Assembly (NCBI RefSeq): GCF_002223055.1
Contig: NZ_NKFL01000004.1
Span: forward strand, 248,001 to 312,000
DNA from: Burkholderia sp. HI2500
GTDB taxonomy: Bacteria; Pseudomonadota; Gammaproteobacteria; Burkholderiales; Burkholderiaceae
Direction of reading: 5' to 3'
Length of the DNA: 64,000 nucleotides
A model generated the notes under the pieces. It had not been told where the DNA came from and did not search any database. It saw only the letters and a program-made list of their open reading frames with translations. The position numbers were made by a program, and so were the translations under genes. Positions 1-64,000 of this stretch are shown here, piece by piece. The first letter of the stretch is position 1. Every line of letters begins with the position of its first letter.

Positions 1-840
1 GTGGGCACCAAGCTCAAGCTGGCGTTTCATCTGAACAAACACGACACCGTCGGCCAGGATCTCGTCGCGATGAGCGTGAACGACATCCTCGTGCAGGGCG
101 CCGAGCCGCTGTTCTTCCTCGACTACTTCGCGTGCGGCAAGCTCGACGTCGACACCGCCGCAACGGTCGTCAAGGGCATCGCGCAGGGTTGCGAACTGTC
201 GGGCTGCGCGCTGATCGGCGGTGAGACGGCCGAAATGCCGGGCATGTACCCGGACGGCGAATACGACCTGGCCGGCTTCGCGGTCGGCGCGGTCGAGAAG
301 AGCAAGATCATCGACGGCAGCACGATCGCCGAAGGCGACGTGGTGCTGGGCCTCGCATCGAGCGGCATCCACTCGAACGGCTTCTCGCTCGTGCGCAAGA
401 TCATCGAGCGCGCGAACCCCGACCTGTCGGCCGATTTCCACGGCCGCTCGCTGGCCGACGCGCTGATGGCCCCCACGCGCATCTACGTGAAGCCGCTGCT
501 CGCACTGATGCAGAAGCTGTCGGTGAAGGGCATGGCGCACATCACGGGCGGCGGTCTCGTCGAGAACATTCCGCGCGTGCTGCGCGAAGGCCTCACCGCC
601 GAGCTCGACCAGAACGCATGGCCGCTGCCGCCGCTGTTCAAGTGGCTGCAGGAGCACGGCGGTGTCGCCGATGCCGAAATGCACCGCGTGTTCAACTGCG
701 GCATCGGCATGGCCGTGATCGTGTCGGCGGCCGATGCCGACGCAGCGATCGCCGACCTGACCGCCGCCGGCGAACAGGTGTGGAAGATCGGCACCGTGCG
801 TGCGACCCGCGAAGGCGAGGCGCAGACGGTCGTGGTCTGA
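1..840 (+). CDS. purM: Phosphoribosylformylglycinamidine cyclo-ligase (AIR synthetase), 5'-truncated
   Basis: Converts formylglycinamidine ribonucleotide to aminoimidazole ribonucleotide with ATP, the fifth step of cytosolic purine synthesis. The visible 279 residues begin with VGTKLKLAF, which in PurM follows the conserved SGTDG segment, so the true start lies left of the window; full-length PurM is about 350 residues. Other family landmarks are [46 protein letters not shown] and [14 protein letters not shown]. The GTG at position 1 is therefore an internal codon. A strong intrinsic terminator follows 32 bases after the stop. Identification is secure; only the 5' end is missing. Confidence 0.97.
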
Positions 841-872
841 CGCACTGCCCGCAGCAGATGCAGCAAGGAAAG

Positions 873-904
873 CCGCCCGGAGTCGATCCGGGCGGTTTTT
901 TTTT
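873..904 (+). terminator. Intrinsic terminator of purM
   Basis: An 8-bp perfect GC stem (ccgcccgg / ccgggcgg) with a 7-base loop is followed directly by nine T residues, 32 bases downstream of the purM stop. It separates purM from the small NTF2-like gene. Confidence 0.93.
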
Positions 905-952
905 CGGGCGTTGCGTGGCGTACGGGCGCGCGCCGATGAAGGAGGGACGACG

Positions 953-1348
953 ATGACCGAAGACGAACGCGCGATCCGCGAGCTCGTGGACAACTGGTTC
1001 GTGTCGAGCCGGCGTGGCGACCTGGCGACGGTGCTCGACCTGATCGCCGACGACGCGATCTTCATGGTGGCCGGCAAGCCGCCGTTCGACAAGGCGGCGT
1101 TTGCGGCCGCGTCGCGCGACGCGAACGCCGGGGGCGGCAACGCGGCGACGATCGACGGCCGTTACCGGATCGACGAACTGCGCGTGCTGGGCGACTGGGC
1201 GTACATGCGCAATTTCATCGAGATCGAGGCGACCCCGCCGGGCGGCGAGACGATCCGCCGTTCGGGCCATACGCTGACGATCTTCCGCAAGGCCGACGGC
1301 CGCTGGCAGCTCGTGCGCGACGCGAATCTGGTGACGCTCGCGCAGTGA
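953..1348 (+). CDS. NTF2-like / SnoaL-like (SgcJ/EcaC family) protein
   Basis: A 131-residue cytosolic protein of the SgcJ/EcaC group in the NTF2-like superfamily. The sequence starts MTEDERAIRELVDNW and continues with GDLATVLDLIADDAIFM and GKPPFDK. It ends GGETIRRSGHTLTIFRKADGRW, the usual cone-shaped alpha+beta pattern. The ATG at 953 is chosen because an AGGAGGG ribosome-binding site lies 6 bases upstream; a longer open frame back to 800 would run through the purM terminator. The substrate cannot be told from sequence, since this fold serves isomerases, dehydratases and ligand-binding proteins. It converges on the tetA-like gene with a 22-base gap. Confidence 0.8.
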   Translation: MTEDERAIRELVDNWFVSSRRGDLATVLDLIADDAIFMVAGKPPFDKAAFAAASRDANAGGGNAATIDGRYRIDELRVLGDWAYMRNFIEIEATPPGGETIRRSGHTLTIFRKADGRWQLVRDANLVTLAQ

Positions 1349-1370
1349 GCGCGGCGGTGCGCGCCGACGC

Positions 1371-2564
1371 TCATGCGGACGGCCGTGTCGCGCCCGCCGG
1401 CCGCGCACCGGCCAGCAACGGCGGGACGAGCAGATAAAGCAGCGCGGCCGCGGCCCAGACGAGCCCCGGCCACGTCGCGCGTGTCGCCGCATAGGTCGCG
1501 GTGACGACCAGCGGCCCCGCGACGCCGATCAGGCTCGCCACGCTCGCGAGCGCGCCTTGCAGTTCACCCTGGCGCGCATCGTCGACCTGCCGCGCGAGCA
1601 TCGCCTGCAGGGCCGGCAGCGTCATGCCGCCCGCCGCGAACAGCGGCAGCAGCGCGAACGGTACCCACGCGGCGGTCGCGAACGCGATCGCCGCGAGCCC
1701 GAGCGCGTCGCCCGCGAGGCCCAGAGCCAGCGCACGGCGCTCGCCGAGCCGCGCGATCAGCGGCCCGATCGCGAAGGCCTGCGCGAGCGCGTGACACGCG
1801 CCGTACCCCGCCAGCGACAGCCCCGCGATCGGCGTCGACCAGCCGAAATGCTCCTGGCCGTACAGGATCCACAGTGTTGCCGGTGCCTGCGACACCAGCG
1901 CCACGATCACGTAAATGCCGATCAGCGGTGCGAGCGCGGGCGTGCCGGTCAGCTGTCGCAGGCTCGCGAACGGATTGAGCGCGCCAACCGCATGGCCTTC
2001 GCGGGCCGAACGCGGCCGTGATTCCGGCAGCGCGCGCCAGACCAGCACGAGATTGAGTGCGTTGAGCACGGCGGCCGCGACGAACGGTGCGCGCAGGTGC
2101 AGCGCGCCGAGCAGGCCGCCGATCAGCGGGCCGGCGATGAAGCCGATGCCCATCATCGCGCCGAGCTGGCCGAAGCGTCGTGCGCGATCGGGTTCGGCGG
2201 TGACGTCGGTGACGTAGGCAGTCGCGACCGCGACGTTCGCGCCGGTGATGCCCGCGATCAACCGCCCCACATAAAGCCAGGCGAGCGTCGGCGCGAGCGC
2301 CATCAGCAAGTAGTCGAGCGCGGCGCCCGCGAGCGACGCGAGCAGGACGGGCCGGCGGCCGAAGCGGTCGCTCAGCGCGCCGAGCAGCGGGGCGCACAGG
2401 AACTGCGCGAACGCGTACAGCGCGAGCAGGATCCCGTAATGGGTGTCGGTGCTGCCTGCGTCGGCGAGCGAGCGCAGCAGCCCGGGCAGGATCGGCATCA
2501 CGATCCCGACGCCGATCGCGTCGAGCAGGACCGTGGCCAGGATGGCAATCAGGGATGGATTCAA
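1371..2564 (-). CDS. tetA: TetA-family MFS tetracycline/H+ antiporter
   Basis: A 397-residue inner-membrane major facilitator protein with 12 predicted helices that resembles class A/C/G TetA along its whole length. Diagnostic segments are LLDAIGVGIVMPILPGLL in helix 1, the motif A loop GALSDRFGRRPVLLAS, GRLIAGITGA in helix 4, GPLIGGLLGA in helix 5 and LPALQAMLARQVDD in the C-terminal half. The start is a TTG, which aligns with known TetA N-termini; no strong Shine-Dalgarno is visible. It is divergent from tetR, with two tet operators between them. The expected role is drug-inducible export of tetracycline-Mg as in Tn10 and RP1; a different native substrate is possible. Confidence 0.9.
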   Translation of the reverse strand: MNPSLIAILATVLLDAIGVGIVMPILPGLLRSLADAGSTDTHYGILLALYAFAQFLCAPLLGALSDRFGRRPVLLASLAGAALDYLLMALAPTLAWLYVGRLIAGITGANVAVATAYVTDVTAEPDRARRFGQLGAMMGIGFIAGPLIGGLLGALHLRAPFVAAAVLNALNLVLVWRALPESRPRSAREGHAVGALNPFASLRQLTGTPALAPLIGIYVIVALVSQAPATLWILYGQEHFGWSTPIAGLSLAGYGACHALAQAFAIGPLIARLGERRALALGLAGDALGLAAIAFATAAWVPFALLPLFAAGGMTLPALQAMLARQVDDARQGELQGALASVASLIGVAGPLVVTATYAATRATWPGLVWAAAALLYLLVPPLLAGARPAGATRPSA

Positions 2565-2571
2565 GAGCGTG

Positions 2572-2590
2572 ACTCTATCGGTGATAGAGT
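2572..2590. promoter_or_regulatory. tet operator, tetO1-like
   Basis: The 19-bp site actctatcggtgatagagt has perfect 8-bp inverted arms around a 3-bp centre. The arms are identical to Tn10 tetO1; only the centre differs. It lies just upstream of the divergent tetA start, so TetR bound here would block tetA. Confidence 0.93.
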
Positions 2591-2609
2591 AGCGATTATT
2601 CCACAGCTT

Positions 2610-2628
2610 TCCCTATCGGTGATAGAGA
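2610..2628. promoter_or_regulatory. tet operator, tetO2-like, touching the tetR start codon
   Basis: The 19-bp site tccctatcggtgatagaga matches Tn10 tetO2 except for one central base. Its last base is the A of the tetR ATG, so repressor binding should directly block tetR expression. Its centre is 38 bp from that of the first operator. Confidence 0.92.
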
Positions 2629-3260
2629 TGAAGGACACAGGGGCGCGGCTGACGCGCGACACGGTATTGCGCGCGGCGCTTGACCTGCTCGACGAAGTCG
2701 GTATCGACGGGTTGTCGACGCGGAAACTCGCCGAGCGGCTCGGCGTGCAGTCGCCGACGCTTTACTGGCATTTCAAGAACAAGGGCGAACTGCTCGACGC
2801 GATGGCCGAGGCGATCATGCTCGAGCGTCACGATGCGTCGCTGCCGCGGCCGGGCGAAGCGTGGGATGCGTGGCTTTTGGACAACGCGCGCAGTTTTCGT
2901 CGTGCGCTGCTGGCCTATCGCGACGGCGCGCGCCTGCATGCCGGGACGCGGCCGCGCGCACTGCATTTCGGCTCGATCGAACGCAAGGTCGCGCTGCTCG
3001 GCGACGCGGGTTTCGCGCCGGACGAGGCGGTCGACGTGATGTATGCGCTGGGCCGCTTCGTGGTCGGATGGGTGCTGGAAGAGCAGGCGGAACCGGACGG
3101 CGACGCCGATGCACCGCTGCCGGACGCGGCCGAGTATCCGCTGCTCGCGAAGGGTTGGGCCGCGCTGCGCGCGCGCAGCGGCGACGAGGCGTTCGAGCGT
3201 GGCGTTGCGTTGATCGTCGACGGCGCCCGTGCGCGCCTGGCAGCGCGCAAGCGCGGCTGA
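2628..3260 (+). CDS. tetR: TetR tetracycline-responsive repressor
   Basis: A 210-residue member of the true TetR class rather than the broad TetR superfamily. The N-terminal helix-turn-helix reads LSTRKLAERLGVQSPTLYWHF (about residues 29-49). With a +4 offset, every classical tetracycline-Mg contact of Tn10 TetR is present: H64 as H68, N82 as N86, F86 as F90, H100 as H104, T103 as T107 and E147 as E151. The segment ARSFRRALLAYRDGARLHAGTRP is nearly class-typical. The ATG at 2628 follows a tet operator. The gene is divergent from tetA and converges on miaA with a 5-base gap. Autorepression and drug induction are expected. Confidence 0.93.
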   Translation: MKDTGARLTRDTVLRAALDLLDEVGIDGLSTRKLAERLGVQSPTLYWHFKNKGELLDAMAEAIMLERHDASLPRPGEAWDAWLLDNARSFRRALLAYRDGARLHAGTRPRALHFGSIERKVALLGDAGFAPDEAVDVMYALGRFVVGWVLEEQAEPDGDADAPLPDAAEYPLLAKGWAALRARSGDEAFERGVALIVDGARARLAARKRG

Positions 3261-3265
3261 CGCGG

Positions 3266-4246
3266 TCAGCCCGGCGTGCGGCCGTCGAGCACGCGTTCGA
3301 GCGCGTCGAGTGCGCGGGCCGTCGAGTCCGGCGCGATGCAGTCGACGACAATCCGCTCCGGCATCGCGCGCAGCCAGGTGATCTGGCGCTTGCAGAGCTG
3401 GCGCGTTGCGAAGATGCCCTTGTCGCGCATCGTCCGGTAGTCGGTATCGCCGTCGAGGAATTCCCACGCTTGCCGGTAGCCGACGCAGCGCATCGACGGC
3501 AGATCGGGATGGAGGTCCTCGCGACGACGCAGCCGTTCGACTTCGTCGATGAAGCCCGCGTCGAGCATCGCATCGAAGCGCTGTTCGATCCGTTTGTGCA
3601 GTACTGCGCGATCCGACGGTTCGAGCGCGACCGGCACGAAGCGGTAAGCGGCGGCCGCATCGTCGGTGCGGCGCGGCGCGGCAAGCAGCACCGACATCGG
3701 CTGCCCGCTCAGCATGAACACTTCGAGCGCACGCTGGATCCGCTGCGAATCGTTTGGCGCGAGTCGCGCGGCCGTGTCGGGATCGACCTGCGCGAGCCGC
3801 GCGTGCAGCGCGGGCCAGCCATCGCGCTCGGCTTCGGCATCGAGCATTGCGCGCACGTCCGGATCAGCGCCCGGCAGGTCGTTGAGCCCCTGCGTCAGCG
3901 CCTTGTAGTACAGCATCGTGCCGCCCGCGAGCAGCGGCGTGCGGCCGCGCGCGGCGATCTCGCCGATCAGGCGCAACGTGTCCGCGCGGAAACTCGCGGC
4001 CGAATACGCGTCGGCCGGATCGATGATGTCGATCAGGTGATGCGGCACGCTCGCGCGCTCGTCGCGCGACGGTTTCGCGGTGCCGATATCCATGTCGCGG
4101 TAGACGAGCGCCGAATCGACGCTGACGATCTCGATCGGGCGGCGCGCGGTGAGCGCCAGCGCCGCGGCCGTCTTGCCCGATGCGGTGGGGCCGAGCAGGC
4201 AGGCGATCGTCGTCGGGCTGGGGTTGGCGTGCTGTGCTGCGCTCAT
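3266..4246 (-). CDS. miaA: tRNA dimethylallyltransferase
   Basis: Transfers dimethylallyl from DMAPP to A37 of tRNAs that read UNN codons. The 326-residue protein opens with the P-loop [12 protein letters not shown], followed by [20 protein letters not shown], the conserved [19 protein letters not shown] motif with S-A-L variation. It also has [17 protein letters not shown] and, near the C-terminus, [12 protein letters not shown]. The ATG at 4246 overlaps the mutL stop in an ATGA arrangement, implying translational coupling to mutL; a longer frame into mutL is not credible. The mutL-miaA pair is a common proteobacterial arrangement. Confidence 0.97.
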
Positions 4247-6234
4247 TGTCCGCGCATGAAGAGGCGGTCGAGATCGTTCAGCGTGAGCTGATACCACGTC
4301 GGCCGGCCGTGATTGCACTGGTCCGCGCGTTCGGTCGCTTCCATCTGCCGCAGCAGCCCGTTCATCTCGTCGAGCGTCAGGCGCCGGTTCGCGCGCACCG
4401 CATGGTGACACGCGAGCGTGCCGAGCAGTTCGTGCTGACGCTCGGTGAGCACGCGCGAGCCGCCGAACGCGTGCAGGTCGGCGAGCACCGCGCGCGCGAG
4501 CGATTGCAGGTCGGCATCCTTCAGCAGCGCCGGGACCGCGCGGATCGCGAGCGTCGTCGGCGACAGCACCGCCAGGTCGAAGCCGAGCGATTCGAGCGTG
4601 TCGCGCTCTTCCTCGACCGTACCGATCTCGACCGGCGTGGCCGTCATCGAGATCGGCAGCAGCAGCGCCTGCACGGCGACCGAGCGGTCGGCAAGCGCGT
4701 TCTTGAACTGTTCGTACAGGATCCGCTCGTGCGCCGCGTGCATGTCGACGATCACGAGGCCGTGCGCATTTTGTGCGAGCACGTAAATGCCGTGGATCTG
4801 GCCCAGCGCGAAGCCGAGCGGCTGCTCGTCGTGCGTGGTCGCAGCGATCGGCGACGCGGTGAAGCCCGACAGCGGTGCGATCGGCGCGTCGGCCGAATCG
4901 CGTGCGAGGGTCGTCGTGCCGTCCGGCGTGCCCGCGCCCGTGTCCTTGCGGCCGAACAGCGCGTCATAGAGCGCGAGCGGCTGCGCAACGGGCAGCGTAC
5001 CCTGGGTCATCCGCGCCTGGCGCATCCACGTGTTGCCCGACGACGAGGACGACGACGGCGACGAGAAGCCGCTACCGCCGCTGCCGGTTGCGTGGCCCTG
5101 GCTCTGCCCGAGCGGTGTGTCCAGGAACGAAGCGGGCCCGCGCGGTGCCGGTGAGAGTTGCGCGGCATGGCCGCCCCCCGTGGTTTCCGGCGACGCGCCC
5201 GCGTGGCGCGCCAACGCGCGCTGAACCGCATGGAAAACATATTGGTGGATCGAGCGCGAATCGCGGAAGCGCACCTCGATCTTCGACGGGTGCACGTTCA
5301 CGTCGACGGCTTCGGGAGGAAGGTCAAGAAACAGCACATACGACGGGTAGCGGTCGCCGTGCAGCACGTCCTCGTAGGCCGCGCGCACTGCGTGCGTCAG
5401 CAGCTTGTCGCGCACGAAGCGGCCGTTGACGAAGAAGTATTGCTGGTCGGCGCGACCGCGGCTCGCGGTCGGCAGGCCGGCGCAGCCGTAGACCGCGAGC
5501 GGGCCGGCCTGCTCGTCGAGCGGCAGGTGCGCGGTCGCGAAGCTGTCGCCGAGGATCTTCGCGACGCGCTGCGCCGGCTCGGTCGCATTCCAGTGCTCGA
5601 CCGCCTTGCCGTTGTGCAGCACCGAGATCGCGACGTCCGGCCGCGCGAGCGCCGCGCGGCGAATCATTTCCAGGCAGTGGCCGAACTCGGTCTGCTCGCT
5701 CTTCAGGAACTTGCGCCGCGCGGGCGTGTTGAAGTACAGCTCGCGCACCTCGATCGTCGTGCCGGTCGCGCCGGCGGCCGGCGACAGCACGCCCGTCTGC
5801 GCGTCGATCTTCATCGCATGCGCGGCCTCGGCCGTCCGGCTCGTGATCGACATCTCGGCGACCGACGCGATCGACGCGAGCGCTTCGCCGCGGAACCCGA
5901 GCGTCGCGACCGCCTCGAGCTCCTCGAGCGAGCGGATCTTGCTGGTGGCATGGCGCATCAGTGCGAGCGCCAGCTCGTCCGGCGGAATCCCGCAACCATC
6001 GTCGGTTATCGAGATGCGCTTGACGCCGCCTTCTTCCAGCACGATGCGCAGCGTGCTGGCGCCGGCGTCCATCGCGTTTTCGAGCAGCTCCTTGACGACC
6101 GACGCCGGGCGTTCGACGACCTCGCCGGCGGCGATCTGGCTGATCAGCTGGTCGGGCAGGGGCTGGATCGCGCGCAGCGGGCGCGGAGCAGGGGCGGGCG
6201 CGGCGCCCGCGGCCGTTTCGGTGATATCGGACAT
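4243..6234 (-). CDS. mutL: DNA mismatch repair protein MutL
   Basis: A 663-residue GHKL ATPase that couples MutS mismatch recognition to strand incision. N-terminal ATPase motifs are clear: [33 protein letters not shown] and [11 protein letters not shown] low-complexity Gly/Ser linker (around residues 345-400) leads to the dimerisation domain. That domain carries [21 protein letters not shown] and CNHGRP, matching the latent endonuclease metal site of MutL from bacteria without MutH. The ATG at 6234 gives a 20-residue Ala/Pro-rich extension before the usual LPxQxxxQIAAGE start. A perfect TATAAT lies only 6 bases upstream. Confidence 0.97.
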
Positions 6235-6240
6235 GGCCGA

Positions 6241-6246
6241 ATTATA
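6241..6246 (-). promoter_or_regulatory. Consensus -10 hexamer immediately upstream of mutL
   Basis: On the minus strand TATAAT lies 6 bases before the mutL ATG, so transcription from it would begin at or next to the start codon. The -35 position (17-bp spacing) reads ccggca, a weak match to TTGACA. It could be a promoter for leaderless mutL mRNA or a chance match. Confidence 0.45.
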
Positions 6247-6407
6247 ACGAGGCGGCGAATGCGTGCCGGGGCGACCGGCGGTTACGTTTTTTCACGGAGC
6301 CTTAAGGTAGTTTCGGTATCATGGGTCCGTAACACGCCCGGCCTTGACCGGTGGGCGCTTCAGCCTTTTTCGGCCGTTCCGGCCCTATCGCCTTCGAGGA
6401 ATCGCAT

Positions 6408-7091
6408 TTGGATACGCTGCTTCATTTCGTCAACCTTGTCCTGCATATCGACGCTTTCCTCGGCGATTTCATCCGGCAGTACGGCGCGTGGGTCTATCTC
6501 GTGCTGTTCCTGATCGTGTTCTGCGAGACGGGGCTAGTCGTGTTTCCGTTCCTGCCCGGCGATTCGCTGCTGTTCATCGGCGGCGCGTTCGCGGCGACCG
6601 GCGAGATGAATGTCGGCCTGCTGATCGTGCTGCTGCTCGTCGCGGCGATTTCCGGCAACACGGTGAACTACATGATCGGCCGCTGGATCGGCCCGAAGGT
6701 GTTCAATACGCATATCCCGGTGCTCGAGCGCTTCCTCGATCGCGCCGCGCTGCAGAAGACCCACTCGTTCTACGACAAGCACGGCGGCAAGACGATCGTG
6801 CTCGCACGCTTCATTCCGGTCGTGCGGACGTTCGCGCCGTTCGTCGCGGGTGCGTCGTCGATGAGCGCCACGCGCTTCCAGCTCTTCAACGTGATCGGTG
6901 CGCTGGTGTGGGTGCTGCTGCTCGTGCTGCTCGGCTATTTCTTCGGCAACATCCCGTTCATCCGCCAGTACCTGAACGTGATCGTGCTGGTCGGGATCGG
7001 GGCGGCGGTTGTGCCGGTTGCGCTGGGTGCGGTGTGGAAGCTGGTGCGGGGGAAGCAGTCGGATAATGCGCCGAAGGCGGGCGGGCGTTGA
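6408..7091 (+). CDS. DedA-family inner-membrane protein
   Basis: A 227-residue polytopic membrane protein of the DedA/SNARE-associated family, linked to undecaprenyl-phosphate or phospholipid flipping and envelope homeostasis. Family signatures are ETGLVVFPFLPGDSLLF, GNTVNYMIGRWIG, and GGKTIVLARFIPVVRTFAPFVAG, which contains the conserved FxRF/GxxxR region. The TTG at 6408 is preferred, with GAGGA 7 bases upstream. An ATG at 6351 would add 19 non-hydrophobic residues not seen in the family. It is divergent from mutL and ends at a bidirectional terminator shared with the MscS gene. Confidence 0.9.
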   Translation: MDTLLHFVNLVLHIDAFLGDFIRQYGAWVYLVLFLIVFCETGLVVFPFLPGDSLLFIGGAFAATGEMNVGLLIVLLLVAAISGNTVNYMIGRWIGPKVFNTHIPVLERFLDRAALQKTHSFYDKHGGKTIVLARFIPVVRTFAPFVAGASSMSATRFQLFNVIGALVWVLLLVLLGYFFGNIPFIRQYLNVIVLVGIGAAVVPVALGAVWKLVRGKQSDNAPKAGGR

Positions 7092-7123
7092 GCAGGAGCG
7101 TTTCGTTCTCGTCTCGGTGCAGT

Positions 7124-7156
7124 AAAAAAAGCGTGGCGGCTGCCACGCTTTTTTTT
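7124..7156. terminator. Bidirectional intrinsic terminator between the dedA-type and mscS-type genes
   Basis: A 7-bp stem gcgtggc / gccacgc with a 4-base loop is flanked by seven A on the left and eight T on the right, so it can stop transcription from both converging genes. Confidence 0.93.
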
Positions 7157-7171
7157 CGTCCGGTGCCGCCG

Positions 7172-7984
7172 TTACGCGTTGCGATGCGAGATCGGGGTTT
7201 CGGGCGTCGGGTATTGCGCGTCGCGGAACGTCTCGATGATCACGCGGTTGGTGTCGCAATACACCTGCCAGTAGTTCTCGGGTGCCGTGGACGGGCGCAC
7301 GAACAGCAGCGGGCCTTCCGGCGTGAACTGCAGCACGCCGACGTCCGGCGCCGGGGTGGTCAGCACGTTCGGGATCTGCTGGATCGACGTCTTCAGGCGG
7401 TTGATCGCGTCGACCGCATCGACGCTGTTCGCGATCTTCGCGGTCAGGTCGACGCGGCGGTGCGGCGTGGCACTGTAGTTCGCGATGTTGTCCGAGAAGA
7501 TCTTGTTGTTGCCGACGATCGTCACGATGTTGTCGGCGGTGACGATCGTCGTGCCGAACAGGCCGAGCTCCTTCACCGTACCCGTGACGCCGCCTGCGCT
7601 GATCACGTCGCCGATCTTGAACGGGCGCAGCACCTGCATGAACACGCCTGCGGCGAAATGCGCGAGCAGGCCGCCCCAGGCGGTGCCGATCGCGAGGCCG
7701 AGGCCGGCGAGCAACGCGGCGAACGAGGTCGTCTGAACGCCGAAGATCTGCAGGATCGCGAGGATCAGCAGGATCGTCAGCAGCACGCCGACGACGGACG
7801 TCAGGTAGTCGGTCAGTGTCGGGTCGACCTTGCCGCTGCGGCGCACGACCTTGCCGAGCAGGCGCGTGCCGATGCGGATCGCCCAGCGGCCGATGAACCA
7901 CAACACGATCGCGGCGAGGAGGTTGAGGCCGAAGTCGAGACCGCGGGTCATCAGGAATTGCTGGGCTGTGGCGAGATCGATCAT
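7172..7984 (-). CDS. Small-conductance mechanosensitive channel (MscS family)
   Basis: A 270-residue inner-membrane channel that opens under membrane tension to release solutes on osmotic downshock. Three N-terminal hydrophobic segments end in the pore helix AGLGLAIGTAWGGLLAHFAAGVF (about residues 90-112). The beta domain follows: FKIGDVISAGGVTGTVKELGLFGTTIVTADN with NNKIFSDNIANYS, the most conserved part of the family. Length and motifs match minimal MscS proteins such as E. coli MscS (286 residues). Confidence 0.94.
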   Translation of the reverse strand: MIDLATAQQFLMTRGLDFGLNLLAAIVLWFIGRWAIRIGTRLLGKVVRRSGKVDPTLTDYLTSVVGVLLTILLILAILQIFGVQTTSFAALLAGLGLAIGTAWGGLLAHFAAGVFMQVLRPFKIGDVISAGGVTGTVKELGLFGTTIVTADNIVTIVGNNKIFSDNIANYSATPHRRVDLTAKIANSVDAVDAINRLKTSIQQIPNVLTTPAPDVGVLQFTPEGPLLFVRPSTAPENYWQVYCDTNRVIIETFRDAQYPTPETPISHRNA

Positions 7985-8238
7985 GCGTTCTCCGAAGTCA
8001 GGGGTAGAAAGGCCGGCGCATGCACCGGATGGGTGGCGCTTTTATAACCTGACCTGGGAGGGGCGGGCAACCGGGCTGACATTGGTTGACGTAATGAAAA
8101 ACGGGCAGGACGCGTGTGCGTGCTGGCAGCGGCGGGCGCCGGTCCCATGCAAAATGACATCTGAACCGGGTCGAGTAGAAGATGCTTGACGATTCCGTGA
8201 GTGCTTATGTCGTCAGGCAGCGGACGTACCGATCGTCG

Positions 8239-10278
8239 TTAGCGTATCGTTCGATCGCGAAAATATTGCCGCCCCTGCCACCCGGCATAACGTATCGCGT
8301 TGCGCGTCCAGCGTATTGCCTTGACGAGCGGGCGGGCGCGGTTTCCGCGTATTTTCTCAAGCGGCCGAGCTGCATCCGGTGCGAGTTGCCGGGCGATTGC
8401 TTCAGGCGTTGTGAACAACGAGAGCTGCCAGTCCCAATAAATGGCGTAACGGAGCAGCACTCCCGCCGTCAGCATGTCGAGCGATAGTCGGCGTTCGCGC
8501 CACGGCTGTTCCAGCGCATCGTGCGTCAGCCCCCAGCCAGCATAAAAGGGCAGACCATAGGTATGGACTTCCTTCCCACGCATCAATGCATCGAAGCCGG
8601 CGAGCGACGAGAGCGTATGCAACTCGTCCGTCACGTCGATCAGCGAAATGAGATCCGCGTCCGCATCGACGATGTCCGCAAGGTGTTCTGCATCGACGAG
8701 CCCGGCGCGATTGCCGGACAGTACGTCCGGATGCGGTTTGTAAATGATGAATGCGTCCGGTCGGCGAGCACGCACTTCCTTTAACAAGGCTTCCGATGTG
8801 GCTATCGTGCCGGTTCCCAGTCGGATCGACGCGTCGTCCGCAACCTGGCCGGCGACGAGTACTACACGCTTGTCATGAGGGATGTGCCATGTCGGCGCCT
8901 GGCGGCCGAGATTGTATTTCGTGAGGCCGAGCCGCACGATGTCCTGCCTGAGTGCTGCCGCGCGCCGCAATTCCGCTTCGTCGAACGTGGTCTGGTTAAG
9001 GATGACGGTCAGGTCGCTCGGACGACTCGCGTCGAAATACAGGCCGCGGCGGTCGATGACCTGGCTGCACGGTGGCGACATGTCGGAGCCGAGTCCTGTC
9101 GAATGGATAAAGCCGTCTTCGATCCGGACATGGGCGACGCCGGCGGGCAGGCCTTCGGCTGACCGCCCCCCCCATATCGCCGCGTGTTCGTCGGTGTGGG
9201 CGTCGCGCGGATCTGCGATCCAGCGCAACGTTCCGCCTCCCGCCGACAGGTAGGGCGTGGCGTAAGGCCGCTTCCACCACTGGAAGCGCACGCCGGCCAC
9301 TTGGCTGAGATCCCTGTATCGGTCGGCTACGGCGTGCTGCAGCTCGACGCAGTCGAGTGCAGTATCGAGCGTGCCTTGTGTGCCGTGTGCCGGGTCAAGG
9401 TAGCGCGCGAGCTGAAGGAACGCGGCATCGAATAACGCTGATGCCGAGGGCCGCGCACGGCGCTCTGGCATGGCGGTGTGGTCATGCGTCAGTCCCCAGC
9501 CTGCGTAGTAGGGCGTGCCGAACACATGAACAGGGACGCCGGCCAGAAGCGCCGCCATCCCCTCAGATGCACCCACGACATGGACGGCGTCGGCGCGCCG
9601 CAGCACGTCCCGCAAGGAATGCGCGACGTCGAGAATCCTTGCATTCCCGTGCAGTTGCGTTTTCGTCGAAAGCCAGTTGCCAGCACCTGCATCGGCGGAA
9701 CGCAAGATCCAAAGGTCTGCATCGCGGTGCACCGCACGCGCTGCATCCGCCATTGCAGCAAAATTCTTTCGGCGGAGTGTTGCCGGCGTGCAGATATCGG
9801 TATGCGACGTTTCGCGTTCATCGATCAGCACAATGCGTTTGCCACCACCGGATTCGTGCCATGCATCCGGCAATTCGGCTAGCTGATGGCGAACGTGCAA
9901 CGCGTCGCTGTCGAGCACGCGGCGCATCAGGTCGCGACATCGCCTGTCTGTGTCGGTGACAGGCGTGGCCGCCAGCAGGCCTTCGAGTGCGGCGACCAGT
10001 CCACCGCGCGCAACCAGATCCGACGGAACGCAGAACCACGAAAGAGGCGGAGCGTGAGTTGCGTGCCGGGCGAAGATCGGACCGGGGCATGCAGGGTACA
10101 CGGTACGTCCGATCGACGCGGACGTTCGGGCAAGCGCGACGCCAAGCCACGAATCGATCCACACGAACGGCGACTTTCCGGTCAGCCAGCCGATCATGCG
10201 TTTGCCGCGTGCGGTTGCACTTGCGTCGAATGACCGGGATTCGGACGTCATCGAGTGCTCAGTGGGTGCCGGAATCAT
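8239..10278 (-). CDS. wcbA: KpsC-like capsule beta-Kdo transferase
   Basis: A 679-residue cytosolic protein of the KpsC family (E. coli KpsC is about 675 residues), which extends the poly-Kdo linker joining ABC-exported capsules to their lipid. The two-module structure shows as an internal repeat: FGTPYYAGWGLTHD near residue 256 and YGLPFYAGWGLTHD near residue 578. Each is preceded by a V/S-rich E-G-x-x-A-L/F-A-L stretch, and YKPHPDVLSGNR belongs to the second module. The ATG directly abuts the wcbB stop; M10 (position 10251) is an alternative start. Name by homology and synteny with the B. pseudomallei wcb locus. Confidence 0.9.
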   Translation of the reverse strand: MIPAPTEHSMTSESRSFDASATARGKRMIGWLTGKSPFVWIDSWLGVALARTSASIGRTVYPACPGPIFARHATHAPPLSWFCVPSDLVARGGLVAALEGLLAATPVTDTDRRCRDLMRRVLDSDALHVRHQLAELPDAWHESGGGKRIVLIDERETSHTDICTPATLRRKNFAAMADAARAVHRDADLWILRSADAGAGNWLSTKTQLHGNARILDVAHSLRDVLRRADAVHVVGASEGMAALLAGVPVHVFGTPYYAGWGLTHDHTAMPERRARPSASALFDAAFLQLARYLDPAHGTQGTLDTALDCVELQHAVADRYRDLSQVAGVRFQWWKRPYATPYLSAGGGTLRWIADPRDAHTDEHAAIWGGRSAEGLPAGVAHVRIEDGFIHSTGLGSDMSPPCSQVIDRRGLYFDASRPSDLTVILNQTTFDEAELRRAAALRQDIVRLGLTKYNLGRQAPTWHIPHDKRVVLVAGQVADDASIRLGTGTIATSEALLKEVRARRPDAFIIYKPHPDVLSGNRAGLVDAEHLADIVDADADLISLIDVTDELHTLSSLAGFDALMRGKEVHTYGLPFYAGWGLTHDALEQPWRERRLSLDMLTAGVLLRYAIYWDWQLSLFTTPEAIARQLAPDAARPLEKIRGNRARPLVKAIRWTRNAIRYAGWQGRQYFRDRTIR

Positions 10279-11430
10279 TTACCGGAGCGAATCGAGGAAG
10301 CCATCGATGCGATCGAAGTGCTCAGCCCAGGTCGGTGCTCGAAAGCGCTCGATCCGCGTGAGCTGATTCGCCCGCTCGCTGCCGTCCGAGCGAGCGTACT
10401 CGCGAATCCGTGCAAGCCATCCCGGCCCGTCGAGCGGGTCGAGATAATCGGGAATGTCCGATGCAATCTCGTGAAAGACCGGCAAGTCGCTGGCGAGCAC
10501 CGGCACGCCCAACATCAGTGCCTCGACGAGCGGCATCCCGTAGCCTTCGGCGAACGATGGGAAGATGAGCGCTCGTGCATGTTGCAACCACGCATGCAGT
10601 CGTTCGTCGCTGCAATCCGATTCTTCGATAACCGCACCGCGAATCGTTGCGCAGCGCTCCAGCATATCGACGACGTTCTCGCATTCCCAGCCGCGCCGGC
10701 CGATGACCACGAGCTTGGGTGCGGTTTCCCCCATCTGTTCGACCAGGCGCCGCCAGACATGCAAGATGAACCAGTGGTTCTTGCGCGGCTCGATCGTACT
10801 GAGCATCACGAAGTACGGGCCATCGATCGGAGCCGGGCTCGGTGGATGAGGTTCCACGGCAGGTGCGAGTGGAGCGACGACGACTGGCGGGAGCGGCAGC
10901 GACGCTTGCCGGGCCTCGTTCGCCAATTCGTCGTAGGTCGCCTGTGAATTGCTGATCAGGCCACTCGCATGTCGGAGTGCTGTATGGATGCGGGCACGAT
11001 GCGATGCGTCCACGCCAGGGCGGCAATACTCCGCGTGGGTTAGCGGAATGAGATCGTGGACCATGAAGACCGAGCGCGCGTTGCGTTGCGCCATCGCCCG
11101 GTAGTAACGGGTGAACTCCATCCCGTTGTGACTTGTATGCAACAAAATTGCGCGATCGAATTTCACCGATCGAAGCCGGTTTAGTAACGCAGAAGCAATT
11201 ATTCTGCGCAGTGCCCATCGGTCGCGATCAGACGCGAGCAGCAGCGAAAACATCTTCTGCGAGTCTTTTTCCGTCAAAACGGTGGAAAAACCGCGTTCAC
11301 TCAGGACTGCGCGTGCGCGGTCGCCATATTTGCGAATGTAAGCCAGTCCTACTCTGTCTACCCCGGTGGGGATCAGGCCATCATAAAATCGGGTGGCGAG
11401 ACGAGTGACGTCTAGAAGTATTTTTGTCAC
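10279..11430 (-). CDS. wcbB: GT4-type glycosyltransferase of the capsule locus
   Basis: A GT-B-fold family 4 glycosyltransferase of about 383 residues. The N-terminal half has KILLDVTRLATRF and GVDRVGLAY and the acceptor-side VHDLIPLTHAEY. The C-terminal nucleotide-sugar half has MLSTIEPRKNHW, LVVIGRRGWE and the EGYGMPLVEALMLGVPVLASD signature, whose ExxxxxxxE glutamates are present. The GTG at 11430 is preferred because it starts at the first Rossmann strand; an ATG frame extends to 11505 but adds a His/Phe-rich, unfamily-like leader. It is transcribed with wcbA, divergent from the export operon. The sugar added is unknown. Confidence 0.85.
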   Translation of the reverse strand: MTKILLDVTRLATRFYDGLIPTGVDRVGLAYIRKYGDRARAVLSERGFSTVLTEKDSQKMFSLLLASDRDRWALRRIIASALLNRLRSVKFDRAILLHTSHNGMEFTRYYRAMAQRNARSVFMVHDLIPLTHAEYCRPGVDASHRARIHTALRHASGLISNSQATYDELANEARQASLPLPPVVVAPLAPAVEPHPPSPAPIDGPYFVMLSTIEPRKNHWFILHVWRRLVEQMGETAPKLVVIGRRGWECENVVDMLERCATIRGAVIEESDCSDERLHAWLQHARALIFPSFAEGYGMPLVEALMLGVPVLASDLPVFHEIASDIPDYLDPLDGPGWLARIREYARSDGSERANQLTRIERFRAPTWAEHFDRIDGFLDSLR

Positions 11431-11868
11431 GCAGGTGAAATTTGGTTGTGCGTGCGGAAACGAAAAATGTTTCCGTTTGCCGAAGCCCGATGGCTCATGC
11501 AACAATTCCGCCGGGTAATTCTATGGCATCTCGGATGGCGGGACAATTCGCGCGTGTACGTCGATTGATCAGCACAAGCGCCGAGTATGCAAACACAACT
11601 GAAGCTTGAGGTCAGATTTACCGATCTGCTCGTGCCCTTGCGCGCAGCAGCAATGGACTTTTGGAACCGCCCGTGTTTGTGCCAGACCGGCTCGCGTCTT
11701 AGCGGGCAAAGGGTTCGGCTGCGCGTAAGCCAGGGCTGCTGGACGGCGAAAACTCGAGGAACCTCAAGGGTACCCTCGGTGTTTCGGATGCGCCATGCCG
11801 GTAAATTCACCGGTACATCTTACATTGTGCGGTAAAATCCGGCGGCCTTTGAATGACTGGATTGTTAA
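11431..11868. promoter_or_regulatory. Divergent intergenic region between wcbB and wcbC
   Basis: This 438-base, comparatively AT-rich gap must hold promoters for both the leftward wcbBA pair and the rightward export operon. I see no recognisable gene in it, no RfaH ops/JUMPstart element and no clear -35/-10 pair. Short open frames here look like chance. Confidence 0.5.
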
Positions 11869-13053
11869 ATGCAGAGTTTAAATCGCAGTGTGTGGTTGGC
11901 TGCCGCCATCGGTGGTGCCATTGGGTTGGCTGCGTGCGGGGCCATTCCCACGTCTGGGCCGAGTCGTTCCGAGATTAATGCCAGCAGTACTGGCACGAAT
12001 CAGGTCAGTCTGCAAGGAATCCAAGTCGTTGACGTGACCGACCAGATTGCGCGGCAACTCTATGCGGGACGAAAAAGTACGGATTTCGCGGCGACCCTGG
12101 GTGACAACTCTGCGTTTCAGCAACAGTTGGGTGTAGGTGATGTAGTGGAGGTATCAATCTGGGAAGCTCCGCCTGCCACGCTGTTTGGCGGTGGTACGAG
12201 CGACTTACCGGCTCCCAGCAGTGTACCGACTGGCGCACGGTTGACCAAGCTGCCGACGCAAGTGATCGACGGAAACGGCAACATCCATGTGCCGTTCGTC
12301 GGCGCGATAAAGGCATTGGGACGTACGCCAAGCCAATTGCAATCCTATATTGCTGCGCGTCTCAAGACCATCGCGCATGATCCGCAGGTTTTGGTGCAAC
12401 TGGCGCGTAACGAGACCTCGTATGTCACCGTGGTGGGAGATGTGTCGAGCAGCACGCGCATGCAGTTGAGCGCGCGCGGCGAGCGCGTGCTCGACGCAGT
12501 CGCTGCAGCAGGCGGCGTGAAGCAGCCGATCAACAAGATCATGATTCAGGTGACGCGTGGCGAAACCGTCGCGCTGGAGCCGCTGGAGTCGGTGATTCGC
12601 GATCCGCGCCAGAATGTGCCGCTCAAGGCAGGTGACGTCGTCACGGCATTGTTCCAACCTTATAGCTTTACCGCGTTTGGCGCGACAGGCAAGAATGAGG
12701 AAGTCAATTTCGAGGCGCAGGGCATTACGCTCGCGCAGGCATTGGCGCGGGCAGGCGGTCTGCAAGACTCGCGCTCGGACGCGCAGGGCGTGTTCGTCTT
12801 CCGGCTGGAGGATCAGCAGGCGCTCAAGTGGCCCAATCAGCCGGTGCGCACGACGGCAAACGGCAAAGTCCCGGTCATCTATCACATCAACCTGAAAGAT
12901 CCGGATTCGTTCTTTGTGGCGCAAAGCTTCATGATGGACAACAAGGACGTTCTTTACGTTTCCAATGCGCCGGTCGCAGAACTCCAGAAAGTGCTAAATC
13001 TGGTGTTCTCCGTCGCTTATCCGATCGTGTCTGGCGTCCAGACATTCAAATGA
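11869..13053 (+). CDS. wcbC: Outer-membrane polysaccharide export lipoprotein (Wza/KpsD/CtrA type)
   Basis: A 394-residue export channel subunit that carries capsule across periplasm and outer membrane. A signal peptide ends in the lipobox GLAAC near residue 23. The Poly_export region follows, with LGVGDVVEVSIWEAPPATLF, then GNIHVPFVGAIKALGRTPSQLQ, and SLBB-type repeats with YVTVVGDVSSSTRMQLSARGERVLDAVAAAGGV and ITLAQALARAGGL. The ATG at 11869 is the only start compatible with the signal peptide. Its stop overlaps the wcbD start (ATGA), so OM and IM export components are translationally coupled. Confidence 0.94.
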   Translation: MQSLNRSVWLAAAIGGAIGLAACGAIPTSGPSRSEINASSTGTNQVSLQGIQVVDVTDQIARQLYAGRKSTDFAATLGDNSAFQQQLGVGDVVEVSIWEAPPATLFGGGTSDLPAPSSVPTGARLTKLPTQVIDGNGNIHVPFVGAIKALGRTPSQLQSYIAARLKTIAHDPQVLVQLARNETSYVTVVGDVSSSTRMQLSARGERVLDAVAAAGGVKQPINKIMIQVTRGETVALEPLESVIRDPRQNVPLKAGDVVTALFQPYSFTAFGATGKNEEVNFEAQGITLAQALARAGGLQDSRSDAQGVFVFRLEDQQALKWPNQPVRTTANGKVPVIYHINLKDPDSFFVAQSFMMDNKDVLYVSNAPVAELQKVLNLVFSVAYPIVSGVQTFK

Positions 13054-14162
13054 TTATGAAATTTCTGAAGCGAGCTAACCGTTTGTTTTTGATAACAGTC
13101 GTTATTCCTACTGTTATTTCAATTATTTATTTTGGTTTTATCGCTAGCGATCAATATACGTCGGTCAGCAGTTTTCTGATTCGTAGCCCACAGCAATCCA
13201 ATGCTTCGGGGCTGAGCGGGCTGCTGAAAGGTGTTGGGGGATTTTCCCAGTCGGAGGGCGATTCGTATACTGTTCAAAAATACATCCTGTCTCGCGATGC
13301 GATGATGGTGTTGGACAAGGAGCAGAATATCAAGTTGGCCTTTCAAAGTGGATCGATTGATTTTATTAATCGCTTTTCTCTCTTCGGCTTGAATGGCAGT
13401 CTGGAAGAATTCTACCTTTACTACGGCAAGAATATCGTTGATGCAAAGGTCGAGACCGATTCCCCGATTGTGACCTTGAGCACGAACGCATACGACCCTC
13501 GTCTCGCATGGAGCATGAACAAGCGCCTGCTGGAACTGGGCGAGCGGATCGTCAATCAGATGAACACCCGTGCCCGGTCGGATCTGATCAATTCAGCTCA
13601 GCACGACGTCGATGTGGCCAAGGAAAATGACCGGGTTGCCACGCTGGCGCTCGCGCATTACCGGAATTCTGCGGGTGTGATCGACCCTGAGCGTCAGTCG
13701 ACGATTCCGCTGCAGCAGGTCGGCAAGCTTCAGGACGATTTGATTGCAACTCGCGTGCAGATCGCCCAAATGGAGCGACTGTCGCCAAACAATCCGGGGC
13801 TGCCGACGCTGCGGGATCGCGCCAAGCTGCTGCAGCAGGCGATCGACCAGGTGAGCCAGCGCGTGGCCGGCGGACAAGGGGCATCGCTCGCCAGCAAGGC
13901 CGCCGAATTTCAGCGTCTGACGCTGGAGAAGGAAGTGGCCGACAAGATCCTGGCTGGCGCCATCACGTTGCTGGACCAGGCGCGGGTCGAGGCCGAGCGT
14001 AAGCAACTCTACCTCGAGCGCATTTCCGAACCCAGCCTGCCGGACTACGCGATGACGCCGCGCCGTGGGCGTGCCATTCTTGCCACCTTCCTGCTCGGCC
14101 TCATTCTGTGGGGCGTGTTGACCATCGTTATCGGTGGAGTGAAAGAGCACTATGACCGCTGA
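13050..14162 (+). CDS. wcbD: Capsule export inner-membrane co-polymerase (KpsE/CtrB type)
   Basis: A 370-residue inner-membrane protein of the PCP-3 group that links the Wzm-Wzt ABC transporter to the outer-membrane channel. It has an N-terminal transmembrane helix (LFLITVVIPTVISIIYFGF), a long periplasmic coiled-coil-rich domain (about residues 180-320) and a C-terminal transmembrane helix (AILATFLLGLILWGVLTIVIGG). The motif PxxPDYAMTPRR just before the last helix is the expected proline-rich segment. The ATG at 13050 overlaps the wcbC stop; M3 is an alternative. The first third is AT-richer than its neighbours. It overlaps wzm by 11 bases. Confidence 0.92.
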   Translation: MIMKFLKRANRLFLITVVIPTVISIIYFGFIASDQYTSVSSFLIRSPQQSNASGLSGLLKGVGGFSQSEGDSYTVQKYILSRDAMMVLDKEQNIKLAFQSGSIDFINRFSLFGLNGSLEEFYLYYGKNIVDAKVETDSPIVTLSTNAYDPRLAWSMNKRLLELGERIVNQMNTRARSDLINSAQHDVDVAKENDRVATLALAHYRNSAGVIDPERQSTIPLQQVGKLQDDLIATRVQIAQMERLSPNNPGLPTLRDRAKLLQQAIDQVSQRVAGGQGASLASKAAEFQRLTLEKEVADKILAGAITLLDQARVEAERKQLYLERISEPSLPDYAMTPRRGRAILATFLLGLILWGVLTIVIGGVKEHYDR

Positions 14163-14946
14163 CTATCGTCCGCCAACATTCTGGGAACAGGCGCGCATCC
14201 AGATCAGGGTTGTCTGGGCGCTGGTCATGCGCGAGATGATCACTCGCTTCGGCCGTGAAGGGCTTGGCGTATTGTGGATGATGGCCGAGCCGGCGATGTT
14301 CGTTGTCGGCGTGATGATCATTTTCAGTCATACCGAAACAAAGGCAAAGTATTCGGTGGCTGAGTATTTGGCGGTCAGCTATCCTACTCTGCTGTTCTGG
14401 CGAAACACGACGGGCCGGTTAATCAAGGCCATCGAATACAATCGATCATTGCTGCATCACAAGCCGATTCGCCCGATCGACATACTGTATTCGCGCATCA
14501 TTCTCGAATTTGCGGGTGCGACAGCTGCGTTTCTCGTGCTGTACGCGGTATTGGTGGTGATCGGCATTTGTCAGCTTCCGGCCGATCTGCTCAGCATGAT
14601 TCTTGGATACTTTTTGGTCGTCTGGTTCTCGTTCAACTTCGTCATGACCATGGCTGCGTTGTCTGAGATGAGCGAGGCGATCGAGCGGATTTCGCACGTC
14701 ATTCTTTATCTAATGATCCCTTTTTCGGGGGTCTTTATTCCAACGTACGTTTTGCCTTCGAGAATCGCCGAATTGTTGACGTATTTTCCGCTGGTTGATG
14801 CGGTCGAATATTTCCACCACGGTTATTACGGCGATCGGATGCCGACACTGTATTACCTTGGCTATACCGTGACCGTGTTGTCGTTTTTTACTCTCTTTGC
14901 TCTGTCGATTGCGCATATCGCTATCCGACGTGTGCAGTTGAACTGA
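14152..14946 (+). CDS. wzm: Capsule ABC-2 transporter permease (KpsM type)
   Basis: A 264-residue membrane permease of the capsule ABC exporter. The N-terminal cytosolic segment ALVMREMITRFGREGLGVLWMMAEP is the family hallmark, with R-E-M-x-T-R-F/Y and G-x-x-W. Six hydrophobic segments follow, with the conserved PFSGVFIPTYVLP and VDAVEYFHHGYYG near the end. It pairs with the downstream ATPase, whose start lies 14 bases after this stop. Confidence 0.95.
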   Translation: MTADYRPPTFWEQARIQIRVVWALVMREMITRFGREGLGVLWMMAEPAMFVVGVMIIFSHTETKAKYSVAEYLAVSYPTLLFWRNTTGRLIKAIEYNRSLLHHKPIRPIDILYSRIILEFAGATAAFLVLYAVLVVIGICQLPADLLSMILGYFLVVWFSFNFVMTMAALSEMSEAIERISHVILYLMIPFSGVFIPTYVLPSRIAELLTYFPLVDAVEYFHHGYYGDRMPTLYYLGYTVTVLSFFTLFALSIAHIAIRRVQLN

Positions 14947-14959
14947 GCCGGAGTCGGGT

Positions 14960-15613
14960 ATGATTGAACTGCGCAATGTCACCAAGCGGTATTCGATCCA
15001 TCACGGGCGGTCGCATCGGGAAGTGCTCAAGGGCGTCAACCTCCGTGTTCGGGCGGGTGAGCGGTGGGGGATCCTGGGTCGCAACGGTGCAGGGAAGTCG
15101 ACGCTGATTCGTATTATCAGCGGGTCGGACAAGCCGCATTCCGGCGAGGTCGTCAAGACGATGTCGGTGTCATGGCCGCTGGCATTTGGCGGCACGTTCC
15201 AGGGCAGCCTGACGGGTAAGGACAACGTACGCTTGATTGCCCGCATATACAACGTCGACTATCGCAAGACGCTGGATCTGGTCGAGGATTTTGCCGAACT
15301 TGGTTCGTATCTCGACGAGCCGGTCAAATCCTACTCTTCCGGCATGGCGTCGCGGTTGGCGTTTGCCATCTCGATGTCGATCGAATTCGACTGCTTCCTC
15401 ATCGACGAAGGTATGTCGGTTGGCGATCACCGCTTTCATCAAAAATGCAATGTCGAGCTGTTCGAGAAGCGCGGTGATCGAGCGATGATCATTGTTGCTC
15501 ACCAGACAGACCTGATTCGCAATGTCTGCACTCATGCGGCTGTCCTGGATAATGGCACCCTCAAGGTCTGTGAAACTGTTGAGGATGCGATTCGAATTTA
15601 TGAGTCGCTTTAA
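14960..15613 (+). CDS. wzt: Capsule ABC transporter ATPase (KpsT type)
   Basis: A 217-residue cytosolic ATPase powering capsule export. Walker A GRNGAGKST (near residue 38), an ABC signature in the capsule-typical form SYSSGMASRLAFA, Walker B FDCFLIDEGMSVGDH and the switch histidine in IIVAHQ are all visible. It lacks the C-terminal carbohydrate-binding domain of O-antigen Wzt proteins, so export should not need recognition of a modified chain end by the ATPase itself. Confidence 0.95.
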   Translation: MIELRNVTKRYSIHHGRSHREVLKGVNLRVRAGERWGILGRNGAGKSTLIRIISGSDKPHSGEVVKTMSVSWPLAFGGTFQGSLTGKDNVRLIARIYNVDYRKTLDLVEDFAELGSYLDEPVKSYSSGMASRLAFAISMSIEFDCFLIDEGMSVGDHRFHQKCNVELFEKRGDRAMIIVAHQTDLIRNVCTHAAVLDNGTLKVCETVEDAIRIYESL

Positions 15614-15655
15614 AATATAAAGCGAGAATGAACTCTATATATAAGGAATCGGTAT

Positions 15656-17578
15656 ATGCATGACACTGCATATAAGATTGGTGGGCTGGTCATGGGTACT
15701 TATCTGCCTTCGATCTCGTCGAAAATACTTGAGATCGGTGCGCAGAATATCAATGGCACGCTGCGAGATCATTCTCCGCGCAACGCCGAGTACGTCGGGC
15801 TGGATTTTGAGGCAGGTGTCGGGGTGGATATCGTCATCACCGGCACCAACGATTGGCAGGTGCCGGATGCGCATTTCGACCTAGTCATAGCTTCGTCGGT
15901 CTTTGAACACGACAATGCCTTCTGGCGCACCTTCATCGAAATGTGCCGGAAGGTAAAGCCGGGCGGTCATATCTATGTCAGCGCACCTTCTAACGGCTCG
16001 GTGCATCGTTATCCGAAGGATTATTGGCGTTTCTATCCGGATTCGGGGCTTGCATTGGAGGATTTGGCGCGCAGCGAAGGGTTCGATTTGATCCTCGTGG
16101 AAAGCTTTATCGCGGAGCGGGAAGCCGATTCATGGAACGATTTCTGCGCTGTGTTCCGTCGCGGGCCTTGTGACCTCGAGCTCAATCTGGATTTTGTCCA
16201 CAACAAGGTGCGTTGTACCAATGCACTCAACTGGCGGTCGTCGCTGATCGTCAACGCGGCGGAAGAAAACGAGGACATGCGTCTTTTGCGCCAGGCGCGT
16301 AACGAAGTGGCGCATGCGGCAGAGCTCCAGCGTTCTTTTGAGGTTCGCCTTGCGGAACTCGCTGCCCAGAAAGCGGCGAGCGAAGCGCACTTGCACGTGC
16401 AGATCGGCGGTCTGACGCAGTTTGTTCAGGAGCGTGATCATCGTATCGAGGAGCAAGGCGCACAGTTGCGGGTACTGAACGAGGAGCTTGAGAAGGAGCG
16501 GGTCGACTCCGCCGCGTCGCTGCGATCCATTGAAGTCCAGCTTGCAGACTTCACTGCTCGGAGCGCTTCAAGTGAAGAGAATCTGCAGGAGCGAATCGAG
16601 GGGCTGATGAAGCTTGTCAGTGAACGTGACGAGCGACTTGCGGAACAGGATAGCCAGTTGCAGGCACTGACTGCCGAAATCGCCAGGGAGCGTGCGGATT
16701 TCGCCGCGTTGCAGCGGTCTCTCGAGTCTCAGCGTGTGGAGCTCGATACTCAGAGGGCAACGAATGAGGAGCGTTTGCGCAAGCAAATTAACGATCTGGT
16801 CCAACGGGTTCGGGAGCACGATCGGCAGCGCGACGAACAGGACAAGCAGTTGCAGGCGCTGACGACGGAGTTGGCGAAGGAGCGTGCCGGTACGGCTGTC
16901 CGACAAGGCACTTTCGAGGCCGCGCTTGCGGAGCTTGCTGTTCAAAAGGCAGCGAGCGACGGCCGTTTGCACGAGCGTTTTCGTGAAATCGGTGGACTGA
17001 CACGGATTATTCAGGAGCGCGATCTGCATATCGAGGAATTGGGCAGGCAGTTGCAAGCCCTGACCTCGGAAATTGCAAAGGGGCACGCGGATTCTGCAGA
17101 GATGCAGCATGCTTTTGAGGGCCGACTGGCGGAACTAGGTGCCCAGAAAGCAAAGAGCGACGAGATGCAGCACGTTTTCGAGGCTCGGCTCTCCGAGCTT
17201 GCCGCTCAGAAAGCGGTGAGCGAAGACCGTTTGCACGAGCGTTTTCGCGAGATCGGCGGGCTGACACGACTCATTCAGGAGCGCGACCAACATATTTCGA
17301 GCATGGCCATGCAGATTGAATGGTTGTGCCGGGTCATTTCCGTTTTGACTAAAGGTTTTTCGACCTCCAGCAAGGCGCGAGCGCTCGCTTGGCTTCCGGC
17401 CTATTTCAGCCACAAGTGGCAGAAAGTCTCGCTGAAGAAGCAAGGGTTGTTCGATTCAGATGATTATGTTGCCACTTATCCCGATGTTCTGGAAGGTAGG
17501 GCGGATCCTCTGCGGCACTATATCAATCATGGCATTAAAGAAGGACGTATTGTAAAAAAGGGGCATGGCTGTGATTGA
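15656..17578 (+). CDS. SAM methyltransferase / long coiled-coil protein, candidate capsule chain terminator
   Basis: A 640-residue modular protein. Residues 1-190 are a class I SAM methyltransferase: ILEIGAQNINGT as motif I, VGLDFEAGVGVDIV, FDLVIASSVFEHD as the post-II acidic motif and VKPGGHIYVSAPS. Residues about 200-540 are heptad-rich coiled coil built from imperfect repeats (QLQALTxEIAKERAD, RLAELAAQKAASE, HERFREIGGLTRxIQERD). The C-terminus (about 596-635) carries a FDxxxYxxxYPDV...PLRHYINHGxxEGR motif shared with two other proteins in the window. Methyltransferase plus coiled coil next to an ABC exporter recalls WbdD, which caps O-antigen and measures its length. Function is inference. 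It overlaps the next gene by 14 bases. Confidence 0.75.
   Translation: MHDTAYKIGGLVMGTYLPSISSKILEIGAQNINGTLRDHSPRNAEYVGLDFEAGVGVDIVITGTNDWQVPDAHFDLVIASSVFEHDNAFWRTFIEMCRKVKPGGHIYVSAPSNGSVHRYPKDYWRFYPDSGLALEDLARSEGFDLILVESFIAEREADSWNDFCAVFRRGPCDLELNLDFVHNKVRCTNALNWRSSLIVNAAEENEDMRLLRQARNEVAHAAELQRSFEVRLAELAAQKAASEAHLHVQIGGLTQFVQERDHRIEEQGAQLRVLNEELEKERVDSAASLRSIEVQLADFTARSASSEENLQERIEGLMKLVSERDERLAEQDSQLQALTAEIARERADFAALQRSLESQRVELDTQRATNEERLRKQINDLVQRVREHDRQRDEQDKQLQALTTELAKERAGTAVRQGTFEAALAELAVQKAASDGRLHERFREIGGLTRIIQERDLHIEELGRQLQALTSEIAKGHADSAEMQHAFEGRLAELGAQKAKSDEMQHVFEARLSELAAQKAVSEDRLHERFREIGGLTRLIQERDQHISSMAMQIEWLCRVISVLTKGFSTSSKARALAWLPAYFSHKWQKVSLKKQGLFDSDDYVATYPDVLEGRADPLRHYINHGIKEGRIVKKGHGCD
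16965..17288 (+). repeat. Direct and tandem repeats within the coiled-coil coding region
   Basis: A near-identical 60-base block occurs at 16965-17024 and again at 17229-17288 (period 264 bases, 88 codons), encoding LHERFREIGGLTRxIQERD. Between them is a 63-base tandem duplication (17099-17161 and 17162-17224) encoding EMQHxFExRLxELxAQKA. All periods are multiples of three, so recombination would change coiled-coil length without breaking the frame. Confidence 0.85.
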
Positions 17579-20480
17579 AGCTATCAATGAGAGTAAGGTA
17601 GCCGCTATTCGCGGGTGGAAGCATTTTGATGCCGAATGGTATCTGAGAGAATACCCGGACGTCAGCTGGATCGGTCTCGAGCCGGCTTACCACTATCTGT
17701 GGATCGGCGCGCAGATCGGAAGAAAGCCGTCAGCCAATTTTACTTATTTCGCGGAAAATTATTCCGGGATAAATGATCTGATTAAAAGAATCGAAGGCGG
17801 CGATTTTTCAGACCGACCCGATATCGAACATGTGCGTGCGCAGCCGGCGGAGTTCGTCGGTCCGGGCGGCATCGATGTGTCGGCAGTCCAGGGCATTTCT
17901 GTTGCGGTTCATGCGCATATGTACTATGCGGATCTGGCAGACGAGTTTGCTCAGTACCTAAGCCGGATTCCCTGTTCGTTCGACCTTTACGCCTCGACTG
18001 CAAATGAGGCCGCTCGCGAGTCTGTTGCGAAGGTTTTTGCGACCATCCCGAATGCCGCACGGGTCGATGTCCGTGTGGTGCCTAATATCGGTCGTGATAT
18101 CGCTCCATTTGTTGTTGAATTCGGCAAAGAAATGGCGAAATACGATGTCATTTCGCATATCCAGACCAAGAAGTCGTTATATAACAACGGGAAAACGGAC
18201 GGCTGGCGCGAGTATTTGCTGAATTCGCTTTTCGAGCAGCCTGAAAGGATCGCCTTGTTTTTGCGAGCGCTCAAGAGTGGTCGCTACGGCATGATCTATC
18301 CACAATGTTTCTACAATCTGCCTTATATGGCCAATACGTGGCTGGCCAATTCTGGCGTGGCGCGAGCATGGGCACCACGCTTCGGCGTGGAGAAACTCCC
18401 GGACGGTTATTTCGATTTTCCGGCCGGGTCGATGTTCTGGGCTTGCACCGAAGCGGTGAGACCCTTGTTGGAAGCGGGGCTGGAATGGAGCAATTTCCCG
18501 TCGGAACAGGGGCAGACCGACGGTACATTGGCTCATGGCATCGAACGCATGCTCGGCGTCATACCGACATCACGTAACTTCCAGCTTGGCGTCGTTCGTG
18601 ATGCGCGCACACCGAGCTGGTCGCGCTGGCGGCTTAATCAGTATATTGATCGGCCCCTTGATCATCTGCACTCAGCGATCGCCAACGACGATGTGAAGGT
18701 CGTTGCGTTCGACATTTTCGACACACTGTTGACCCGACCATTTCTCGATGCCGACTACGTCAAGTGTCTGTTGGATGCCGAATACGCCCGGAACGGGATC
18801 GCTAGGTTCCGCGAGCTTCGCGTGCAGGCCGAAGGCCGGGCGAGAGAGGTCAAGGGGATTGATGTCGATATTCATGATATCTACGCCCAGCTTGCCGTCG
18901 ATCAGCGTGGGGAGCGGAAATTCCTGACGCCTGAACGGGAAATTGAACTCGAGATCAATTCGGTTCGGCCGAGGCGTGAAGTTGCGGCTCTGCTGAAATT
19001 TGCCGCACAGAAGGGCAAGCGGGTCATCCTGGCCAGCGATATGTTCCTGACGCGGGTGGTCATTGAAGACATGCTGAAGCGCTGCGGCATCGACGGCTGG
19101 GATCACCTCTATTTGTCATCTGAAGTCGGTGTGCGCAAGGACAGTGGCAAGCTGTACGAGCACATTCTGGCTCAAGAGAAGATTGCACCGAACCAGATGG
19201 TGATGATCGGCGACAACGAGCGCTCGGATTTCCAGATCCCTGCGGACATGGGTATCAGGGCGATGCACGTCGTCAAGCCGATCAACATGATGCGAGCCAT
19301 GCCGCAACTCAACGATCTGGTTCCGAACGCGGAAACGGCGCCGGCGGCTGACCAGTTCTTGTTCGGCACGCTTGCGTCGGAAAACTTCGGGCCGATCAGC
19401 TATCCCGATTTTTCGGCCGACGATATGTTCGGCTCGAGCGCGCGGTCGGTCGGCTACAGCCTGCTCGGTCCGATCGTGGTTGCCTTTTCGGAATGGCTGC
19501 GTGCCCAGGTGCGAGATAAAGAGCTGGACCGCCTGTACTTTCTGGCGCGCGAAGGCAAGTTCCTCAAGCAGGTCTTCGATTGCTGGCAAGACGGTCAAGA
19601 GAACGCAGTCCGCAGCGAATATCTGCTGATTTCTCGACGAGCGGTTACCGTGCCGTGCATTCGCACGGTCGAAGATATTTTCGACATCGCGGCGGCAAAC
19701 AATTTCTATGGCGCATCCATGGCGATGTTCCTGGATGAGCGATTTGGTACCGTGCTGGATGATCGGCAATGGGCAGAATGCGAGCGGGCAAAGGTATGGT
19801 CGCGAAACGAACCCTTGACGATCATGGATCACGATATCGATCATATTCGTCCGTTCCTGCACTTCATCACGCCTCACATTCTCAAACAGGCGAGCATGGA
19901 GCGTGAAAACGCGCTGGATTATCTGCGCGACAAGGGGATCGATGCAGATGGCAAGGGGGCCGTGGTCGATGTCGGTTATGGCGCAACCATCCAGCGGCAT
20001 CTGGTCAAGCTGCTCGACCAGCAAGTGCACGGTCTCTATCTGATGACCGATACGAAGGGGCTGGCACTGCAGACCAGCACCGGTGTCACGGTGGCGGGAT
20101 GTTTCGCGGAAGGGGTGGAGCGGGCGCCTACTGCGCCGCTTATGTTCCTTAACAGCTTCTTGCTGGAAAAGATGCTGAGTGCGGATGACGAGCAGGTGAT
20201 CCGCTATGCATCTTCCGATTCCGTCGAGTATCGCGAACCGGGCGACTACATCGATCAAGGGCGGGAATGCCGGCACGAACTGCAGCAGGGCGCCATGGAT
20301 TTTGTCAAGGAAGCCGTCCGTTTCCGTGACGAGATGTCGGGGTCACTGCAAATCAGCAAGACGCGTTGCGAGGAATTGTTTTCGCGGTTTGTTGCAAGAT
20401 TGTCCGGCAACGAAAAGCGGGTCTTTTCAGCACTTGCCCTCGATGATTTTTACTGTGGCCGAGGCATTGTGGCCGAGTAG
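17565..20480 (+). CDS. RgpF-like rhamnan synthesis / HAD-superfamily fusion protein
   Basis: A 971-residue cytosolic protein. Residues 22-61 hold a FDAEWYLREYPDV...PAYHYLWIGAQIGR motif. About 105-340 match rhamnan synthesis protein F (AVHAHMYYADLADEF, NIGRDIAPFV, HIQTKKSL, FPAGSMFWAC). About 378-590 are a HAD domain with FDIFDTLLTRP (nucleophile D383), ILASDMFL and MIGDNERSD. The rest (DRLYFLAREGKFL, VVDVGYGATIQRH) fits the COG5610-type C-terminal region. At D383+2 there is Phe, not the Asp of classical HAD phosphatases. RgpF-type proteins act in rhamnose polymers, consistent with the adjacent rfb genes. Product not known. Confidence 0.8.
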   Translation: MAVIEAINESKVAAIRGWKHFDAEWYLREYPDVSWIGLEPAYHYLWIGAQIGRKPSANFTYFAENYSGINDLIKRIEGGDFSDRPDIEHVRAQPAEFVGPGGIDVSAVQGISVAVHAHMYYADLADEFAQYLSRIPCSFDLYASTANEAARESVAKVFATIPNAARVDVRVVPNIGRDIAPFVVEFGKEMAKYDVISHIQTKKSLYNNGKTDGWREYLLNSLFEQPERIALFLRALKSGRYGMIYPQCFYNLPYMANTWLANSGVARAWAPRFGVEKLPDGYFDFPAGSMFWACTEAVRPLLEAGLEWSNFPSEQGQTDGTLAHGIERMLGVIPTSRNFQLGVVRDARTPSWSRWRLNQYIDRPLDHLHSAIANDDVKVVAFDIFDTLLTRPFLDADYVKCLLDAEYARNGIARFRELRVQAEGRAREVKGIDVDIHDIYAQLAVDQRGERKFLTPEREIELEINSVRPRREVAALLKFAAQKGKRVILASDMFLTRVVIEDMLKRCGIDGWDHLYLSSEVGVRKDSGKLYEHILAQEKIAPNQMVMIGDNERSDFQIPADMGIRAMHVVKPINMMRAMPQLNDLVPNAETAPAADQFLFGTLASENFGPISYPDFSADDMFGSSARSVGYSLLGPIVVAFSEWLRAQVRDKELDRLYFLAREGKFLKQVFDCWQDGQENAVRSEYLLISRRAVTVPCIRTVEDIFDIAAANNFYGASMAMFLDERFGTVLDDRQWAECERAKVWSRNEPLTIMDHDIDHIRPFLHFITPHILKQASMERENALDYLRDKGIDADGKGAVVDVGYGATIQRHLVKLLDQQVHGLYLMTDTKGLALQTSTGVTVAGCFAEGVERAPTAPLMFLNSFLLEKMLSADDEQVIRYASSDSVEYREPGDYIDQGRECRHELQQGAMDFVKEAVRFRDEMSGSLQISKTRCEELFSRFVARLSGNEKRVFSALALDDFYCGRGIVAE

Positions 20481-20581
20481 GTTGGATATGTGATTGCAAG
20501 GAAGACAGGGTTCGATTTTGACGAATACATCGCAATCACGCAGGGAACATCAATTAATTGAAATGAATAAAGGTGGCTAGC

Positions 20582-21640
20582 ATGTTGCTTATTACGGGGG
20601 GGGCCGGGTTCATCGGCGGAAACTTTGTTCTCGATTGGCTTGCCGGTTCAGATGAATCGATCGTCAATCTCGACAAGTTGACTTATGCAGGGAACCTGGA
20701 CACGCTGAAATCGCTGGAAGGCGATGCGAGATACCATTTTGCCCGAGGCGACATCGGTGATCGTCAGCTTGTTGCAAAACTGCTTGCCGAACACCGGCCG
20801 CGTGCGGTGATCAATTTCGCGGCCGAGTCGCATGTCGATCGGTCGATTCATGGCCCGGGCGATTTCATCCAGACGAACATCGTCGGCACCTTCAATCTTC
20901 TCGAGTCGGTGCGCGCATACTGGTCGGATCTCGCGGAAGATGAGCGTCGCGCATTTCGATTCCTGCACGTTTCCACTGACGAAGTGTTCGGTACACTTGC
21001 GGAGAATGATCCGCCGTTCGCTGAAACCAACGCGTACGAGCCGAACAGCCCCTATTCGGCGAGCAAGGCCGCATCGGATCACCTAGTGCGCGCGTGGCAC
21101 CATACGTACGGGCTGCCGGTGGTGACCACCAATTGCTCGAACAACTATGGTCCGTATCACTTCCCCGAGAAGCTGATCCCGCTGATCATCCTGAACGCGC
21201 TCGCAGGCAAGCCGCTGCCGATCTATGGTGATGGTCAGCAGATCCGTGACTGGCTTTATGTCAAGGATCACTGTTCGGCGATCCGTACGGTGCTGACGAA
21301 TGGCGCGCTTGGCGAGACCTATAACGTCGGTGGCTGGAACGAAAAACCCAACATCGAGGTCGTGCGTACGATCTGCTCGATCCTTGATGAACTGCAGCCG
21401 CGCGGTGACGGCAAGTCGTATGCGGCGCAGATCAGTTTCGTTCAGGACCGACCGGGGCACGATCGCCGTTATGCAATCGATGCTCGCAAGCTCGAACGCG
21501 AGCTCGGCTGGAAGCCCGCCGAAACATTCGATTCCGGTATCCGAAAGACCGTCGAGTGGTACTTGACGAATCAGGCCTGGGTGAAGAACGTCACAAGCGG
21601 CCAGTATCGTACATGGATCGAACGCCAATACGGAGAGTGA
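20582..21640 (+). CDS. rfbB: dTDP-glucose 4,6-dehydratase
   Basis: Second enzyme of dTDP-L-rhamnose synthesis: an NAD-dependent extended SDR converting dTDP-glucose to the 4-keto-6-deoxy sugar. The 352-residue protein has [37 protein letters not shown], the YSASKAASD catalytic Tyr/Lys and [18 protein letters not shown]. The ATG at 20582 is chosen over the GTG at 20573 because AAAGGTGG lies 5 bases upstream. Gene order is B-D-A-C with tight spacing, so it is the first gene of a rhamnose precursor operon inside the capsule locus. Confidence 0.97.
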
Positions 21641-21642
21641 CA

Positions 21643-22533
21643 ATGCCGCGCATCCTGATTACGGGTTCGAACGGGCAGGTCGGCTTCGAGTTGCGGCGCG
21701 CGCTTGCGCCGCTCGGACAGGTGATTGCGTTGACTCGCCGCGATGTGGATCTGGGCGATGCCGCCAGTGTCGTCGCAGCGCTGGATCGCCATCAACCTGA
21801 CCTGATCGTCAATCCTGCCGCCTACACGGCAGTGGACAAGGCCGAGAGTGAGCCGGAGCAGGCGCGAGCGGTCAATGCAGCGGCGCCCGGCGTGATGGCC
21901 CGTTGGGGGGGCGAACGAAATGTACCGCTCGTCCACTACTCGACTGACTATGTGTTCGAAGGCGCTAGTGTAGCGCCGTATCGGGAGGACGCACCCGTCA
22001 ATCCTCAATCGGTCTATGGGGCGACCAAATGCGAAGGCGAAGATGCGGTACGGCAAGCCTTTGCGCGGCACCTGATTCTTCGAACGAGCTGGGTCGTGGG
22101 TGCGCACGGTGGTAATTTCCTCAAGACGATCCTGCGCCTTGCTCGGGAACGCGCCGAGCTTCGCATCGTGGCCGATCAGACGGGCGCGCCCACTTCGGCT
22201 GCGCTGATCGCCGATGTAACCGCGCACCTCGTTGCCCGTTACTTCACGGACCGCGAACGCTTTGCGTTCGGGACATACAATCTCACAGCATCTGGCGAGA
22301 CGAACTGGTGCGAGTACGCGCGTTACATCGTGGCGCTTGCGGAAGCGCAAGGCCTCGATCTGAAATTGCGCTCGACCAATATCGTACCGATTGCGACACA
22401 CGAGTATCCACTTCCGGCAAAGCGACCGATGAACTCGCGACTCGATTGCAGCAAATTGATGTCGACGTTCGGAATATCGCTCCCTAATTGGCGTAATGGT
22501 GTTGATTACGTTTTCGAGCAACTGCACGACTGA
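21643..22533 (+). CDS. rfbD: dTDP-4-dehydrorhamnose reductase
   Basis: Final step of dTDP-L-rhamnose synthesis, reducing dTDP-4-keto-L-rhamnose. The 296-residue SDR starts MPRILITGSNGQVGFELRRAL and has NPAAYTAVDKAE, HYSTDYVFEG, VYGATKCEGE (YxxxK) and TSWVVGAHGGNFLKT. The ATG at 21643 follows GGAGAG, 2 bases after the rfbB stop; the longer frame overlaps rfbB and is not used. Confidence 0.96.
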   Translation: MPRILITGSNGQVGFELRRALAPLGQVIALTRRDVDLGDAASVVAALDRHQPDLIVNPAAYTAVDKAESEPEQARAVNAAAPGVMARWGGERNVPLVHYSTDYVFEGASVAPYREDAPVNPQSVYGATKCEGEDAVRQAFARHLILRTSWVVGAHGGNFLKTILRLARERAELRIVADQTGAPTSAALIADVTAHLVARYFTDRERFAFGTYNLTASGETNWCEYARYIVALAEAQGLDLKLRSTNIVPIATHEYPLPAKRPMNSRLDCSKLMSTFGISLPNWRNGVDYVFEQLHD

Positions 22534-22551
22534 CACGAAAGAAGAACAAGC

Positions 22552-23436
22552 ATGAAGCGCAAAGGCATTATTCTTGCCGGAGGGTCGGGTACCCGTCTTT
22601 ATCCGGCGACACAGGCGGTCAGCAAGCAACTGCTGCCCATTTACGACAAGCCGATGATCTATTACCCGTTAAGCACACTGATGCTGGCGGGGATCCAGGA
22701 TATTCTTATCATCTCGACACCCCAAGATACGCCGCGCTTCGAGCAGTTGCTGGGTGACGGATCGCAATGGGGGATACGTCTGCAGTACAAGGTGCAGCCC
22801 AGCCCGGACGGGCTTGCCCAGGCGTTCTTGTTGGGTGAATCCTTCATCGATGGCGACCCATCGGCGCTGATTCTCGGTGACAACATCTTCTATGGCCATG
22901 ATCTCGGCGGCTTGTTGAAAGGGGCGGCCGATAAGACCTCGGGCGCTCAGGTCTTCGCCTATCATGTGCAGGATCCCGAAAGGTACGGCGTTGTCGAGTT
23001 CGATTCGACGGGCATAGCAATCAGCATCGAAGAAAAGCCCGAGGTTCCGAAATCGCATTACGCGGTGACCGGACTCTACTTCTACGACGAGAAGGTGGTG
23101 GAATTTGCGAAATCGTTGAAGCCGTCGCGGCGCGGGGAGCTGGAGATCACCGACCTGAACGCCCTGTACCTGAAGGATGGTTTGCTCAACGTACAGACTA
23201 TGGGGCGCGGTTTTGCGTGGCTCGATACCGGTACGCACGATTCGATGCTCGAGGCGTCGCACTTCATCGCAACGATGGAGCACCGGCAAGGGCTGAAGAT
23301 TGCGTGCATCGAAGAGATTGCGTATCGGTTCGACTATATTGACGCCGAACAGCTCGAACGTCTCGCGCAGCCGCTCAGCAAAAATGGCTATGGCCGCTAC
23401 CTACAGACCATTCTGAAAGAAGGAAAGATCCAGTGA
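22552..23436 (+). CDS. rfbA: Glucose-1-phosphate thymidylyltransferase
   Basis: First, feedback-regulated step of dTDP-rhamnose synthesis: dTTP plus glucose-1-phosphate to dTDP-glucose. The 294-residue nucleotidyltransferase begins [20 protein letters not shown] and has the sugar-binding [18 protein letters not shown]. Other landmarks are [33 protein letters not shown] and [14 protein letters not shown]. Its stop overlaps the GTG start of rfbC. Confidence 0.97.
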
Positions 23437-23975
23437 ACGTAACAGTAACTGCCATTCCCGACGTAAAGATCTTCGAACCGAAAGTATTCGGTGATGCGCG
23501 TGGTTTCTTCTTCGAAAGCTTCAACCAGCGCGTATTCGAGGAGGCGATTGGGTATTCCGTCGAGTTTGTGCAGGACAATCATTCAAAATCCGCGAAGAAC
23601 GTCGTTCGAGGCCTGCACTATCAGATCAGTCACGCGCAGGGTAAGCTGGTTCGGGTGGTGGCAGGGGCAGTGTTCGACGTCGCAGTCGATATTCGTCGCG
23701 CATCGCCGACGTTCGGGCAATGGGTCGGCGTGGTGTTGTCTGCGGAGAACAAGCGTCAGTTGTGGATTCCGGAAGGTTTTGCGCACGGCTTTGTTGTCAT
23801 GTCCGACGCAGCAGAGTTCTTGTACAAGACCACAGATTACTGGTATCCGGATGCCGAACGAGCGATCCGCTGGGACGATCCGACGCTCGCGATCGAATGG
23901 CCCATCTCCGGTGAAGCGTTGGTGTCCGGCAAGGACGGGGCGGCGCCTGCTTTCAGCGATGCTGAGTACTTTTGA
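23433..23975 (+). CDS. rfbC: dTDP-4-dehydrorhamnose 3,5-epimerase
   Basis: A 180-residue cupin-fold epimerase acting third in dTDP-rhamnose synthesis. Motifs are [36 protein letters not shown] (catalytic His in RGLHYQ), [28 protein letters not shown] and [13 protein letters not shown]. The GTG start overlaps the rfbA stop, and its own stop overlaps the TTG of the next gene, so the precursor genes and the first large GT2 gene form one coupled unit. Confidence 0.97.
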
Positions 23976-26260
23976 GTCGCTTCCCGCGCCAGTCCATGTT
24001 TGATCTCAATGCCCTGCGCCTGACATGGGGGATGCCATTCCTGGTTGATCAGCCCGATGCCGAAATGCGATCGTCGGACGATCGGTCGAGATCCCGGGCT
24101 TACCTAGTCAACGTCGAGTTGCTGCCAGGTTGGTATATGATCGAACTCCGTCCGAATGGCCAGGCCGCGCAGGTGCCAGCCCGGTTAAGGCTGCACGCCG
24201 GACCGTCGTCCGCAACACTCGCGATGGCGCTCGGCGCTCGGGAGGTGAGCAAGCGGCTCGTATACCTCCCGGCGCGCGGAAAGATCGAAATCGAAATCGA
24301 TCTCGACGATAGAACCGTCGACGGAATCGAGATGTTTCGCCTTGCCAGGGTCACAACGCGGTTTGCGCGTTCGCGCCTCATGACCAAGCTCGAAGCGCTG
24401 CACCCAAGGTACAAGCCTTGCGGTGACGACTACGATTTGACTGAGGTTCGCGGCAGTCGAATCGAAATCGCGCAGGCTTGGCGCGATTACTGTCGACTGT
24501 TCGACGAATCGGACCTACTGGTCGGATACCCGGACTGGGTTCGTCACTTCGACACGCCGAGTGCCGACACATGCCAGGCCATGCAGGACAATCTGCGCCA
24601 CTTTGCCGGTGGCCCGAGATTCGCGATTGGCGTGGAGGTATCCGACGCGCAATTGTCGCACTGGGAAATAGCCGTCCGTTCTGTCGTTACGCAGATCTAC
24701 CCGCATTGGCAACTCCTGATTCTCGATTGCCGCTCTGGCTCGGATCGCGCTGAATTAATTCCGCGGGATCTTCGTGCCGACACGCGCATCCGGGTAATTG
24801 GAAATCATTCTCCAACCGAAGCTCACTCGACGCTTGATCGGGCGCTTGCGGAGAGCGGGAGTTGGGTCATGTTCCTGGGGGAGCATGACGTACTTCCGCT
24901 CCACGGTCTTTATGTCGTGGCCGATGCGATCAAGCGACGTCCCGATGTCGACCTGCTCTATTCGGACGAAGACTGCATCGACGTCGAAGGCGTTCGACAC
25001 AGTCCGTGCTTCAAGAGCGACTGGGACGAGGATTGGATGCTCTCATCGGATCTGTTTACCGGTCTTGGCGTTTACCGGGCCGACATATTTGCGTCTTCCG
25101 GCGGGCGGGATCATCGCCACGGGGCCGCGTCGCGTTACGACATGACGCTGCGCTGCGTTGCCCGTACCAGTCGGGACAAGATCCTGCACATTCCGCGCGT
25201 GCTTTATCACGCTCGTGTCGAACCCGAATCGATTCAGGATCCGGGCGCCGAACGCGATGCACGCGATGCGAGCAGGCTGGCGGTCGTACGTCACCTCGAG
25301 CGGGCCGGTGTTCGGGCAACGGTCTCATCGACGGAATACGGCCATCACGTGCGGTATCCCGTTCCGGAACAGGCGCCGCTCGTCACGCTCATCATTCCCA
25401 CCCGTAACGGATTCTCGCTGCTGAGCCGTTGCGTCGATTCGATTCTCGCGAAAACACAGTACCCTGCCTTTGAAATCATCATCGTCGACAACGGGTCGGA
25501 TGACCCGGACACGCTCGACTATATGGTGCGGCTTTCAATCGATCATCGTGTTCGCATCCTCCGGGACGATCGTCCGTTCAATTACTCCGCACTCAACAAT
25601 CGCGCGGTCGATATCGCGCGAGGGGAGTTCGTTGCGCTTGTCAACAACGATGTCGAAATCATCGATGACGACTGGCTCGACGAAGTAATGGGGCACGCGC
25701 TGCGTCCGGAGGTCGGTACCGTCGGCGTCAAGCTGCTCTATTCGAACGGAACTGTCCAGCATGCGGGTGTCATCGTCGGGCTCAGCGGCTGTGCCGATCA
25801 TCTGCTTCGGGGGGTGGGGCGCGACGAGCCGGGATATCAGGCACGCGCAGTTACGACACAGTCCCTGTCCGCGGTAACTGGTGCATGTCTCGTCGTCCGG
25901 CGATCCCTGTATCGGCAACTGGGTGGATTGAACGAGCGCGATCTCGCGGTTGCATTCAACGACGTCGATTTTTGCCTGCGCGTTCGGCAGGCGGGGTATA
26001 AGGTGCTGTGGACGCCGCACGCCGTGCTGTATCACCACGAATCCGCAACGCGAGGCCGGGACGATACCGCCGAGAAGATCGCCCGGGCCGCTCGGGAGAT
26101 TGATTACATGCGGCATCATTGGCACGACGTGATCGTGAACGACCCGGCATATAACCCGAACTTGTCTCTTGATCGATTCGATTGTCAACTGGCGTGGCCG
26201 CCACGTGTGATCTCGCTCCGGCGTCTCGCGCTCCATGCGCCCGGCGCAACGTCATCCTGA
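23972..26260 (+). CDS. Large double-domain GT2 glycosyltransferase (first of a pair)
   Basis: A 762-residue cytosolic protein with two family 2 GT-A modules. An N-terminal beta-rich segment of about 200 residues has no clear match. The first module (about 215-440) is divergent but keeps WVMFLGEHDVLP and LLYSDEDCID as DxD-like. The second (about 468-720) is canonical: LVTLIIPTRNGFSLLSRCVDSIL, IIIVDNGSDD, FVALVNNDVEI and AFNDVDFCLRVRQAGY. The TTG at 23972 overlaps the rfbC stop; ATG at 23996 is an alternative. Likely transfers rhamnose or another capsule sugar, with the second module the better candidate for catalysis. Specificity unknown. Confidence 0.85.
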   Translation: MSRFPRQSMFDLNALRLTWGMPFLVDQPDAEMRSSDDRSRSRAYLVNVELLPGWYMIELRPNGQAAQVPARLRLHAGPSSATLAMALGAREVSKRLVYLPARGKIEIEIDLDDRTVDGIEMFRLARVTTRFARSRLMTKLEALHPRYKPCGDDYDLTEVRGSRIEIAQAWRDYCRLFDESDLLVGYPDWVRHFDTPSADTCQAMQDNLRHFAGGPRFAIGVEVSDAQLSHWEIAVRSVVTQIYPHWQLLILDCRSGSDRAELIPRDLRADTRIRVIGNHSPTEAHSTLDRALAESGSWVMFLGEHDVLPLHGLYVVADAIKRRPDVDLLYSDEDCIDVEGVRHSPCFKSDWDEDWMLSSDLFTGLGVYRADIFASSGGRDHRHGAASRYDMTLRCVARTSRDKILHIPRVLYHARVEPESIQDPGAERDARDASRLAVVRHLERAGVRATVSSTEYGHHVRYPVPEQAPLVTLIIPTRNGFSLLSRCVDSILAKTQYPAFEIIIVDNGSDDPDTLDYMVRLSIDHRVRILRDDRPFNYSALNNRAVDIARGEFVALVNNDVEIIDDDWLDEVMGHALRPEVGTVGVKLLYSNGTVQHAGVIVGLSGCADHLLRGVGRDEPGYQARAVTTQSLSAVTGACLVVRRSLYRQLGGLNERDLAVAFNDVDFCLRVRQAGYKVLWTPHAVLYHHESATRGRDDTAEKIARAAREIDYMRHHWHDVIVNDPAYNPNLSLDRFDCQLAWPPRVISLRRLALHAPGATSS

Positions 26261-26512
26261 CTGCGGATCGCTGGCCAGAGATTTGTCGAAGCTTGCTTCG
26301 GGCTGGTTCGCATCGTGTTCGACCGTTCTCGTACCGGGTGGGCGGGCGAGTAGTGCTTCCGTATGTCGAGCGAGCCGTGCGAGATTCAGACCTCGCTGAC
26401 AGCCCGTGAGCGCGCTCGCTTTTCGGCCGGCAATCATATCGGCGGGGCCGGAACCGCCTCTTGCCACAACTTGTCACGCCACCGATCCAGATTCATCCAT
26501 TTTTCGAGCAAT

Positions 26513-28804
26513 ATGAAAGATTTCCCCCTGTCGATAGTTCGTCGCACCGTTCGATTCAAGGTCAATCCGGTCCGGGATCTGGCCTTGTCGGGGACGACGT
26601 CCTTCGATTGGACGTCGACGGGAGATAATCCCGCTTTTGATCTGGAATCGGAGTGCAGGAACGCAGTTGTTCCAACAGGCTGGGTATATGTCGAGTCCAG
26701 AATGATCCGGCGTGGAGCGAATCTGGTGGCTCGGCTCCAAGTGGATGCAGGGGCGGGCTTTTCGGATACGGAGTCCTTTTTCATCCCCGCGACTCGATCG
26801 GGGAATATCAAGCACATCATCAAGATTCCGTCTGAGGCGCGACGTTTGCGTCTGGTTCCCATGCGAGGCGAAGGTGTCGTTCGACTGGAGTTCTTGCAGA
26901 TAACTGAAATATCTAGTGTAGAAAGAGTCGCCAGGATGGCCGAGTGGGTCATTGGCGATTTGCTGAAATTCAGGAATACCGGCCGGGCAAGAAAGCACAA
27001 TATCACCTGGGGGCGCTTGCTGACCGATCTGCGCAAGGTGTATGAGGATTGCGCGAGATTACGATTTCATTCGGTGCCGTTGGGCTACGACTCGTACGTG
27101 AGGAAATTCGATACGCTGCTCCCATCCGATGTTGCTTCCATCCGGCAGCATATCGGCTCGTTCGCGAAGCAGCCACTGATTTCAATTCTGATTCCGGTTT
27201 GTGGGGCTTCGGTCGAATTTCTTGAATTCGCTATCGAGTCGGTTTTCGGGCAAATTTATGAAAACTGGGAGTTGTGCGTCGCCGTTGACGAAGGTGTTGA
27301 TTCGAAAGTCACTTCGTATTTGAACGCGGTTTCTGAAAAAGACGAGCGGATAAATATCGTTTTCCTGGCGGCGGCCGGACGTGTTTCGAGCGTAACGAAT
27401 GGTGCTCTGGAATTGGCGAGCGGGGAATTTATTGCGATTCTCGGTGAAAATGATGCTATTTCTCCTCATGCATTGTATTTCGTTGCCCTGAAAGTCAATG
27501 AAATTGATGGTCTGAATATTGTGTACTCCGATAAGGATGAGATCGACGAAAGTAACGTCCGGGGAAATGTGTGCTTCAAGAGCTCATGGAATCCGGATTT
27601 ATTTTTTTCCCATGACATAATTTCTCATCTGGCCGCCTATAGAGCTTCTCTCGTACGTAAGATAGGTGGACTTCGAGCCGAATTTGAGGGCGGACAGGAC
27701 TACGATCTCGCGCTCAGATGCGTGAAGAAAAGCACGTCGTCCCAAATTTGTCACATTCCACGTGTGCTCTATCATTCCCGTCGATGTAACAATTCAGAAT
27801 CGGTCGATTCGAATGCCGAGCAGCATGACGATGCTGCGAAGGAACGGGCGCTTATGGATTTTTTCAAGGATCAGCCCGGGGTGCGTGTTTCCCGAGGAAA
27901 TCTGACTGGAACCTGCCGGGTGCAATATCCGGTTCCTGAACCCATGCCTAAGGTCACTGTAATCATACCGACCCGGGATGGCGGCCAGGTACTAAAGAAG
28001 TGCGTCCACAGTGTAATTCATGGGACTGCCTACGCGAATTTGGAAATAATTGTCGTCGACAATCAAAGTAAGAATCGGGAGACGATCGATTATCTGCAAT
28101 CGCTATCGCTACGAAGCAATGTGACAGTACTAAGGTATGATTTTCCTTTCAATTATTCTTCGATAAACAACTTTGCTGCGAAACATGCTACCGGAGACGT
28201 ACTGTGCTTTCTGAATGACGATGTGGAAGCGATCCGGTCGGATTGGCTCAACGAGATGGTCTCGCATTCGTTGCGGCCAGACATTGGCGCCGTGGGGGCG
28301 AAGCTTCTCTATGCCGATGGATTCATTCAGCATGCGGGGGTCGTGATGGGGATCGGGGGGTTCGCCAGCCATGGGCACCGGCTATATCCTTCTATGCACC
28401 CGGGCTACGCAGGAAGAGCGGTTCTCGTCCAGAACTTCTCGGCGGTCACGGCAGCGTGCTTGGTTATGCGCCGGGATGTATTTCATGCTGTTGGTGAATT
28501 TGATGAAGAAAATCTGCCGGTTGCGTTTAATGATGTGGACCTGTGTCTTCGTGTACGAGAGGCGGGTTACCGAATAGTATGGACGCCTTATGCAATATTG
28601 TACCATTACGAATCCTACAGTCGAGGAGATGATCAAATGTCTCCCGAGAAGCGCGCAAGATTTAATCGGGAAAAGAAGTTTATGATTTCCCGGTGGCGTA
28701 CTGATCAGTTAAATGATCCGTACTACAATCAAAATTTGACTCTCGATCGAGAGGATTTTACTATTGCCGATTTCCCGAGGCTGTATGAGCCTTGGTGCGC
28801 TTGA
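26513..28804 (+). CDS. Large double-domain GT2 glycosyltransferase (second of a pair)
   Basis: A 763-residue paralogue of the preceding gene with the same domain order. There is an N-terminal beta-rich segment, a first GT2-like module (ISILIPVCGASVEFLEFAIESV, FIAILGENDAISPH, VYSDKDEID) and a second full module (VTVIIPTRDGGQVLKKCVHSV, IIVVDNQSKN, LCFLNDDVEAI, AFNDVDLCLRVREAGY). The ATG at 26513 gives a length matching its neighbour; a longer frame to 26363 is not supported. The gene is visibly AT-richer than the first copy, so the pair may reflect separate acquisition rather than recent duplication. A 252-base gap precedes it. Confidence 0.84.
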   Translation: MKDFPLSIVRRTVRFKVNPVRDLALSGTTSFDWTSTGDNPAFDLESECRNAVVPTGWVYVESRMIRRGANLVARLQVDAGAGFSDTESFFIPATRSGNIKHIIKIPSEARRLRLVPMRGEGVVRLEFLQITEISSVERVARMAEWVIGDLLKFRNTGRARKHNITWGRLLTDLRKVYEDCARLRFHSVPLGYDSYVRKFDTLLPSDVASIRQHIGSFAKQPLISILIPVCGASVEFLEFAIESVFGQIYENWELCVAVDEGVDSKVTSYLNAVSEKDERINIVFLAAAGRVSSVTNGALELASGEFIAILGENDAISPHALYFVALKVNEIDGLNIVYSDKDEIDESNVRGNVCFKSSWNPDLFFSHDIISHLAAYRASLVRKIGGLRAEFEGGQDYDLALRCVKKSTSSQICHIPRVLYHSRRCNNSESVDSNAEQHDDAAKERALMDFFKDQPGVRVSRGNLTGTCRVQYPVPEPMPKVTVIIPTRDGGQVLKKCVHSVIHGTAYANLEIIVVDNQSKNRETIDYLQSLSLRSNVTVLRYDFPFNYSSINNFAAKHATGDVLCFLNDDVEAIRSDWLNEMVSHSLRPDIGAVGAKLLYADGFIQHAGVVMGIGGFASHGHRLYPSMHPGYAGRAVLVQNFSAVTAACLVMRRDVFHAVGEFDEENLPVAFNDVDLCLRVREAGYRIVWTPYAILYHYESYSRGDDQMSPEKRARFNREKKFMISRWRTDQLNDPYYNQNLTLDREDFTIADFPRLYEPWCA

Positions 28805-28940
28805 GCGGCATGAATTATTTGATGCCGGTTGAGTGTGTCCGCCTAGAAGCATGCGGCGTTTCAGAATTGTGGTGAATCTGGCTGTTGTGTGATCCTTCCG
28901 GGTGTCCCTATGAGAATCAAGTAACACAGAAGGAATATTC

Positions 28941-29897
28941 ATGGACGTTAAAAAGCGCTTGCTTCCAGGCATTCCAATAATCGAGTCGCCGCTTTTCGAT
29001 ACCGAGATTGTCCAAGCTGAGTTGATGCCTGGTGAGCGTGAGATCGCCGTTGCGCTGAACCGTAACGGCTATGCGGTGATCGATTTCCCGGATCCGGACC
29101 TTGATGCACGGATTGCGCGTATTCGGGAGCGCCTGACCCCGTTGTTTGCTGACACGGGATTGAGCGAGGATGGGGTGTTCCACGAGGCTGGTCGCATTCA
29201 GGACGCGTGGATAAGCGATCCGGATGTGAAAGCGATTGCCACCAACCCTCAGATACGGGATTTACTCGGGCGCCTGTATGGCCGAGTTGCATTTCCATTC
29301 CAGACGCTCAATTTTCGGGTTGGTACGCAACAAAAGCTGCATACCGATGCGGTACACTTCTCGTCGATTCCGCAGCGATTCATGTGCGGGGTGTGGGTCG
29401 CACTGGAAGATATCGCGGCGGAAGCGGGGCCGCTGCAGCTCGTCCCCGGATCGCACAATTGGCCGATGATCGATAATGCAATGGTTGGTCGGCGAGGATT
29501 CGGGGTACCCAGCGAATCGGCGCAATTACCGTATCAGAAAATCTGGGATGCCATGGTGGAAGCGAAGGGGGCGGACATTAAGACATTCCAGGCGCGTAAG
29601 GGACAAGCGCTGATCTGGTGTGCGAATCTGCTGCACGGCGGGAGTCATCAAATCGATCCAGCTATGTCCCGCTGGTCACAGGTGACGCACTATTTCTTCG
29701 ACCATTGTGTCTACTACACACCTGCATTTTCCGACGAATACCTGGGTCGCCTGCAACTCCGTAATCTGGTCAGCATCGTTGACGGTGCACAAAAGCGTAA
29801 TTCCTATCTCGGTGAAGAGGTCGTACCGTCTGCCGCGGGTGCGCGCAAGTCGCGAACCCTGACAGGAAGATTGCGCAAGTGGATGGGTTCCTCTTGA
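28941..29897 (+). CDS. Phytanoyl-CoA dioxygenase (PhyH) family Fe(II)/2-oxoglutarate oxygenase
   Basis: A 318-residue non-heme iron oxygenase. The facial triad is visible: H134 and D136 in LHTDAVHFSS and the distal H232 in LLHGGSHQ. Other family features are PFQTLNFRVGTQQ, CGVWVALEDIAAEAGPLQLVPGSHNWP and ALIWCANLLHGG. AGAAGGA precedes the ATG by 7 bases. Located between capsule glycosyltransferases and wcbO, it probably hydroxylates or oxidises a capsule sugar, lipid or tailoring group. The substrate is unknown; PhyH proteins in polysaccharide loci are rarely characterised. Confidence 0.85.
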   Translation: MDVKKRLLPGIPIIESPLFDTEIVQAELMPGEREIAVALNRNGYAVIDFPDPDLDARIARIRERLTPLFADTGLSEDGVFHEAGRIQDAWISDPDVKAIATNPQIRDLLGRLYGRVAFPFQTLNFRVGTQQKLHTDAVHFSSIPQRFMCGVWVALEDIAAEAGPLQLVPGSHNWPMIDNAMVGRRGFGVPSESAQLPYQKIWDAMVEAKGADIKTFQARKGQALIWCANLLHGGSHQIDPAMSRWSQVTHYFFDHCVYYTPAFSDEYLGRLQLRNLVSIVDGAQKRNSYLGEEVVPSAAGARKSRTLTGRLRKWMGSS

Positions 29898-30405
29898 ACT
29901 TGCCTATTTGATTGCCATGGTGGCGATGGGGCTCACGGCTGGCGAAAGACCGTGGACTTTACGAGAAAGTCACGACGCCCGATGGACGCATGAAGCGGCG
30001 TCCACGCGTCGGCTAATGCGCTGGCGGAAGCGCCAGCACGTACCTCTCCACGTAGCGGGCTTGTGGCGCAGTGGTTCGAGTGGTTCGGCGTGCGTTGTGA
30101 TGGCGGGATGCCCGGCACACGCCCGGTTATCGCAACGAAGAGGTGCCGCGATGCCGAGCAGGGCCGCCGGCACGAATGCGACGCTCGGATGAATTCAGTT
30201 TTTGGCGGTCGACATATGTCGTTTTTTTTACAGCGACATACATTTCGCATTTGTATTGCAATGCGGTATCCTCCACACCTCCTGCGGTCATCGCCGCCCC
30301 ATTCAGCCACTGAGTCTGGCTCGAAATTTTGCGTTCGTTACATTTGCCTTTCTTGGGTGTTGCGGACATATTCGTGCTTCTTCGGGCTTCCATTCAATAA
30401 CCTAG
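29898..30405. other. Gene-free gap upstream of wcbO
   Basis: This 508-base stretch holds no convincing coding sequence. The left half is GC-rich with short chance frames and the right half is AT-rich. A perfect 12-bp palindrome cgacatatgtcg at 30210-30221 is followed by eight T (30222-30229), which could act as a weak terminator or regulator site. Nothing else is recognisable. It probably contains the promoter for wcbO-wcbT. Confidence 0.5.
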
Positions 30406-31611
30406 ATGCCGCGCTCGTTTCTCGTGCTACAAGGCACTGCTTCGCTTTTTTTCTATCGACTCGCGCGCGCGCTCCGAGACAGGGGGTTTGCCGTCTATCG
30501 AGTAAATTTCTGCGGTGGCGACTTGCTATATGGTGGGGTAGGGGCCGTTTTGAATTATAGCGACGGGGTTGAGAATTTACCGCAATGGTATGACGATACT
30601 GTGCGGCGAGAAGGAATCACCGACGTCATCATGTTCGGCGACTGCCGCGACATCCATCGCGAGATGCTGGCCGTCTCGACCGCGCACGGCCTGCGTGTCC
30701 ATGTGTTCGAGGAAGGCTACGTTCGACCGCACTGGATCACGTTGGAGAGTCACGGTGTTAACGGGCGCTCGTTGCTGCCGCGCGACCCCGCATGGTATCT
30801 GCAGCAACGCGGCGTAACGCCCCCCGCCAAGCAGTGGGAGGCCACGGGCTACAACCTGTACGAGCGTGCCTTCCACGACATTACGTATCGTTTTGCGAAC
30901 ACGGTATGCTGGCCCCGGTTTCCGAAGTATCGCAGCCACCGACCGAAAAACGGCTTCTTCGAATACTCAGGGCTGGCCGTTCGGATGCTTCTGCAGCGCA
31001 AACATCGACGCGAAGCAGAGATCGTTACGCGCGAGTTGCTCGACAGCGGACGGACTTACTACCTGTTTCCGCTGCAATTGAATTCAGACGCGCAAATCGT
31101 CGTGCATTCGTCTTTCGATGGAATTCGAGCAGCGATCAGCCATGTTGTGGAGTCTTTCGCGCGATACGCGCCGCAAGATGCGTTGTTGGTGATCAAAAAT
31201 CACCCACTGGATACCGGGCTGATCGAGTATCGGAATTTTTCGCTTAAAATTGCGCGTGCCGCAGGCATGGAGAATCGGCTTCGTTTCATCGATGCCGGGC
31301 ATCTTCCGACATTGCTTGAACATGCGCGCGGGGTCGTGGTGATCAACAGCACGGTCGGCTTGTCCGCGCTGCATCACAAGCGGCCGCTGGTTGCACTTGG
31401 CTCGGCTATCTACAATTTCAGCGGCCTGACCTGGCAGGGTGATCTCGATGATTTTTGGCTTGAAGGCGTGCCGCCAGATATGGATCTCTATCACGCGTTC
31501 CTCGACTACGTGATGCATCACACCCAGATCAACGGCGATTTCTACACCCGAACCGGTATTGCGATGGCCATTGCCGGCGCGGTCGCCCGGCTAGAGCGTG
31601 CGGATGGCTAA
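30406..31611 (+). CDS. wcbO: KpsS-like capsule Kdo transferase
   Basis: A 401-residue KpsS-family protein (E. coli KpsS is 389 residues), which adds the first beta-Kdo to the lysophosphatidylglycerol anchor in group 2 capsules. Recognisable segments are FLVLQGTASLFFYRLARAL, VYRVNFCGGD, VIMFGDCRDIHREM, VHVFEEGYVRPHWITLE and VIKNHPLDTG. VVVINSTVGLSALHHKRPL is the nucleotide-binding-like loop. The gene is intact. Its stop overlaps the wcbP start by 8 bases. Together with wcbA it predicts a poly-Kdo-type linker. Confidence 0.93.
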   Translation: MPRSFLVLQGTASLFFYRLARALRDRGFAVYRVNFCGGDLLYGGVGAVLNYSDGVENLPQWYDDTVRREGITDVIMFGDCRDIHREMLAVSTAHGLRVHVFEEGYVRPHWITLESHGVNGRSLLPRDPAWYLQQRGVTPPAKQWEATGYNLYERAFHDITYRFANTVCWPRFPKYRSHRPKNGFFEYSGLAVRMLLQRKHRREAEIVTRELLDSGRTYYLFPLQLNSDAQIVVHSSFDGIRAAISHVVESFARYAPQDALLVIKNHPLDTGLIEYRNFSLKIARAAGMENRLRFIDAGHLPTLLEHARGVVVINSTVGLSALHHKRPLVALGSAIYNFSGLTWQGDLDDFWLEGVPPDMDLYHAFLDYVMHHTQINGDFYTRTGIAMAIAGAVARLERADG

Positions 31612-32395
31612 GGCGTCGGTTCGGCACGTCGTTGTCACCGGCGCGAGCGCGGGTATCGGTCGCGCTCTTGCGCTCGCATACGCGCAGCCTGGTGCCGTAC
31701 TCGGCATCGTTGGCCGGAACGAGGCGCTGCTCGAATCGACTGCCGCGGCTTGCAGGGCGCGCGGTGCGACCGTGATCGTCGGTATCGTCGACGTCCGGGA
31801 GTCCGGCCCGATTCGCGCCTGGCTGCATCGCTTCGACGATCAGTATCCGATCGACCTGCTCATCGCCAACGCCGGCGTCGCGAGTACGCTGTCCTCCGCA
31901 TCTGACTGGGAAGATCTCGACCGTATTGCCAGTGTCGTCGACACGAATTTCTACGGTGCGATGCACACCGTCCTCCCGATTGTCGAACGCATGCGCATCC
32001 GCAAGCATGGCCGCATCGCCGCAGTCAGCTCTCTGGCAGCCCTTCGCGGCATGGCTATCTCGCCCGCATACTGCGCGAGCAAATCGGCGATCAAGGCCTA
32101 CGCCGATTCCGTCCGCCCGCTTCTGAAGCGCGATGGTGTCGGTGTCTCGGTTATTCTTCCCGGCTTCGTCAAAACGTCGATGAGCGACGTGTTTCCGGGT
32201 GACAAGCCTTTCATGTGGACTGCTGATCAGGCTGCCGCATATATTCGCAGAAAGCTCGATATCGGACGTGCGGAAATCGCGTTCCCCAGCCTGCTTGCAT
32301 TCGGCATGCGCATCCTGGCCGTGCTGCCCATCACGCTGGCCGATGCGATCCTCGACAAGCTTTCGTATCTGCCCGGCAAGGAAGACGTAAATTGA
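31604..32395 (+). CDS. wcbP: Short-chain dehydrogenase/reductase
   Basis: A 263-residue classical SDR with TGASAGIGRALA as the cofactor loop, LLIANAGVAS, catalytic Ser in AAVSSLAALRG, YCASKSAIKAYADS as YxxxK, and LPGFVKTSMSD. The C-terminus (LPITLADAILDKLSYLPG) is hydrophobic, similar to SDRs that act on lipids, including 3-ketosphinganine reductases. The ATG at 31604 overlaps the wcbO stop, and the wcbP stop overlaps the TTG of wcbQ. A role reducing a keto-lipid made by the downstream PKS and alpha-oxoamine synthase is attractive but inferred; a sugar substrate is possible. Confidence 0.87.
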   Translation: MAKASVRHVVVTGASAGIGRALALAYAQPGAVLGIVGRNEALLESTAAACRARGATVIVGIVDVRESGPIRAWLHRFDDQYPIDLLIANAGVASTLSSASDWEDLDRIASVVDTNFYGAMHTVLPIVERMRIRKHGRIAAVSSLAALRGMAISPAYCASKSAIKAYADSVRPLLKRDGVGVSVILPGFVKTSMSDVFPGDKPFMWTADQAAAYIRRKLDIGRAEIAFPSLLAFGMRILAVLPITLADAILDKLSYLPGKEDVN

Positions 32396-33921
32396 CGGGC
32401 GCGATCTGGCTCGCGTTCGCCGTTGCGGCCGGCGCGTCGTTTCTGCCGGACCGGATCGCAGTTCCGCGCGCGTCATTGCGGCGTCGCGCCGATGCGCTGC
32501 TTTTGCATGTGCTTTCGGTCGTGTTCCTTGCGTCGCTGATATTGCTCGTCACTGCGCGTCCAATCTTCTCGTCGTCCGTCGCGGTTGCGCTGGTCGGGCT
32601 CGTTGCGGTCGTGAGCAACGCAAAATATGAATCCCTGCGCGAACCGTTCGTTTTTACCGACCTCAGCCTCTTCAGCCAGTTGTTCTCGCATCCGCGGCTC
32701 TATCTGCCGTTCCTGAGCGCCGGCAAGATAGTTGCGATCGGCGTAGGGATCGTGTTGGTCGTCGCCGGCTATCTCGCCGAGGCGCCCGTCGCGCCGCGTC
32801 CGGTGCTCGCGCTGGCGGTCGTGGTTGCGTTCACATTCTTACTGGCGCGATACATTGCAGCTCGCCTGCCATTGGTGCTCGACGCAGAGGAAGATCAGCG
32901 CCGTCACGGTTTTTTCGCAGTATTCATTGCATACTTGCTGAACGGCATGCGGCCCGCGACGTTCGAAGCGTTCCGGCGCGTGGTCGAAGCGGGACCGTTC
33001 GCGACCGGCACGCCGGCGCTGCGCCCTGACGTCATCGTGATCCAGAGTGAATCGCTGTTCGATGTACGACGTATTTCACCAGCGATCACCCCCACCGTGC
33101 TTTCTCATTTCGATCGGGCAAGGAACGAGGCTGTCTGTTACGGCGAGCTTTCGGTGCCGGCGTGGGGCGCAAACACAATGCGCACCGAATTCGCGATGCT
33201 GACCGGCCTGGCGTATGAGCAGCTGGGCTACGCGCGCTTTTATCCCTATGCTTTTGTGCGTCGCGCGTGCGCATCGATTGCACGGTGGTTCGGACAGGCT
33301 GGTTACAACACGGTTGCGATTCATCCGTACTACGCTGATTTCTTCGGGCGTAACCGCGTATTCCCGTTACTCGGATTCGACAAGTTTCTCGATATAGAAC
33401 ACTTCGCCGATGCGCCGCGAGCGGGCCCGTATATCTCCGACGCCGCTGTGCTGGACGCCGTGCTTGCCGAGCTGGAAGCCGCACGCGACAAGCCGCAATT
33501 CGTGTTCGCGATGACGATGGAAAATCACGGCCCGCTGCACCTGGAGCAGGTTTTGCCTGGGGAATCGTCTTCAAGGCATACTCTGGGCGAGGGCACTTCC
33601 TGGCGCGACCTGACTGCATACCTTCGCCATATTGAAAACGCCGACGCTATGATCGGGCGTTTGCTCGATCATTTGCGCGCCAGCGATCGTGAAACAGTCG
33701 TTTGCTTTTACGGCGACCATGTTCCCGCGTTACCTCACGTATTCGAAAAGCTGGGCGTTTCTCCACAAACCAGCGACTACTTCATTTGGCGAAATTACGG
33801 CACAGATGTTCCCGAATGCCGGAATTTGGCGGCCGAAGAGCTTGGGGCGGCGCTGCTGCATGTGGTACAAGATGACGGAAATCGCGCGGAACAGCCGCAC
33901 GCATCCGAGAAAGCGACATAA
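32392..33921 (+). CDS. wcbQ: Membrane sulfatase / LTA-synthase-like (alkaline phosphatase superfamily) protein
   Basis: A 509-residue membrane-anchored protein. Four to five N-terminal hydrophobic segments (about residues 1-160) precede a periplasmic alkaline-phosphatase-superfamily domain. That domain has PDVIVIQSESLFD as the first metal motif, GANTMRTEF around residues 259-267 with the likely catalytic Thr, FAMTMENHGPLH and VVCFYGDHVPAL as the C-terminal metal site. This layout is that of LtaS/OpgB-type phosphoglycerol or phosphoethanolamine transferases as well as sulfatases. It may add or remove an anionic group on capsule in the periplasm. Start is TTG, coupled to wcbP. 'Sulfatase' is the family name only. 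Confidence 0.85.
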   Translation: MTGAIWLAFAVAAGASFLPDRIAVPRASLRRRADALLLHVLSVVFLASLILLVTARPIFSSSVAVALVGLVAVVSNAKYESLREPFVFTDLSLFSQLFSHPRLYLPFLSAGKIVAIGVGIVLVVAGYLAEAPVAPRPVLALAVVVAFTFLLARYIAARLPLVLDAEEDQRRHGFFAVFIAYLLNGMRPATFEAFRRVVEAGPFATGTPALRPDVIVIQSESLFDVRRISPAITPTVLSHFDRARNEAVCYGELSVPAWGANTMRTEFAMLTGLAYEQLGYARFYPYAFVRRACASIARWFGQAGYNTVAIHPYYADFFGRNRVFPLLGFDKFLDIEHFADAPRAGPYISDAAVLDAVLAELEAARDKPQFVFAMTMENHGPLHLEQVLPGESSSRHTLGEGTSWRDLTAYLRHIENADAMIGRLLDHLRASDRETVVCFYGDHVPALPHVFEKLGVSPQTSDYFIWRNYGTDVPECRNLAAEELGAALLHVVQDDGNRAEQPHASEKAT

Positions 33922-33924
33922 AAG

Positions 33925-36900
33925 ATGAACAGTAAGATTGCAATAATTGGGGTGGCTTGTCGGTTTCCCGGGAGCGCTAACAATCTCGGCGACTTCTGGC
34001 AACTGCTGCGCGACGAACGCGACGCAGTCACCGAAATCCCCGCCGACCGCTTCGGCACCGATTTCTACCAGCACCCGTCCAAGCGCGAGCCGGGCAAGAG
34101 CTACACGTTCGCCGCCGGCGTCGTCGACAACATCGCCGGCTTCGATGCCGCGTTCTTCGGCATTTCCCCGCGCGAAGCGGCCCAGATGGATCCCCAGCAG
34201 CGCCTGCTGCTCGAACTCGCATGGGAAGCGTTCGAGGACGCGGGCGTGCGCCCGGCCGACATGCGCGGCAGCAACTGCGGCGTCTTCGTCGGCGCCGCCA
34301 GCATGGATTACGGCAACCGCAACATGGACGATCTCAACGTGATCGATCCATATTCGGCGACCGGCAACACCCTGAGCATCGCGTCGAACCGCGTGTCCTA
34401 CCTGTTCGACCTGCGCGGCCCGAGCATGTCCGTCGACACGGCCTGCTCGTCGTCGCTCGTCGCGCTCCACCAGGCCGTCAAGGCGCTGCAGTCCGGCGAA
34501 GCCGACGTGGCGCTCGCGGGCGGCGTCAACCTGCTGCTGCACCCGTTCGGCTTCGTCAGCTTCTCCAAGGCGTCGATGCTGTCGCCGCGCGGCCGTTGCC
34601 GCACGTTCGATGCAACCGGCGACGGCTATGTCCGCTCGGAAGGCGGCGCGTTCGTGCTGCTCAAGCCGCTCGATCGCGCGCTCGCCGACGGCGACACGAT
34701 TCACGCGGTGATCGCCGGCTCCGGCGTGAATTCGGTCGGCCACTCGCCGGGCGGCATCAGCGTGCCGGGCGCGGCCGCGCAGGCGTCGCTGCTGCGCAGC
34801 GTGTACGCGCGCGCGGGCATCGATCCGCAGTCGCTGGCGTATCTCGAAGCGCACGGCACCGGCACGGCGGTCGGCGATCCGATCGAAGCGCGTGCGCTGA
34901 TCGACGTCGTGTCGGGCGAGCGCCCGGCGGACCGTCCGCTGCTCATCGGTTCGGTCAAGACCAACATCGGCCATCTCGAGACCGCATCCGGCATGGCCGG
35001 GCTGCTGAAGGCCGTGCTGTGCCTGAAGCATCGCGCGGTACCGCGCTCGCTGCATTTCGTCACGCCCAATCCTGGGATCGATTTCGACGGCGGGCGTCTG
35101 CGCGTCGTCGATCGCTACATGCCGCTCGACGCGGGCGACGCGCCGCTGACGGTCGGCGTCAACTCGTTCGGCTTCGGCGGAACGAACGCACACGTCGTGC
35201 TGACGGAGGCGCCGGCTGCAAACGAGGCGTCGGCGGCCGCGCGTGAGCCCGAGCCGACACAAGCGAAACTGTCTCCGCTCGTCCTGACCGCGCGCAGCGC
35301 GAATGCGCTCGGCGCGCTTGCGGCCCGCTATCTGACGATGCTCGACAACGGCGGCGACTGGCAGGCACTGGCCGCCGCGGCCGCACGTCGTCGCCAGTGG
35401 CTGGAACATCGAGCAATCGTTGCGCCGGCCGACGTGGCCGAAGGCCGCGTGGCGCTTGCGGCACTGGCCCAGCCGGCAGCGGAAGGCCTGCCGGCCTGCG
35501 TGGCAACCGGCCAGGCCCCGGCCGACGCGGTCCGCACCGCGCTCGTCCTCTCGGGCAACGGCTGCCAGTGGGTCGGGATGGGCAACGAACTCTATGCGGA
35601 GAACGCCGTGTTCCGCGCGGCGCTCGACGACGTCGACGCGCTGTGGTGCGCCGATGGCAGCCCGTCGCTCGTCGACGTGATGCGCGGCGGCCCGGGCGCG
35701 GAATGGCTGGCCGGCGCGGGCGCCGAATGGCTCGCCGCGACGGAGAACGCGCAGCCGCTGCTGTTCGCGATCCAGGTCGGCATGATTCGCGTGATCGACG
35801 CGCGCGGGATGCGTTACGACGCGGCGATCGGCCATAGCGTCGGCGAGATTGCCGCGGCGTGGGTGACGGGCGCGCTGTCGCTCGCCGACGCGGTTCGCGT
35901 GATCAAGATCCGCAGCCGCGCGCAGGCGATGACGCGCGGCAGCGGCCGGATGGCGGCGGTCGGCATCGGCGACGCGGCGGCGCGCGAACTGATCGCGCGC
36001 CACGGGCTGGCGCGGCGCGTCGAGATCGCGGGCATCAACAGCCCCGACGCGGTGACGCTCGCGGGCGAGCTGCAGGGCCTGCAGGCATTGGAGGCCGCGT
36101 TGCGCGGCAGCGGCAAGTTCTTCCAGATGCTGGATCTCGACTACGCGTTCCACAGCAGCCACATGGACCGCATCGAGCCGGTCGTGCTGGCCGAGCTGGC
36201 GAGCCTGCGGCCGCAGCCGGGCAACGGCACGTTCGTGTCGACCGTGACCGGTGGCGCGCTGGCCGGCACCGAGCTCGATGCTCGTTACTGGTGGCGCAAC
36301 ATTCGCGAGCCGGTGCGCTTCGGCGACGGCATCGCGCATCTGATCGAGCAGGGCGTCCGGCTGTTCATCGAGGTCTCGCCGCATTCGATCCTGCGCACGT
36401 ACGTGAAGCAGGCATTCGCGGCCGCCGGCGCGACCGGCGTGGCGCTGCCGACGCTCAAGCGCGATCACGGCAGCGCGGCGACGCTGCGGCAAGCGATTCT
36501 CGCGGCGATCGCGCACGGTGCGAGCGTCGATCCCGACCGCTTCGCGCCGGGCGAAGCGCGTGCTGCATTGCCGTCCTATCCGTGGCAGCGCGACCATTTC
36601 TGGCTGACGCCGACCGTCGAAGGCTACGGCCTCGTCAATCGTCGCCGCGAGCATCCGCTGCTCGGCTATCGCCTGCACGAGCACGCATTCGCGTGGGAAA
36701 ACCAGCTCGATCCGGCGAAGCTGCCGATGCTGGCCGATCACGTCGTCGACGGCGGCGTGGCGTTCCCGGGGGCCGGGTACGTGGAGATGGCGCTCGCCGC
36801 GGCACGCACCTTCTTTGATACGCCGGATGCGGCGCTCGAAAACGTCGAGATCCGCACGCCGGTGGTATTCCAGCCGCAGCAGGCGAAGCTGTTCCGGCTC

Positions 36901-39900
36901 GTGATCGAGCCGCGTACCGCGACCTTCACGATCGAGACGCGCGACCGGATGTCCGATGGTGCATGGACGCTGAACGTGACGGGGCGGATGCTGGAAAGCG
37001 GCAACACGCTCGGCGATGCGAGCGTCGTGCCGTCCGACGCGCTCGATCGTCTGCTCGCGTTGCCCGCGGCCGACGGCGACACGCTGTATGCAAACACGGC
37101 GGCCATCGGCCTCAGCTACGGGCCGGCATTCCGCTGGGTCCGCACCGTGCGGGTCGCTGCGGATGACGGCGCGGCGCTGGCCGACGTTGCGGTGCCGGCA
37201 GCATGCGGCGACGCGCGGGCATTGTCTGCCTATCTGCTGCATCCGGCGCTGATGGACAGCGGGTTTCATCCGCTGTTCGCACTGCTTGCCGCGCACGCGC
37301 GCGAAGGCGAGCATCCGGCTTACGTGCCGGTGCAGATCGGCCGGGTCGACTATCTGCGCGGCGACACGGTCGAGCGGGTACTGGTGCGGATCGACCGCCA
37401 CAGCCCGCATTCGATCGTCGCGCATTTCGAATTCCTCGACGCGCGCGGCGCGATCGTCGCGCGGCTCGGCGCATGCCGGTTCCGGCGTGTCGACCTCGTC
37501 GGCCGCCGTCAGAACCTGCCCGCGCGCTTCGTCTACCGCCTTGAAGAAGTGCCGCTGCCGGGTGACGTCAATGCAGCCGGTTTGCCGGCCCCCGACGCGT
37601 TGCTCGCGCTTGCTGCCGCACGGCTCGATGCAGCCGGGCACGACGGCCGCCGGACGCAGCATCTGACCGAAATCCTGCCGCTGCTCGACGTGCTGGCGAG
37701 CCTCTACGCGCTCCGCGCGTTCGATGCGCTCGGCGCGTTCGGCGGGGCATGGCAGCCGGCGGCCGGGCGTGAGGCATTGGCCGCACGTCTTGCCGATATG
37801 CTGGTCGAAGACGGTCTCGCTCATCGCGATGGCGCGCTGCTCGTGCGCGACGACGCGGCGTGCGCGGCGTTGCCGCCGCTCGACGAGCTGTGGCGCGGGC
37901 TGCTGGCCGAATCGCCGGGTCACGTGGCCGAGCTGACGCTGCTCGCGCATTGCGGCGCGGCGTTGCCGGACGTGCTGAATGGCGCGAAGGACGGCGCCCG
38001 CCTGCTGTCGCCGACCGGCCACAGCCTGGTCGAACAACTCCTTGCCGCATCGCCGACGTGGCAGCACGTGCACGCGTTGCTGACCGCAAGCGTCGAGCAG
38101 GCAGTCGGCGCATGGCAACCGGCACGCCGGTTGCGTGTGCTCGAGCTGGGCGCGACGGACGGTGACGTGCTGCAGACGCTCGGCATGCATCTCGCGGCCG
38201 CGCGCTGCGATCACACAATTGCGGCGACTGCCGGTCAACTCGCCGGGTTCGACGCCGATGCGGAAGCGGCGGTGCGCACGGTTGCGTTGCAGTCGGGCGA
38301 GCGGTTGTCGCTGGCGGCCGACGAAGCCGGCCCCTACGACCTGATCGTCGCGAACCGCGCGTTGAGCGGCCGGCACGATGTGGCCGACGCGCTGAATGCA
38401 ATGCGGTCATGGCTGGCGCCGGGCGGATTGCTGCTGCTGGCCGAGTCGCGTCGCGGCCGTTTCTCCGACATCGTATTCGGCGCGCAGGCTTCGTCGACGG
38501 AAGCCGATGCGCCCGTGCCGCTGGCGCCGGCGGATCTCGATGCGGCACTCGAACGCGCGGGCTTCGTCGACGTCGTGCGGCACGTCGAGCAATCGCTCGA
38601 TCTGGACGGCACGCCGACGTTCGTCATCGCGCGCAACCCCGCGAGCGCCGTTGTCGCGCAACGCGGCGAGGAACCGAGCGATCTCGATACGCTTGCACGC
38701 AGCGAGCAATGGCTCGTCGTGCACGCACCGGATGCCGCCGGCAGTTTCGGCGGGCGGCTAGCCGATGCACTGGCGCGCGCGGGCTATCCGGCCGATATCG
38801 TCGACGTCACGCACGCGGCCGATGCGATCGCGTCGTTGCCGGCCGGGCGGCCGGCGCATGTCGTGTTCTGCGCGCCGGAAACGCCGCTCGCCGAATCGGC
38901 GACGGGCGATGGCCTGATGGCCGCGCAGCGTAACGGCGTGATCGCTCTTGCGGAACTCGTTCGCACGCTCGGTGCGCAGCCGAACGCGGCCACGCGGCTG
39001 ACCGTCGTCACGCGTGGCGGCGCGCCGTTCGCCGGGACCGCGAATGCGCATCCGGAACAGGCCACGCTGTGGGGTCTCGGTCGCGTGCTGGCGAACGAGC
39101 ATCCCGAACTCGCGTGCCGCCTGATCGACGTCGATCGAGCGGCGGACCGGATCCCTGACGCGCTGATTCGCGAGCTGACCGGCGCGGCGGTCGAGGAAGA
39201 AGTCGTCCTGGGTGCACACGGGCGGCAGGTGCCGCGTATGTTGACGGCCGCGCAGGCCGCGGCCCGCAACGATGGCGCGATCGCGCGTGCGGCCGTGCTC
39301 GCGTTCGACGCGCCGGGTTCGTTGCGCAATCTCGAATGGTTCGCGTTGCCGGAAAGCCCGCTGGGCGATGACGAGGTGGAGATCGAGCCCGTTGCCACCG
39401 GCCTCAATTTCCGCGACGTGATGTATGCGATGGGGCTCTTGTCCGATGAAGCAGTCGAGACCGGCTTCGCGGGCGCGACGATCGGGATGGAACTGTCCGG
39501 CCGCGTCGTGCGGGTGGGCAACGCCGTGACGGCATTCGCGCCGGGCGATGCGATGCTCGGCTTCGCGCCGGCTTCGTTCGCGACGCGCGTCAGGACGCGC
39601 GCGCAAGCGATCGCACTGAAACCCGAACGGCTGTCGTTCGAGGAAGCGGCGACCGTGCCGACCACGTTCTTCACCGCGTACTACGCACTCGTCGAACTCG
39701 CGCGTCTGCGCCGCGGCGAGCGCATGCTCGTGCACGGCGGCGCGGGTGGAGTCGGGATCGCCGCGATCCAGCTCGCGCGCCACTTCGGCGCGGAAGTGTT
39801 CGCGACGGCCGGCAGCGACGAGAAGCGCGAGTTCGTGCGTCTGCTCGGCGCGGACCACGTGCTCGATTCGCGCAGCCTCGCGTTCGCGGACGAGATTCGC

Positions 39901-41562
39901 GCGCTGACGGGCGGCCAGGGCATCGACATCGTGCTGAATTCGCTCGCCGGTGAAGCAATGGTGCGCAGCATCGATACGCTGCGGCCGTTCGGTCGTTTCC
40001 TCGAGCTCGGCAAGCGCGATTTCTACGAAAACAGCCATATCGGGCTGCGGCCGTTCCGCAACAACATCAGCTATTTCGGCATCGACGCCGACCAGCTGAT
40101 GGGGGCGCTCCCGGAGCTGACCGCGCGCCTGTTCGGCGAAGTGATGGCGCTGTTCGAGGCAGGCGTGCTGCATCCGCTGCCGTATCGCGCGTTTCCGGCC
40201 GAACGGGCGGAAGATGCGTTCCGCTACATGCAGCAGGCGCGCCAGATCGGCAAGGTGCTCGTGACCTATCCGTCCGGCACGCCGGCCCCGACGCGCGGCG
40301 TCACGCGCGCGGGTTCGCTCGCGCTCGATCCGCTTGGCACGTACCTGGTGGTTGGCGGCACGGGCGGGCTAGGTTTCGCGAGCGCGCGCTGGATGGTCGA
40401 GCGCGGCGCACGCCGGCTGACGCTGGCGAGCCGTTCCGGCGAGCTCGCTGCGGCCGCACGCGAGGAAGTCGAGCGCTGGCGCACGACGCTCGGCGTCACG
40501 GTCGATGCCGTGTCGTGCGATGTGACCGACGCCGCGGCGGTCGACGCGATGATCGATGCGATCGTCCGGCGCGGCAGTCCGCTCAAGGGCGTGCTGCATT
40601 CCGCGATGTCGATCGATGACGGCCTCGTGCGCAATCTCGACGATGCGCGCATGGCCGCGGTGCTCGCACCGAAGGTGGCCGGCGCGTGGAACCTGCATCG
40701 CGCGACGCGCGCGTTGTCGCTCGACCTGTTCGTGGTCTATTCGTCGGCGACGACCTATCTCGGCAATCCGGGGCAGTCGAACTACGTCGCGGCCAACACC
40801 TTCCTCGAGGCGCTCGTCGAACATCGTCGCGCGGCGGGATTGCCGGGCACGTTCATGGCCTGGGGGCCGCTCGAGGACGTCGGCTTCCTCGCGCGCCACG
40901 CGGATACGCGCGAGGCGCTGCAGTCGCGGATCGGCGGCGCGTCGATCACGTCCGACGAGGCGATGGTCGCGCTTGAACGCACGCTGGTCGCGGGCGCGGC
41001 CGGCGAGGCCGTGGTCCGGCTCGACTGGCACGCGGTAGCGCGCGGGATGCCGGCCGCGAAGGCGCGCCGGTATTCGCTGCTGCAATCGCACGCGAGCGGC
41101 GGCGATGCGCGCGATGGCGGCACGCAGTTGCGGGAAGAAGTGCTGGCGTTGCCGCGCGACGAAGCGATCGCGCTGGTGGCGCGGACGCTGCAGGCGCAGA
41201 TCGCGCGGATTTTGCACATGACGCCGGACCGCATCGCGCTCGACAAGTCAGTGCTCGACATGGGCATGGATTCGCTGATGGGGATGGAACTCGGCCTCGC
41301 GGTCGAGGAAGCGTTCGAGGTCAAGCTGTCGGTGATGGCGATTGCCGAAGGCGCGTCGGTGACGACGCTGGCCGGACGTATCGTCGATTCGATCGGCGCG
41401 TCGACCGATGCGGATGCCGGTTCCGCGACGGATGCCGCGCAGGAGGCCGTCGCGGCGCTCGCGGCGAAGCATGCGATCGACGGCGAAGCGCGCGCGATGC
41501 TCGATGCGCGGCAGGCGCCCGTGGCGGGCCAGGCGTCGCCGACGCTGGAGGTCGCGCGATGA
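33925..41562 (+). CDS. wcbR: Highly reducing type I polyketide synthase of the capsule locus
   Basis: A 2545-residue multidomain synthase. KS (1-420) has C174 in DTACSSS with H310 and H350. AT (about 537-850) has S638 in GHSVGE and YAFH, which predict malonyl-CoA. DH (about 905-1190) has H939 in DHVVDG and D1111 in HPALMDSGFH. A methyltransferase-like region (about 1370-1560) has a poor motif I (LELGATDGD). ER (about 1790-2115) has HGGAGGVGIAA. KR (about 2135-2320) has VGGTGGLG, an SS pair and Y2287. The ACP has S2450 in MGMDSLMG. No thioesterase is present, so the chain needs another release route, probably WcbT. The stop overlaps wcbS. Confidence 0.95.
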   Translation: MNSKIAIIGVACRFPGSANNLGDFWQLLRDERDAVTEIPADRFGTDFYQHPSKREPGKSYTFAAGVVDNIAGFDAAFFGISPREAAQMDPQQRLLLELAWEAFEDAGVRPADMRGSNCGVFVGAASMDYGNRNMDDLNVIDPYSATGNTLSIASNRVSYLFDLRGPSMSVDTACSSSLVALHQAVKALQSGEADVALAGGVNLLLHPFGFVSFSKASMLSPRGRCRTFDATGDGYVRSEGGAFVLLKPLDRALADGDTIHAVIAGSGVNSVGHSPGGISVPGAAAQASLLRSVYARAGIDPQSLAYLEAHGTGTAVGDPIEARALIDVVSGERPADRPLLIGSVKTNIGHLETASGMAGLLKAVLCLKHRAVPRSLHFVTPNPGIDFDGGRLRVVDRYMPLDAGDAPLTVGVNSFGFGGTNAHVVLTEAPAANEASAAAREPEPTQAKLSPLVLTARSANALGALAARYLTMLDNGGDWQALAAAAARRRQWLEHRAIVAPADVAEGRVALAALAQPAAEGLPACVATGQAPADAVRTALVLSGNGCQWVGMGNELYAENAVFRAALDDVDALWCADGSPSLVDVMRGGPGAEWLAGAGAEWLAATENAQPLLFAIQVGMIRVIDARGMRYDAAIGHSVGEIAAAWVTGALSLADAVRVIKIRSRAQAMTRGSGRMAAVGIGDAAARELIARHGLARRVEIAGINSPDAVTLAGELQGLQALEAALRGSGKFFQMLDLDYAFHSSHMDRIEPVVLAELASLRPQPGNGTFVSTVTGGALAGTELDARYWWRNIREPVRFGDGIAHLIEQGVRLFIEVSPHSILRTYVKQAFAAAGATGVALPTLKRDHGSAATLRQAILAAIAHGASVDPDRFAPGEARAALPSYPWQRDHFWLTPTVEGYGLVNRRREHPLLGYRLHEHAFAWENQLDPAKLPMLADHVVDGGVAFPGAGYVEMALAAARTFFDTPDAALENVEIRTPVVFQPQQAKLFRLVIEPRTATFTIETRDRMSDGAWTLNVTGRMLESGNTLGDASVVPSDALDRLLALPAADGDTLYANTAAIGLSYGPAFRWVRTVRVAADDGAALADVAVPAACGDARALSAYLLHPALMDSGFHPLFALLAAHAREGEHPAYVPVQIGRVDYLRGDTVERVLVRIDRHSPHSIVAHFEFLDARGAIVARLGACRFRRVDLVGRRQNLPARFVYRLEEVPLPGDVNAAGLPAPDALLALAAARLDAAGHDGRRTQHLTEILPLLDVLASLYALRAFDALGAFGGAWQPAAGREALAARLADMLVEDGLAHRDGALLVRDDAACAALPPLDELWRGLLAESPGHVAELTLLAHCGAALPDVLNGAKDGARLLSPTGHSLVEQLLAASPTWQHVHALLTASVEQAVGAWQPARRLRVLELGATDGDVLQTLGMHLAAARCDHTIAATAGQLAGFDADAEAAVRTVALQSGERLSLAADEAGPYDLIVANRALSGRHDVADALNAMRSWLAPGGLLLLAESRRGRFSDIVFGAQASSTEADAPVPLAPADLDAALERAGFVDVVRHVEQSLDLDGTPTFVIARNPASAVVAQRGEEPSDLDTLARSEQWLVVHAPDAAGSFGGRLADALARAGYPADIVDVTHAADAIASLPAGRPAHVVFCAPETPLAESATGDGLMAAQRNGVIALAELVRTLGAQPNAATRLTVVTRGGAPFAGTANAHPEQATLWGLGRVLANEHPELACRLIDVDRAADRIPDALIRELTGAAVEEEVVLGAHGRQVPRMLTAAQAAARNDGAIARAAVLAFDAPGSLRNLEWFALPESPLGDDEVEIEPVATGLNFRDVMYAMGLLSDEAVETGFAGATIGMELSGRVVRVGNAVTAFAPGDAMLGFAPASFATRVRTRAQAIALKPERLSFEEAATVPTTFFTAYYALVELARLRRGERMLVHGGAGGVGIAAIQLARHFGAEVFATAGSDEKREFVRLLGADHVLDSRSLAFADEIRALTGGQGIDIVLNSLAGEAMVRSIDTLRPFGRFLELGKRDFYENSHIGLRPFRNNISYFGIDADQLMGALPELTARLFGEVMALFEAGVLHPLPYRAFPAERAEDAFRYMQQARQIGKVLVTYPSGTPAPTRGVTRAGSLALDPLGTYLVVGGTGGLGFASARWMVERGARRLTLASRSGELAAAAREEVERWRTTLGVTVDAVSCDVTDAAAVDAMIDAIVRRGSPLKGVLHSAMSIDDGLVRNLDDARMAAVLAPKVAGAWNLHRATRALSLDLFVVYSSATTYLGNPGQSNYVAANTFLEALVEHRRAAGLPGTFMAWGPLEDVGFLARHADTREALQSRIGGASITSDEAMVALERTLVAGAAGEAVVRLDWHAVARGMPAAKARRYSLLQSHASGGDARDGGTQLREEVLALPRDEAIALVARTLQAQIARILHMTPDRIALDKSVLDMGMDSLMGMELGLAVEEAFEVKLSVMAIAEGASVTTLAGRIVDSIGASTDADAGSATDAAQEAVAALAAKHAIDGEARAMLDARQAPVAGQASPTLEVAR

Positions 41563-42476
41563 GCGCGCCGTCCGGGTGGGCGACGCGTCAGGGCACGCTG
41601 GCACGGCCGCTGGCGATCGACGGTCACGGGCTGCACACGGGGCGCCGGGTGGGTGTGCGGATCCTGCCCGGGCGTCCGGAAGAGGGCGTGACGGGCATCG
41701 CGTTCCGTCGCGTCGCGCAGGGGCGCACGCTCGCGACGCTGCCGGTCGATCCCGCGCTGCGCCGCGCGCAGCCGCTGTGCACGATGCTGCGCAACGCCGA
41801 CGGCGTCGGCGTTCGCACGATCGAGCATCTGCTCGCGTCGCTGCTTGCATGCGAGATCGATCACGCGATCGTCGAGATCGATGCGGAAGAAGTGCCGATT
41901 CTCGATGGCAGCGCCGCGCCGTGGGTGGACGCCATCCGCGCGTGCGGCCGTGTCGCGCTCGATGCGCCGAAACGCTTCATCCGCGTGCTGCGGCCCGTCG
42001 TCGTCACGGATGGCGACGGTGACCAGCGGCGCGAAATGCGGATCGAACCGGCGCCGCGTTACGAACTGAGCGTGCGCAACGACCTGCGCGGCTTCGGCGA
42101 CATGCACTGGGACGGGGCGCTGACACCGGCCGCGTTCGCGACCGAAATTGCGCCGTCGCGCTCGTATGGCCGCGTGAAGTGGGCCGTGCCCGCGATCGTC
42201 GCCGGTTATTTGCGCGGCGTGCCGATCCTGCGCGGCGCGCGGCCGTCGTGCACGGCGTCCATCGTCGGCAATCGCGTGCTGGGCGGGATGCGGCTGCCGG
42301 AGGAGTTCGTCCGGCATCGCGTGCTCGACCTGGTCGGCGATCTCGCGCTGGCCGGCGCGCCGCTGCTGGCGCGCGTGAGCGCATTGCGACCGAGCCACGA
42401 GATGAATTTCCGGCTGGTCGATGCGCTGCTGGCCCAACCCGACGCATGGCAGTGGGCCGAGTTTCCCGACGCGTGA
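41559..42476 (+). CDS. wcbS: LpxC-like zinc-dependent N-deacetylase paralogue
   Basis: A 305-residue homologue of UDP-3-O-acyl-GlcNAc deacetylase, normally the committed step of lipid A synthesis. The catalytic set is intact: E89-H90 in IEHLLASL, H253 and D257 in RHRVLDLVGDL (zinc ligands) and H280 in SHEMNFRLVDALL. The H253-D257 and H253-H280 spacings (4 and 27) equal those of E. coli LpxC H238/D242/H265. LDGSAAPWVDAI and RSYG are also family segments. It is coupled to wcbR by an ATGA overlap and lies just before wcbT, so it probably acts on a capsule-specific amino-lipid or sugar. It is unlikely to be the housekeeping lpxC, which usually sits in the dcw cluster. Confidence 0.88.
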   Translation: MSAPSGWATRQGTLARPLAIDGHGLHTGRRVGVRILPGRPEEGVTGIAFRRVAQGRTLATLPVDPALRRAQPLCTMLRNADGVGVRTIEHLLASLLACEIDHAIVEIDAEEVPILDGSAAPWVDAIRACGRVALDAPKRFIRVLRPVVVTDGDGDQRREMRIEPAPRYELSVRNDLRGFGDMHWDGALTPAAFATEIAPSRSYGRVKWAVPAIVAGYLRGVPILRGARPSCTASIVGNRVLGGMRLPEEFVRHRVLDLVGDLALAGAPLLARVSALRPSHEMNFRLVDALLAQPDAWQWAEFPDA

Positions 42477-42540
42477 CACCACGCTTTTTCATGATGCGCG
42501 GCGTAACATAGCGCCTTTTCGAGATATAGCGAAGGAAGCA

Positions 42541-43869
42541 ATGGCACTGGGAGAGCATCTTCGCCAGCAACTGGCTGCGAAAGCGCTGAAGCGACAACTG
42601 GAGCGCGCAACGGATGCGGCTGCGGCACCGGGCGTGCCGGGCACGCTGGCCGCGCAGACCGCATCGGCGCGCAGCCGCTTCGAATCGATGCCGCAGTATC
42701 AGCAGGTCCGGATCATGCGCGAGATGGGCGAGAAGCTGCGCGTCGACTCGCCGTTTTTCCGCGTGCATGAAGGCGTGGCCGGTGCGACGACGCAGATCGG
42801 CGGCCGCGAGTACCTGAACTTCGCGAACTACAACTACCTCGGCCTGGCCGGCGATCCGGCCGTGTCGTCGCGCGCGAAAGCCGCGATCGACCGTTACGGC
42901 ACGTCGGCCTCCGCGAGCCGGATGGTCGCGGGCGAGCGTCCGGTGCAGCGCGATCTCGAGCGCGCGCTGGCCGCGTTCTACGAGACCGACGACTGTGTCG
43001 CGTTCGTAAGCGGCCATGCAACGAACGTGACCGTGATCGGTGCGCTGTTCGGTCCCGGCGATCTGGTCGTCCACGATTCGCTCGCGCACAACAGCATCGT
43101 GCAGGGCGCGCAGCTGAGCGGCGCGAAGCGGCTGAGCTTCGCGCACAACGACTGGCAGGCGCTCGACGAACTGCTGTCGCGCGTGCGCCGCGAATACCGG
43201 CACGTGCTGATCGCGATCGAAGGGCTGTACAGCATGGACGGCGATTTTCCCGACCTGCAGCGTTTCGTCGACGTGAAGACGCGCCACGGTGCATTCCTGC
43301 TGGTCGACGAGGCGCATTCGCTCGGTGTGCTCGGCGCGACCGGCAAGGGCATCCGCGAGCACTGCGGTGTCGCGCCCGACCAGGTCGACATGTGGATGGG
43401 CACGATGAGCAAGACGCTGGCCGGCTGCGGCGGTTTCATCGCCGGCTGCCAGCCGCTGGTCGACATGCTGCGGCACCTGGCGCCGGGCTTCCTGTACAGC
43501 GTCGGGCTCGCGCCGACGCTCGCCGAAGCGTCGCTGGCCGCGCTCGAGCGCCTGCAGGCCGAGCCGGAGCGCGTCGCGCAACTGCAGGCGCGCGGACGGC
43601 AGTTCCTGACCGAGGCGCGCGCCGCCGGGCTGAACACGGGCACGAGCGCCGGGTTCGCGGTCGTGCCGGTGATCACGGGGAGCTCGCTGAAGGCCGCGCA
43701 ATGGGCCAATGCGATGTTCGACGAAGGGATCAACGTGCAGCCGATCTTCTATCCGGCCGTCGAGGAAAAGGCCGCGCGCCTGCGCTTCTTCATCTGCTCG
43801 ACGCATGAGCCGGAGCAGATCAGCCGGACGGTCGCCGTGTTGTCGCGTCTCGCGGGGCGCAGCGCGTGA
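42541..43869 (+). CDS. wcbT: Alpha-oxoamine synthase (PLP-dependent acyltransferase)
   Basis: A 442-residue fold-type I PLP enzyme of the alpha-oxoamine synthase family (serine palmitoyltransferase, KBL, BioF). Landmarks are NFANYNYLGLAGDP, YGTSASASRMVAGERPVQRDLE, ILVDEAHSLGVLG-type segment (VDEAHSLGVLGATGKG) and MSKTLAGCGGF with the predicted PLP lysine K291. A roughly 60-residue N-terminal extension precedes the core. These enzymes condense an amino acid with an acyl thioester and release CO2, and can offload acyl-ACP chains. Next to a PKS without thioesterase, that role is likely. ATG at 42541 follows AAGGAA. Its stop overlaps the GNAT start. Confidence 0.9.
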   Translation: MALGEHLRQQLAAKALKRQLERATDAAAAPGVPGTLAAQTASARSRFESMPQYQQVRIMREMGEKLRVDSPFFRVHEGVAGATTQIGGREYLNFANYNYLGLAGDPAVSSRAKAAIDRYGTSASASRMVAGERPVQRDLERALAAFYETDDCVAFVSGHATNVTVIGALFGPGDLVVHDSLAHNSIVQGAQLSGAKRLSFAHNDWQALDELLSRVRREYRHVLIAIEGLYSMDGDFPDLQRFVDVKTRHGAFLLVDEAHSLGVLGATGKGIREHCGVAPDQVDMWMGTMSKTLAGCGGFIAGCQPLVDMLRHLAPGFLYSVGLAPTLAEASLAALERLQAEPERVAQLQARGRQFLTEARAAGLNTGTSAGFAVVPVITGSSLKAAQWANAMFDEGINVQPIFYPAVEEKAARLRFFICSTHEPEQISRTVAVLSRLAGRSA

Positions 43870-44540
43870 CGCTGGCCGGTGCGTTCGCGCACGCGGTGCC
43901 GCGCGCCGGTGAGCGCGTGCGGTTTCGCGCGGCGGATGCGGATGATGCGGCTGCGTGCGGGCCGCTCGTGTTTGCGTCCGGCGTGGCCGAATTCGGGTTC
44001 TTTCTCGGCGAAAGCGATGCACGCGGCGTTGCGTTTTTGCAGCAGGCGTTTCGGTCGCGTTACGGGCGCTTCTCGTGGCGCCGGCATCGCGTCGCAGTCG
44101 CCGACGACGGCACCGTGCTCGCCGTGATGGCGATCCACGACGGACAGCAGACGATGTTCGACGATTTGCATGTCGTGTGGGCACTCTCGCGCTTTTTCGG
44201 CGTGCGCCGCACCATCGGCCAGTTGCTGCGCGGGCTGATCCTCGAAACGGAAATTCCGGCGCCGAAGCGTTCGCAGATCCTCGTCGCGCATTGCGCGACC
44301 GAGGAGCGTCAGCGCGGCACGGGGATCTTCAGCGCACTGTTTCGCGATGCGCTGGACACCGGCGCATTGCCCGCCAACGGCAGCCGCGAGGTCGTGCTCG
44401 ACGTGCTGACGCGCAACGTGCGGGCCCGCGCGTTATATGAACGGCTCGGGTTCACCGCGCTGCCGCGGCCGCGTGCACGGTCGCGTCGGCTGCCCGCCGA
44501 ACTCGATTCGATCCGGATGCGGTTGTCGCGCGATGCATGA
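43866..44540 (+). CDS. GNAT-family N-acyltransferase
   Basis: A 224-residue protein with GNAT features: a central beta-strand pair, CATEERQRGTGIFSALF as the acyl-CoA binding motif A (R/QxxGxG/A variant) and VLTRNVRARALYERLGF as motif B. The GTG start overlaps the wcbT stop, so it is the last gene of the coupled wcbOPQRST unit. It might N-acylate the amine created by WcbT, completing a ceramide-like lipid, or act on an amino sugar. Substrate is inference. Confidence 0.8.
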   Translation: MTLAGAFAHAVPRAGERVRFRAADADDAAACGPLVFASGVAEFGFFLGESDARGVAFLQQAFRSRYGRFSWRRHRVAVADDGTVLAVMAIHDGQQTMFDDLHVVWALSRFFGVRRTIGQLLRGLILETEIPAPKRSQILVAHCATEERQRGTGIFSALFRDALDTGALPANGSREVVLDVLTRNVRARALYERLGFTALPRPRARSRRLPAELDSIRMRLSRDA

Positions 44541-44684
44541 CGAGTACCCGGCCGTGCTGGCTACTTGCGCTGCGGTTCGAAGGCCGTTGCTGGACATGCG
44601 AGCAGTGCACGGCGAATGCTGGACCTTCCGGCACATCTACTCATGCGCCCCGGGGGGAATGAAAATCAGTCGGTTGCAGTGGCC

Positions 44685-45281
44685 TTAGCCGTTCAGCGGG
44701 AGCTTTCTGATGATTGCGGCCACGCACTCCAGGGGACCTGTCTCGGCTGTCCTGACGTGTACGTCGGGGGACAATGGCTTCTCGTAGCTCGACTCTATCC
44801 CCGTGAACTGCCGAATCGCTCCCTGCCTTGCCAATACATACAGGCCCTTCGGATCACGAGCCTCTGCCACTTCCAATGACACGTCGACGAAGACCTCGAT
44901 AAACGTGCCCGCAGTAAAGCGTTCACGGGCTTTAGCGCGCGCCTCGTGAAATGGCGAGATCAGTGCAGCAATGACGATGAGTCCGGCGTCCATCATCAGC
45001 CGAGCGACTTCGGCTGTGCGTCGGATATTTTCGTGTCGATCAGCATCGCTGAATCCGAGATCTTGGTTCAGCCCTTCGCGCAGGACGTCGCCGTCGAGCA
45101 AATACGTACGAAGACCACGGGCGTCAAGTTGTTCCTTCAACAGATTCGCCAGCGTGGATTTGCCTGCGCCGGAGACGCCAGTCAACCACACCACGAAGGC
45201 TTGATTCTGTTGCACACGAGGAAGTATGGATTGACTGCCAGATGATATAGCGGGCAGGTCATTATTATAATCTTGAATCAT
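44685..45281 (-). CDS. cysC: Adenylyl-sulfate kinase
   Basis: Phosphorylates APS to PAPS, the sulfate donor for sulfotransferases and sulfate reduction. The 198-residue protein has a Walker A loop GVSGAGKST at residues 35-43, LLDGDVLREGLNQDLGFSDADRHENIRR (APS-binding), LISPFHEAR, EVFVDVSLEVAEARDPKGLY and FTGIESSYEKP. It is a stand-alone kinase, convergent with the capsule operon. beta-Proteobacteria usually reduce APS directly, so a kinase beside a capsule locus hints at a need for PAPS in sulfation; a sulfotransferase-like gene lies at 55697. Confidence 0.95.
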   Translation of the reverse strand: MIQDYNNDLPAISSGSQSILPRVQQNQAFVVWLTGVSGAGKSTLANLLKEQLDARGLRTYLLDGDVLREGLNQDLGFSDADRHENIRRTAEVARLMMDAGLIVIAALISPFHEARAKARERFTAGTFIEVFVDVSLEVAEARDPKGLYVLARQGAIRQFTGIESSYEKPLSPDVHVRTAETGPLECVAAIIRKLPLNG

Positions 45282-46110
45282 CTCGGATTTAATGTGCCGA
45301 ACATCGTGGAGTATTTTTTATAACTTTATATGCATGTCGGGAAATTGTAACTTACTTTTTAGAATTTGTAACCAAATTCCTGCGAGGCGTCGGGTTACGA
45401 AATTTTTCATGGGCGGAGTCGCAACTATCAATCGGAAATTTTTGCTCTGTCGCAGTCGCGGGCGGGCATCCGGGACGCTATGTATTAATGGAGGGCGGGG
45501 CATGGCCGTGCCCGAGTGCCGGCCAGCTGGGGCGACGAAGCGGGAGTCGTTATTCAGGGTTAGATGAAAATATCGGCGCCACGAGAGCGCCGACTGAACT
45601 CGAAGGCAGTGCCGCCAGCGGAGCGGGCGAACAATGAATCAGGTGCAATTTAAAGAACTCGCCATGAATTCACTGAAAAGTAGATGATATTCATCTGACG
45701 TTTCAGGAGCGCGGCGCGAACCCGGTCGGATGGGGGCGAATATCGTGACGGCATTAGTCCGCGCAAGTGCAACGGAATCCGAATCGAAAGATTATTAAAT
45801 TAGTATTCCGTCGTAGTTGAAGTGGAGTCCGGATGCGATTCGTCGGTAATTCCAAGACTTGGTTTTGAATACATGCTCGCGTCGAGATTGCTGCCGGATC
45901 GATGCCTGGTGTTTTAGGGGAGGGGCGACGATCATTGTTGTGACCTGCACGTGGCGTGGCGCAGGTTTCGGCTGTGTATGGGCTTGTTCATCTTCCCCGG
46001 TCGGTATAACGGAGGTGTGTCGCTGTACTGGCGGGTGCCTGGCGCAGCCGACTTGTCCATCGAACGCGATTCACCCGAAATGTGCGTTGCGGTGGCAACA
46101 ATCTTTCCGG
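45282..46110. other. AT-rich gene-free region with hairpins
   Basis: An 829-base stretch with no convincing gene; a 91-codon frame at 45292-45567 resembles nothing I know. The left part is AT-rich and should contain the cysC promoter. A 7-bp hairpin tcggcgc/gcgccga sits at 45573-45593; on the minus strand it is followed by tattttc, so it could be a weak leftward terminator. A 15-bp palindrome agatgatattcatct sits at 45683-45697 and could be an operator. The long plus frame from 45859 is a shadow of the amidotransferase gene. Confidence 0.45.
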
Positions 46111-46944
46111 CTACTTGTGCCGCGGCCCGAACGGCCGCTGCTGCACATCGGCCCCCTGCGCAACGATCGCTGTGCTCTCCGGTACTTCCTCCCACGCGCC
46201 CCGCAAGTCGACGAGCGGCTCGGACACGACCATGAACGCGTCGTCGCCGGCTTCGGCGATGCGCGGGTTATGCGGATACAGCTCGTGCAGGTGCTTGAAC
46301 GACGTACTGTGGAACAGCGAGCGCGACTGCCGTTCGCTCGAATAGCGCACCGCGATGATCCGTTCGCCGTCGGTCGCGCAGATCGTCATGTTGAGCGGGT
46401 CGGCCACGCGATGCCGCGCGGCGCTTTCCTCGACCACGCCGACCATCCGCTCGAGCGCCGGCAGCGGCGTCTGCTCGAGGCCGTAGGTCAGCGCGAGGCG
46501 GAACATCAGTTCGGAGTCGGTCGAGCCTTCGAGCGTCGGGAACAGCGCGGGATCGACCTTCATCGTCAGGTCGCGGCGCAGCTTGTGGAAATCGCGGATC
46601 AGCCCGTTGTGCGCGAACAGCCAGCGGCCGTGGCGGAACGGGTGGCAGTTGGTTTCCTGCACGGGGGTGTCGGTGGCCGCGCGGATGTGCGCGATGAACA
46701 TCCGCGAGCGGATCGCGCGCGCGGCTTCGCGCAGGTTGCGGTCGTTCCACGCGGGATGCACGGAGCGGTAGCGGAACGGGAGTTCGTCGGGGCGCCCGTA
46801 CCAGCCGATGCCGAAGCCGTCGCCGTTGGTGGTCGTCGCCCCCAGCTCCGAATGCAGGCTCTGGTCGATCAGCGAGTGCTTCGCGCGGAACAGGACGGTC
46901 TCGAGATGAAGCGGATTACCCGTATAGGCGAGCCAGCGGCACAT
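46111..46944 (-). CDS. Class II glutamine amidotransferase (YafJ type)
   Basis: A 277-residue Ntn-type amidotransferase. The start MCRWLAYTGNPL places the nucleophile at Cys2, and AAGGAG lies 7 bases upstream of the ATG at 46944; a longer frame to 47049 would hide the N-terminal cysteine. Other family motifs are NGDGFGIGWYG, FIAHIRAATDTPVQETNCHPF and WLFAHNGLI. It probably hydrolyses a gamma-glutamyl amide; the physiological substrate of YafJ proteins is not settled. It appears monocistronic. Confidence 0.93.
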   Translation of the reverse strand: MCRWLAYTGNPLHLETVLFRAKHSLIDQSLHSELGATTTNGDGFGIGWYGRPDELPFRYRSVHPAWNDRNLREAARAIRSRMFIAHIRAATDTPVQETNCHPFRHGRWLFAHNGLIRDFHKLRRDLTMKVDPALFPTLEGSTDSELMFRLALTYGLEQTPLPALERMVGVVEESAARHRVADPLNMTICATDGERIIAVRYSSERQSRSLFHSTSFKHLHELYPHNPRIAEAGDDAFMVVSEPLVDLRGAWEEVPESTAIVAQGADVQQRPFGPRHK

Positions 46945-47128
46945 GGAGCGCTCCTTCACGATGGATCGTTCGCAGCATGGTAGCCGACTTCGCGGCGCAT
47001 CCGTGCCTGGGCGCACGCGGCCGGTCATTCGGGCAGGTAGGCTGGCCAATCTTCATACATCGGGTGCCTCTCCGGATGCGGGATGCGCAACCGCGCGGCC
47101 ATGCAGCCAATGCGGCCGGGCGCCACCG

Positions 47129-47155
47129 CCTGACGGCGACGCCGCGGCCGTCAGG
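47129..47155 (-). terminator. Hairpin downstream of the AhpD-like gene
   Basis: A perfect 9-bp stem (cctgacggc / gccgtcagg) with a 9-base loop lies 2 bases past the stop of the leftward AhpD-like gene. There is no T tract, so termination would be weak or Rho-assisted. Confidence 0.45.
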
Positions 47156-47156
47156 T

Positions 47157-47486
47157 TCACTCGCCGAGCGCGTCCATCACCCGCGCCGAATAGACGAGCG
47201 CCGCACCCGCGTTCAGCGCAATCGCGACGCCGAGCGCTTCCGCCACTTCCTCCTTGGTCGCGCCATGCTTGGCCGCTTCCGCGGTGTGCACGGCGATACA
47301 GCCGTCGCAGCGCGTCGTGACGGCGACCGCGAGCGCGATCAGTTCGCGCGTCTTCGCGTCGAGATGGCCCGTCTTGGCGCCGGCGCCCGACAGCGCCTTG
47401 TAGCCGGCCAGCGTATCGGGCGACAGCTTGGCGATCTCGCCGATGCGCGTCGAGAGTTCCTTCCGGTATTCGTTCCAGTTCAGCAT
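47157..47486 (-). CDS. AhpD-like / carboxymuconolactone decarboxylase family protein
   Basis: A 109-residue all-alpha protein of the CMD/AhpD family. The redox motif CDGCIAVH (CxxC plus His) and the segments RELIALAVAVTTRC and GATKEEVAEALGVAIALNAG match alkylhydroperoxidase AhpD-type members. The CxxC suggests peroxidase or thiol-reductase activity rather than decarboxylation. AAAGGA precedes the ATG by about 7 bases. It is divergent from the AraC-type regulator, which may control it. Confidence 0.93.
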   Translation of the reverse strand: MLNWNEYRKELSTRIGEIAKLSPDTLAGYKALSGAGAKTGHLDAKTRELIALAVAVTTRCDGCIAVHTAEAAKHGATKEEVAEALGVAIALNAGAALVYSARVMDALGE

Positions 47487-47615
47487 GATGCGTCCTTTCG
47501 AGTAGGGGTGGGGAGGGCGGCGGGGGCCGCGATCTCGGGCGATGCAGGGCTATTCTGATCGCTCGCGCTGAGGGTTTCGATACGCTAGAGTGTCAATTTT
47601 TAGCGCGATCGTCTC

Positions 47616-48563
47616 ATGGATGCGTTGAGTCAACTCCTGTCTCTGGGCCGCAGCCATGTCGAGCTCGACGTGCGCTGCCTGCTCGACGGGCCGTTCGCGA
47701 TGCCGCACGACCCGCTGCCGTCCGGCGAGGCGGCGTTTCACCTGGTGCTGGCCGGAACCTGCCGGCTGCGTACCGCGGACGGGCGCACGCTGCAGCTCGC
47801 CGACGGCGATTTCGTGCTGCTGCCCGCGGGGGGCGCGCACGACCTGCTCGATGCAGGGGCCGGCCGGTCGCGGCCGGCTGCGGCGCTGCGTGAACAGGGC
47901 GCCGGCGGCGGCGCGGTGCTGCCGGTCAAGTCGAATCTCGATCCGGCCGAACCGGGCGGCGCGAGCGTGGACCTGCTGTGCGGGCGGTTCGTCTATGCGC
48001 GCGGCGCGGGCGAATTGCTGATGCGCACGCTGCCGCACGTGCTGCATGTCGGGTTGCGCGAGGCGTCGGGGTTCGCGCCGCTGCAACTGCTGACGAGCGT
48101 GCTGCGCACCGAGGCGTCGAACGGGCAGCCGGGCGCCGGCGCGATCGTGAACGCGCTCGGCCAGGCGCTGCTCGCGTACGCGTTGCGCGCATACGGGCGG
48201 GGTGCGCGCGTGTCGTCCGGCTGGCTGGCACTGGCGGCCGACGCGCGGCTCGGCCCGTCGGTCCAGGCCGTGCTGCAGGCGCCGGAAAAACCGTGGACGG
48301 TCGAGTCGCTCGGCGACGCCTCCGCGATGTCGCGCGCGACGTACGCACGCCATTTCCGCGAGCGGGCCGGGATGAGCGTCGGCGCGTTCGTCGCGCAGAT
48401 CCGGATGATGCACGCGTGCGCGCTGCTGCAGGATACGCAGCGCGGGCAGGCGGAAATCGGTCAGGCGGTCGGCTACCAGTCCGAGGCTGCGTTCGGCAAG
48501 GCGTTTCGCGCTGTGCTCGGCACGACGCCGGGACGCTGGCGGCGGGCGCAGCGCGGCATGTAA
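47616..48563 (+). CDS. AraC-family regulator with cupin_6 sensor domain
   Basis: A 315-residue transcription factor. Residues about 10-190 form an AraC cupin-type ligand domain ([33 protein letters not shown]). Residues about 215-315 hold two helix-turn-helices ([23 protein letters not shown] and [20 protein letters not shown]) with the closing GTTPGRWRR. Divergent from the AhpD-like gene with a 129-base gap, the usual place for its target promoter. Confidence 0.93.
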
Positions 48564-48666
48564 GACTGCAAGCGACGCTGTCGTGGCACGCGCCAAAGCT
48601 GCTACCATGCGCGAAACGCAGTTCAACGAAAACGATTTCGAACAAAAAGAAAGAGAGGGCAAAGCA

Positions 48667-49110
48667 ATGAACCAGACCACCATCCAGCAGCCGTCGTTCG
48701 CGTTCGTGGCCGCATCGTGGGCCGCGCTGCTCGCCGGTTTCGCGGCATTCCTGATCGGTCTCTGGAACGCCGGCATGCAGCTCAACGAGAAGGGCTACTA
48801 CTTCACCGTGCTGGTGTTCGGTCTCTATGCGGCCATCTCGCTGCAGAAGAGCGTCCGCGACCGCGCGGAAGGCATTCCCGTCACCGGCATCTACTACGGC
48901 CTCAGCTGGATCGCGCTGCTGCTGTCGATCGCGCTGCTGGTCGTCGGCCTCTTCAACGCGACGCTGCAGTTGAGCGAGAAGGGCTTCTACGCGATGTCGT
49001 TCGTGCTCGCGCTGTTCGGCTCGGTCGCCGTGCAGAAGAACACGCGTGACTTGCAGAACGCGAAGCCGCGCTATCCCGACGCCGAATCGGCGCCGTCCGT
49101 CCAGGAGTGA
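48667..49110 (+). CDS. YiaA/YiaB-type inner-membrane protein
   Basis: A 147-residue membrane protein with two tandem YiaAB domains and four hydrophobic helices. The duplicated signature is seen as [37 protein letters not shown] and [37 protein letters not shown]. The ATG at 48667 has GAGAGGG upstream and starts just before the first helix; a longer frame to 48583 is not needed. Function unknown; E. coli members respond to envelope or peroxide stress. Confidence 0.92.
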
Positions 49111-49250
49111 CGGCACGCGAAGCGGGCGCCGTCCAGGCCGCCCGTTTTGCGACGACGGTCATGGGCGAACCCGCATTCGCCGATGCGCGGCGGGCTCCCC
49201 GCCCATTCGTTTCATCCATGCCGGTGCGCATGACGATGGAGATATTCCGG

Positions 49251-50315
49251 ATGCCAGACTTCACAGAAACCACGCGGCATGCCCGCGCGGCTGCCCGTGC
49301 CGTGGCGGCGCGGGCCGCGCTCGTGCTGGAGACGAACAACCTGCGCGGCGGCGCGGGGCTCGTGCAGGCCGTCGACAGCCTGAAGCGCCTCGTCTCGGCG
49401 CTGTCGAAGCAGACCGTGCCACCCGCGGCACTCGCGCAATGGATCATCACGCATGACGGGCTGCCGGCCGATGCGTGCCAGGAGATCGCCGCGCTGGCCG
49501 GCCGCCCGATCGACTTCTTCGAGATCGGCGCAAGCACCGGCTACTACGATGCGAAGAACGACGGGTTCGACCGCGTCGACGCGGCCCGTTGCGACATCGT
49601 CGTGTTCGGCGATGCCGATTGCAGGCCGGCCGACGACTGGCTCGAGCACCTGCTCGCACCGTTCGCGCGCGAAGCCGACGATGCGCCCGTCGCGGTGGCG
49701 GGGCGCACCAGCTATGCGCCGAACGTGCTCGGCATCGCGCTGACGTCGATCGATTTCATGTATTTCCCGAGCCCGCTGCGTGACGGTGCGACACGCAATT
49801 TCTACGCGAACAACGTCGCGTTCCGGCGCGACGTGTTCGCGCAATTCCGCTACGAGCCGCTCGACGGCGTCTATCGCGCGCATTGCCAGGTGATGGGGCT
49901 GCGGATGCAGGCAGCCGGCGTGGCCGTCGAGTTCGCACCGGCCGCGCACACCGAACATCGGCTGCCGGACACGCAACGCGAATCGCTGAAGCTGCGCTGG
50001 ATGCGCGGCGAGGACAGCGTCGGGCTGACGCCGTATCTCGTGAACGCGTACCTGCCGCGCGGCTGGCAGTGGCTCGGTCGCAGCGGCCCGCTCGGCCCGT
50101 TCTGCGTGATGGCGATGCGGCTCGGCTACAGCCTGCGCGCGCTGAATCATCAGCAGTTGCCGCAGCTTGGCGTCGCCCGCTATCTCGCGGCCGTCGGCGT
50201 CACGATCGCGGCGTCCGCCGTCGATACGCTCGGCGCACTCGCACGCGGTTTCGGTCTCGCCGGGCGTGCATCGGCCCGGCGCGATCTCGACGCGCTGTCC
50301 TATCACCGTCATTGA
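49251..50315 (+). CDS. GT2-type glycosyltransferase, first gene of a candidate glycolipid operon
   Basis: A 354-residue GT-A protein with a short N-terminal nucleotide-binding region (LVLETNNLRGG), the metal-binding segment DIVVFGDADCRPADDWL as DxD, and FYANNVAFRRDVF plus HTEHRL downstream, typical of GT2 enzymes. The C-terminus is partly hydrophobic. The ATG at 49251 is preceded by ATGGAG at 8-9 bases; upstream in-frame ATGs are possible. It begins a same-strand run of six genes ending in a desaturase. Donor and acceptor unknown. Confidence 0.83.
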   Translation: MPDFTETTRHARAAARAVAARAALVLETNNLRGGAGLVQAVDSLKRLVSALSKQTVPPAALAQWIITHDGLPADACQEIAALAGRPIDFFEIGASTGYYDAKNDGFDRVDAARCDIVVFGDADCRPADDWLEHLLAPFAREADDAPVAVAGRTSYAPNVLGIALTSIDFMYFPSPLRDGATRNFYANNVAFRRDVFAQFRYEPLDGVYRAHCQVMGLRMQAAGVAVEFAPAAHTEHRLPDTQRESLKLRWMRGEDSVGLTPYLVNAYLPRGWQWLGRSGPLGPFCVMAMRLGYSLRALNHQQLPQLGVARYLAAVGVTIAASAVDTLGALARGFGLAGRASARRDLDALSYHRH

Positions 50316-50380
50316 ACCGGCGCCGCGCATCACGCGCGGCCACGACACGCCGACACCCAGCATCCATCCTGACAACGACC

Positions 50381-51397
50381 ATGTCCACGCTCGCCACCCG
50401 TGTTGCCTGCCTCGCCCTGTTTGCCGCCAGCGTTGGCGCCCATGCCGCGCCGGTCGACCATGCGGGACGCGGGATCTACCACTTCGCATCGCAAAGCGGC
50501 TGCCCGTTCATGAACGCGGCAGCCGCGGACTGCAATCGCGTCGCGCTCGATGCGCCGGACGTTCACGCGAGCATCGATACCGATGCGCACGCGATCGTCT
50601 TCTCGAGCGATGCGACGCGCCGCACGAAGGACGTGCTCGGCGACGTGCTGCTGCAGGGCACGGGCGTCGACGGCGAAGGCCGGCGCGTGCCGCTGAGCGT
50701 GCACGTGCTGCTGCGTCGCGACGGCGCGAAATGGGACCGCGACGTGTACGTCCATGCCCCCGTGCACGGCACGTTCACGGAGGTCCGGATCGATCCGTAT
50801 CGCGTGCGGGTGAAGGAGGGTGAGGGCGAGCGCGACGTGCTCACGCCGGACGAAACGCTGGCACTGTTCGCGCATCCGTCGCTGGCATCGCGTCTCGCGC
50901 GGCATCTCGTGAAGGTGAGCGCGACCGATCCGAAGCAGCCGTTCGCGGACGACATCACGATTGGGCTTGGCGTCGGCGGCCTGACGAAGTCGGTCGCGCG
51001 TGCGAGCTTTACATCGAACGCGCCGCACGATGCCGACGTCGATCGCGCACTCGCATCCGGCACGTGGACGATTCGCTTCGATGCACTGAGCAATCACATT
51101 CCGGTGTGGGTCGCCCGGCGCGAGCTGTTCCTGTTCGGCCTGGACGGCAGCGCGCTGGTGAAGGACATGCTTACGCGCGGCTTCAGGAAGAACGACCGGA
51201 TCGAGTTCGGTGCGCGTGACGGTAATGGCTATCTGCGCGTCAACGGCCGCGAGGAAGCATTTGCGGGTGCAGCCGCATCCGCGCACGCGTTCATGCAGGA
51301 AAGCTTCATCGGCCTGATCCTCGGATGGCGTCGCGATCCGGCTGGCGCCGCGGCGGCTGCGACGAAATCCGCGTCTGCACGAGGCGAGCCGGCATGA
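50381..51397 (+). CDS. Secreted/periplasmic protein of unknown function
   Basis: A 338-residue protein I do not recognise. A signal peptide (TRVACLALFAASVGAHA, cleavage near residue 23) implies the periplasm. The mature part is rich in alternating beta pattern (VHASIDTDAHAIVFSS, PLSVHVLLRRDGAKWDRDVYVHAP, WTIRFDALSNHIPVWVAR), so a beta-sandwich or lipid-binding fold is plausible. There are two cysteines near the N-terminus (GCPF and DCNR). Its stop overlaps the start of the ferritin-like gene (ATGA), tying it to the lipid-enzyme genes downstream. Confidence 0.8.
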   Translation: MSTLATRVACLALFAASVGAHAAPVDHAGRGIYHFASQSGCPFMNAAAADCNRVALDAPDVHASIDTDAHAIVFSSDATRRTKDVLGDVLLQGTGVDGEGRRVPLSVHVLLRRDGAKWDRDVYVHAPVHGTFTEVRIDPYRVRVKEGEGERDVLTPDETLALFAHPSLASRLARHLVKVSATDPKQPFADDITIGLGVGGLTKSVARASFTSNAPHDADVDRALASGTWTIRFDALSNHIPVWVARRELFLFGLDGSALVKDMLTRGFRKNDRIEFGARDGNGYLRVNGREEAFAGAAASAHAFMQESFIGLILGWRRDPAGAAAAATKSASARGEPA

Positions 51398-52143
51398 GCG
51401 CGGCAGGCGAACTGCCGGCGTCGCCGCAGGCAGCGCACGATGCACGCTTCGATTGTCTCGAGGCGCCCGTGCCGCGCGGGGCGGCGCGGGTGCGCGCGTA
51501 CCTCGTCGATCGCCTCAAGCGGGCGGCGATCCGGCAGTTGCATCGCAGCGTGCATGGCGAGCGCTGGGTGTTGCGCATGTACCTGATCGGCGAGGAAGCG
51601 ACCGAGTGCGCGTTGCACGAGGACTGGACCGGACAGCCGCCGGACTGGCTTGCACCGCGGATCGAGCAGCACCTCGCGGACGAGCGTCGTCACGCCGCCG
51701 CGTTCGCCGATGCACTGCGCGAGCGCGGTGTCGCGCCGTCGACTGCACCGCATGAGCCCGACTGGTTGAGCCGGCGCAAGATCATGCGATGGCGCCGGCT
51801 TGCGCAGCGCCATGCGCCGCATTTCTCGCAAGGCGTGCTCGTGCCGGCCTATGCGACGGGCCTGTGCGCGGAACAGATGGCGATGCGCGTGCTCGCGCGT
51901 CACTGCGCGACGATCGGCGATGCCCATCCGTTGTACCCGCTGCTCTCGCGCGTGCTCGCCGACGAGACGCGGCATGTCCGGCTCTGCTCGGACACGCTGC
52001 GCCGTCTGGTTGCGCCGTCCGAGGCAGCGCATCTCGCCGCGTTGCTGAACGAGATCCGCGCGATCGAGGCCGGTTTCGGCGTGACGGGCGCGCTGGCGAT
52101 GGTCGCGGCCGGCTGGTTCCAGTCGCTTCGTCCGCGCGCATGA
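51394..52143 (+). CDS. Ferritin-like diiron protein
   Basis: A 249-residue helical protein with four carboxylate/histidine motifs of a diiron four-helix bundle: EEATECALHEDW, LADERRHAA (ExxH), CAEQMAMRV and LADETRHVRL (ExxH). Such proteins include fatty-acid and sphingolipid hydroxylases, ACP desaturases and N-oxygenases. ATGA overlaps at both ends couple it to its neighbours. Placed between glycosyltransferases and a desaturase, it most likely oxidises a lipid or its head group. Specific reaction unknown. Confidence 0.8.
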   Translation: MSAAGELPASPQAAHDARFDCLEAPVPRGAARVRAYLVDRLKRAAIRQLHRSVHGERWVLRMYLIGEEATECALHEDWTGQPPDWLAPRIEQHLADERRHAAAFADALRERGVAPSTAPHEPDWLSRRKIMRWRRLAQRHAPHFSQGVLVPAYATGLCAEQMAMRVLARHCATIGDAHPLYPLLSRVLADETRHVRLCSDTLRRLVAPSEAAHLAALLNEIRAIEAGFGVTGALAMVAAGWFQSLRPRA

Positions 52144-53297
52144 TGCCGCGCATCGTCTATCTCGCGACGGCCGACGCACGCGGCCACCTGATGCGCGCGC
52201 AACTGCTCGTGCATGCGCTGCGTGCGGCCGGCGCCCAGGTCGACGTGCTGACGACGTCCGATGCGGGGCAGGCGTTCCTGGCTGCGTTCGACATCGACGC
52301 GGCCGTGCTGTCCCGTCACTACGCGGTGCAGTTCGACGAACGCCAGAACATGCTGCGCGACGCGACCGATCGCAATGTCGCGCACTACGTGTTCAGGCCG
52401 ACGCGCATGCTGCGAGACATCGCGCGGCTGCGTGCGATCGTCCGCGATGCCGATCTCGTGGTCAACGACTCGTTTCATCCGGCGCTGCTGTTCATGGGGG
52501 CGATGCCGGGCTGGCGGCGCCGCATCGTCCACGTGTATGGCGGCAGCCTGCGCCGCGCGTTGACCGAGAATTTCGATGCACGGCTGCCGCGCGCACTGGC
52601 GCGTGCATTTGCACGGATCGTCGACTGGCAGATCGATTCGGCGCGGTGCTGCATCGAACACGACTTCGCGTACGATGCCGCCGATGACGTCCGGCGATCG
52701 TGCGCGCATTACCGTCTGCCGACGCCAGTGCCGATCGTCGCCGGGCAACCCGCTTCGGAACCGGCTGTAGCCGCCATTTATCTGAACCCGCACTTCCGCG
52801 ATATCGCGCTCGCCGATGCGTTGTCGGCTGGCATGCGCGACGCGGGGCTCGCCACCCATCGCGTGGGCGAGGGCTACGCCGGACACGACGGCTGGACCGG
52901 TGTCGACGCCGACTGGGTGACGCGCGCCGCCCATGCACCGCTGATCGTGTCGGCACCCGGCATGGCTGCGCTGTCGATCGCACGCGTGTATCACCGCCCG
53001 ATCCTGCTTGTGCAGTCCGACCAGCCCGAGCAGGCGAGCAACGCCGCTCGCGCTGCACGGCTGCAGCTCGTGCATCGCGTCGTCACTTGGCGCGGCGATG
53101 CGGGCGCGTTCCGGCAGGAAGTCGGGCAGGCCGCAGCCGAATTGATGCGCCATCCCGGTACGCAGGCAGGAACGATCGCCGGCCGCGAGCATGCGCGTGC
53201 GCGCGTCGACGCATGGACGTCGCGCCTCCTCGCGTTGCGTCCGCATGCGAAGGTGGCCGATGCGGAGACGCGATGCGAGGCGCCGGCACCACGATGA
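52140..53297 (+). CDS. GT-B-fold glycosyltransferase-like protein (MurG/GT28-like)
   Basis: A 385-residue protein with the N-terminal Rossmann start PRIVYLATADARGHLMRAQLLVHALRAAG, DADLVVNDSFHPALLF in the acceptor half, and a C-terminal half with PLIVSAPGMAALSIARVYHRPILLVQSDQPEQASNA. That last segment resembles the UDP-sugar site and shared-donor loop of MurG/UGT enzymes. It overlaps both neighbours by four bases. A glycolipid glycosyltransferase role is likely from family and context. Confidence 0.8.
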   Translation: MMPRIVYLATADARGHLMRAQLLVHALRAAGAQVDVLTTSDAGQAFLAAFDIDAAVLSRHYAVQFDERQNMLRDATDRNVAHYVFRPTRMLRDIARLRAIVRDADLVVNDSFHPALLFMGAMPGWRRRIVHVYGGSLRRALTENFDARLPRALARAFARIVDWQIDSARCCIEHDFAYDAADDVRRSCAHYRLPTPVPIVAGQPASEPAVAAIYLNPHFRDIALADALSAGMRDAGLATHRVGEGYAGHDGWTGVDADWVTRAAHAPLIVSAPGMAALSIARVYHRPILLVQSDQPEQASNAARAARLQLVHRVVTWRGDAGAFRQEVGQAAAELMRHPGTQAGTIAGREHARARVDAWTSRLLALRPHAKVADAETRCEAPAPR

Positions 53298-53911
53298 GTT
53301 CGCTGTCGTTTCGTGACGATCGCCGGCCCGATATCCGGCAGATGCTGGCCGCGACGTTCGGCATGGCAGCCGGCCTCGCGATCTTCTTTCTGCTGGAGCG
53401 TAGCGTCACGCCGCGCTACGTGTTTGCCACGTCGATCGATGCGCGGATTCCGTTCATCGCATGGTCGTGGTTCGTCTATGTCGGCTTCTTTCCGTTCGTG
53501 ATTGCGCTTGCCGCGTATGCGCGGCCGCTTGCGTTCGCCGCGTTCAAGGAGGCCGTGTTGATCGCGTTCGTGCTCGGTGTCGTGTGCTTCCTGCTGTTTC
53601 CGGAAGCTGTGCCGCGGCCCGACGTCGCGGAGATCGGCAATACGTTCGTACGCCACCGTCTCGCGCGCATGTGGCAGCTCGATCTCGCGGCCAATGGCTT
53701 TCCGAGCCTGCATGTCGCTGTAACGTGCCTTGCCTGCCGGATGCTGGTGGATCGGCGACGGCTCGTGACCGTGGCGGTCGGCCTGCTGATCTGCGCGTCG
53801 ACGCTGACGCTCAAGCAGCATACGGTTGTCGACGTGCTGGGTGGCGTGGCGCTCGCGATGGTCAGTGCGCTCTGGGTCGAGCGGCGATCGCTGCGCGGGA
53901 GGCTCGCGTGA
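53294..53911 (+). CDS. PAP2-superfamily membrane protein, IPC-synthase-like
   Basis: A 205-residue membrane protein with about six hydrophobic segments. It carries GFPSLHVA (the C2-type PSxH motif) and LKQHTVVDVLGG (C3-type HxxxD) but no clear KxxxxxxRP C1 motif. That pattern is closer to inositol-phosphorylceramide synthases and sphingomyelin-synthase-like head-group transferases than to classical PAP2 phosphatases. Overlaps on both sides place it in the operon. It may transfer or remove a phospho-head-group at the membrane. Confidence 0.82.
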   Translation: MSSLSFRDDRRPDIRQMLAATFGMAAGLAIFFLLERSVTPRYVFATSIDARIPFIAWSWFVYVGFFPFVIALAAYARPLAFAAFKEAVLIAFVLGVVCFLLFPEAVPRPDVAEIGNTFVRHRLARMWQLDLAANGFPSLHVAVTCLACRMLVDRRRLVTVAVGLLICASTLTLKQHTVVDVLGGVALAMVSALWVERRSLRGRLA

Positions 53912-54855
53912 CGGATGCCCATGTTCATCATGCCGGGCCGGATGCCGAGCTTGCGCGGTTCGTGCCCGATCCCGCGCTGTTTCGCGTGAGCGCGTTGCGT
54001 GTGGGCGCAGCGTTGGCAGGCGACTGGCTGATGATTGCCGTCGCGTTCGCGGTTGCAATCGCGTTTGCGCATCCGCTCGGGTACGCGTTGGCCGCGATCG
54101 TGATCGCGCGCAGCCAGCTTGCGCTCGCGGTCATGATGCACGAAGGCGCGCATGGTCTGCTGGCGCGGAACCGGCGCGTCAACGATGCGCTGGGCCAACT
54201 GTTCGCGGCCGGCCCGCTATGGCTGTCGCTGCGGACGTATCGTGCCGGCCATCTGAAGCACCATCGCGCACCGATGGCGGCGGACGATCCCGTCGCGCTG
54301 CTGTTCGGCGTGCACGACTATCCGGTGACGCGCCGGCGGCTGATCGGCCGCCTGCTCGCGTACGCATGCGGGATCGGCTACGTGACGAGTGTCGTGAAGC
54401 TCGCCCGCGGCGAGTTCGCGCATGCGTTGCCGAAGGTCGGGAAGTCGCGCGCGTACGCCGCGTGGGAAGTCGCGTCGATGCTGGCCGGCAACGGTGTGCT
54501 GTTCGGCGCGCTCGCATGGGCCGGGCATCCGCTGCTGTACGTCACGTTGTGGATCGTGCCGTCCGTCACGCTGCTGCCGCTGGCCGGGCAGGTGCGCGCG
54601 ATCTTCGAGCATGCGGGGCTGCCGGCCGGTGCCGACCAGAGCCGCAACGCGCGCACGATCGTCCGGCGTTCGTGGCAGACGTTCCTGTTCGGCCCGCACG
54701 CGATTCATTTTCATATCGAACATCACCTGTTCGCGCGGATGCCGTTCCATCACCTGCCGGTCGTGCATCGGCAGCTTGCCGAGCGGCGGTTGCTGCCTGA
54801 TGGCAATCTGTACGCGGGATATGGTGCGGTGCTACGGGACGTCAGTGTGCGCTAA
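53908..54855 (+). CDS. Membrane fatty-acid desaturase
   Basis: A 315-residue integral-membrane diiron desaturase/hydroxylase. All three histidine boxes are present: HEGAH (HxxxH), HLKHH (HxxHH) and HIEHH (HxxHH), separated by paired hydrophobic segments. The GTG at 53908 overlaps the preceding stop. As the last gene of the six-gene unit it could introduce a double bond or hydroxyl into the lipid that the operon builds; sphingolipid desaturases share this fold. Confidence 0.92.
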   Translation: MTDAHVHHAGPDAELARFVPDPALFRVSALRVGAALAGDWLMIAVAFAVAIAFAHPLGYALAAIVIARSQLALAVMMHEGAHGLLARNRRVNDALGQLFAAGPLWLSLRTYRAGHLKHHRAPMAADDPVALLFGVHDYPVTRRRLIGRLLAYACGIGYVTSVVKLARGEFAHALPKVGKSRAYAAWEVASMLAGNGVLFGALAWAGHPLLYVTLWIVPSVTLLPLAGQVRAIFEHAGLPAGADQSRNARTIVRRSWQTFLFGPHAIHFHIEHHLFARMPFHHLPVVHRQLAERRLLPDGNLYAGYGAVLRDVSVR

Positions 54856-54879
54856 TGAATCTTTTGACGCCGGGACTGG

Positions 54880-55291
54880 CGCACACCGGATCAATCTCTT
54901 TCTCGGGCCGTGGCCGGCCGCGGAGCACGCGTACTACGACGCGCTAGCGAGCGCGAAGTTACATGACGAAGAAGACTGGCTGACGAACAGCCTGATCAGC
55001 TGCGACTGGGCGTGGTGCCTACCTGACCGGATCTCGGCCGATGCGGGCGGCGACGTGTACGTGAGCGACTGCGGGAACCATACCGTGTTGCGGATCCACA
55101 TCAAGAGCGATGCGGCGGTGATTGCCGGGCAGCTCGGGGCGTGCGGCAATCGTTTAGGCGCGTTGCCCGGGGGGGCGCTGAATCGTCCAGCACGCGGTTG
55201 CGCGTCGGGAACTGCGGCGGTGCAGGTGCCTGTCACGGCCGCGAAACCGGAAACCCACGTGATGGCGGGTTCGGCTCAGTCGCAGCCCTAA
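54880..55291 (+). pseudogene. NHL-repeat protein remnant
   Basis: An open frame after the desaturase encodes PDRISADAGGDVYVSDCGNHTVLRI followed by VIAGQLGACGNRLG, one and a half NHL beta-propeller repeats (pattern PxGIAVDxxGNVYVADxGNHTIRKI...AGxxGxxG). It has no credible start, signal peptide or further repeats, and dissolves into unrelated sequence by 55200. It looks like a decayed fragment of a larger propeller gene; boundaries are approximate. Confidence 0.5.
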
Positions 55292-55696
55292 CCTGTGGGC
55301 TGTCCGTGTCGGTCGTCCCGAGCGATTCAGCCCCGGATCTGTTCTACCTTGCGCCTTGTCCGATTTCCTGGAGTTACCTCTTCCGCGATGCATGAAGCTT
55401 TCGTCAGCTTATATCGGGACTGTCGAAATATTGAATTCCGTGGTGAATTGTATTGAAAAGCAGTAATATTCCGGTAAGTTAACGTCGCGGCTCCAGTGTG
55501 CGAATATTTGAATCAAGCATTTGAAGTTTCCGGTTGCTGCAAGCCGATATCAGCAAGGGTGCGTCAGTCTGCCCCGAGGGGATGGTTCAATGCGTAAATT
55601 TCAATAAATGATCGTCAAATTATTGATGTTTTCTTCTTTCTGGAAGTTAACTTAAAATGCAGGGTTCAAGTCAGTCTGGGTTGATTGCAAAAAAAC
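55292..55696. other. AT-rich gap before the sulfotransferase-like gene
   Basis: About 400 bases with no recognisable gene or clear promoter motif. Base composition falls sharply compared with the desaturase operon and stays low into the next gene, which suggests a junction of acquired DNA. Confidence 0.45.
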
Positions 55697-57550
55697 ATGA
55701 AATCTACTTTATTCTTACATGCGGGCGGTCCTAAAACTGGGTCATCCGCACTGCAAAATTTTCTTGAGTTTAACTCCGATAAGCTTGGTGTGTACGGCGT
55801 AGGATACCTAAATAAGGCTGGAATATCATTTGAACATCAGATTTCGAGCGGAAACGGTGAAATGTTGCGTGAAGCCGTTTGCGCGTGTGAGGAAGACGCC
55901 GCGTCGGTCGCAGTAGTCATAAAATCCTACTTTGGTAATAGTTCGACTGCGATTTGTTCGTCTGAACTTTTTAGTGAGTTTTCGCCGGAAAATTGGCGAT
56001 TTCTTGCAAAAGTCTGCCGGGCGGAAGGTATCGAGTTGCGCGTGGTTTTCTATGTGCGAAATGTGATCCCGTTCATGAAATCCGTCTATGATCAGCTTAT
56101 AAAGCGTCATGGAATGTGTGAGGATTTTGAGGTGTGGATCAGCACTGCAGAGTGGCTTCATGCCTCTACACTCAAGTCGATCGCCGATGCGCTATCGCGA
56201 GAGGAAATTACCGTAATCAGCTATGAAGCGATCAACAAGAGGGTGGTTGATTCTTTTGTTGATCTGATTGGAATTGAGGATCTCGAATATCGCGATTTAA
56301 TCGTTAATCGCTCACTGACTGGTGTCGAGCGTGATTTTCTTCGCAGGATCAATCGGGAGTTTGGTGGCGCTTTTTCCGAAGAAGTTTCGGACCGCATGAT
56401 TTATGCAGACCCGTATGCAAAATCAGAATCCGTTGAGGTAAGTGCAGAGATCGAAAGCGAGCTTGAACGGCGCTACGGCGCCGATCTGGACTGGATCAAT
56501 AAAGAGTTTTTTGGCGGGGCTGGTGTTGTTTCTCTTTCCGGAGGAGCGAAAAAAGTCGATCACCAGGCGCATGCCATCCACGCATCCCAGGAAGCAGTTG
56601 GCAACATGGTTGGTCATAAGGCGCGCGTGCAAGATCTTGTGCTAGATTGGGCGTTGGAAAAAATTGCACTGACTCAGCAATCCGGCGCCGTCAATGTGGC
56701 AAACGCCCTGCTGAATATCGACTGGCATTTGGCAAATGATCCATCGATTCCGGAAGATTTTGATCCGATTGCCTATCTGTTGAACAATGTCGATCTGATT
56801 ACGGCGGGCATTTCTCCCTATGCCCACTTCATTTCCCATGGGCAATATGAGGTGGGGCGGATCTGGACGGCCGGATCGAACGCCGGATGGGCGAGGGCGA
56901 AAGAGGAATTCCGTGAGAAGACGCGGGAATTGCATGAGCTCGAGGAAGAACTGACTCTCGAGCGCGTCAAGTTGGATGCAGACAGCGCGAACGCTAGATT
57001 GAATGCCCGCAGTGAGGTGGAGTCATTGTTGCGACGACAGGCGGAAAGGGAGCGAGAGTATGCGGAGGAGATCGCCAATACATACAAGAGGATCGATCGG
57101 GAACGTCTTGCGTCAATTGATGTCGCCGAGAAAAAATTTGCGCCTCTGATTGAAGAACATGCGAGGCACGCTGGTGTGCTGGAGAAGCGCCTGATGGACA
57201 CGCAGGGGCAGTTGGATAATTCCCGTCGGGAAATTGAATTGCTGTTGCGTCAGCAACTGGAGCGCTCGCACGCCCATGCAGAGCAAATGACGCAGTTGCG
57301 CTTAGGTATGGACGAGAAACGCGTCGCATTAGTCGATGCCGCCGCCAACGGGCAGCTGGCGTCGACGAACGAGTTTGCAATGCGGACCAACTTGCTTGAA
57401 AATGAGCTTTCAACTCTGCGAAATCAACTCGAAGTATCGCGTGGTGAGATCGAGTCGCTGCGACGTCGAACCGCGGAACTTGAGCGCCGAACGGCCCGCG
57501 AATTGACGGAGGTATTGAGTGCTGGCCCATTACCTGGTGTGAGTAGTTGA
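55697..57550 (+). CDS. Sulfotransferase-like protein with coiled-coil tail
   Basis: A 617-residue modular protein. The first ~250 residues begin TLFLHAGGPKTGSSALQNFL, the PAPS-binding loop pattern of sulfotransferases (PKTGxxxL), and include LRVVFYVRNVIPFMKSVYDQL, resembling the 3'-phosphate-binding R...S segment. Residues about 355-393 carry FDPIAYLLNNVDLITAGISPYAHFISHGQYEVGR, the motif shared with the proteins at 15656 and 17565. The rest is long coiled coil (ERxxAxxIANTYKRIDRERLA, LLRQQLERSHAH). ATG at 55697 is used; the gene is AT-rich. cysC at 44685 could supply PAPS. Function inferred from the N-terminal loop. Confidence 0.7.
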   Translation: MKSTLFLHAGGPKTGSSALQNFLEFNSDKLGVYGVGYLNKAGISFEHQISSGNGEMLREAVCACEEDAASVAVVIKSYFGNSSTAICSSELFSEFSPENWRFLAKVCRAEGIELRVVFYVRNVIPFMKSVYDQLIKRHGMCEDFEVWISTAEWLHASTLKSIADALSREEITVISYEAINKRVVDSFVDLIGIEDLEYRDLIVNRSLTGVERDFLRRINREFGGAFSEEVSDRMIYADPYAKSESVEVSAEIESELERRYGADLDWINKEFFGGAGVVSLSGGAKKVDHQAHAIHASQEAVGNMVGHKARVQDLVLDWALEKIALTQQSGAVNVANALLNIDWHLANDPSIPEDFDPIAYLLNNVDLITAGISPYAHFISHGQYEVGRIWTAGSNAGWARAKEEFREKTRELHELEEELTLERVKLDADSANARLNARSEVESLLRRQAEREREYAEEIANTYKRIDRERLASIDVAEKKFAPLIEEHARHAGVLEKRLMDTQGQLDNSRREIELLLRQQLERSHAHAEQMTQLRLGMDEKRVALVDAAANGQLASTNEFAMRTNLLENELSTLRNQLEVSRGEIESLRRRTAELERRTARELTEVLSAGPLPGVSS

Positions 57551-58071
57551 CGGCGCCTCAAGGCGGCTTGCGGGCCTGCTATCGAGGCGATAATGCTACC
57601 TGGGAGGAGGACGCTGGCAGATAGTTATTCGACAAACGCAGGTTGCTGCGGCGTACCCCTTCCGACGCCGTGGCCGGGTGGCTCCTGCATTGCCGCTGCT
57701 ATAACGCTTCGTCGTTGCTGCACGAGGACGAAGCGGCCGACCGCACCTCGATAGCCTTGGACGAAAAGCGTAGAACCGTATCGAGAGATGTCGATGTTCC
57801 TGCTTTGACGGGCTGAAAAGCCGTGTTGAGGGGTTGCAAGCTGGCGTAGAAGGGAGGATGCGTCCGGCTCGATCAAGACGCTCGCCACGCCAAGCGCGGC
57901 GCGATGCTCAAGTCGCGAATCGTAATGCAACGACCGGTTGACACATCGTTGGCCGGCTCAAAAATAGAGAAGGAGCCTGACGTGGTTGCCAAGCCCCTTC
58001 TCATATCTTCACGGGCCGTGCGTGCCTCGAACACGCCATACTTTCGGACTCGATACGGATGCGACAGACGC
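57551..58071. other. Gene-free region between the sulfotransferase-like gene and tRNA-Lys
   Basis: About 520 bases with no gene I can support. A 101-codon minus frame at 57625-57930 (ending ...GRFVLVQQRRSVIAAAMQ) and an overlapping 79-codon frame could be debris of a decayed gene, but I cannot name the family. No integrase or insertion-sequence end is visible. Confidence 0.4.
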
Positions 58072-58096
58072 AAAAAAGCCTCCGCTTGGGAGGCTT
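58072..58096 (-). terminator. Intrinsic terminator of tRNA-Lys
   Basis: On the minus strand an 8-bp stem (aagcctcc / ggaggctt) with a 5-base loop ends in a run of T, starting 24 bases after the tRNA 3' end. Confidence 0.88.
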
Positions 58097-58119
58097 TAAT
58101 TTGCACTATCAAAGATAGT

Positions 58120-58196
58120 TGGTAGGGTGGGAGGGACTCGAACCCTCGACTCTCTGATTAAAAGTCAGATACTCTAACCAACTGAGTTACCACCCC
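58120..58196 (-). tRNA. tRNA-Lys (anticodon UUU)
   Basis: On the minus strand the 77 bases fold as a full cloverleaf. The acceptor is GGGGTGG/CCACCCT with a G-U pair at 1-72, the D-arm ACTC/GAGT, the anticodon arm TCTGA-CTTTTAA-TCAGA (anticodon TTT), a variable loop GAGTC and the T-arm GAGGG-TTCGAGT-CCCTC. Discriminator A is followed by an encoded CCA. Confidence 0.97.
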
Positions 58197-58259
58197 ACGT
58201 TCTTGAAACCTGTTGGTTCGTTGCTTCAACAACTTGGGCAACGACCCAAAGAGCAAAAG

Positions 58260-58288
58260 ATTATAGCGACGGGTTGTCAGGCTGTCAA
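58260..58288 (-). promoter_or_regulatory. Perfect sigma-70 promoter for tRNA-Lys
   Basis: On the minus strand TTGACA (58283-58288) and TATAAT (58260-58265) are separated by exactly 17 bases, the ideal housekeeping promoter. The start would fall near 58253, about 57 bases before the mature tRNA. It overlaps an imperfect inverted repeat (gggttgt/acaaccc). Confidence 0.92.
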
Positions 58289-58304
58289 CAACCCGCCGCG
58301 ATAA

Positions 58305-59054
58305 TTATTTGATCGTCTCGAGCTTGCCCTGCGCGGTCTGCGCTGCGTTCGACCCGGCGTACTGCGACACGACCTGCTCGAACGTCTTCTTCGCGGCCGC
58401 CTTCTGGCCTTGTTCGAGCTGGTTCGTGCCGATTGCCACCAGGGCGTCGGCTGCGCGCGGATGTTGAGGGAACTTGCTGACGATTCCTTGCCACGTTGCA
58501 GTCGAACCGCGGTAGTCGCGCAGCGCGTATTGCGCATTGCCGTACCAGTACTGCGCGGTCGGCTGGTAGGGGCTCTGCGGATACTTCGCGATGAACGCGC
58601 GGAACGAAGCCGCGGCCGCCTTGAAGTTGCCGTTGCGGAACTGCTGCTGCGCCGCGCTGAGCGCATCCGTTTCACCCGGCTGCACGGTGCCTTCGACACC
58701 ATCGATCGTCGCCTGCTGCGGCTCGAACTTCTTGAGCCGCGTGTCGAGATCCTGGTAGTACTCCTTCTGCTGCCGCTCGAGCGTCGTCAGCCGGTTCGTC
58801 AGGTCCTCGTTCTCGCCGCGCAGCGTCGCGACCTGCTGGTTCAGCTGGTCGAGACGGCCGGATTGATCGAGGATCGTACGCTGGGCGGCGGACAACTGGC
58901 TCGCCAGGTTGTCGGTTTTGCTGCGCAGATCGAGCACGGCGCGGCGCGCTTCGTTGTCGTCGAACACGCCGGCGTGCGCCGGCGCGGCCGACCACGCCGC
59001 GCCGGCGACGCAGAATGCTGCGGCAACGCGCAGCAGGGATACACGGTGCGTCAT
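58305..59054 (-). CDS. cpoB: Cell division coordinator CpoB (YbgF), Tol-Pal associated
   Basis: A 249-residue periplasmic protein that links Tol-Pal constriction to peptidoglycan synthesis. A signal peptide ends at APAHA (about residue 28). A coiled-coil trimerisation segment (about 45-110) is followed by TPR repeats from about 135 (ALSAAQQQFRNGNFKAAAASFRAFIAKYPQSPYQPTAQYWYGNAQ). The C-terminal TPR ends near the stop. It is the last gene of the tol-pal cluster. Confidence 0.96.
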   Translation of the reverse strand: MTHRVSLLRVAAAFCVAGAAWSAAPAHAGVFDDNEARRAVLDLRSKTDNLASQLSAAQRTILDQSGRLDQLNQQVATLRGENEDLTNRLTTLERQQKEYYQDLDTRLKKFEPQQATIDGVEGTVQPGETDALSAAQQQFRNGNFKAAAASFRAFIAKYPQSPYQPTAQYWYGNAQYALRDYRGSTATWQGIVSKFPQHPRAADALVAIGTNQLEQGQKAAAKKTFEQVVSQYAGSNAAQTAQGKLETIK

Positions 59055-59073
59055 ACGGCGATTCTTCCGTTAC

Positions 59074-59586
59074 TTACTGTTGGTAGACGAGGTCGGCGCG
59101 ACGGTTCTGCGCCCACGATGCTTCGTCGTGACCCGCTGCCTGCGGCTTTTCCTTGCCGAGGCTCACGGCTTCCATTTGCGAATCGTTCACGCCGAGCAGT
59201 GCCATCGCGCGACGAACGGCTTCCGCACGCTTCTGGCCCAGCGCGAGGTTGTACTCGCTCGTGCCGCGTTCGTCGGTGTTGCCCTGGATCAGCACGTGGC
59301 GCTGCGGGTGGCTCTTCAGGTACTGAGCGTGCTGCTGCATCAGCGGCTGGTACTCGTCCTTCACCGAATAGCTGTCGAAGTCGAAGTAGATGCTGCGCTT
59401 CGCGAGCGGGCTGTTCGGGTCGTTCAGCGGATCGACGTTCACTTGCGCGACGTTGTCGGCGCTCGGTTGCGTGCTGACCGCACCGCCGGCATTCGCCTTG
59501 TCGTCGAGCTTCACGCCCGACTTGCACGCTGCGAGCGCGCTGATCATCATCACGGCCAGGGCCAGACGAGCTTTATTCGACATCAT
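59074..59586 (-). CDS. pal: Peptidoglycan-associated lipoprotein Pal
   Basis: A 170-residue outer-membrane lipoprotein that binds diaminopimelate in peptidoglycan and TolB. Signal peptide with lipobox ISALAAC; the OmpA-like domain has YFDFDSYSVKDEYQPL and GNTDERGTSEYNLALGQKRAEAV. The ATG at 59586 has AAGGAG 7 bases upstream; the next codon is also ATG. Lies 18 bases after tolB. Confidence 0.97.
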   Translation of the reverse strand: MMSNKARLALAVMMISALAACKSGVKLDDKANAGGAVSTQPSADNVAQVNVDPLNDPNSPLAKRSIYFDFDSYSVKDEYQPLMQQHAQYLKSHPQRHVLIQGNTDERGTSEYNLALGQKRAEAVRRAMALLGVNDSQMEAVSLGKEKPQAAGHDEASWAQNRRADLVYQQ

Positions 59587-59603
59587 GTTTACTCTCCTTG
59601 TGG

Positions 59604-60899
59604 TCATTGCATGAAGGGCCCCCACGACGGCTCACGTACGGAGCCGCCCTGGACGGACAGGATTTGCGGCGGCGCGCTGCCGTCCGAGGGCACTGCTGCC
59701 AGAACATTGCGACCACCCGACTGGGTAGCGTACAGAAGGTACTGGCCGTTTGCCGCGAAGCTCGGCGATTCGTCGCGATTCGTATTCGTGATGGCGTTCG
59801 CCGCGCCGGACTGCAGATCCTGAACGTACAGCTTGAAGCCCCCACCCGTGCGGGAGATGTAAGCGAGCAGCTTGCCGTCCGGGCTGATACGCGGACTCGT
59901 GTTGTAGCTGCCGGTGAAAGTCACGCGCTGCGCGGCACCGGCGCTTTCACCCTGTGCCGGCATCCGGTAGATCTGCGGCGCGCCGCCGCGGTCGCTCGTG
60001 AAGTAGATCCAGCGGCCGTCCGGCGAGTAGAACGGCTCGGTGTCGATCGAGCTGCTCTGCGTGAGGCGGCGCAGGCCGCCGCCCGTCGAGTTGACCGTAT
60101 AGATTTGCGTATTGCCCGTCAGCGACAGCGCGACGGCCAGCGTGTTGCTGTCCGGCGACCAGGCCGGTGCGCTGTTGTTGCCCTTCTGGTCGGAGACGAT
60201 GTAGCGACGGCCGGTCGGCAGGTCGTGGATGTAGACGATCGGCTTCTTGCGCTCGAACGAGACATACGCGACCTTCGTGCCGCTCGGCGACCAGGACGGC
60301 GAGATGATCGGTTCGGTGCTCGACAGCGCGATGCGCGCGTTCTGGCCGTCCGAATCCGAGATCTGCAACTGGTAGCGGTTGCCGGTCTTGATCACGTACG
60401 ACAGGCGCGTGGCGAACACGCCGCGCACGCCGAGCAGCTTCTGGTAGATGTAGTCGGCGATTTTGTGGCCGGCCGTGCGCAGCGTGGTGTCGGTGGCCGT
60501 CAGGGACAGGCCGCCGAGGCTTTGCTGCTTCACGGTGTCGTACAGGATGAAGTTGACCTTGTACTGGCCGTTCGCCTCGCGGTTCACGCTGCCGGCGACG
60601 AACGCATTCGCGCCCTTGGCCTTCCATGCGCCGAGATCGACCGATGCGCTCTCCGGCACGGGCGTGCTGCCGGCGTCGATGTTGGTGAATTTGCCGCTGC
60701 GGGCGAGGTCGGCGCGGACGATCGACGTGACCTGCTGCGGCAGGTTCGCCTCATTCGCGAAATTCGCCGTGGCGATGGGGAACTGGGTCGACCCGACACC
60801 GGTGATCAGCACGTTGACCTGGGCGTTAGCGGCGCTGCCCGCCGTAATCAGACACGAGGCCACGAGTGCCCTGAAACCTAGCTTTGTCATCAAACTCAT
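59604..60899 (-). CDS. tolB: Tol-Pal system beta-propeller protein TolB
   Basis: A 431-residue periplasmic protein. Signal peptide [21 protein letters not shown], an N-terminal TolB_N domain ([30 protein letters not shown]) and a six-bladed propeller from PD40-type repeats ([63 protein letters not shown]). Start at 60899 keeps a normal signal peptide; the open frame beyond it overlaps tolA and is rejected. Confidence 0.97.
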
Positions 60900-61008
60900 G
60901 CTTCTTGCTTCCCGTATGGCTTGGATCGCTGCGCAACGGCAGAGACAGTAAAAATACCCGATTCGTTCCCGTCCGACAGCGACGCCCGGAGTGTAAGCGC
61001 AATTCTTT

Positions 61009-62064
61009 TCACTCCGCCGCCTTGAAGGTAATCGTAATGTCAGACGGGGTACGACCGTTAGAATCGGGCGGCAACGGGACCGACGCGTGGATTGCACTCA
61101 CCACGGCTTGATCCCACCCCGAATTCCCGCTGGAGCGGGAAACCGATGCGCTCAAGACGTCACCGGACGGCGTGCACCGAATCTTGACGACGGTGGTCAG
61201 GCCTGCTCGCTCGCCGCCCCAAACGATGTTCGGCTTGACGCGGCGGCGCACCTTGTCGGCATAGCCGGGCGTCGCGGCATTGCCGCCTGAGCCCGTGCCC
61301 GTGCCGCTTTTCGCGAGGCCTTCGCCGCCGCCTTCACCGGCGCCGGACAGGCCCTGCATCTGTGCCAGGCGTGCGCTGCGCTCGCGGTCGAGCTTCGCGT
61401 TCGCTGCCGCATTGGCCTTCGCGCGCGCCGTGGCTTCGGCCTTCGCCTTGGCCTGGGCTTCCGCCTTTGCCTTCGCGGCCGCGTCGGCCTTCGCCTTCGC
61501 CGCCTGCTGCGCTTCGAGCTGCGCCTGCTTTTGCTGCTGGAGTTTCTGCTGTTCGAGCTTCTGCTGCTCGGCGAGCTGCTGTTGCTTGAGCTTGTCGGCC
61601 TGCTTCTGCTTGTCGCGTTCCGCGGCCTTTTGCGCGGCGAGTGCGGCTGCCTGCTGCGCCGCGAGCTGCGCGCGCCGGGCTTGCTCTTCCTGCTGGGCCT
61701 TCAATTGCTGCGCGCGACGCTGTTGCTCGAGCAGTGCTTCACGCGCGGCCGCTTCCTGCTGCCGCTTCTTCTGCTGCAGCGCGATGTCGGCCTGCTCGTC
61801 GCGCACCGGGGGAGGGGGCGGCGCGACCTTCACGGGCGGTGCGGGTGTGACAACGGGCCGCGGCGCGGGGACATCGGGCACCTCGGTCCACAGCTCGGCT
61901 TCGGCGCCGGCCGGCGTGCTGTTCTGCCACTGCACGCCGTGATACAGGAACAGCGCGAGCAGCACGTGCATCAGCGCGGCGAGCGCGAATGCGCGCCAGG
62001 TGCCGCGCTCGCGGGGAGGCTGAGGCGGGTAGGCGGAGCTGCGCGTGGATTGCTGCCGGTTCAT
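61009..62064 (-). CDS. tolA: TolA, trans-envelope linker of the Tol-Pal system
   Basis: A 351-residue inner-membrane protein. One transmembrane helix ([19 protein letters not shown]), a Pro-rich neck, a long Ala/Lys/Gln-rich helix (about 90-230, [21 protein letters not shown]) and a globular C-terminal domain ([17 protein letters not shown]...[16 protein letters not shown]) that contacts TolB/Pal. Start overlaps the tolR stop (ATGA). Confidence 0.96.
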
Positions 62065-62510
62065 TGCGATTTGACGAGGAGGCCGACGCGCTTGACGCCG
62101 CGCGCCTTCAGATCGGACATCACGGTCATGACGGCATCGTACTGCACCGTCTTGTCGGCCGCGATCACGACCGGCTGGTCGGGATGGTCAGCCTGCCGGG
62201 CCACGATGAAGCTGTCGAGCTCGGCCTTCGTCATCGTGTCTTCCTGGGTCGCGCCCGAGTCGCCCTTGTACTTGACGCTCATCGTGCGATCGGCCTTGAT
62301 GTTGACGACGACGGGCGGTGTCTGCTCCTGCGGCGCGGCGTTGCCGACGGTCGGCAGGTTGATGATCGACGGGGCGACGAGCGGTGCGGTGACCATGAAG
62401 ATCACGAGCAGCACCAGCATCACGTCGATGTACGGCACGACGTTGATGTCGGCCATTGCGCGGCGCGAGCGGCCGCCGCGCATGCTGGATCGGATGGGGC
62501 TTCCTGCCAT
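62061..62510 (-). CDS. tolR: TolR (ExbD family) proton-channel subunit
   Basis: A 149-residue inner-membrane protein with one transmembrane helix carrying the proton-conducting Asp: NVVPYIDVMLVLLVIFMVTAPL. The periplasmic domain (VVVNIKADRTMSV, VVIAADKTVQYDAVMTVMSDLKARGV) is typical ExbD/TolR. GGAGCG precedes the ATG. It lies 10 bases after tolQ. Confidence 0.97.
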   Translation of the reverse strand: MAGSPIRSSMRGGRSRRAMADINVVPYIDVMLVLLVIFMVTAPLVAPSIINLPTVGNAAPQEQTPPVVVNIKADRTMSVKYKGDSGATQEDTMTKAELDSFIVARQADHPDQPVVIAADKTVQYDAVMTVMSDLKARGVKRVGLLVKSQ

Positions 62511-62520
62511 GGCGCGCTCC

Positions 62521-63198
62521 TTACTGGGCCTGACGCTGCAGGATGTTCGAGAACTCTTCGATGAAGGTCTCGAAGCGGATCGCGAGGCGGTCGATGTCGT
62601 GCGCGTAGCGGTTGTACGCGACCACCGCCGGAATCGCGGCGAACAGGCCGATCGCGGTGGCGACGAGCGCCTCGGCGATGCCCGGTGCGACGTTGGCGAG
62701 CGTGGCCTGCTGCACGTTCGCGAGGCCGCGGAACGAGTTCATGATCCCCCAGACCGTGCCGAACAGACCGATGTACGGGCTGACCGAGCCGACCGATGCG
62801 AGGAACGCGAGGTTCGCTTCGAGCACGTCCATTTCACGCTGGAACGACGCGCGCATCGCGCGGCGCGCACCGTCGAGCACGAGGCCCGGATCGCTGATGC
62901 GCTTTTCCTTCGCCTTCAGGAATTCGCGCATGCCCGACTCGAAGATTCGCTCGAGCGCGCCGATCGTGTGGCGGTTGTTGGCTGCGCTCTGGTACAGCGC
63001 CTGCAGGTCGCCGCCCGACCAGAAATCCTTCTCGAAGCGTTCGGTCTGCGCGCGCGCACGGCGGATCGCAAACCACTTGCGGAAGATGAAGGTCCACGAC
63101 ATCAGCGACAGCAGCAGCAGCAGCCCCATCACGGCCTGGGCCAGCACGCTCGCGTTGAGGACGAGGGAAATGATCGACAGGTCTTGAGAAGTGTTCAT
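62521..63198 (-). CDS. tolQ: TolQ (ExbB/MotA family) proton-channel subunit
   Basis: A 225-residue inner-membrane protein with three transmembrane helices: VLAQAVMGLLLLLSLMSWTFIF, then FLASVGSVSPYIGLFGTVWGIMNSF and GIAEALVATAIGLFAAIPAVVAYN, the last two lining the pore. Matches TolQ in length and motifs. Confidence 0.97.
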   Translation of the reverse strand: MNTSQDLSIISLVLNASVLAQAVMGLLLLLSLMSWTFIFRKWFAIRRARAQTERFEKDFWSGGDLQALYQSAANNRHTIGALERIFESGMREFLKAKEKRISDPGLVLDGARRAMRASFQREMDVLEANLAFLASVGSVSPYIGLFGTVWGIMNSFRGLANVQQATLANVAPGIAEALVATAIGLFAAIPAVVAYNRYAHDIDRLAIRFETFIEEFSNILQRQAQ

Positions 63199-63328
63199 AG
63201 AGGTTTGAGTAACGTCCCTTCGGGGCGCCCGGTATGCGTGTGGCGCGGCGCGCCGGCCATGCCTGGCGCCGAACCTTGCTTAGTATCGAATCAGAAAGGC
63301 AAGTTCATAGGCTTTGTCTAAACGGCGC

Positions 63329-63805
63329 TCATGCGAGCTTCGTTGACAGTGCAGTCTGCCCGTCGTCGATGACGGGCCCGCGCTGCAGCGCGTCGAGCAC
63401 GGCCGGCGGGATGGCCGCGGGCCGGATGCCGGTACGGTCGACGCAGCCGAGACGGATGTGCCCGGATACGAGCAGCGTGTCTCCGCACCAGGCTTCCTGC
63501 GCGAATTCCACCGACGCGCGGCCGATGCGTCCGGGCCGGCTCGTGATCGCCAGCGTGTCGTCGAGTCGCGCCGGGGCGCGGTAGTCGAGCGACGTGCTGC
63601 GGACGACGAAGATCGCGTCGGTGTCGTCGGCGAGCTGGCGCTGGTCGATGCCGCATGCGCGCAGCCACTCGGTGCGGGCGCGTTCGAAGAACTTCAGGTA
63701 GTTGGCATAGAAGACGATGCCGCCTGCGTCGGTATCCTCGTAGTACACGCGCACCGGCCAGATGAAGCCGGACGGCGCTTCCGGGGAGCGGGTAGGCTGG
63801 GTCAT
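63329..63805 (-). CDS. ybgC: Tol-Pal associated acyl-CoA thioesterase YbgC
   Basis: A 158-residue hot-dog thioesterase. The 4-HBA-CoA thioesterase-type motif VYYEDTDAGGIVFYANYLKFFERARTEWLR holds the catalytic Asp, and SLDYRAPARLDDTL and FAQEAW follow. The ATG at 63805 is preferred; M at 63814 is an alternative. First gene of the ybgC-tolQRAB-pal-cpoB cluster. Confidence 0.95.
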   Translation of the reverse strand: MTQPTRSPEAPSGFIWPVRVYYEDTDAGGIVFYANYLKFFERARTEWLRACGIDQRQLADDTDAIFVVRSTSLDYRAPARLDDTLAITSRPGRIGRASVEFAQEAWCGDTLLVSGHIRLGCVDRTGIRPAAIPPAVLDALQRGPVIDDGQTALSTKLA

Positions 63806-63835
63806 GGCGCGCATTCTACCGGAAGGCAAGAGCCT

Positions 63836-63856
63836 GATTCGTAACCGATTCGTAAC
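63836..63856. repeat. Two 10-bp direct repeats with 11-bp period upstream of ybgC
   Basis: gattcgtaac occurs at 63836-63845 and 63847-63856, in the region where the leftward ybgC/tol promoter should lie. One-helical-turn spacing is typical of a regulator site, but no regulator is assigned. Confidence 0.5.
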
Positions 63857-63880
63857 GGAATGTAGTATGCCGTAGCACAC

Positions 63881-63911
63881 CGCGGGCCGGCCCGGAGGGG
63901 CCGGGCCCGCG
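63881..63911 (-). terminator. GC-rich hairpin after the SDR gene
   Basis: Complementary arms cgcgggcc and ggcccgcg bracket a GC-rich centre, starting 5 bases past the leftward SDR stop. No T tract follows on the minus strand, so it is a possible Rho-assisted or weak terminator. Confidence 0.4.
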
Positions 63912-63916
63912 TGGCT

Positions 63917-64000
63917 TCAGCCGCGGTGGACGGTCGGGCCGCCGGGGGCTTGCGCGATCGGCATCAGCTCGATCGTGTTGACGTTGACATGCGCCGGGCG
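63917..64000 (-). CDS. Short-chain dehydrogenase (YdfG-like), 3' end only
   Basis: The last 27 codons of a leftward gene that continues beyond the window: RPAHVNVNTIELMPIAQAP then GGPTVHRG and a TGA stop. The VNxNxIELMPxxQ ending is the C-terminus of NADP-dependent 3-hydroxy-acid dehydrogenase YdfG-type SDRs. Identification rests on this tail alone. Confidence 0.65.
   Translation of the reverse strand, partial: RPAHVNVNTIELMPIAQAPGGPTVHRG

What the first reader, a model, noticed from the sequence alone, without database searches (positions are those of the whole stretch)
31604..44540. Candidate sphingoid-like lipid pathway encoded by wcbP-wcbR-wcbS-wcbT-GNAT in a capsule locus
Seen: a reducing type I PKS (KS-AT-DH-MT-like-ER-KR-ACP) with all main active-site residues and no thioesterase. 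It overlaps an LpxC-like deacetylase, is followed closely by an alpha-oxoamine synthase and a GNAT, and is preceded by a lipid-type SDR. Known: fumonisin assembly uses the same trio, a reducing PKS (Fum1), an alpha-oxoamine synthase that releases the chain with an amino acid (Fum8) and a ketoreductase (Fum13); serine palmitoyltransferase does this for sphingolipids. Inference: WcbR makes the acyl chain, WcbT offloads it onto an amino acid, WcbP reduces the ketone, and WcbS and the GNAT edit N-acylation. The product would be a dedicated amino-lipid, possibly the capsule anchor in place of lyso-phosphatidylglycerol.
Basis: partly seen in the sequence, partly recalled or inferred. Interest (0 to 1): 0.86.

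Follow-up and report, generated by a model that had tools for sequence, protein, structure and literature searches.

The report
Possible dedicated lipid for bacterial capsule
A Burkholderia capsule gene cluster carries a set of genes that most likely builds a sphingolipid-like molecule with a phosphoglycerol head, on which the bacterium probably hangs its capsule in place of an ordinary membrane lipid.

Summary
PKS without thioesterase, AOS and SDR match the SgaAB(C) type, for which PKS-made sphinganines and probable phosphoglycerol-sphinganines were published in 2025 (PMC12134224); rkp-1 of Sinorhizobium is said to make a specific capsule lipid carrier. So the sphingoid idea is largely in print.

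New here: (1) WcbQ looks like a phosphoglycerol transferase, not a sulfatase: GacH is its best PDB match by sequence and by fold E-value, and the catalytic residues are invariant in 59 of 59 sequences. (2) In 150 own-family genomes, all 21 with WcbQ have a WcbT-type AOS. (3) KpsS, which adds the first Kdo to the lipid, splits by one branch (99/95) into 46 from AOS-bearing and 30 from AOS-lacking genomes; an E. coli KpsS (lyso-PG type) joins the latter.

Best reading: the locus makes a phosphoglycerol-sphingoid, a lyso-PG mimic, as dedicated acceptor for its own KpsS clade. Open: membrane leaflet, KpsS-less loci, PKS-AOS pairs without WcbQ, roles of WcbS and GNAT. No chemistry was tested.

The parts
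30406..31611 (+). KpsS-type beta-Kdo transferase (wcbO-like), AOS-linked clade
   Evidence: PF05159 347.7 bits; NF050054 283.8, cut-off 600 not met; trees
31598..32395 (+). WcbP, short-chain dehydrogenase/reductase, proposed 3-ketosphinganine reductase; in-frame ATG at 31604
   Evidence: PF00106 131.9 bits; 39.7% to the Pseudomonas cluster SDR
32392..33921 (+).
   Evidence: PF00884; GacH E 1.7e-21; fold search led by GacH, LtaP, LtaS; catalytic residues invariant in 59 of 59 sequences
33925..41562 (+). WcbR, iterative reducing type I PKS KS-AT-DH-MT-like-ER-KR-ACP, no thioesterase
   Evidence: iteration is inferred
41559..42476 (+). WcbS, LpxC-fold zinc deacetylase, substrate unknown
   Evidence: NF009666 624.9 bits over cut-off 423; TIGR00325 170 under 187.25; zinc and catalytic positions aligned with LpxC structures
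42421..43869 (+). WcbT, alpha-oxoamine synthase of the RkpG / Pseudomonas-cluster clade (likely start 42541)
43866..44540 (+). GNAT-fold N-acetyltransferase
   Evidence: PF00583, weak; model pLDDT 87.9 and GNAT folds in PDB
8239..10278 (-). KpsC-like Kdo transferase
   Evidence: PF05159, 2 stretches; 38.8% to a KpsC of L009
11869..15613 (+). capsule export genes: polysaccharide export/SLBB, Wzz-type, ABC-2 permease, ABC ATPase
   Evidence: Pfam
28941..29897 (+). PhyH-type dioxygenase; a PhyH also stands beside KpsC in some Pseudomonas clusters
   Evidence: PF05721; only 24.7% over 93 aa to the Pseudomonas one

Best explanation
The module makes a dedicated single-chain phosphoglycerol lipid for the capsule. 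WcbR builds a long saturated acyl chain on its ACP (domains shown, product inferred). WcbT condenses it with an amino acid, probably L-serine, giving a 3-ketosphinganine and releasing it from the PKS (tested in print for a relative; inferred here). WcbP reduces the ketone (inferred). WcbQ moves sn-glycerol-phosphate from phosphatidylglycerol to the 1-OH (family and active site shown, reaction inferred). The phosphoglycerol-sphingoid has one chain, a polar backbone and a phosphoglycerol head, so it mimics lyso-PG; a KpsS clade of its own, then KpsC, build the Kdo linker on that glycerol, and the ABC exporter carries the glycolipid out (inferred). WcbS and the GNAT may add and remove an acetyl on the amine or on a first sugar (guess).
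For: Sga cluster of MYb115: sphinganines C24-28 and +154 Da compounds that the authors call most likely phosphoglycerol sphingolipids; SgaB prefers L-Ser. The locus tags leave room for four genes between sgaB (RS19800) and the SDR (RS19775); plasmid L009 has PhyH, KpsC, GNAT, LTA synthase between AOS and SDR, and L054-L056 similar sets. WcbQ: GacH best by sequence and by fold E-value, its glycerol-phosphate complex ranked 2 and 3; E220, T262, H379, D442, H443, H311, R320 invariant in 59 of 59 sequences of 280 bits or more, the window's included. Own family: WcbQ in 21 of 150 genomes, all with AOS, 9.3-11.2 kb apart on one contig in 20 of 21 (my reckoning); Fisher p 1e-23, not corrected for kinship. 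Phylum sample of 249: AOS of 600 bits or more in 8, all with KpsS, 7 with WcbQ; 20 other genomes with full-length KpsS have neither at these levels. KpsS split 99/95, 98% of 200 bootstrap trees; systematically drawn genomes alone 99/95, 100%; E. coli KpsS on the AOS-lacking side. In G095 KpsS and WcbQ lie on C2, PKS-AOS on C1. KpsS position 158 acidic in 46 of 46 against 0 of 30. rkp-1 described as making a specific lipid carrier (PMC4881576 passage). P. gingivalis lacking its SPT has less capsule, and its authors speculate on a sphingolipid anchor (PMC5126122 passages).
Against: No lipid or anchor chemistry from this organism. WcbQ has about five N-terminal membrane helices and a C-terminal catalytic domain (four hydrophobic segments by a simple scan), outside the cell in LtaS-type proteins (recalled), while KpsS works at the cytoplasmic face: the lipid would have to flip back. 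KpsS (E 1e-40) is missing from 3 of 21 WcbQ genomes; no KpsS in 38 kb of C. insecticola. WcbQ is missing from family AOS genomes G263, G394 and, with weaker AOS (437-448 bits), G267, G307, from G167, and was not seen in 39 of 80 named AOS loci, many of them cut short. Seven phylum-sample genomes have AOS of 370-562 bits without a WcbQ over 235 bits; six of them have no KpsS hit, and G012 has two PKS-AOS pairs with none of these capsule genes near. Two Roseomonas WcbQ relatives (290-305 bits) stand away from AOS and KpsS. By query-normalised TM-score full-length MCR-1 (rank 10) and EptA (rank 19), both phosphoethanolamine transferases, exceed GacH, whose structure lacks the membrane part. The KpsS split could partly reflect cassette transfer. 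The S. meliloti 1021 anchor is called a phospholipid (a passage and titles). MYb115 cluster sequence not seen.
Confidence: 0.55

Rival explanations
1. The module makes the PG-sphingoid, but as a free membrane or carrier lipid needed for export or outer-membrane seating; the capsule itself still sits on lyso-PG.
For: rkp-1 is described as making a lipid carrier for secretion. PKS-AOS-WcbQ modules persist in genomes without KpsS. MYb115 has free sphinganines and PG-sphinganines.
Against: Does not explain why KpsS, the enzyme that meets the lipid acceptor, splits by presence of the AOS.
Confidence: 0.2
2. The sphingoid is made, but WcbQ puts glycerol-phosphate (or phosphoethanolamine) on the capsule glycan, as GacH does on a streptococcal polysaccharide; the lipid head is made otherwise.
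For: GacH, the nearest structure, acts on a glycan (recalled); catalytic domain probably periplasmic.
Against: WcbQ tracks the AOS (21 of 21) more closely than KpsS (18 of 21) in the family sample and stands in clusters with different glycan genes; PG-sphinganines probably occur in MYb115.
Confidence: 0.13
3. A lipid-A-like or Vi-like anchor: WcbS deacetylates an acylated HexNAc and the WcbR chain is added to it.
For: WcbS keeps the LpxC zinc site; Vi capsule has a diacyl-HexNAc anchor (passage in PMC12220298).
Against: WcbS is absent in 2 of 21 family genomes and was not detected in Pseudomonas clusters with the PKS-AOS-WcbQ-KpsS set; leaves AOS and WcbQ unexplained.
Confidence: 0.06
4. WcbT is an ordinary BioF or KBL and the set is a chance neighbourhood.
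For: bioF is the best-scoring NCBIfam model (335.6 bits).
Against: Under cut-off; separate BioF elsewhere over cut-off; own clade with support 100; recurring neighbourhood over many genera.
Confidence: 0.02

Closest known systems
PfSgaAB(C) of Pseudomonas fluorescens MYb115 (PMC12134224)
   Same: Iterative reducing PKS plus adjacent AOS plus SDR; PG-sphinganines as probable product
   Different: Described as a secondary metabolite acting on the worm host; the main text has 0 hits for 'capsul', 'rkp' and 'deacetylase'. Window adds WcbS, and gene order differs from the Pseudomonas clusters seen
rkp-1 region (rkpA-GHIJ) of Sinorhizobium
   Same: PKS, AOS, SDR, LTA-synthase-like ORF, KpsS in one run; described as making a specific lipid carrier for capsule
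   Different: No WcbS or GNAT seen in L011; AOS 51% identical
Sphingolipid-dependent capsule of Porphyromonas gingivalis (PMC5126122)
   Same: SPT mutant has less capsule; the authors speculate that sphingolipids anchor surface polysaccharide, against lyso-PG elsewhere (abstract and passages)
   Different: Single SPT (PG1780) and dihydroceramides; no PKS or WcbQ in the passages seen; speculation without anchor chemistry
wcbP-Q-R-S-T of B. pseudomallei capsule I
   Same: Gene names and order recalled; wcb and rkp equated in PMC3908369 (passages)
   Different: Not compared by sequence here
Fum1/Fum8/Fum13 fumonisin genes
   Same: Reducing PKS, AOS release, ketoreductase logic (recalled; FUM13 named in PMC12134224)
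   Different: Fungal; no capsule, no phosphoglycerol transferase (recalled); not compared by sequence
GacH / LtaP / LtaS
   Same: Catalytic Thr, metal ligands, His/Arg pair, fold
   Different: Act on glycan or teichoic acid (recalled); WcbQ acceptor proposed to be a sphingoid
E. coli capsule with KpsS/KpsC on (lyso-)PG
   Same: KpsS, KpsC, ABC exporter
   Different: No AOS, PKS or WcbQ in the 16 kb around kpsS in L197; other side of the KpsS tree
Vi antigen anchor
   Same: A precedent for a capsule with its own lipid
   Different: Diacyl-HexNAc, no KpsS/KpsC

Membership tests
SgaAB-type PKS sphingolipid cluster | single-module reducing PKS without thioesterase next to an AOS | tested here: met
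   (WcbS lies between PKS and AOS)
SgaAB-type PKS sphingolipid cluster | AOS in one clade with SgaB | tested here: inconclusive
   In one clade (support 100) with Pseudomonas AOS of the same cluster layout; the SgaB sequence itself was not in hand
SgaAB-type PKS sphingolipid cluster | sphinganine product | not testable with these tools
   needs lipid analysis
rkp-1/wcb capsule lipid cluster | PKS, AOS, SDR, WcbQ/RkpI and KpsS together in a capsule locus | tested here: met
Canonical serine palmitoyltransferase | over curated cut-off of an SPT model | tested here: not met
   285.6 of 500, 280.6 of 640, 227.3 of 670; separate clade
BioF / KBL | over curated cut-off | tested here: not met
   bioF 335.6 of 426.45; KBL 305.1 of 460 and 259.3 of 493
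LtaS/GacH phosphoglycerol transferase (WcbQ) | Thr nucleophile, metal ligands and His/Arg pair in place | tested here: met
   59 of 59 sequences of 280 bits or more; residue roles recalled from LtaS; alignment with GacH
LtaS/GacH phosphoglycerol transferase (WcbQ) | over an NCBIfam cut-off of such a transferase | tested here: not met
   LtaS model 24.4 of 970, phosphoglycerol transferase I 19.5 of 572
LtaS/GacH phosphoglycerol transferase (WcbQ) | transfers phosphoglycerol | not testable with these tools
   needs an assay
Sulfatase (WcbQ) | Cys or Ser that becomes formylglycine at the nucleophile position (recalled) | tested here: not met
   Thr in 59 of 59
LpxC (WcbS) | zinc-site and catalytic residues | tested here: met
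   alignment; roles recalled
LpxC (WcbS) | over TIGR00325 cut-off | tested here: not met
   170 of 187.25; over NF009666 instead
lyso-PG-type KpsS | groups with E. coli KpsS | tested here: not met
   opposite sides of one branch, 99/94

The most novel reading that the evidence does not exclude
KpsS/KpsC capsules come in two kinds: the known lyso-PG kind, and a widespread second kind whose cells make their own anchor, a PKS-derived phosphoglycerol-sphingoid that mimics lyso-PG, using an LTA-synthase relative for the head group and a separate KpsS clade that reads it. Many of the recently found bacterial PKS sphingolipids would then be capsule anchors or their precursors rather than secondary metabolites.
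Probability: 0.5. Interest if true: 0.86.

Novelty: new variant of a known kind. Interest (0 to 1): 0.74.

Why it matters
A 2025 review treats the Kdo-PG terminus as conserved in ABC-dependent capsules, with Vi as the exception (PMC12220298, passages). If right, many capsules, in genera such as Burkholderia, Pseudomonas, Bordetella, Achromobacter and Sinorhizobium, have another anchor. It would give WcbQ/RkpI a function, explain the phosphoglycerol head on MYb115 sphingolipids, and say what the rkp-1 lipid carrier is. It is testable with single-gene deletions in harmless strains.

Tried and rejected
Sulfatase reading of WcbQ: rejected, Thr at the nucleophile position. Phosphoethanolamine transferase: less likely, not excluded. 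No protein named so is among the 15 sequence hits at E up to 1; by fold E-value GacH, LtaP and LtaS lead, but MCR-1 is rank 10 and EptA rank 19, both with higher query-normalised TM-scores because they hold the membrane part. BioF/KBL: rejected. Canonical SPT membership: rejected by score and tree, although WcbT shares SPT's majority residue at about 8 of 32 SPT-diagnostic columns (my count). GNAT as an acyl-ACP N-acyltransferase: the 50 listed fold hits (of 261 at E up to 0.001) look like ordinary N-acetyltransferases, no support. A Pseudomonas-wide survey failed: the genus of G051, which I took for Pseudomonas, gave 0 of 146. Kiss 1997 (PMC178947) is not held. A WcbQ replacement at G263 was sought by Pfam among 7 of its ORFs and not found.

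Rows dropped: KpsS of AOS-bearing G279, G283, G304, G351 and of AOS-lacking G183, G208 were not fetched; G067 counts as AOS-lacking but has a 406-bit AOS on another contig. L187 gave no tree row of its own; its genome G167 is in the tree as L045. The AOS tree used 66 of 128 rows. Of 18 phylum-sample genomes with weaker WcbQ-like hits, surroundings of 13 were fetched.
Full report
What is there. The window is G000:C4:248001-312000 of an 8.26 Mb genome. Its AOS is 99% identical to one of Burkholderia lata R-18110, so the source is a Burkholderia close to that species; I did not name it further. The locus is an ABC-dependent capsule locus: KpsC-like 8239-10278 (-), export and ABC genes 11869-15613, rml genes 20573-23975, large glycosyltransferases, PhyH, then KpsS-WcbP-WcbQ-WcbR-WcbS-WcbT-GNAT. 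The genes overlap or nearly touch, by -14, -4, +3, -4, -56 and -4 bases; the -56 becomes a gap if WcbT starts at 42541, where its relatives start.

PKS and AOS. The PKS has the expected motifs and no thioesterase. The AOS is under every NCBIfam cut-off shown. In a 66-row tree its type forms one clade of 44 rows with support 100, holding Pseudomonas, Sinorhizobium, Halomonas, Bordetella and others, apart from canonical SPT and from KBL/BioF. Peters et al. 2025 (PMC12134224; abstract, sections 7, 8 and 15 and passages read) show for P. fluorescens MYb115 that such a pair makes C24-C28 sphinganines, that the AOS strongly prefers L-serine, and that probable phosphoglycerol sphingolipids occur; they count 6,101 homologous clusters, dominantly in Burkholderia. 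Their main text has no hit for 'capsul'.

WcbQ. Pfam calls it sulfatase; annotated relatives are called LTA synthase family protein. Sequence search of PDB: GacH first, then LtaP and LtaS; it is far under the NCBIfam LtaS cut-off (24.4 of 970), so not an orthologue of LtaS. A model (pLDDT 92.3) matches GacH first, including the complex with sn-glycerol-1-phosphate, then LtaP and LtaS; full-length MCR-1 is rank 10 and EptA rank 19, with higher query-normalised TM-scores because GacH was solved without its membrane part; sulfatases follow. E220, T262, H379, D442, H443, H311 and R320 are invariant in all 59 sequences scoring 280 bits or more; among 15 weaker rows the first five are kept in 13 to 15 and H311 and R320 in 9 each. 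Their roles (metal, nucleophile, glycerol-phosphate binding) are recalled from LtaS. A phosphoglycerol transferase in this cluster is what the +154 Da lipids of MYb115 call for. That MYb115 itself has the gene is inferred from locus-tag spacing and from Pseudomonas L009 and L054-L056, not seen.

Distribution. Phylum sample, 249 genomes: WcbQ at 299 bits or more in 7, WcbT-type AOS at 600 bits or more in 8 (those 7 and G167), PF05159 hits in 34 of which 28 have a full-length KpsS by my reading of the rows, including all 8; the other 20 have KpsS without AOS or WcbQ at these levels, G067 having a 406-bit AOS elsewhere. Seven more genomes have AOS of 370-562 bits and no strong WcbQ; G012 has two PKS-AOS pairs without these capsule genes near, so PKS-AOS pairs also live outside capsule loci. 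Eighteen genomes have weaker WcbQ-like hits (74-219 bits); of the 13 whose surroundings I took, none has KpsS near, G041 (205 bits) stands beside a PKS and AOS, and G051, G055 and G071 beside stand-alone KS-like and SDR genes. Own family, 150 genomes: WcbQ 21; AOS at 740 bits or more 23, two more at 437-448 bits; WcbS 19, all within the 21; KpsS 31, of which 18 are among the 21. Loci of the three KpsS-less genomes keep SDR-WcbQ-PKS-LpxC-AOS. Of 80 named loci fetched by AOS, WcbQ was found in 41, KpsS in 24, both in 16, KpsC in 12, SDR in 34, GNAT in 10, LpxC-like in 9 within the stretches held, many short. An Acidisoma plasmid has AOS, SDR, a sterol-desaturase-family protein, KpsS, KpsC and WcbQ but no PKS in 25 kb. 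Fisher values ignore kinship of the genomes.

KpsS split. KpsS meets the lipid, so an altered lipid should leave a mark on it. In a tree of 76 KpsS, the 46 from AOS-bearing genomes or loci and the 30 from AOS-lacking genomes lie on opposite sides of one branch (99 ultrafast bootstrap, 95 SH-aLRT; 98% of 200 bootstrap trees; 0 of 500 shuffles as low). Families f1 and f29 occur on both sides, so it is not simply species history. With systematically drawn genomes only (22 and 30) it holds in 100% of 200 bootstrap trees. An E. coli KpsS falls on the AOS-lacking side; that type is known to use (lyso-)PG (PMC7694667 passages). Joint transfer of linked genes could also produce such a split; against that, G095 has KpsS and WcbQ on one contig and PKS-AOS on another, and G167 has KpsS and AOS on different contigs. 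One KpsS position (158) is acidic in 46 of 46 and in 0 of 30: a possible reader of the free amine, a lead only.

Mechanism. Chain by WcbR, serine release by WcbT, reduction by WcbP, head by WcbQ, then Kdo by KpsS. The product has one chain and a phosphoglycerol head, like lyso-PG. Weak points: WcbQ's catalytic domain is probably periplasmic while KpsS is cytoplasmic; some modules lack KpsS, so another first sugar must be possible; WcbS and the GNAT have no tested place. The GNAT fold is that of ordinary N-acetyltransferases and WcbS keeps the LpxC site, so an acetyl-on/acetyl-off pair is conceivable.

What is known and what is new. Known: rkp-1 makes a specific lipid carrier (PMC4881576 passage); wcb and rkp are counterparts (PMC3908369 passages); PKS sphingolipids exist; a sphingolipid anchor for capsule has been proposed as speculation for P. 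gingivalis with an ordinary SPT (PMC5126122 passages). New, as far as the ten library searches show: joining PKS sphingolipids with KpsS capsules, the WcbQ assignment, and the KpsS split.

Noticed in passing
L200 (Acidisoma sp. PAMC 29798 plasmid) 3419-13401: AOS, SDR, sterol-desaturase-family protein, KpsS, KpsC and WcbQ-like gene without a PKS in 25 kb: possibly a PKS-free version that uses ordinary fatty acids.
   Followed up: partly
window KpsS residue 158 (30877-30879): Acidic in 46 of 46 KpsS from AOS-bearing genomes or loci, 0 of 30 in the others; at 187 Tyr in 45 of 46 against 0 of 30.
   Followed up: partly
L046 (G041 C102): A distant WcbQ-like gene (205 bits) beside a PKS and AOS with no capsule gene in reach.
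   Followed up: no
L027, L028, L029 (G051, G055, G071): Distant WcbQ-like genes (168-173 bits) beside two stand-alone KS-like genes and an SDR; perhaps another lipid pathway with an LTA-type transferase.
   Followed up: no
window 44685-45281 (-): Adenylyl-sulfate kinase directly after the GNAT on the other strand, next to a gene Pfam calls sulfatase; probably unrelated.
   Followed up: no
L198, L199 (Roseomonas plasmids): WcbQ relatives of 290-305 bits in a metabolic neighbourhood without AOS or KpsS; function unknown.
   Followed up: no
window 28941-29897: PhyH dioxygenase near KpsS; PhyH also beside KpsC in Pseudomonas clusters L009, L054, L056; might hydroxylate the lipid or a sugar.
   Followed up: no
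L011 14246-15784: The rkpI-like ORF of S. meliloti Ak57 carries no CDS in the record's table and its N-terminus looks unlike its relatives.
   Followed up: no
L013 (Caballeronia insecticola p2): SDR-WcbQ-PKS-LpxC-AOS module with ABC export genes but no KpsS in 38 kb, so another initiating sugar transferase is likely.
   Followed up: partly
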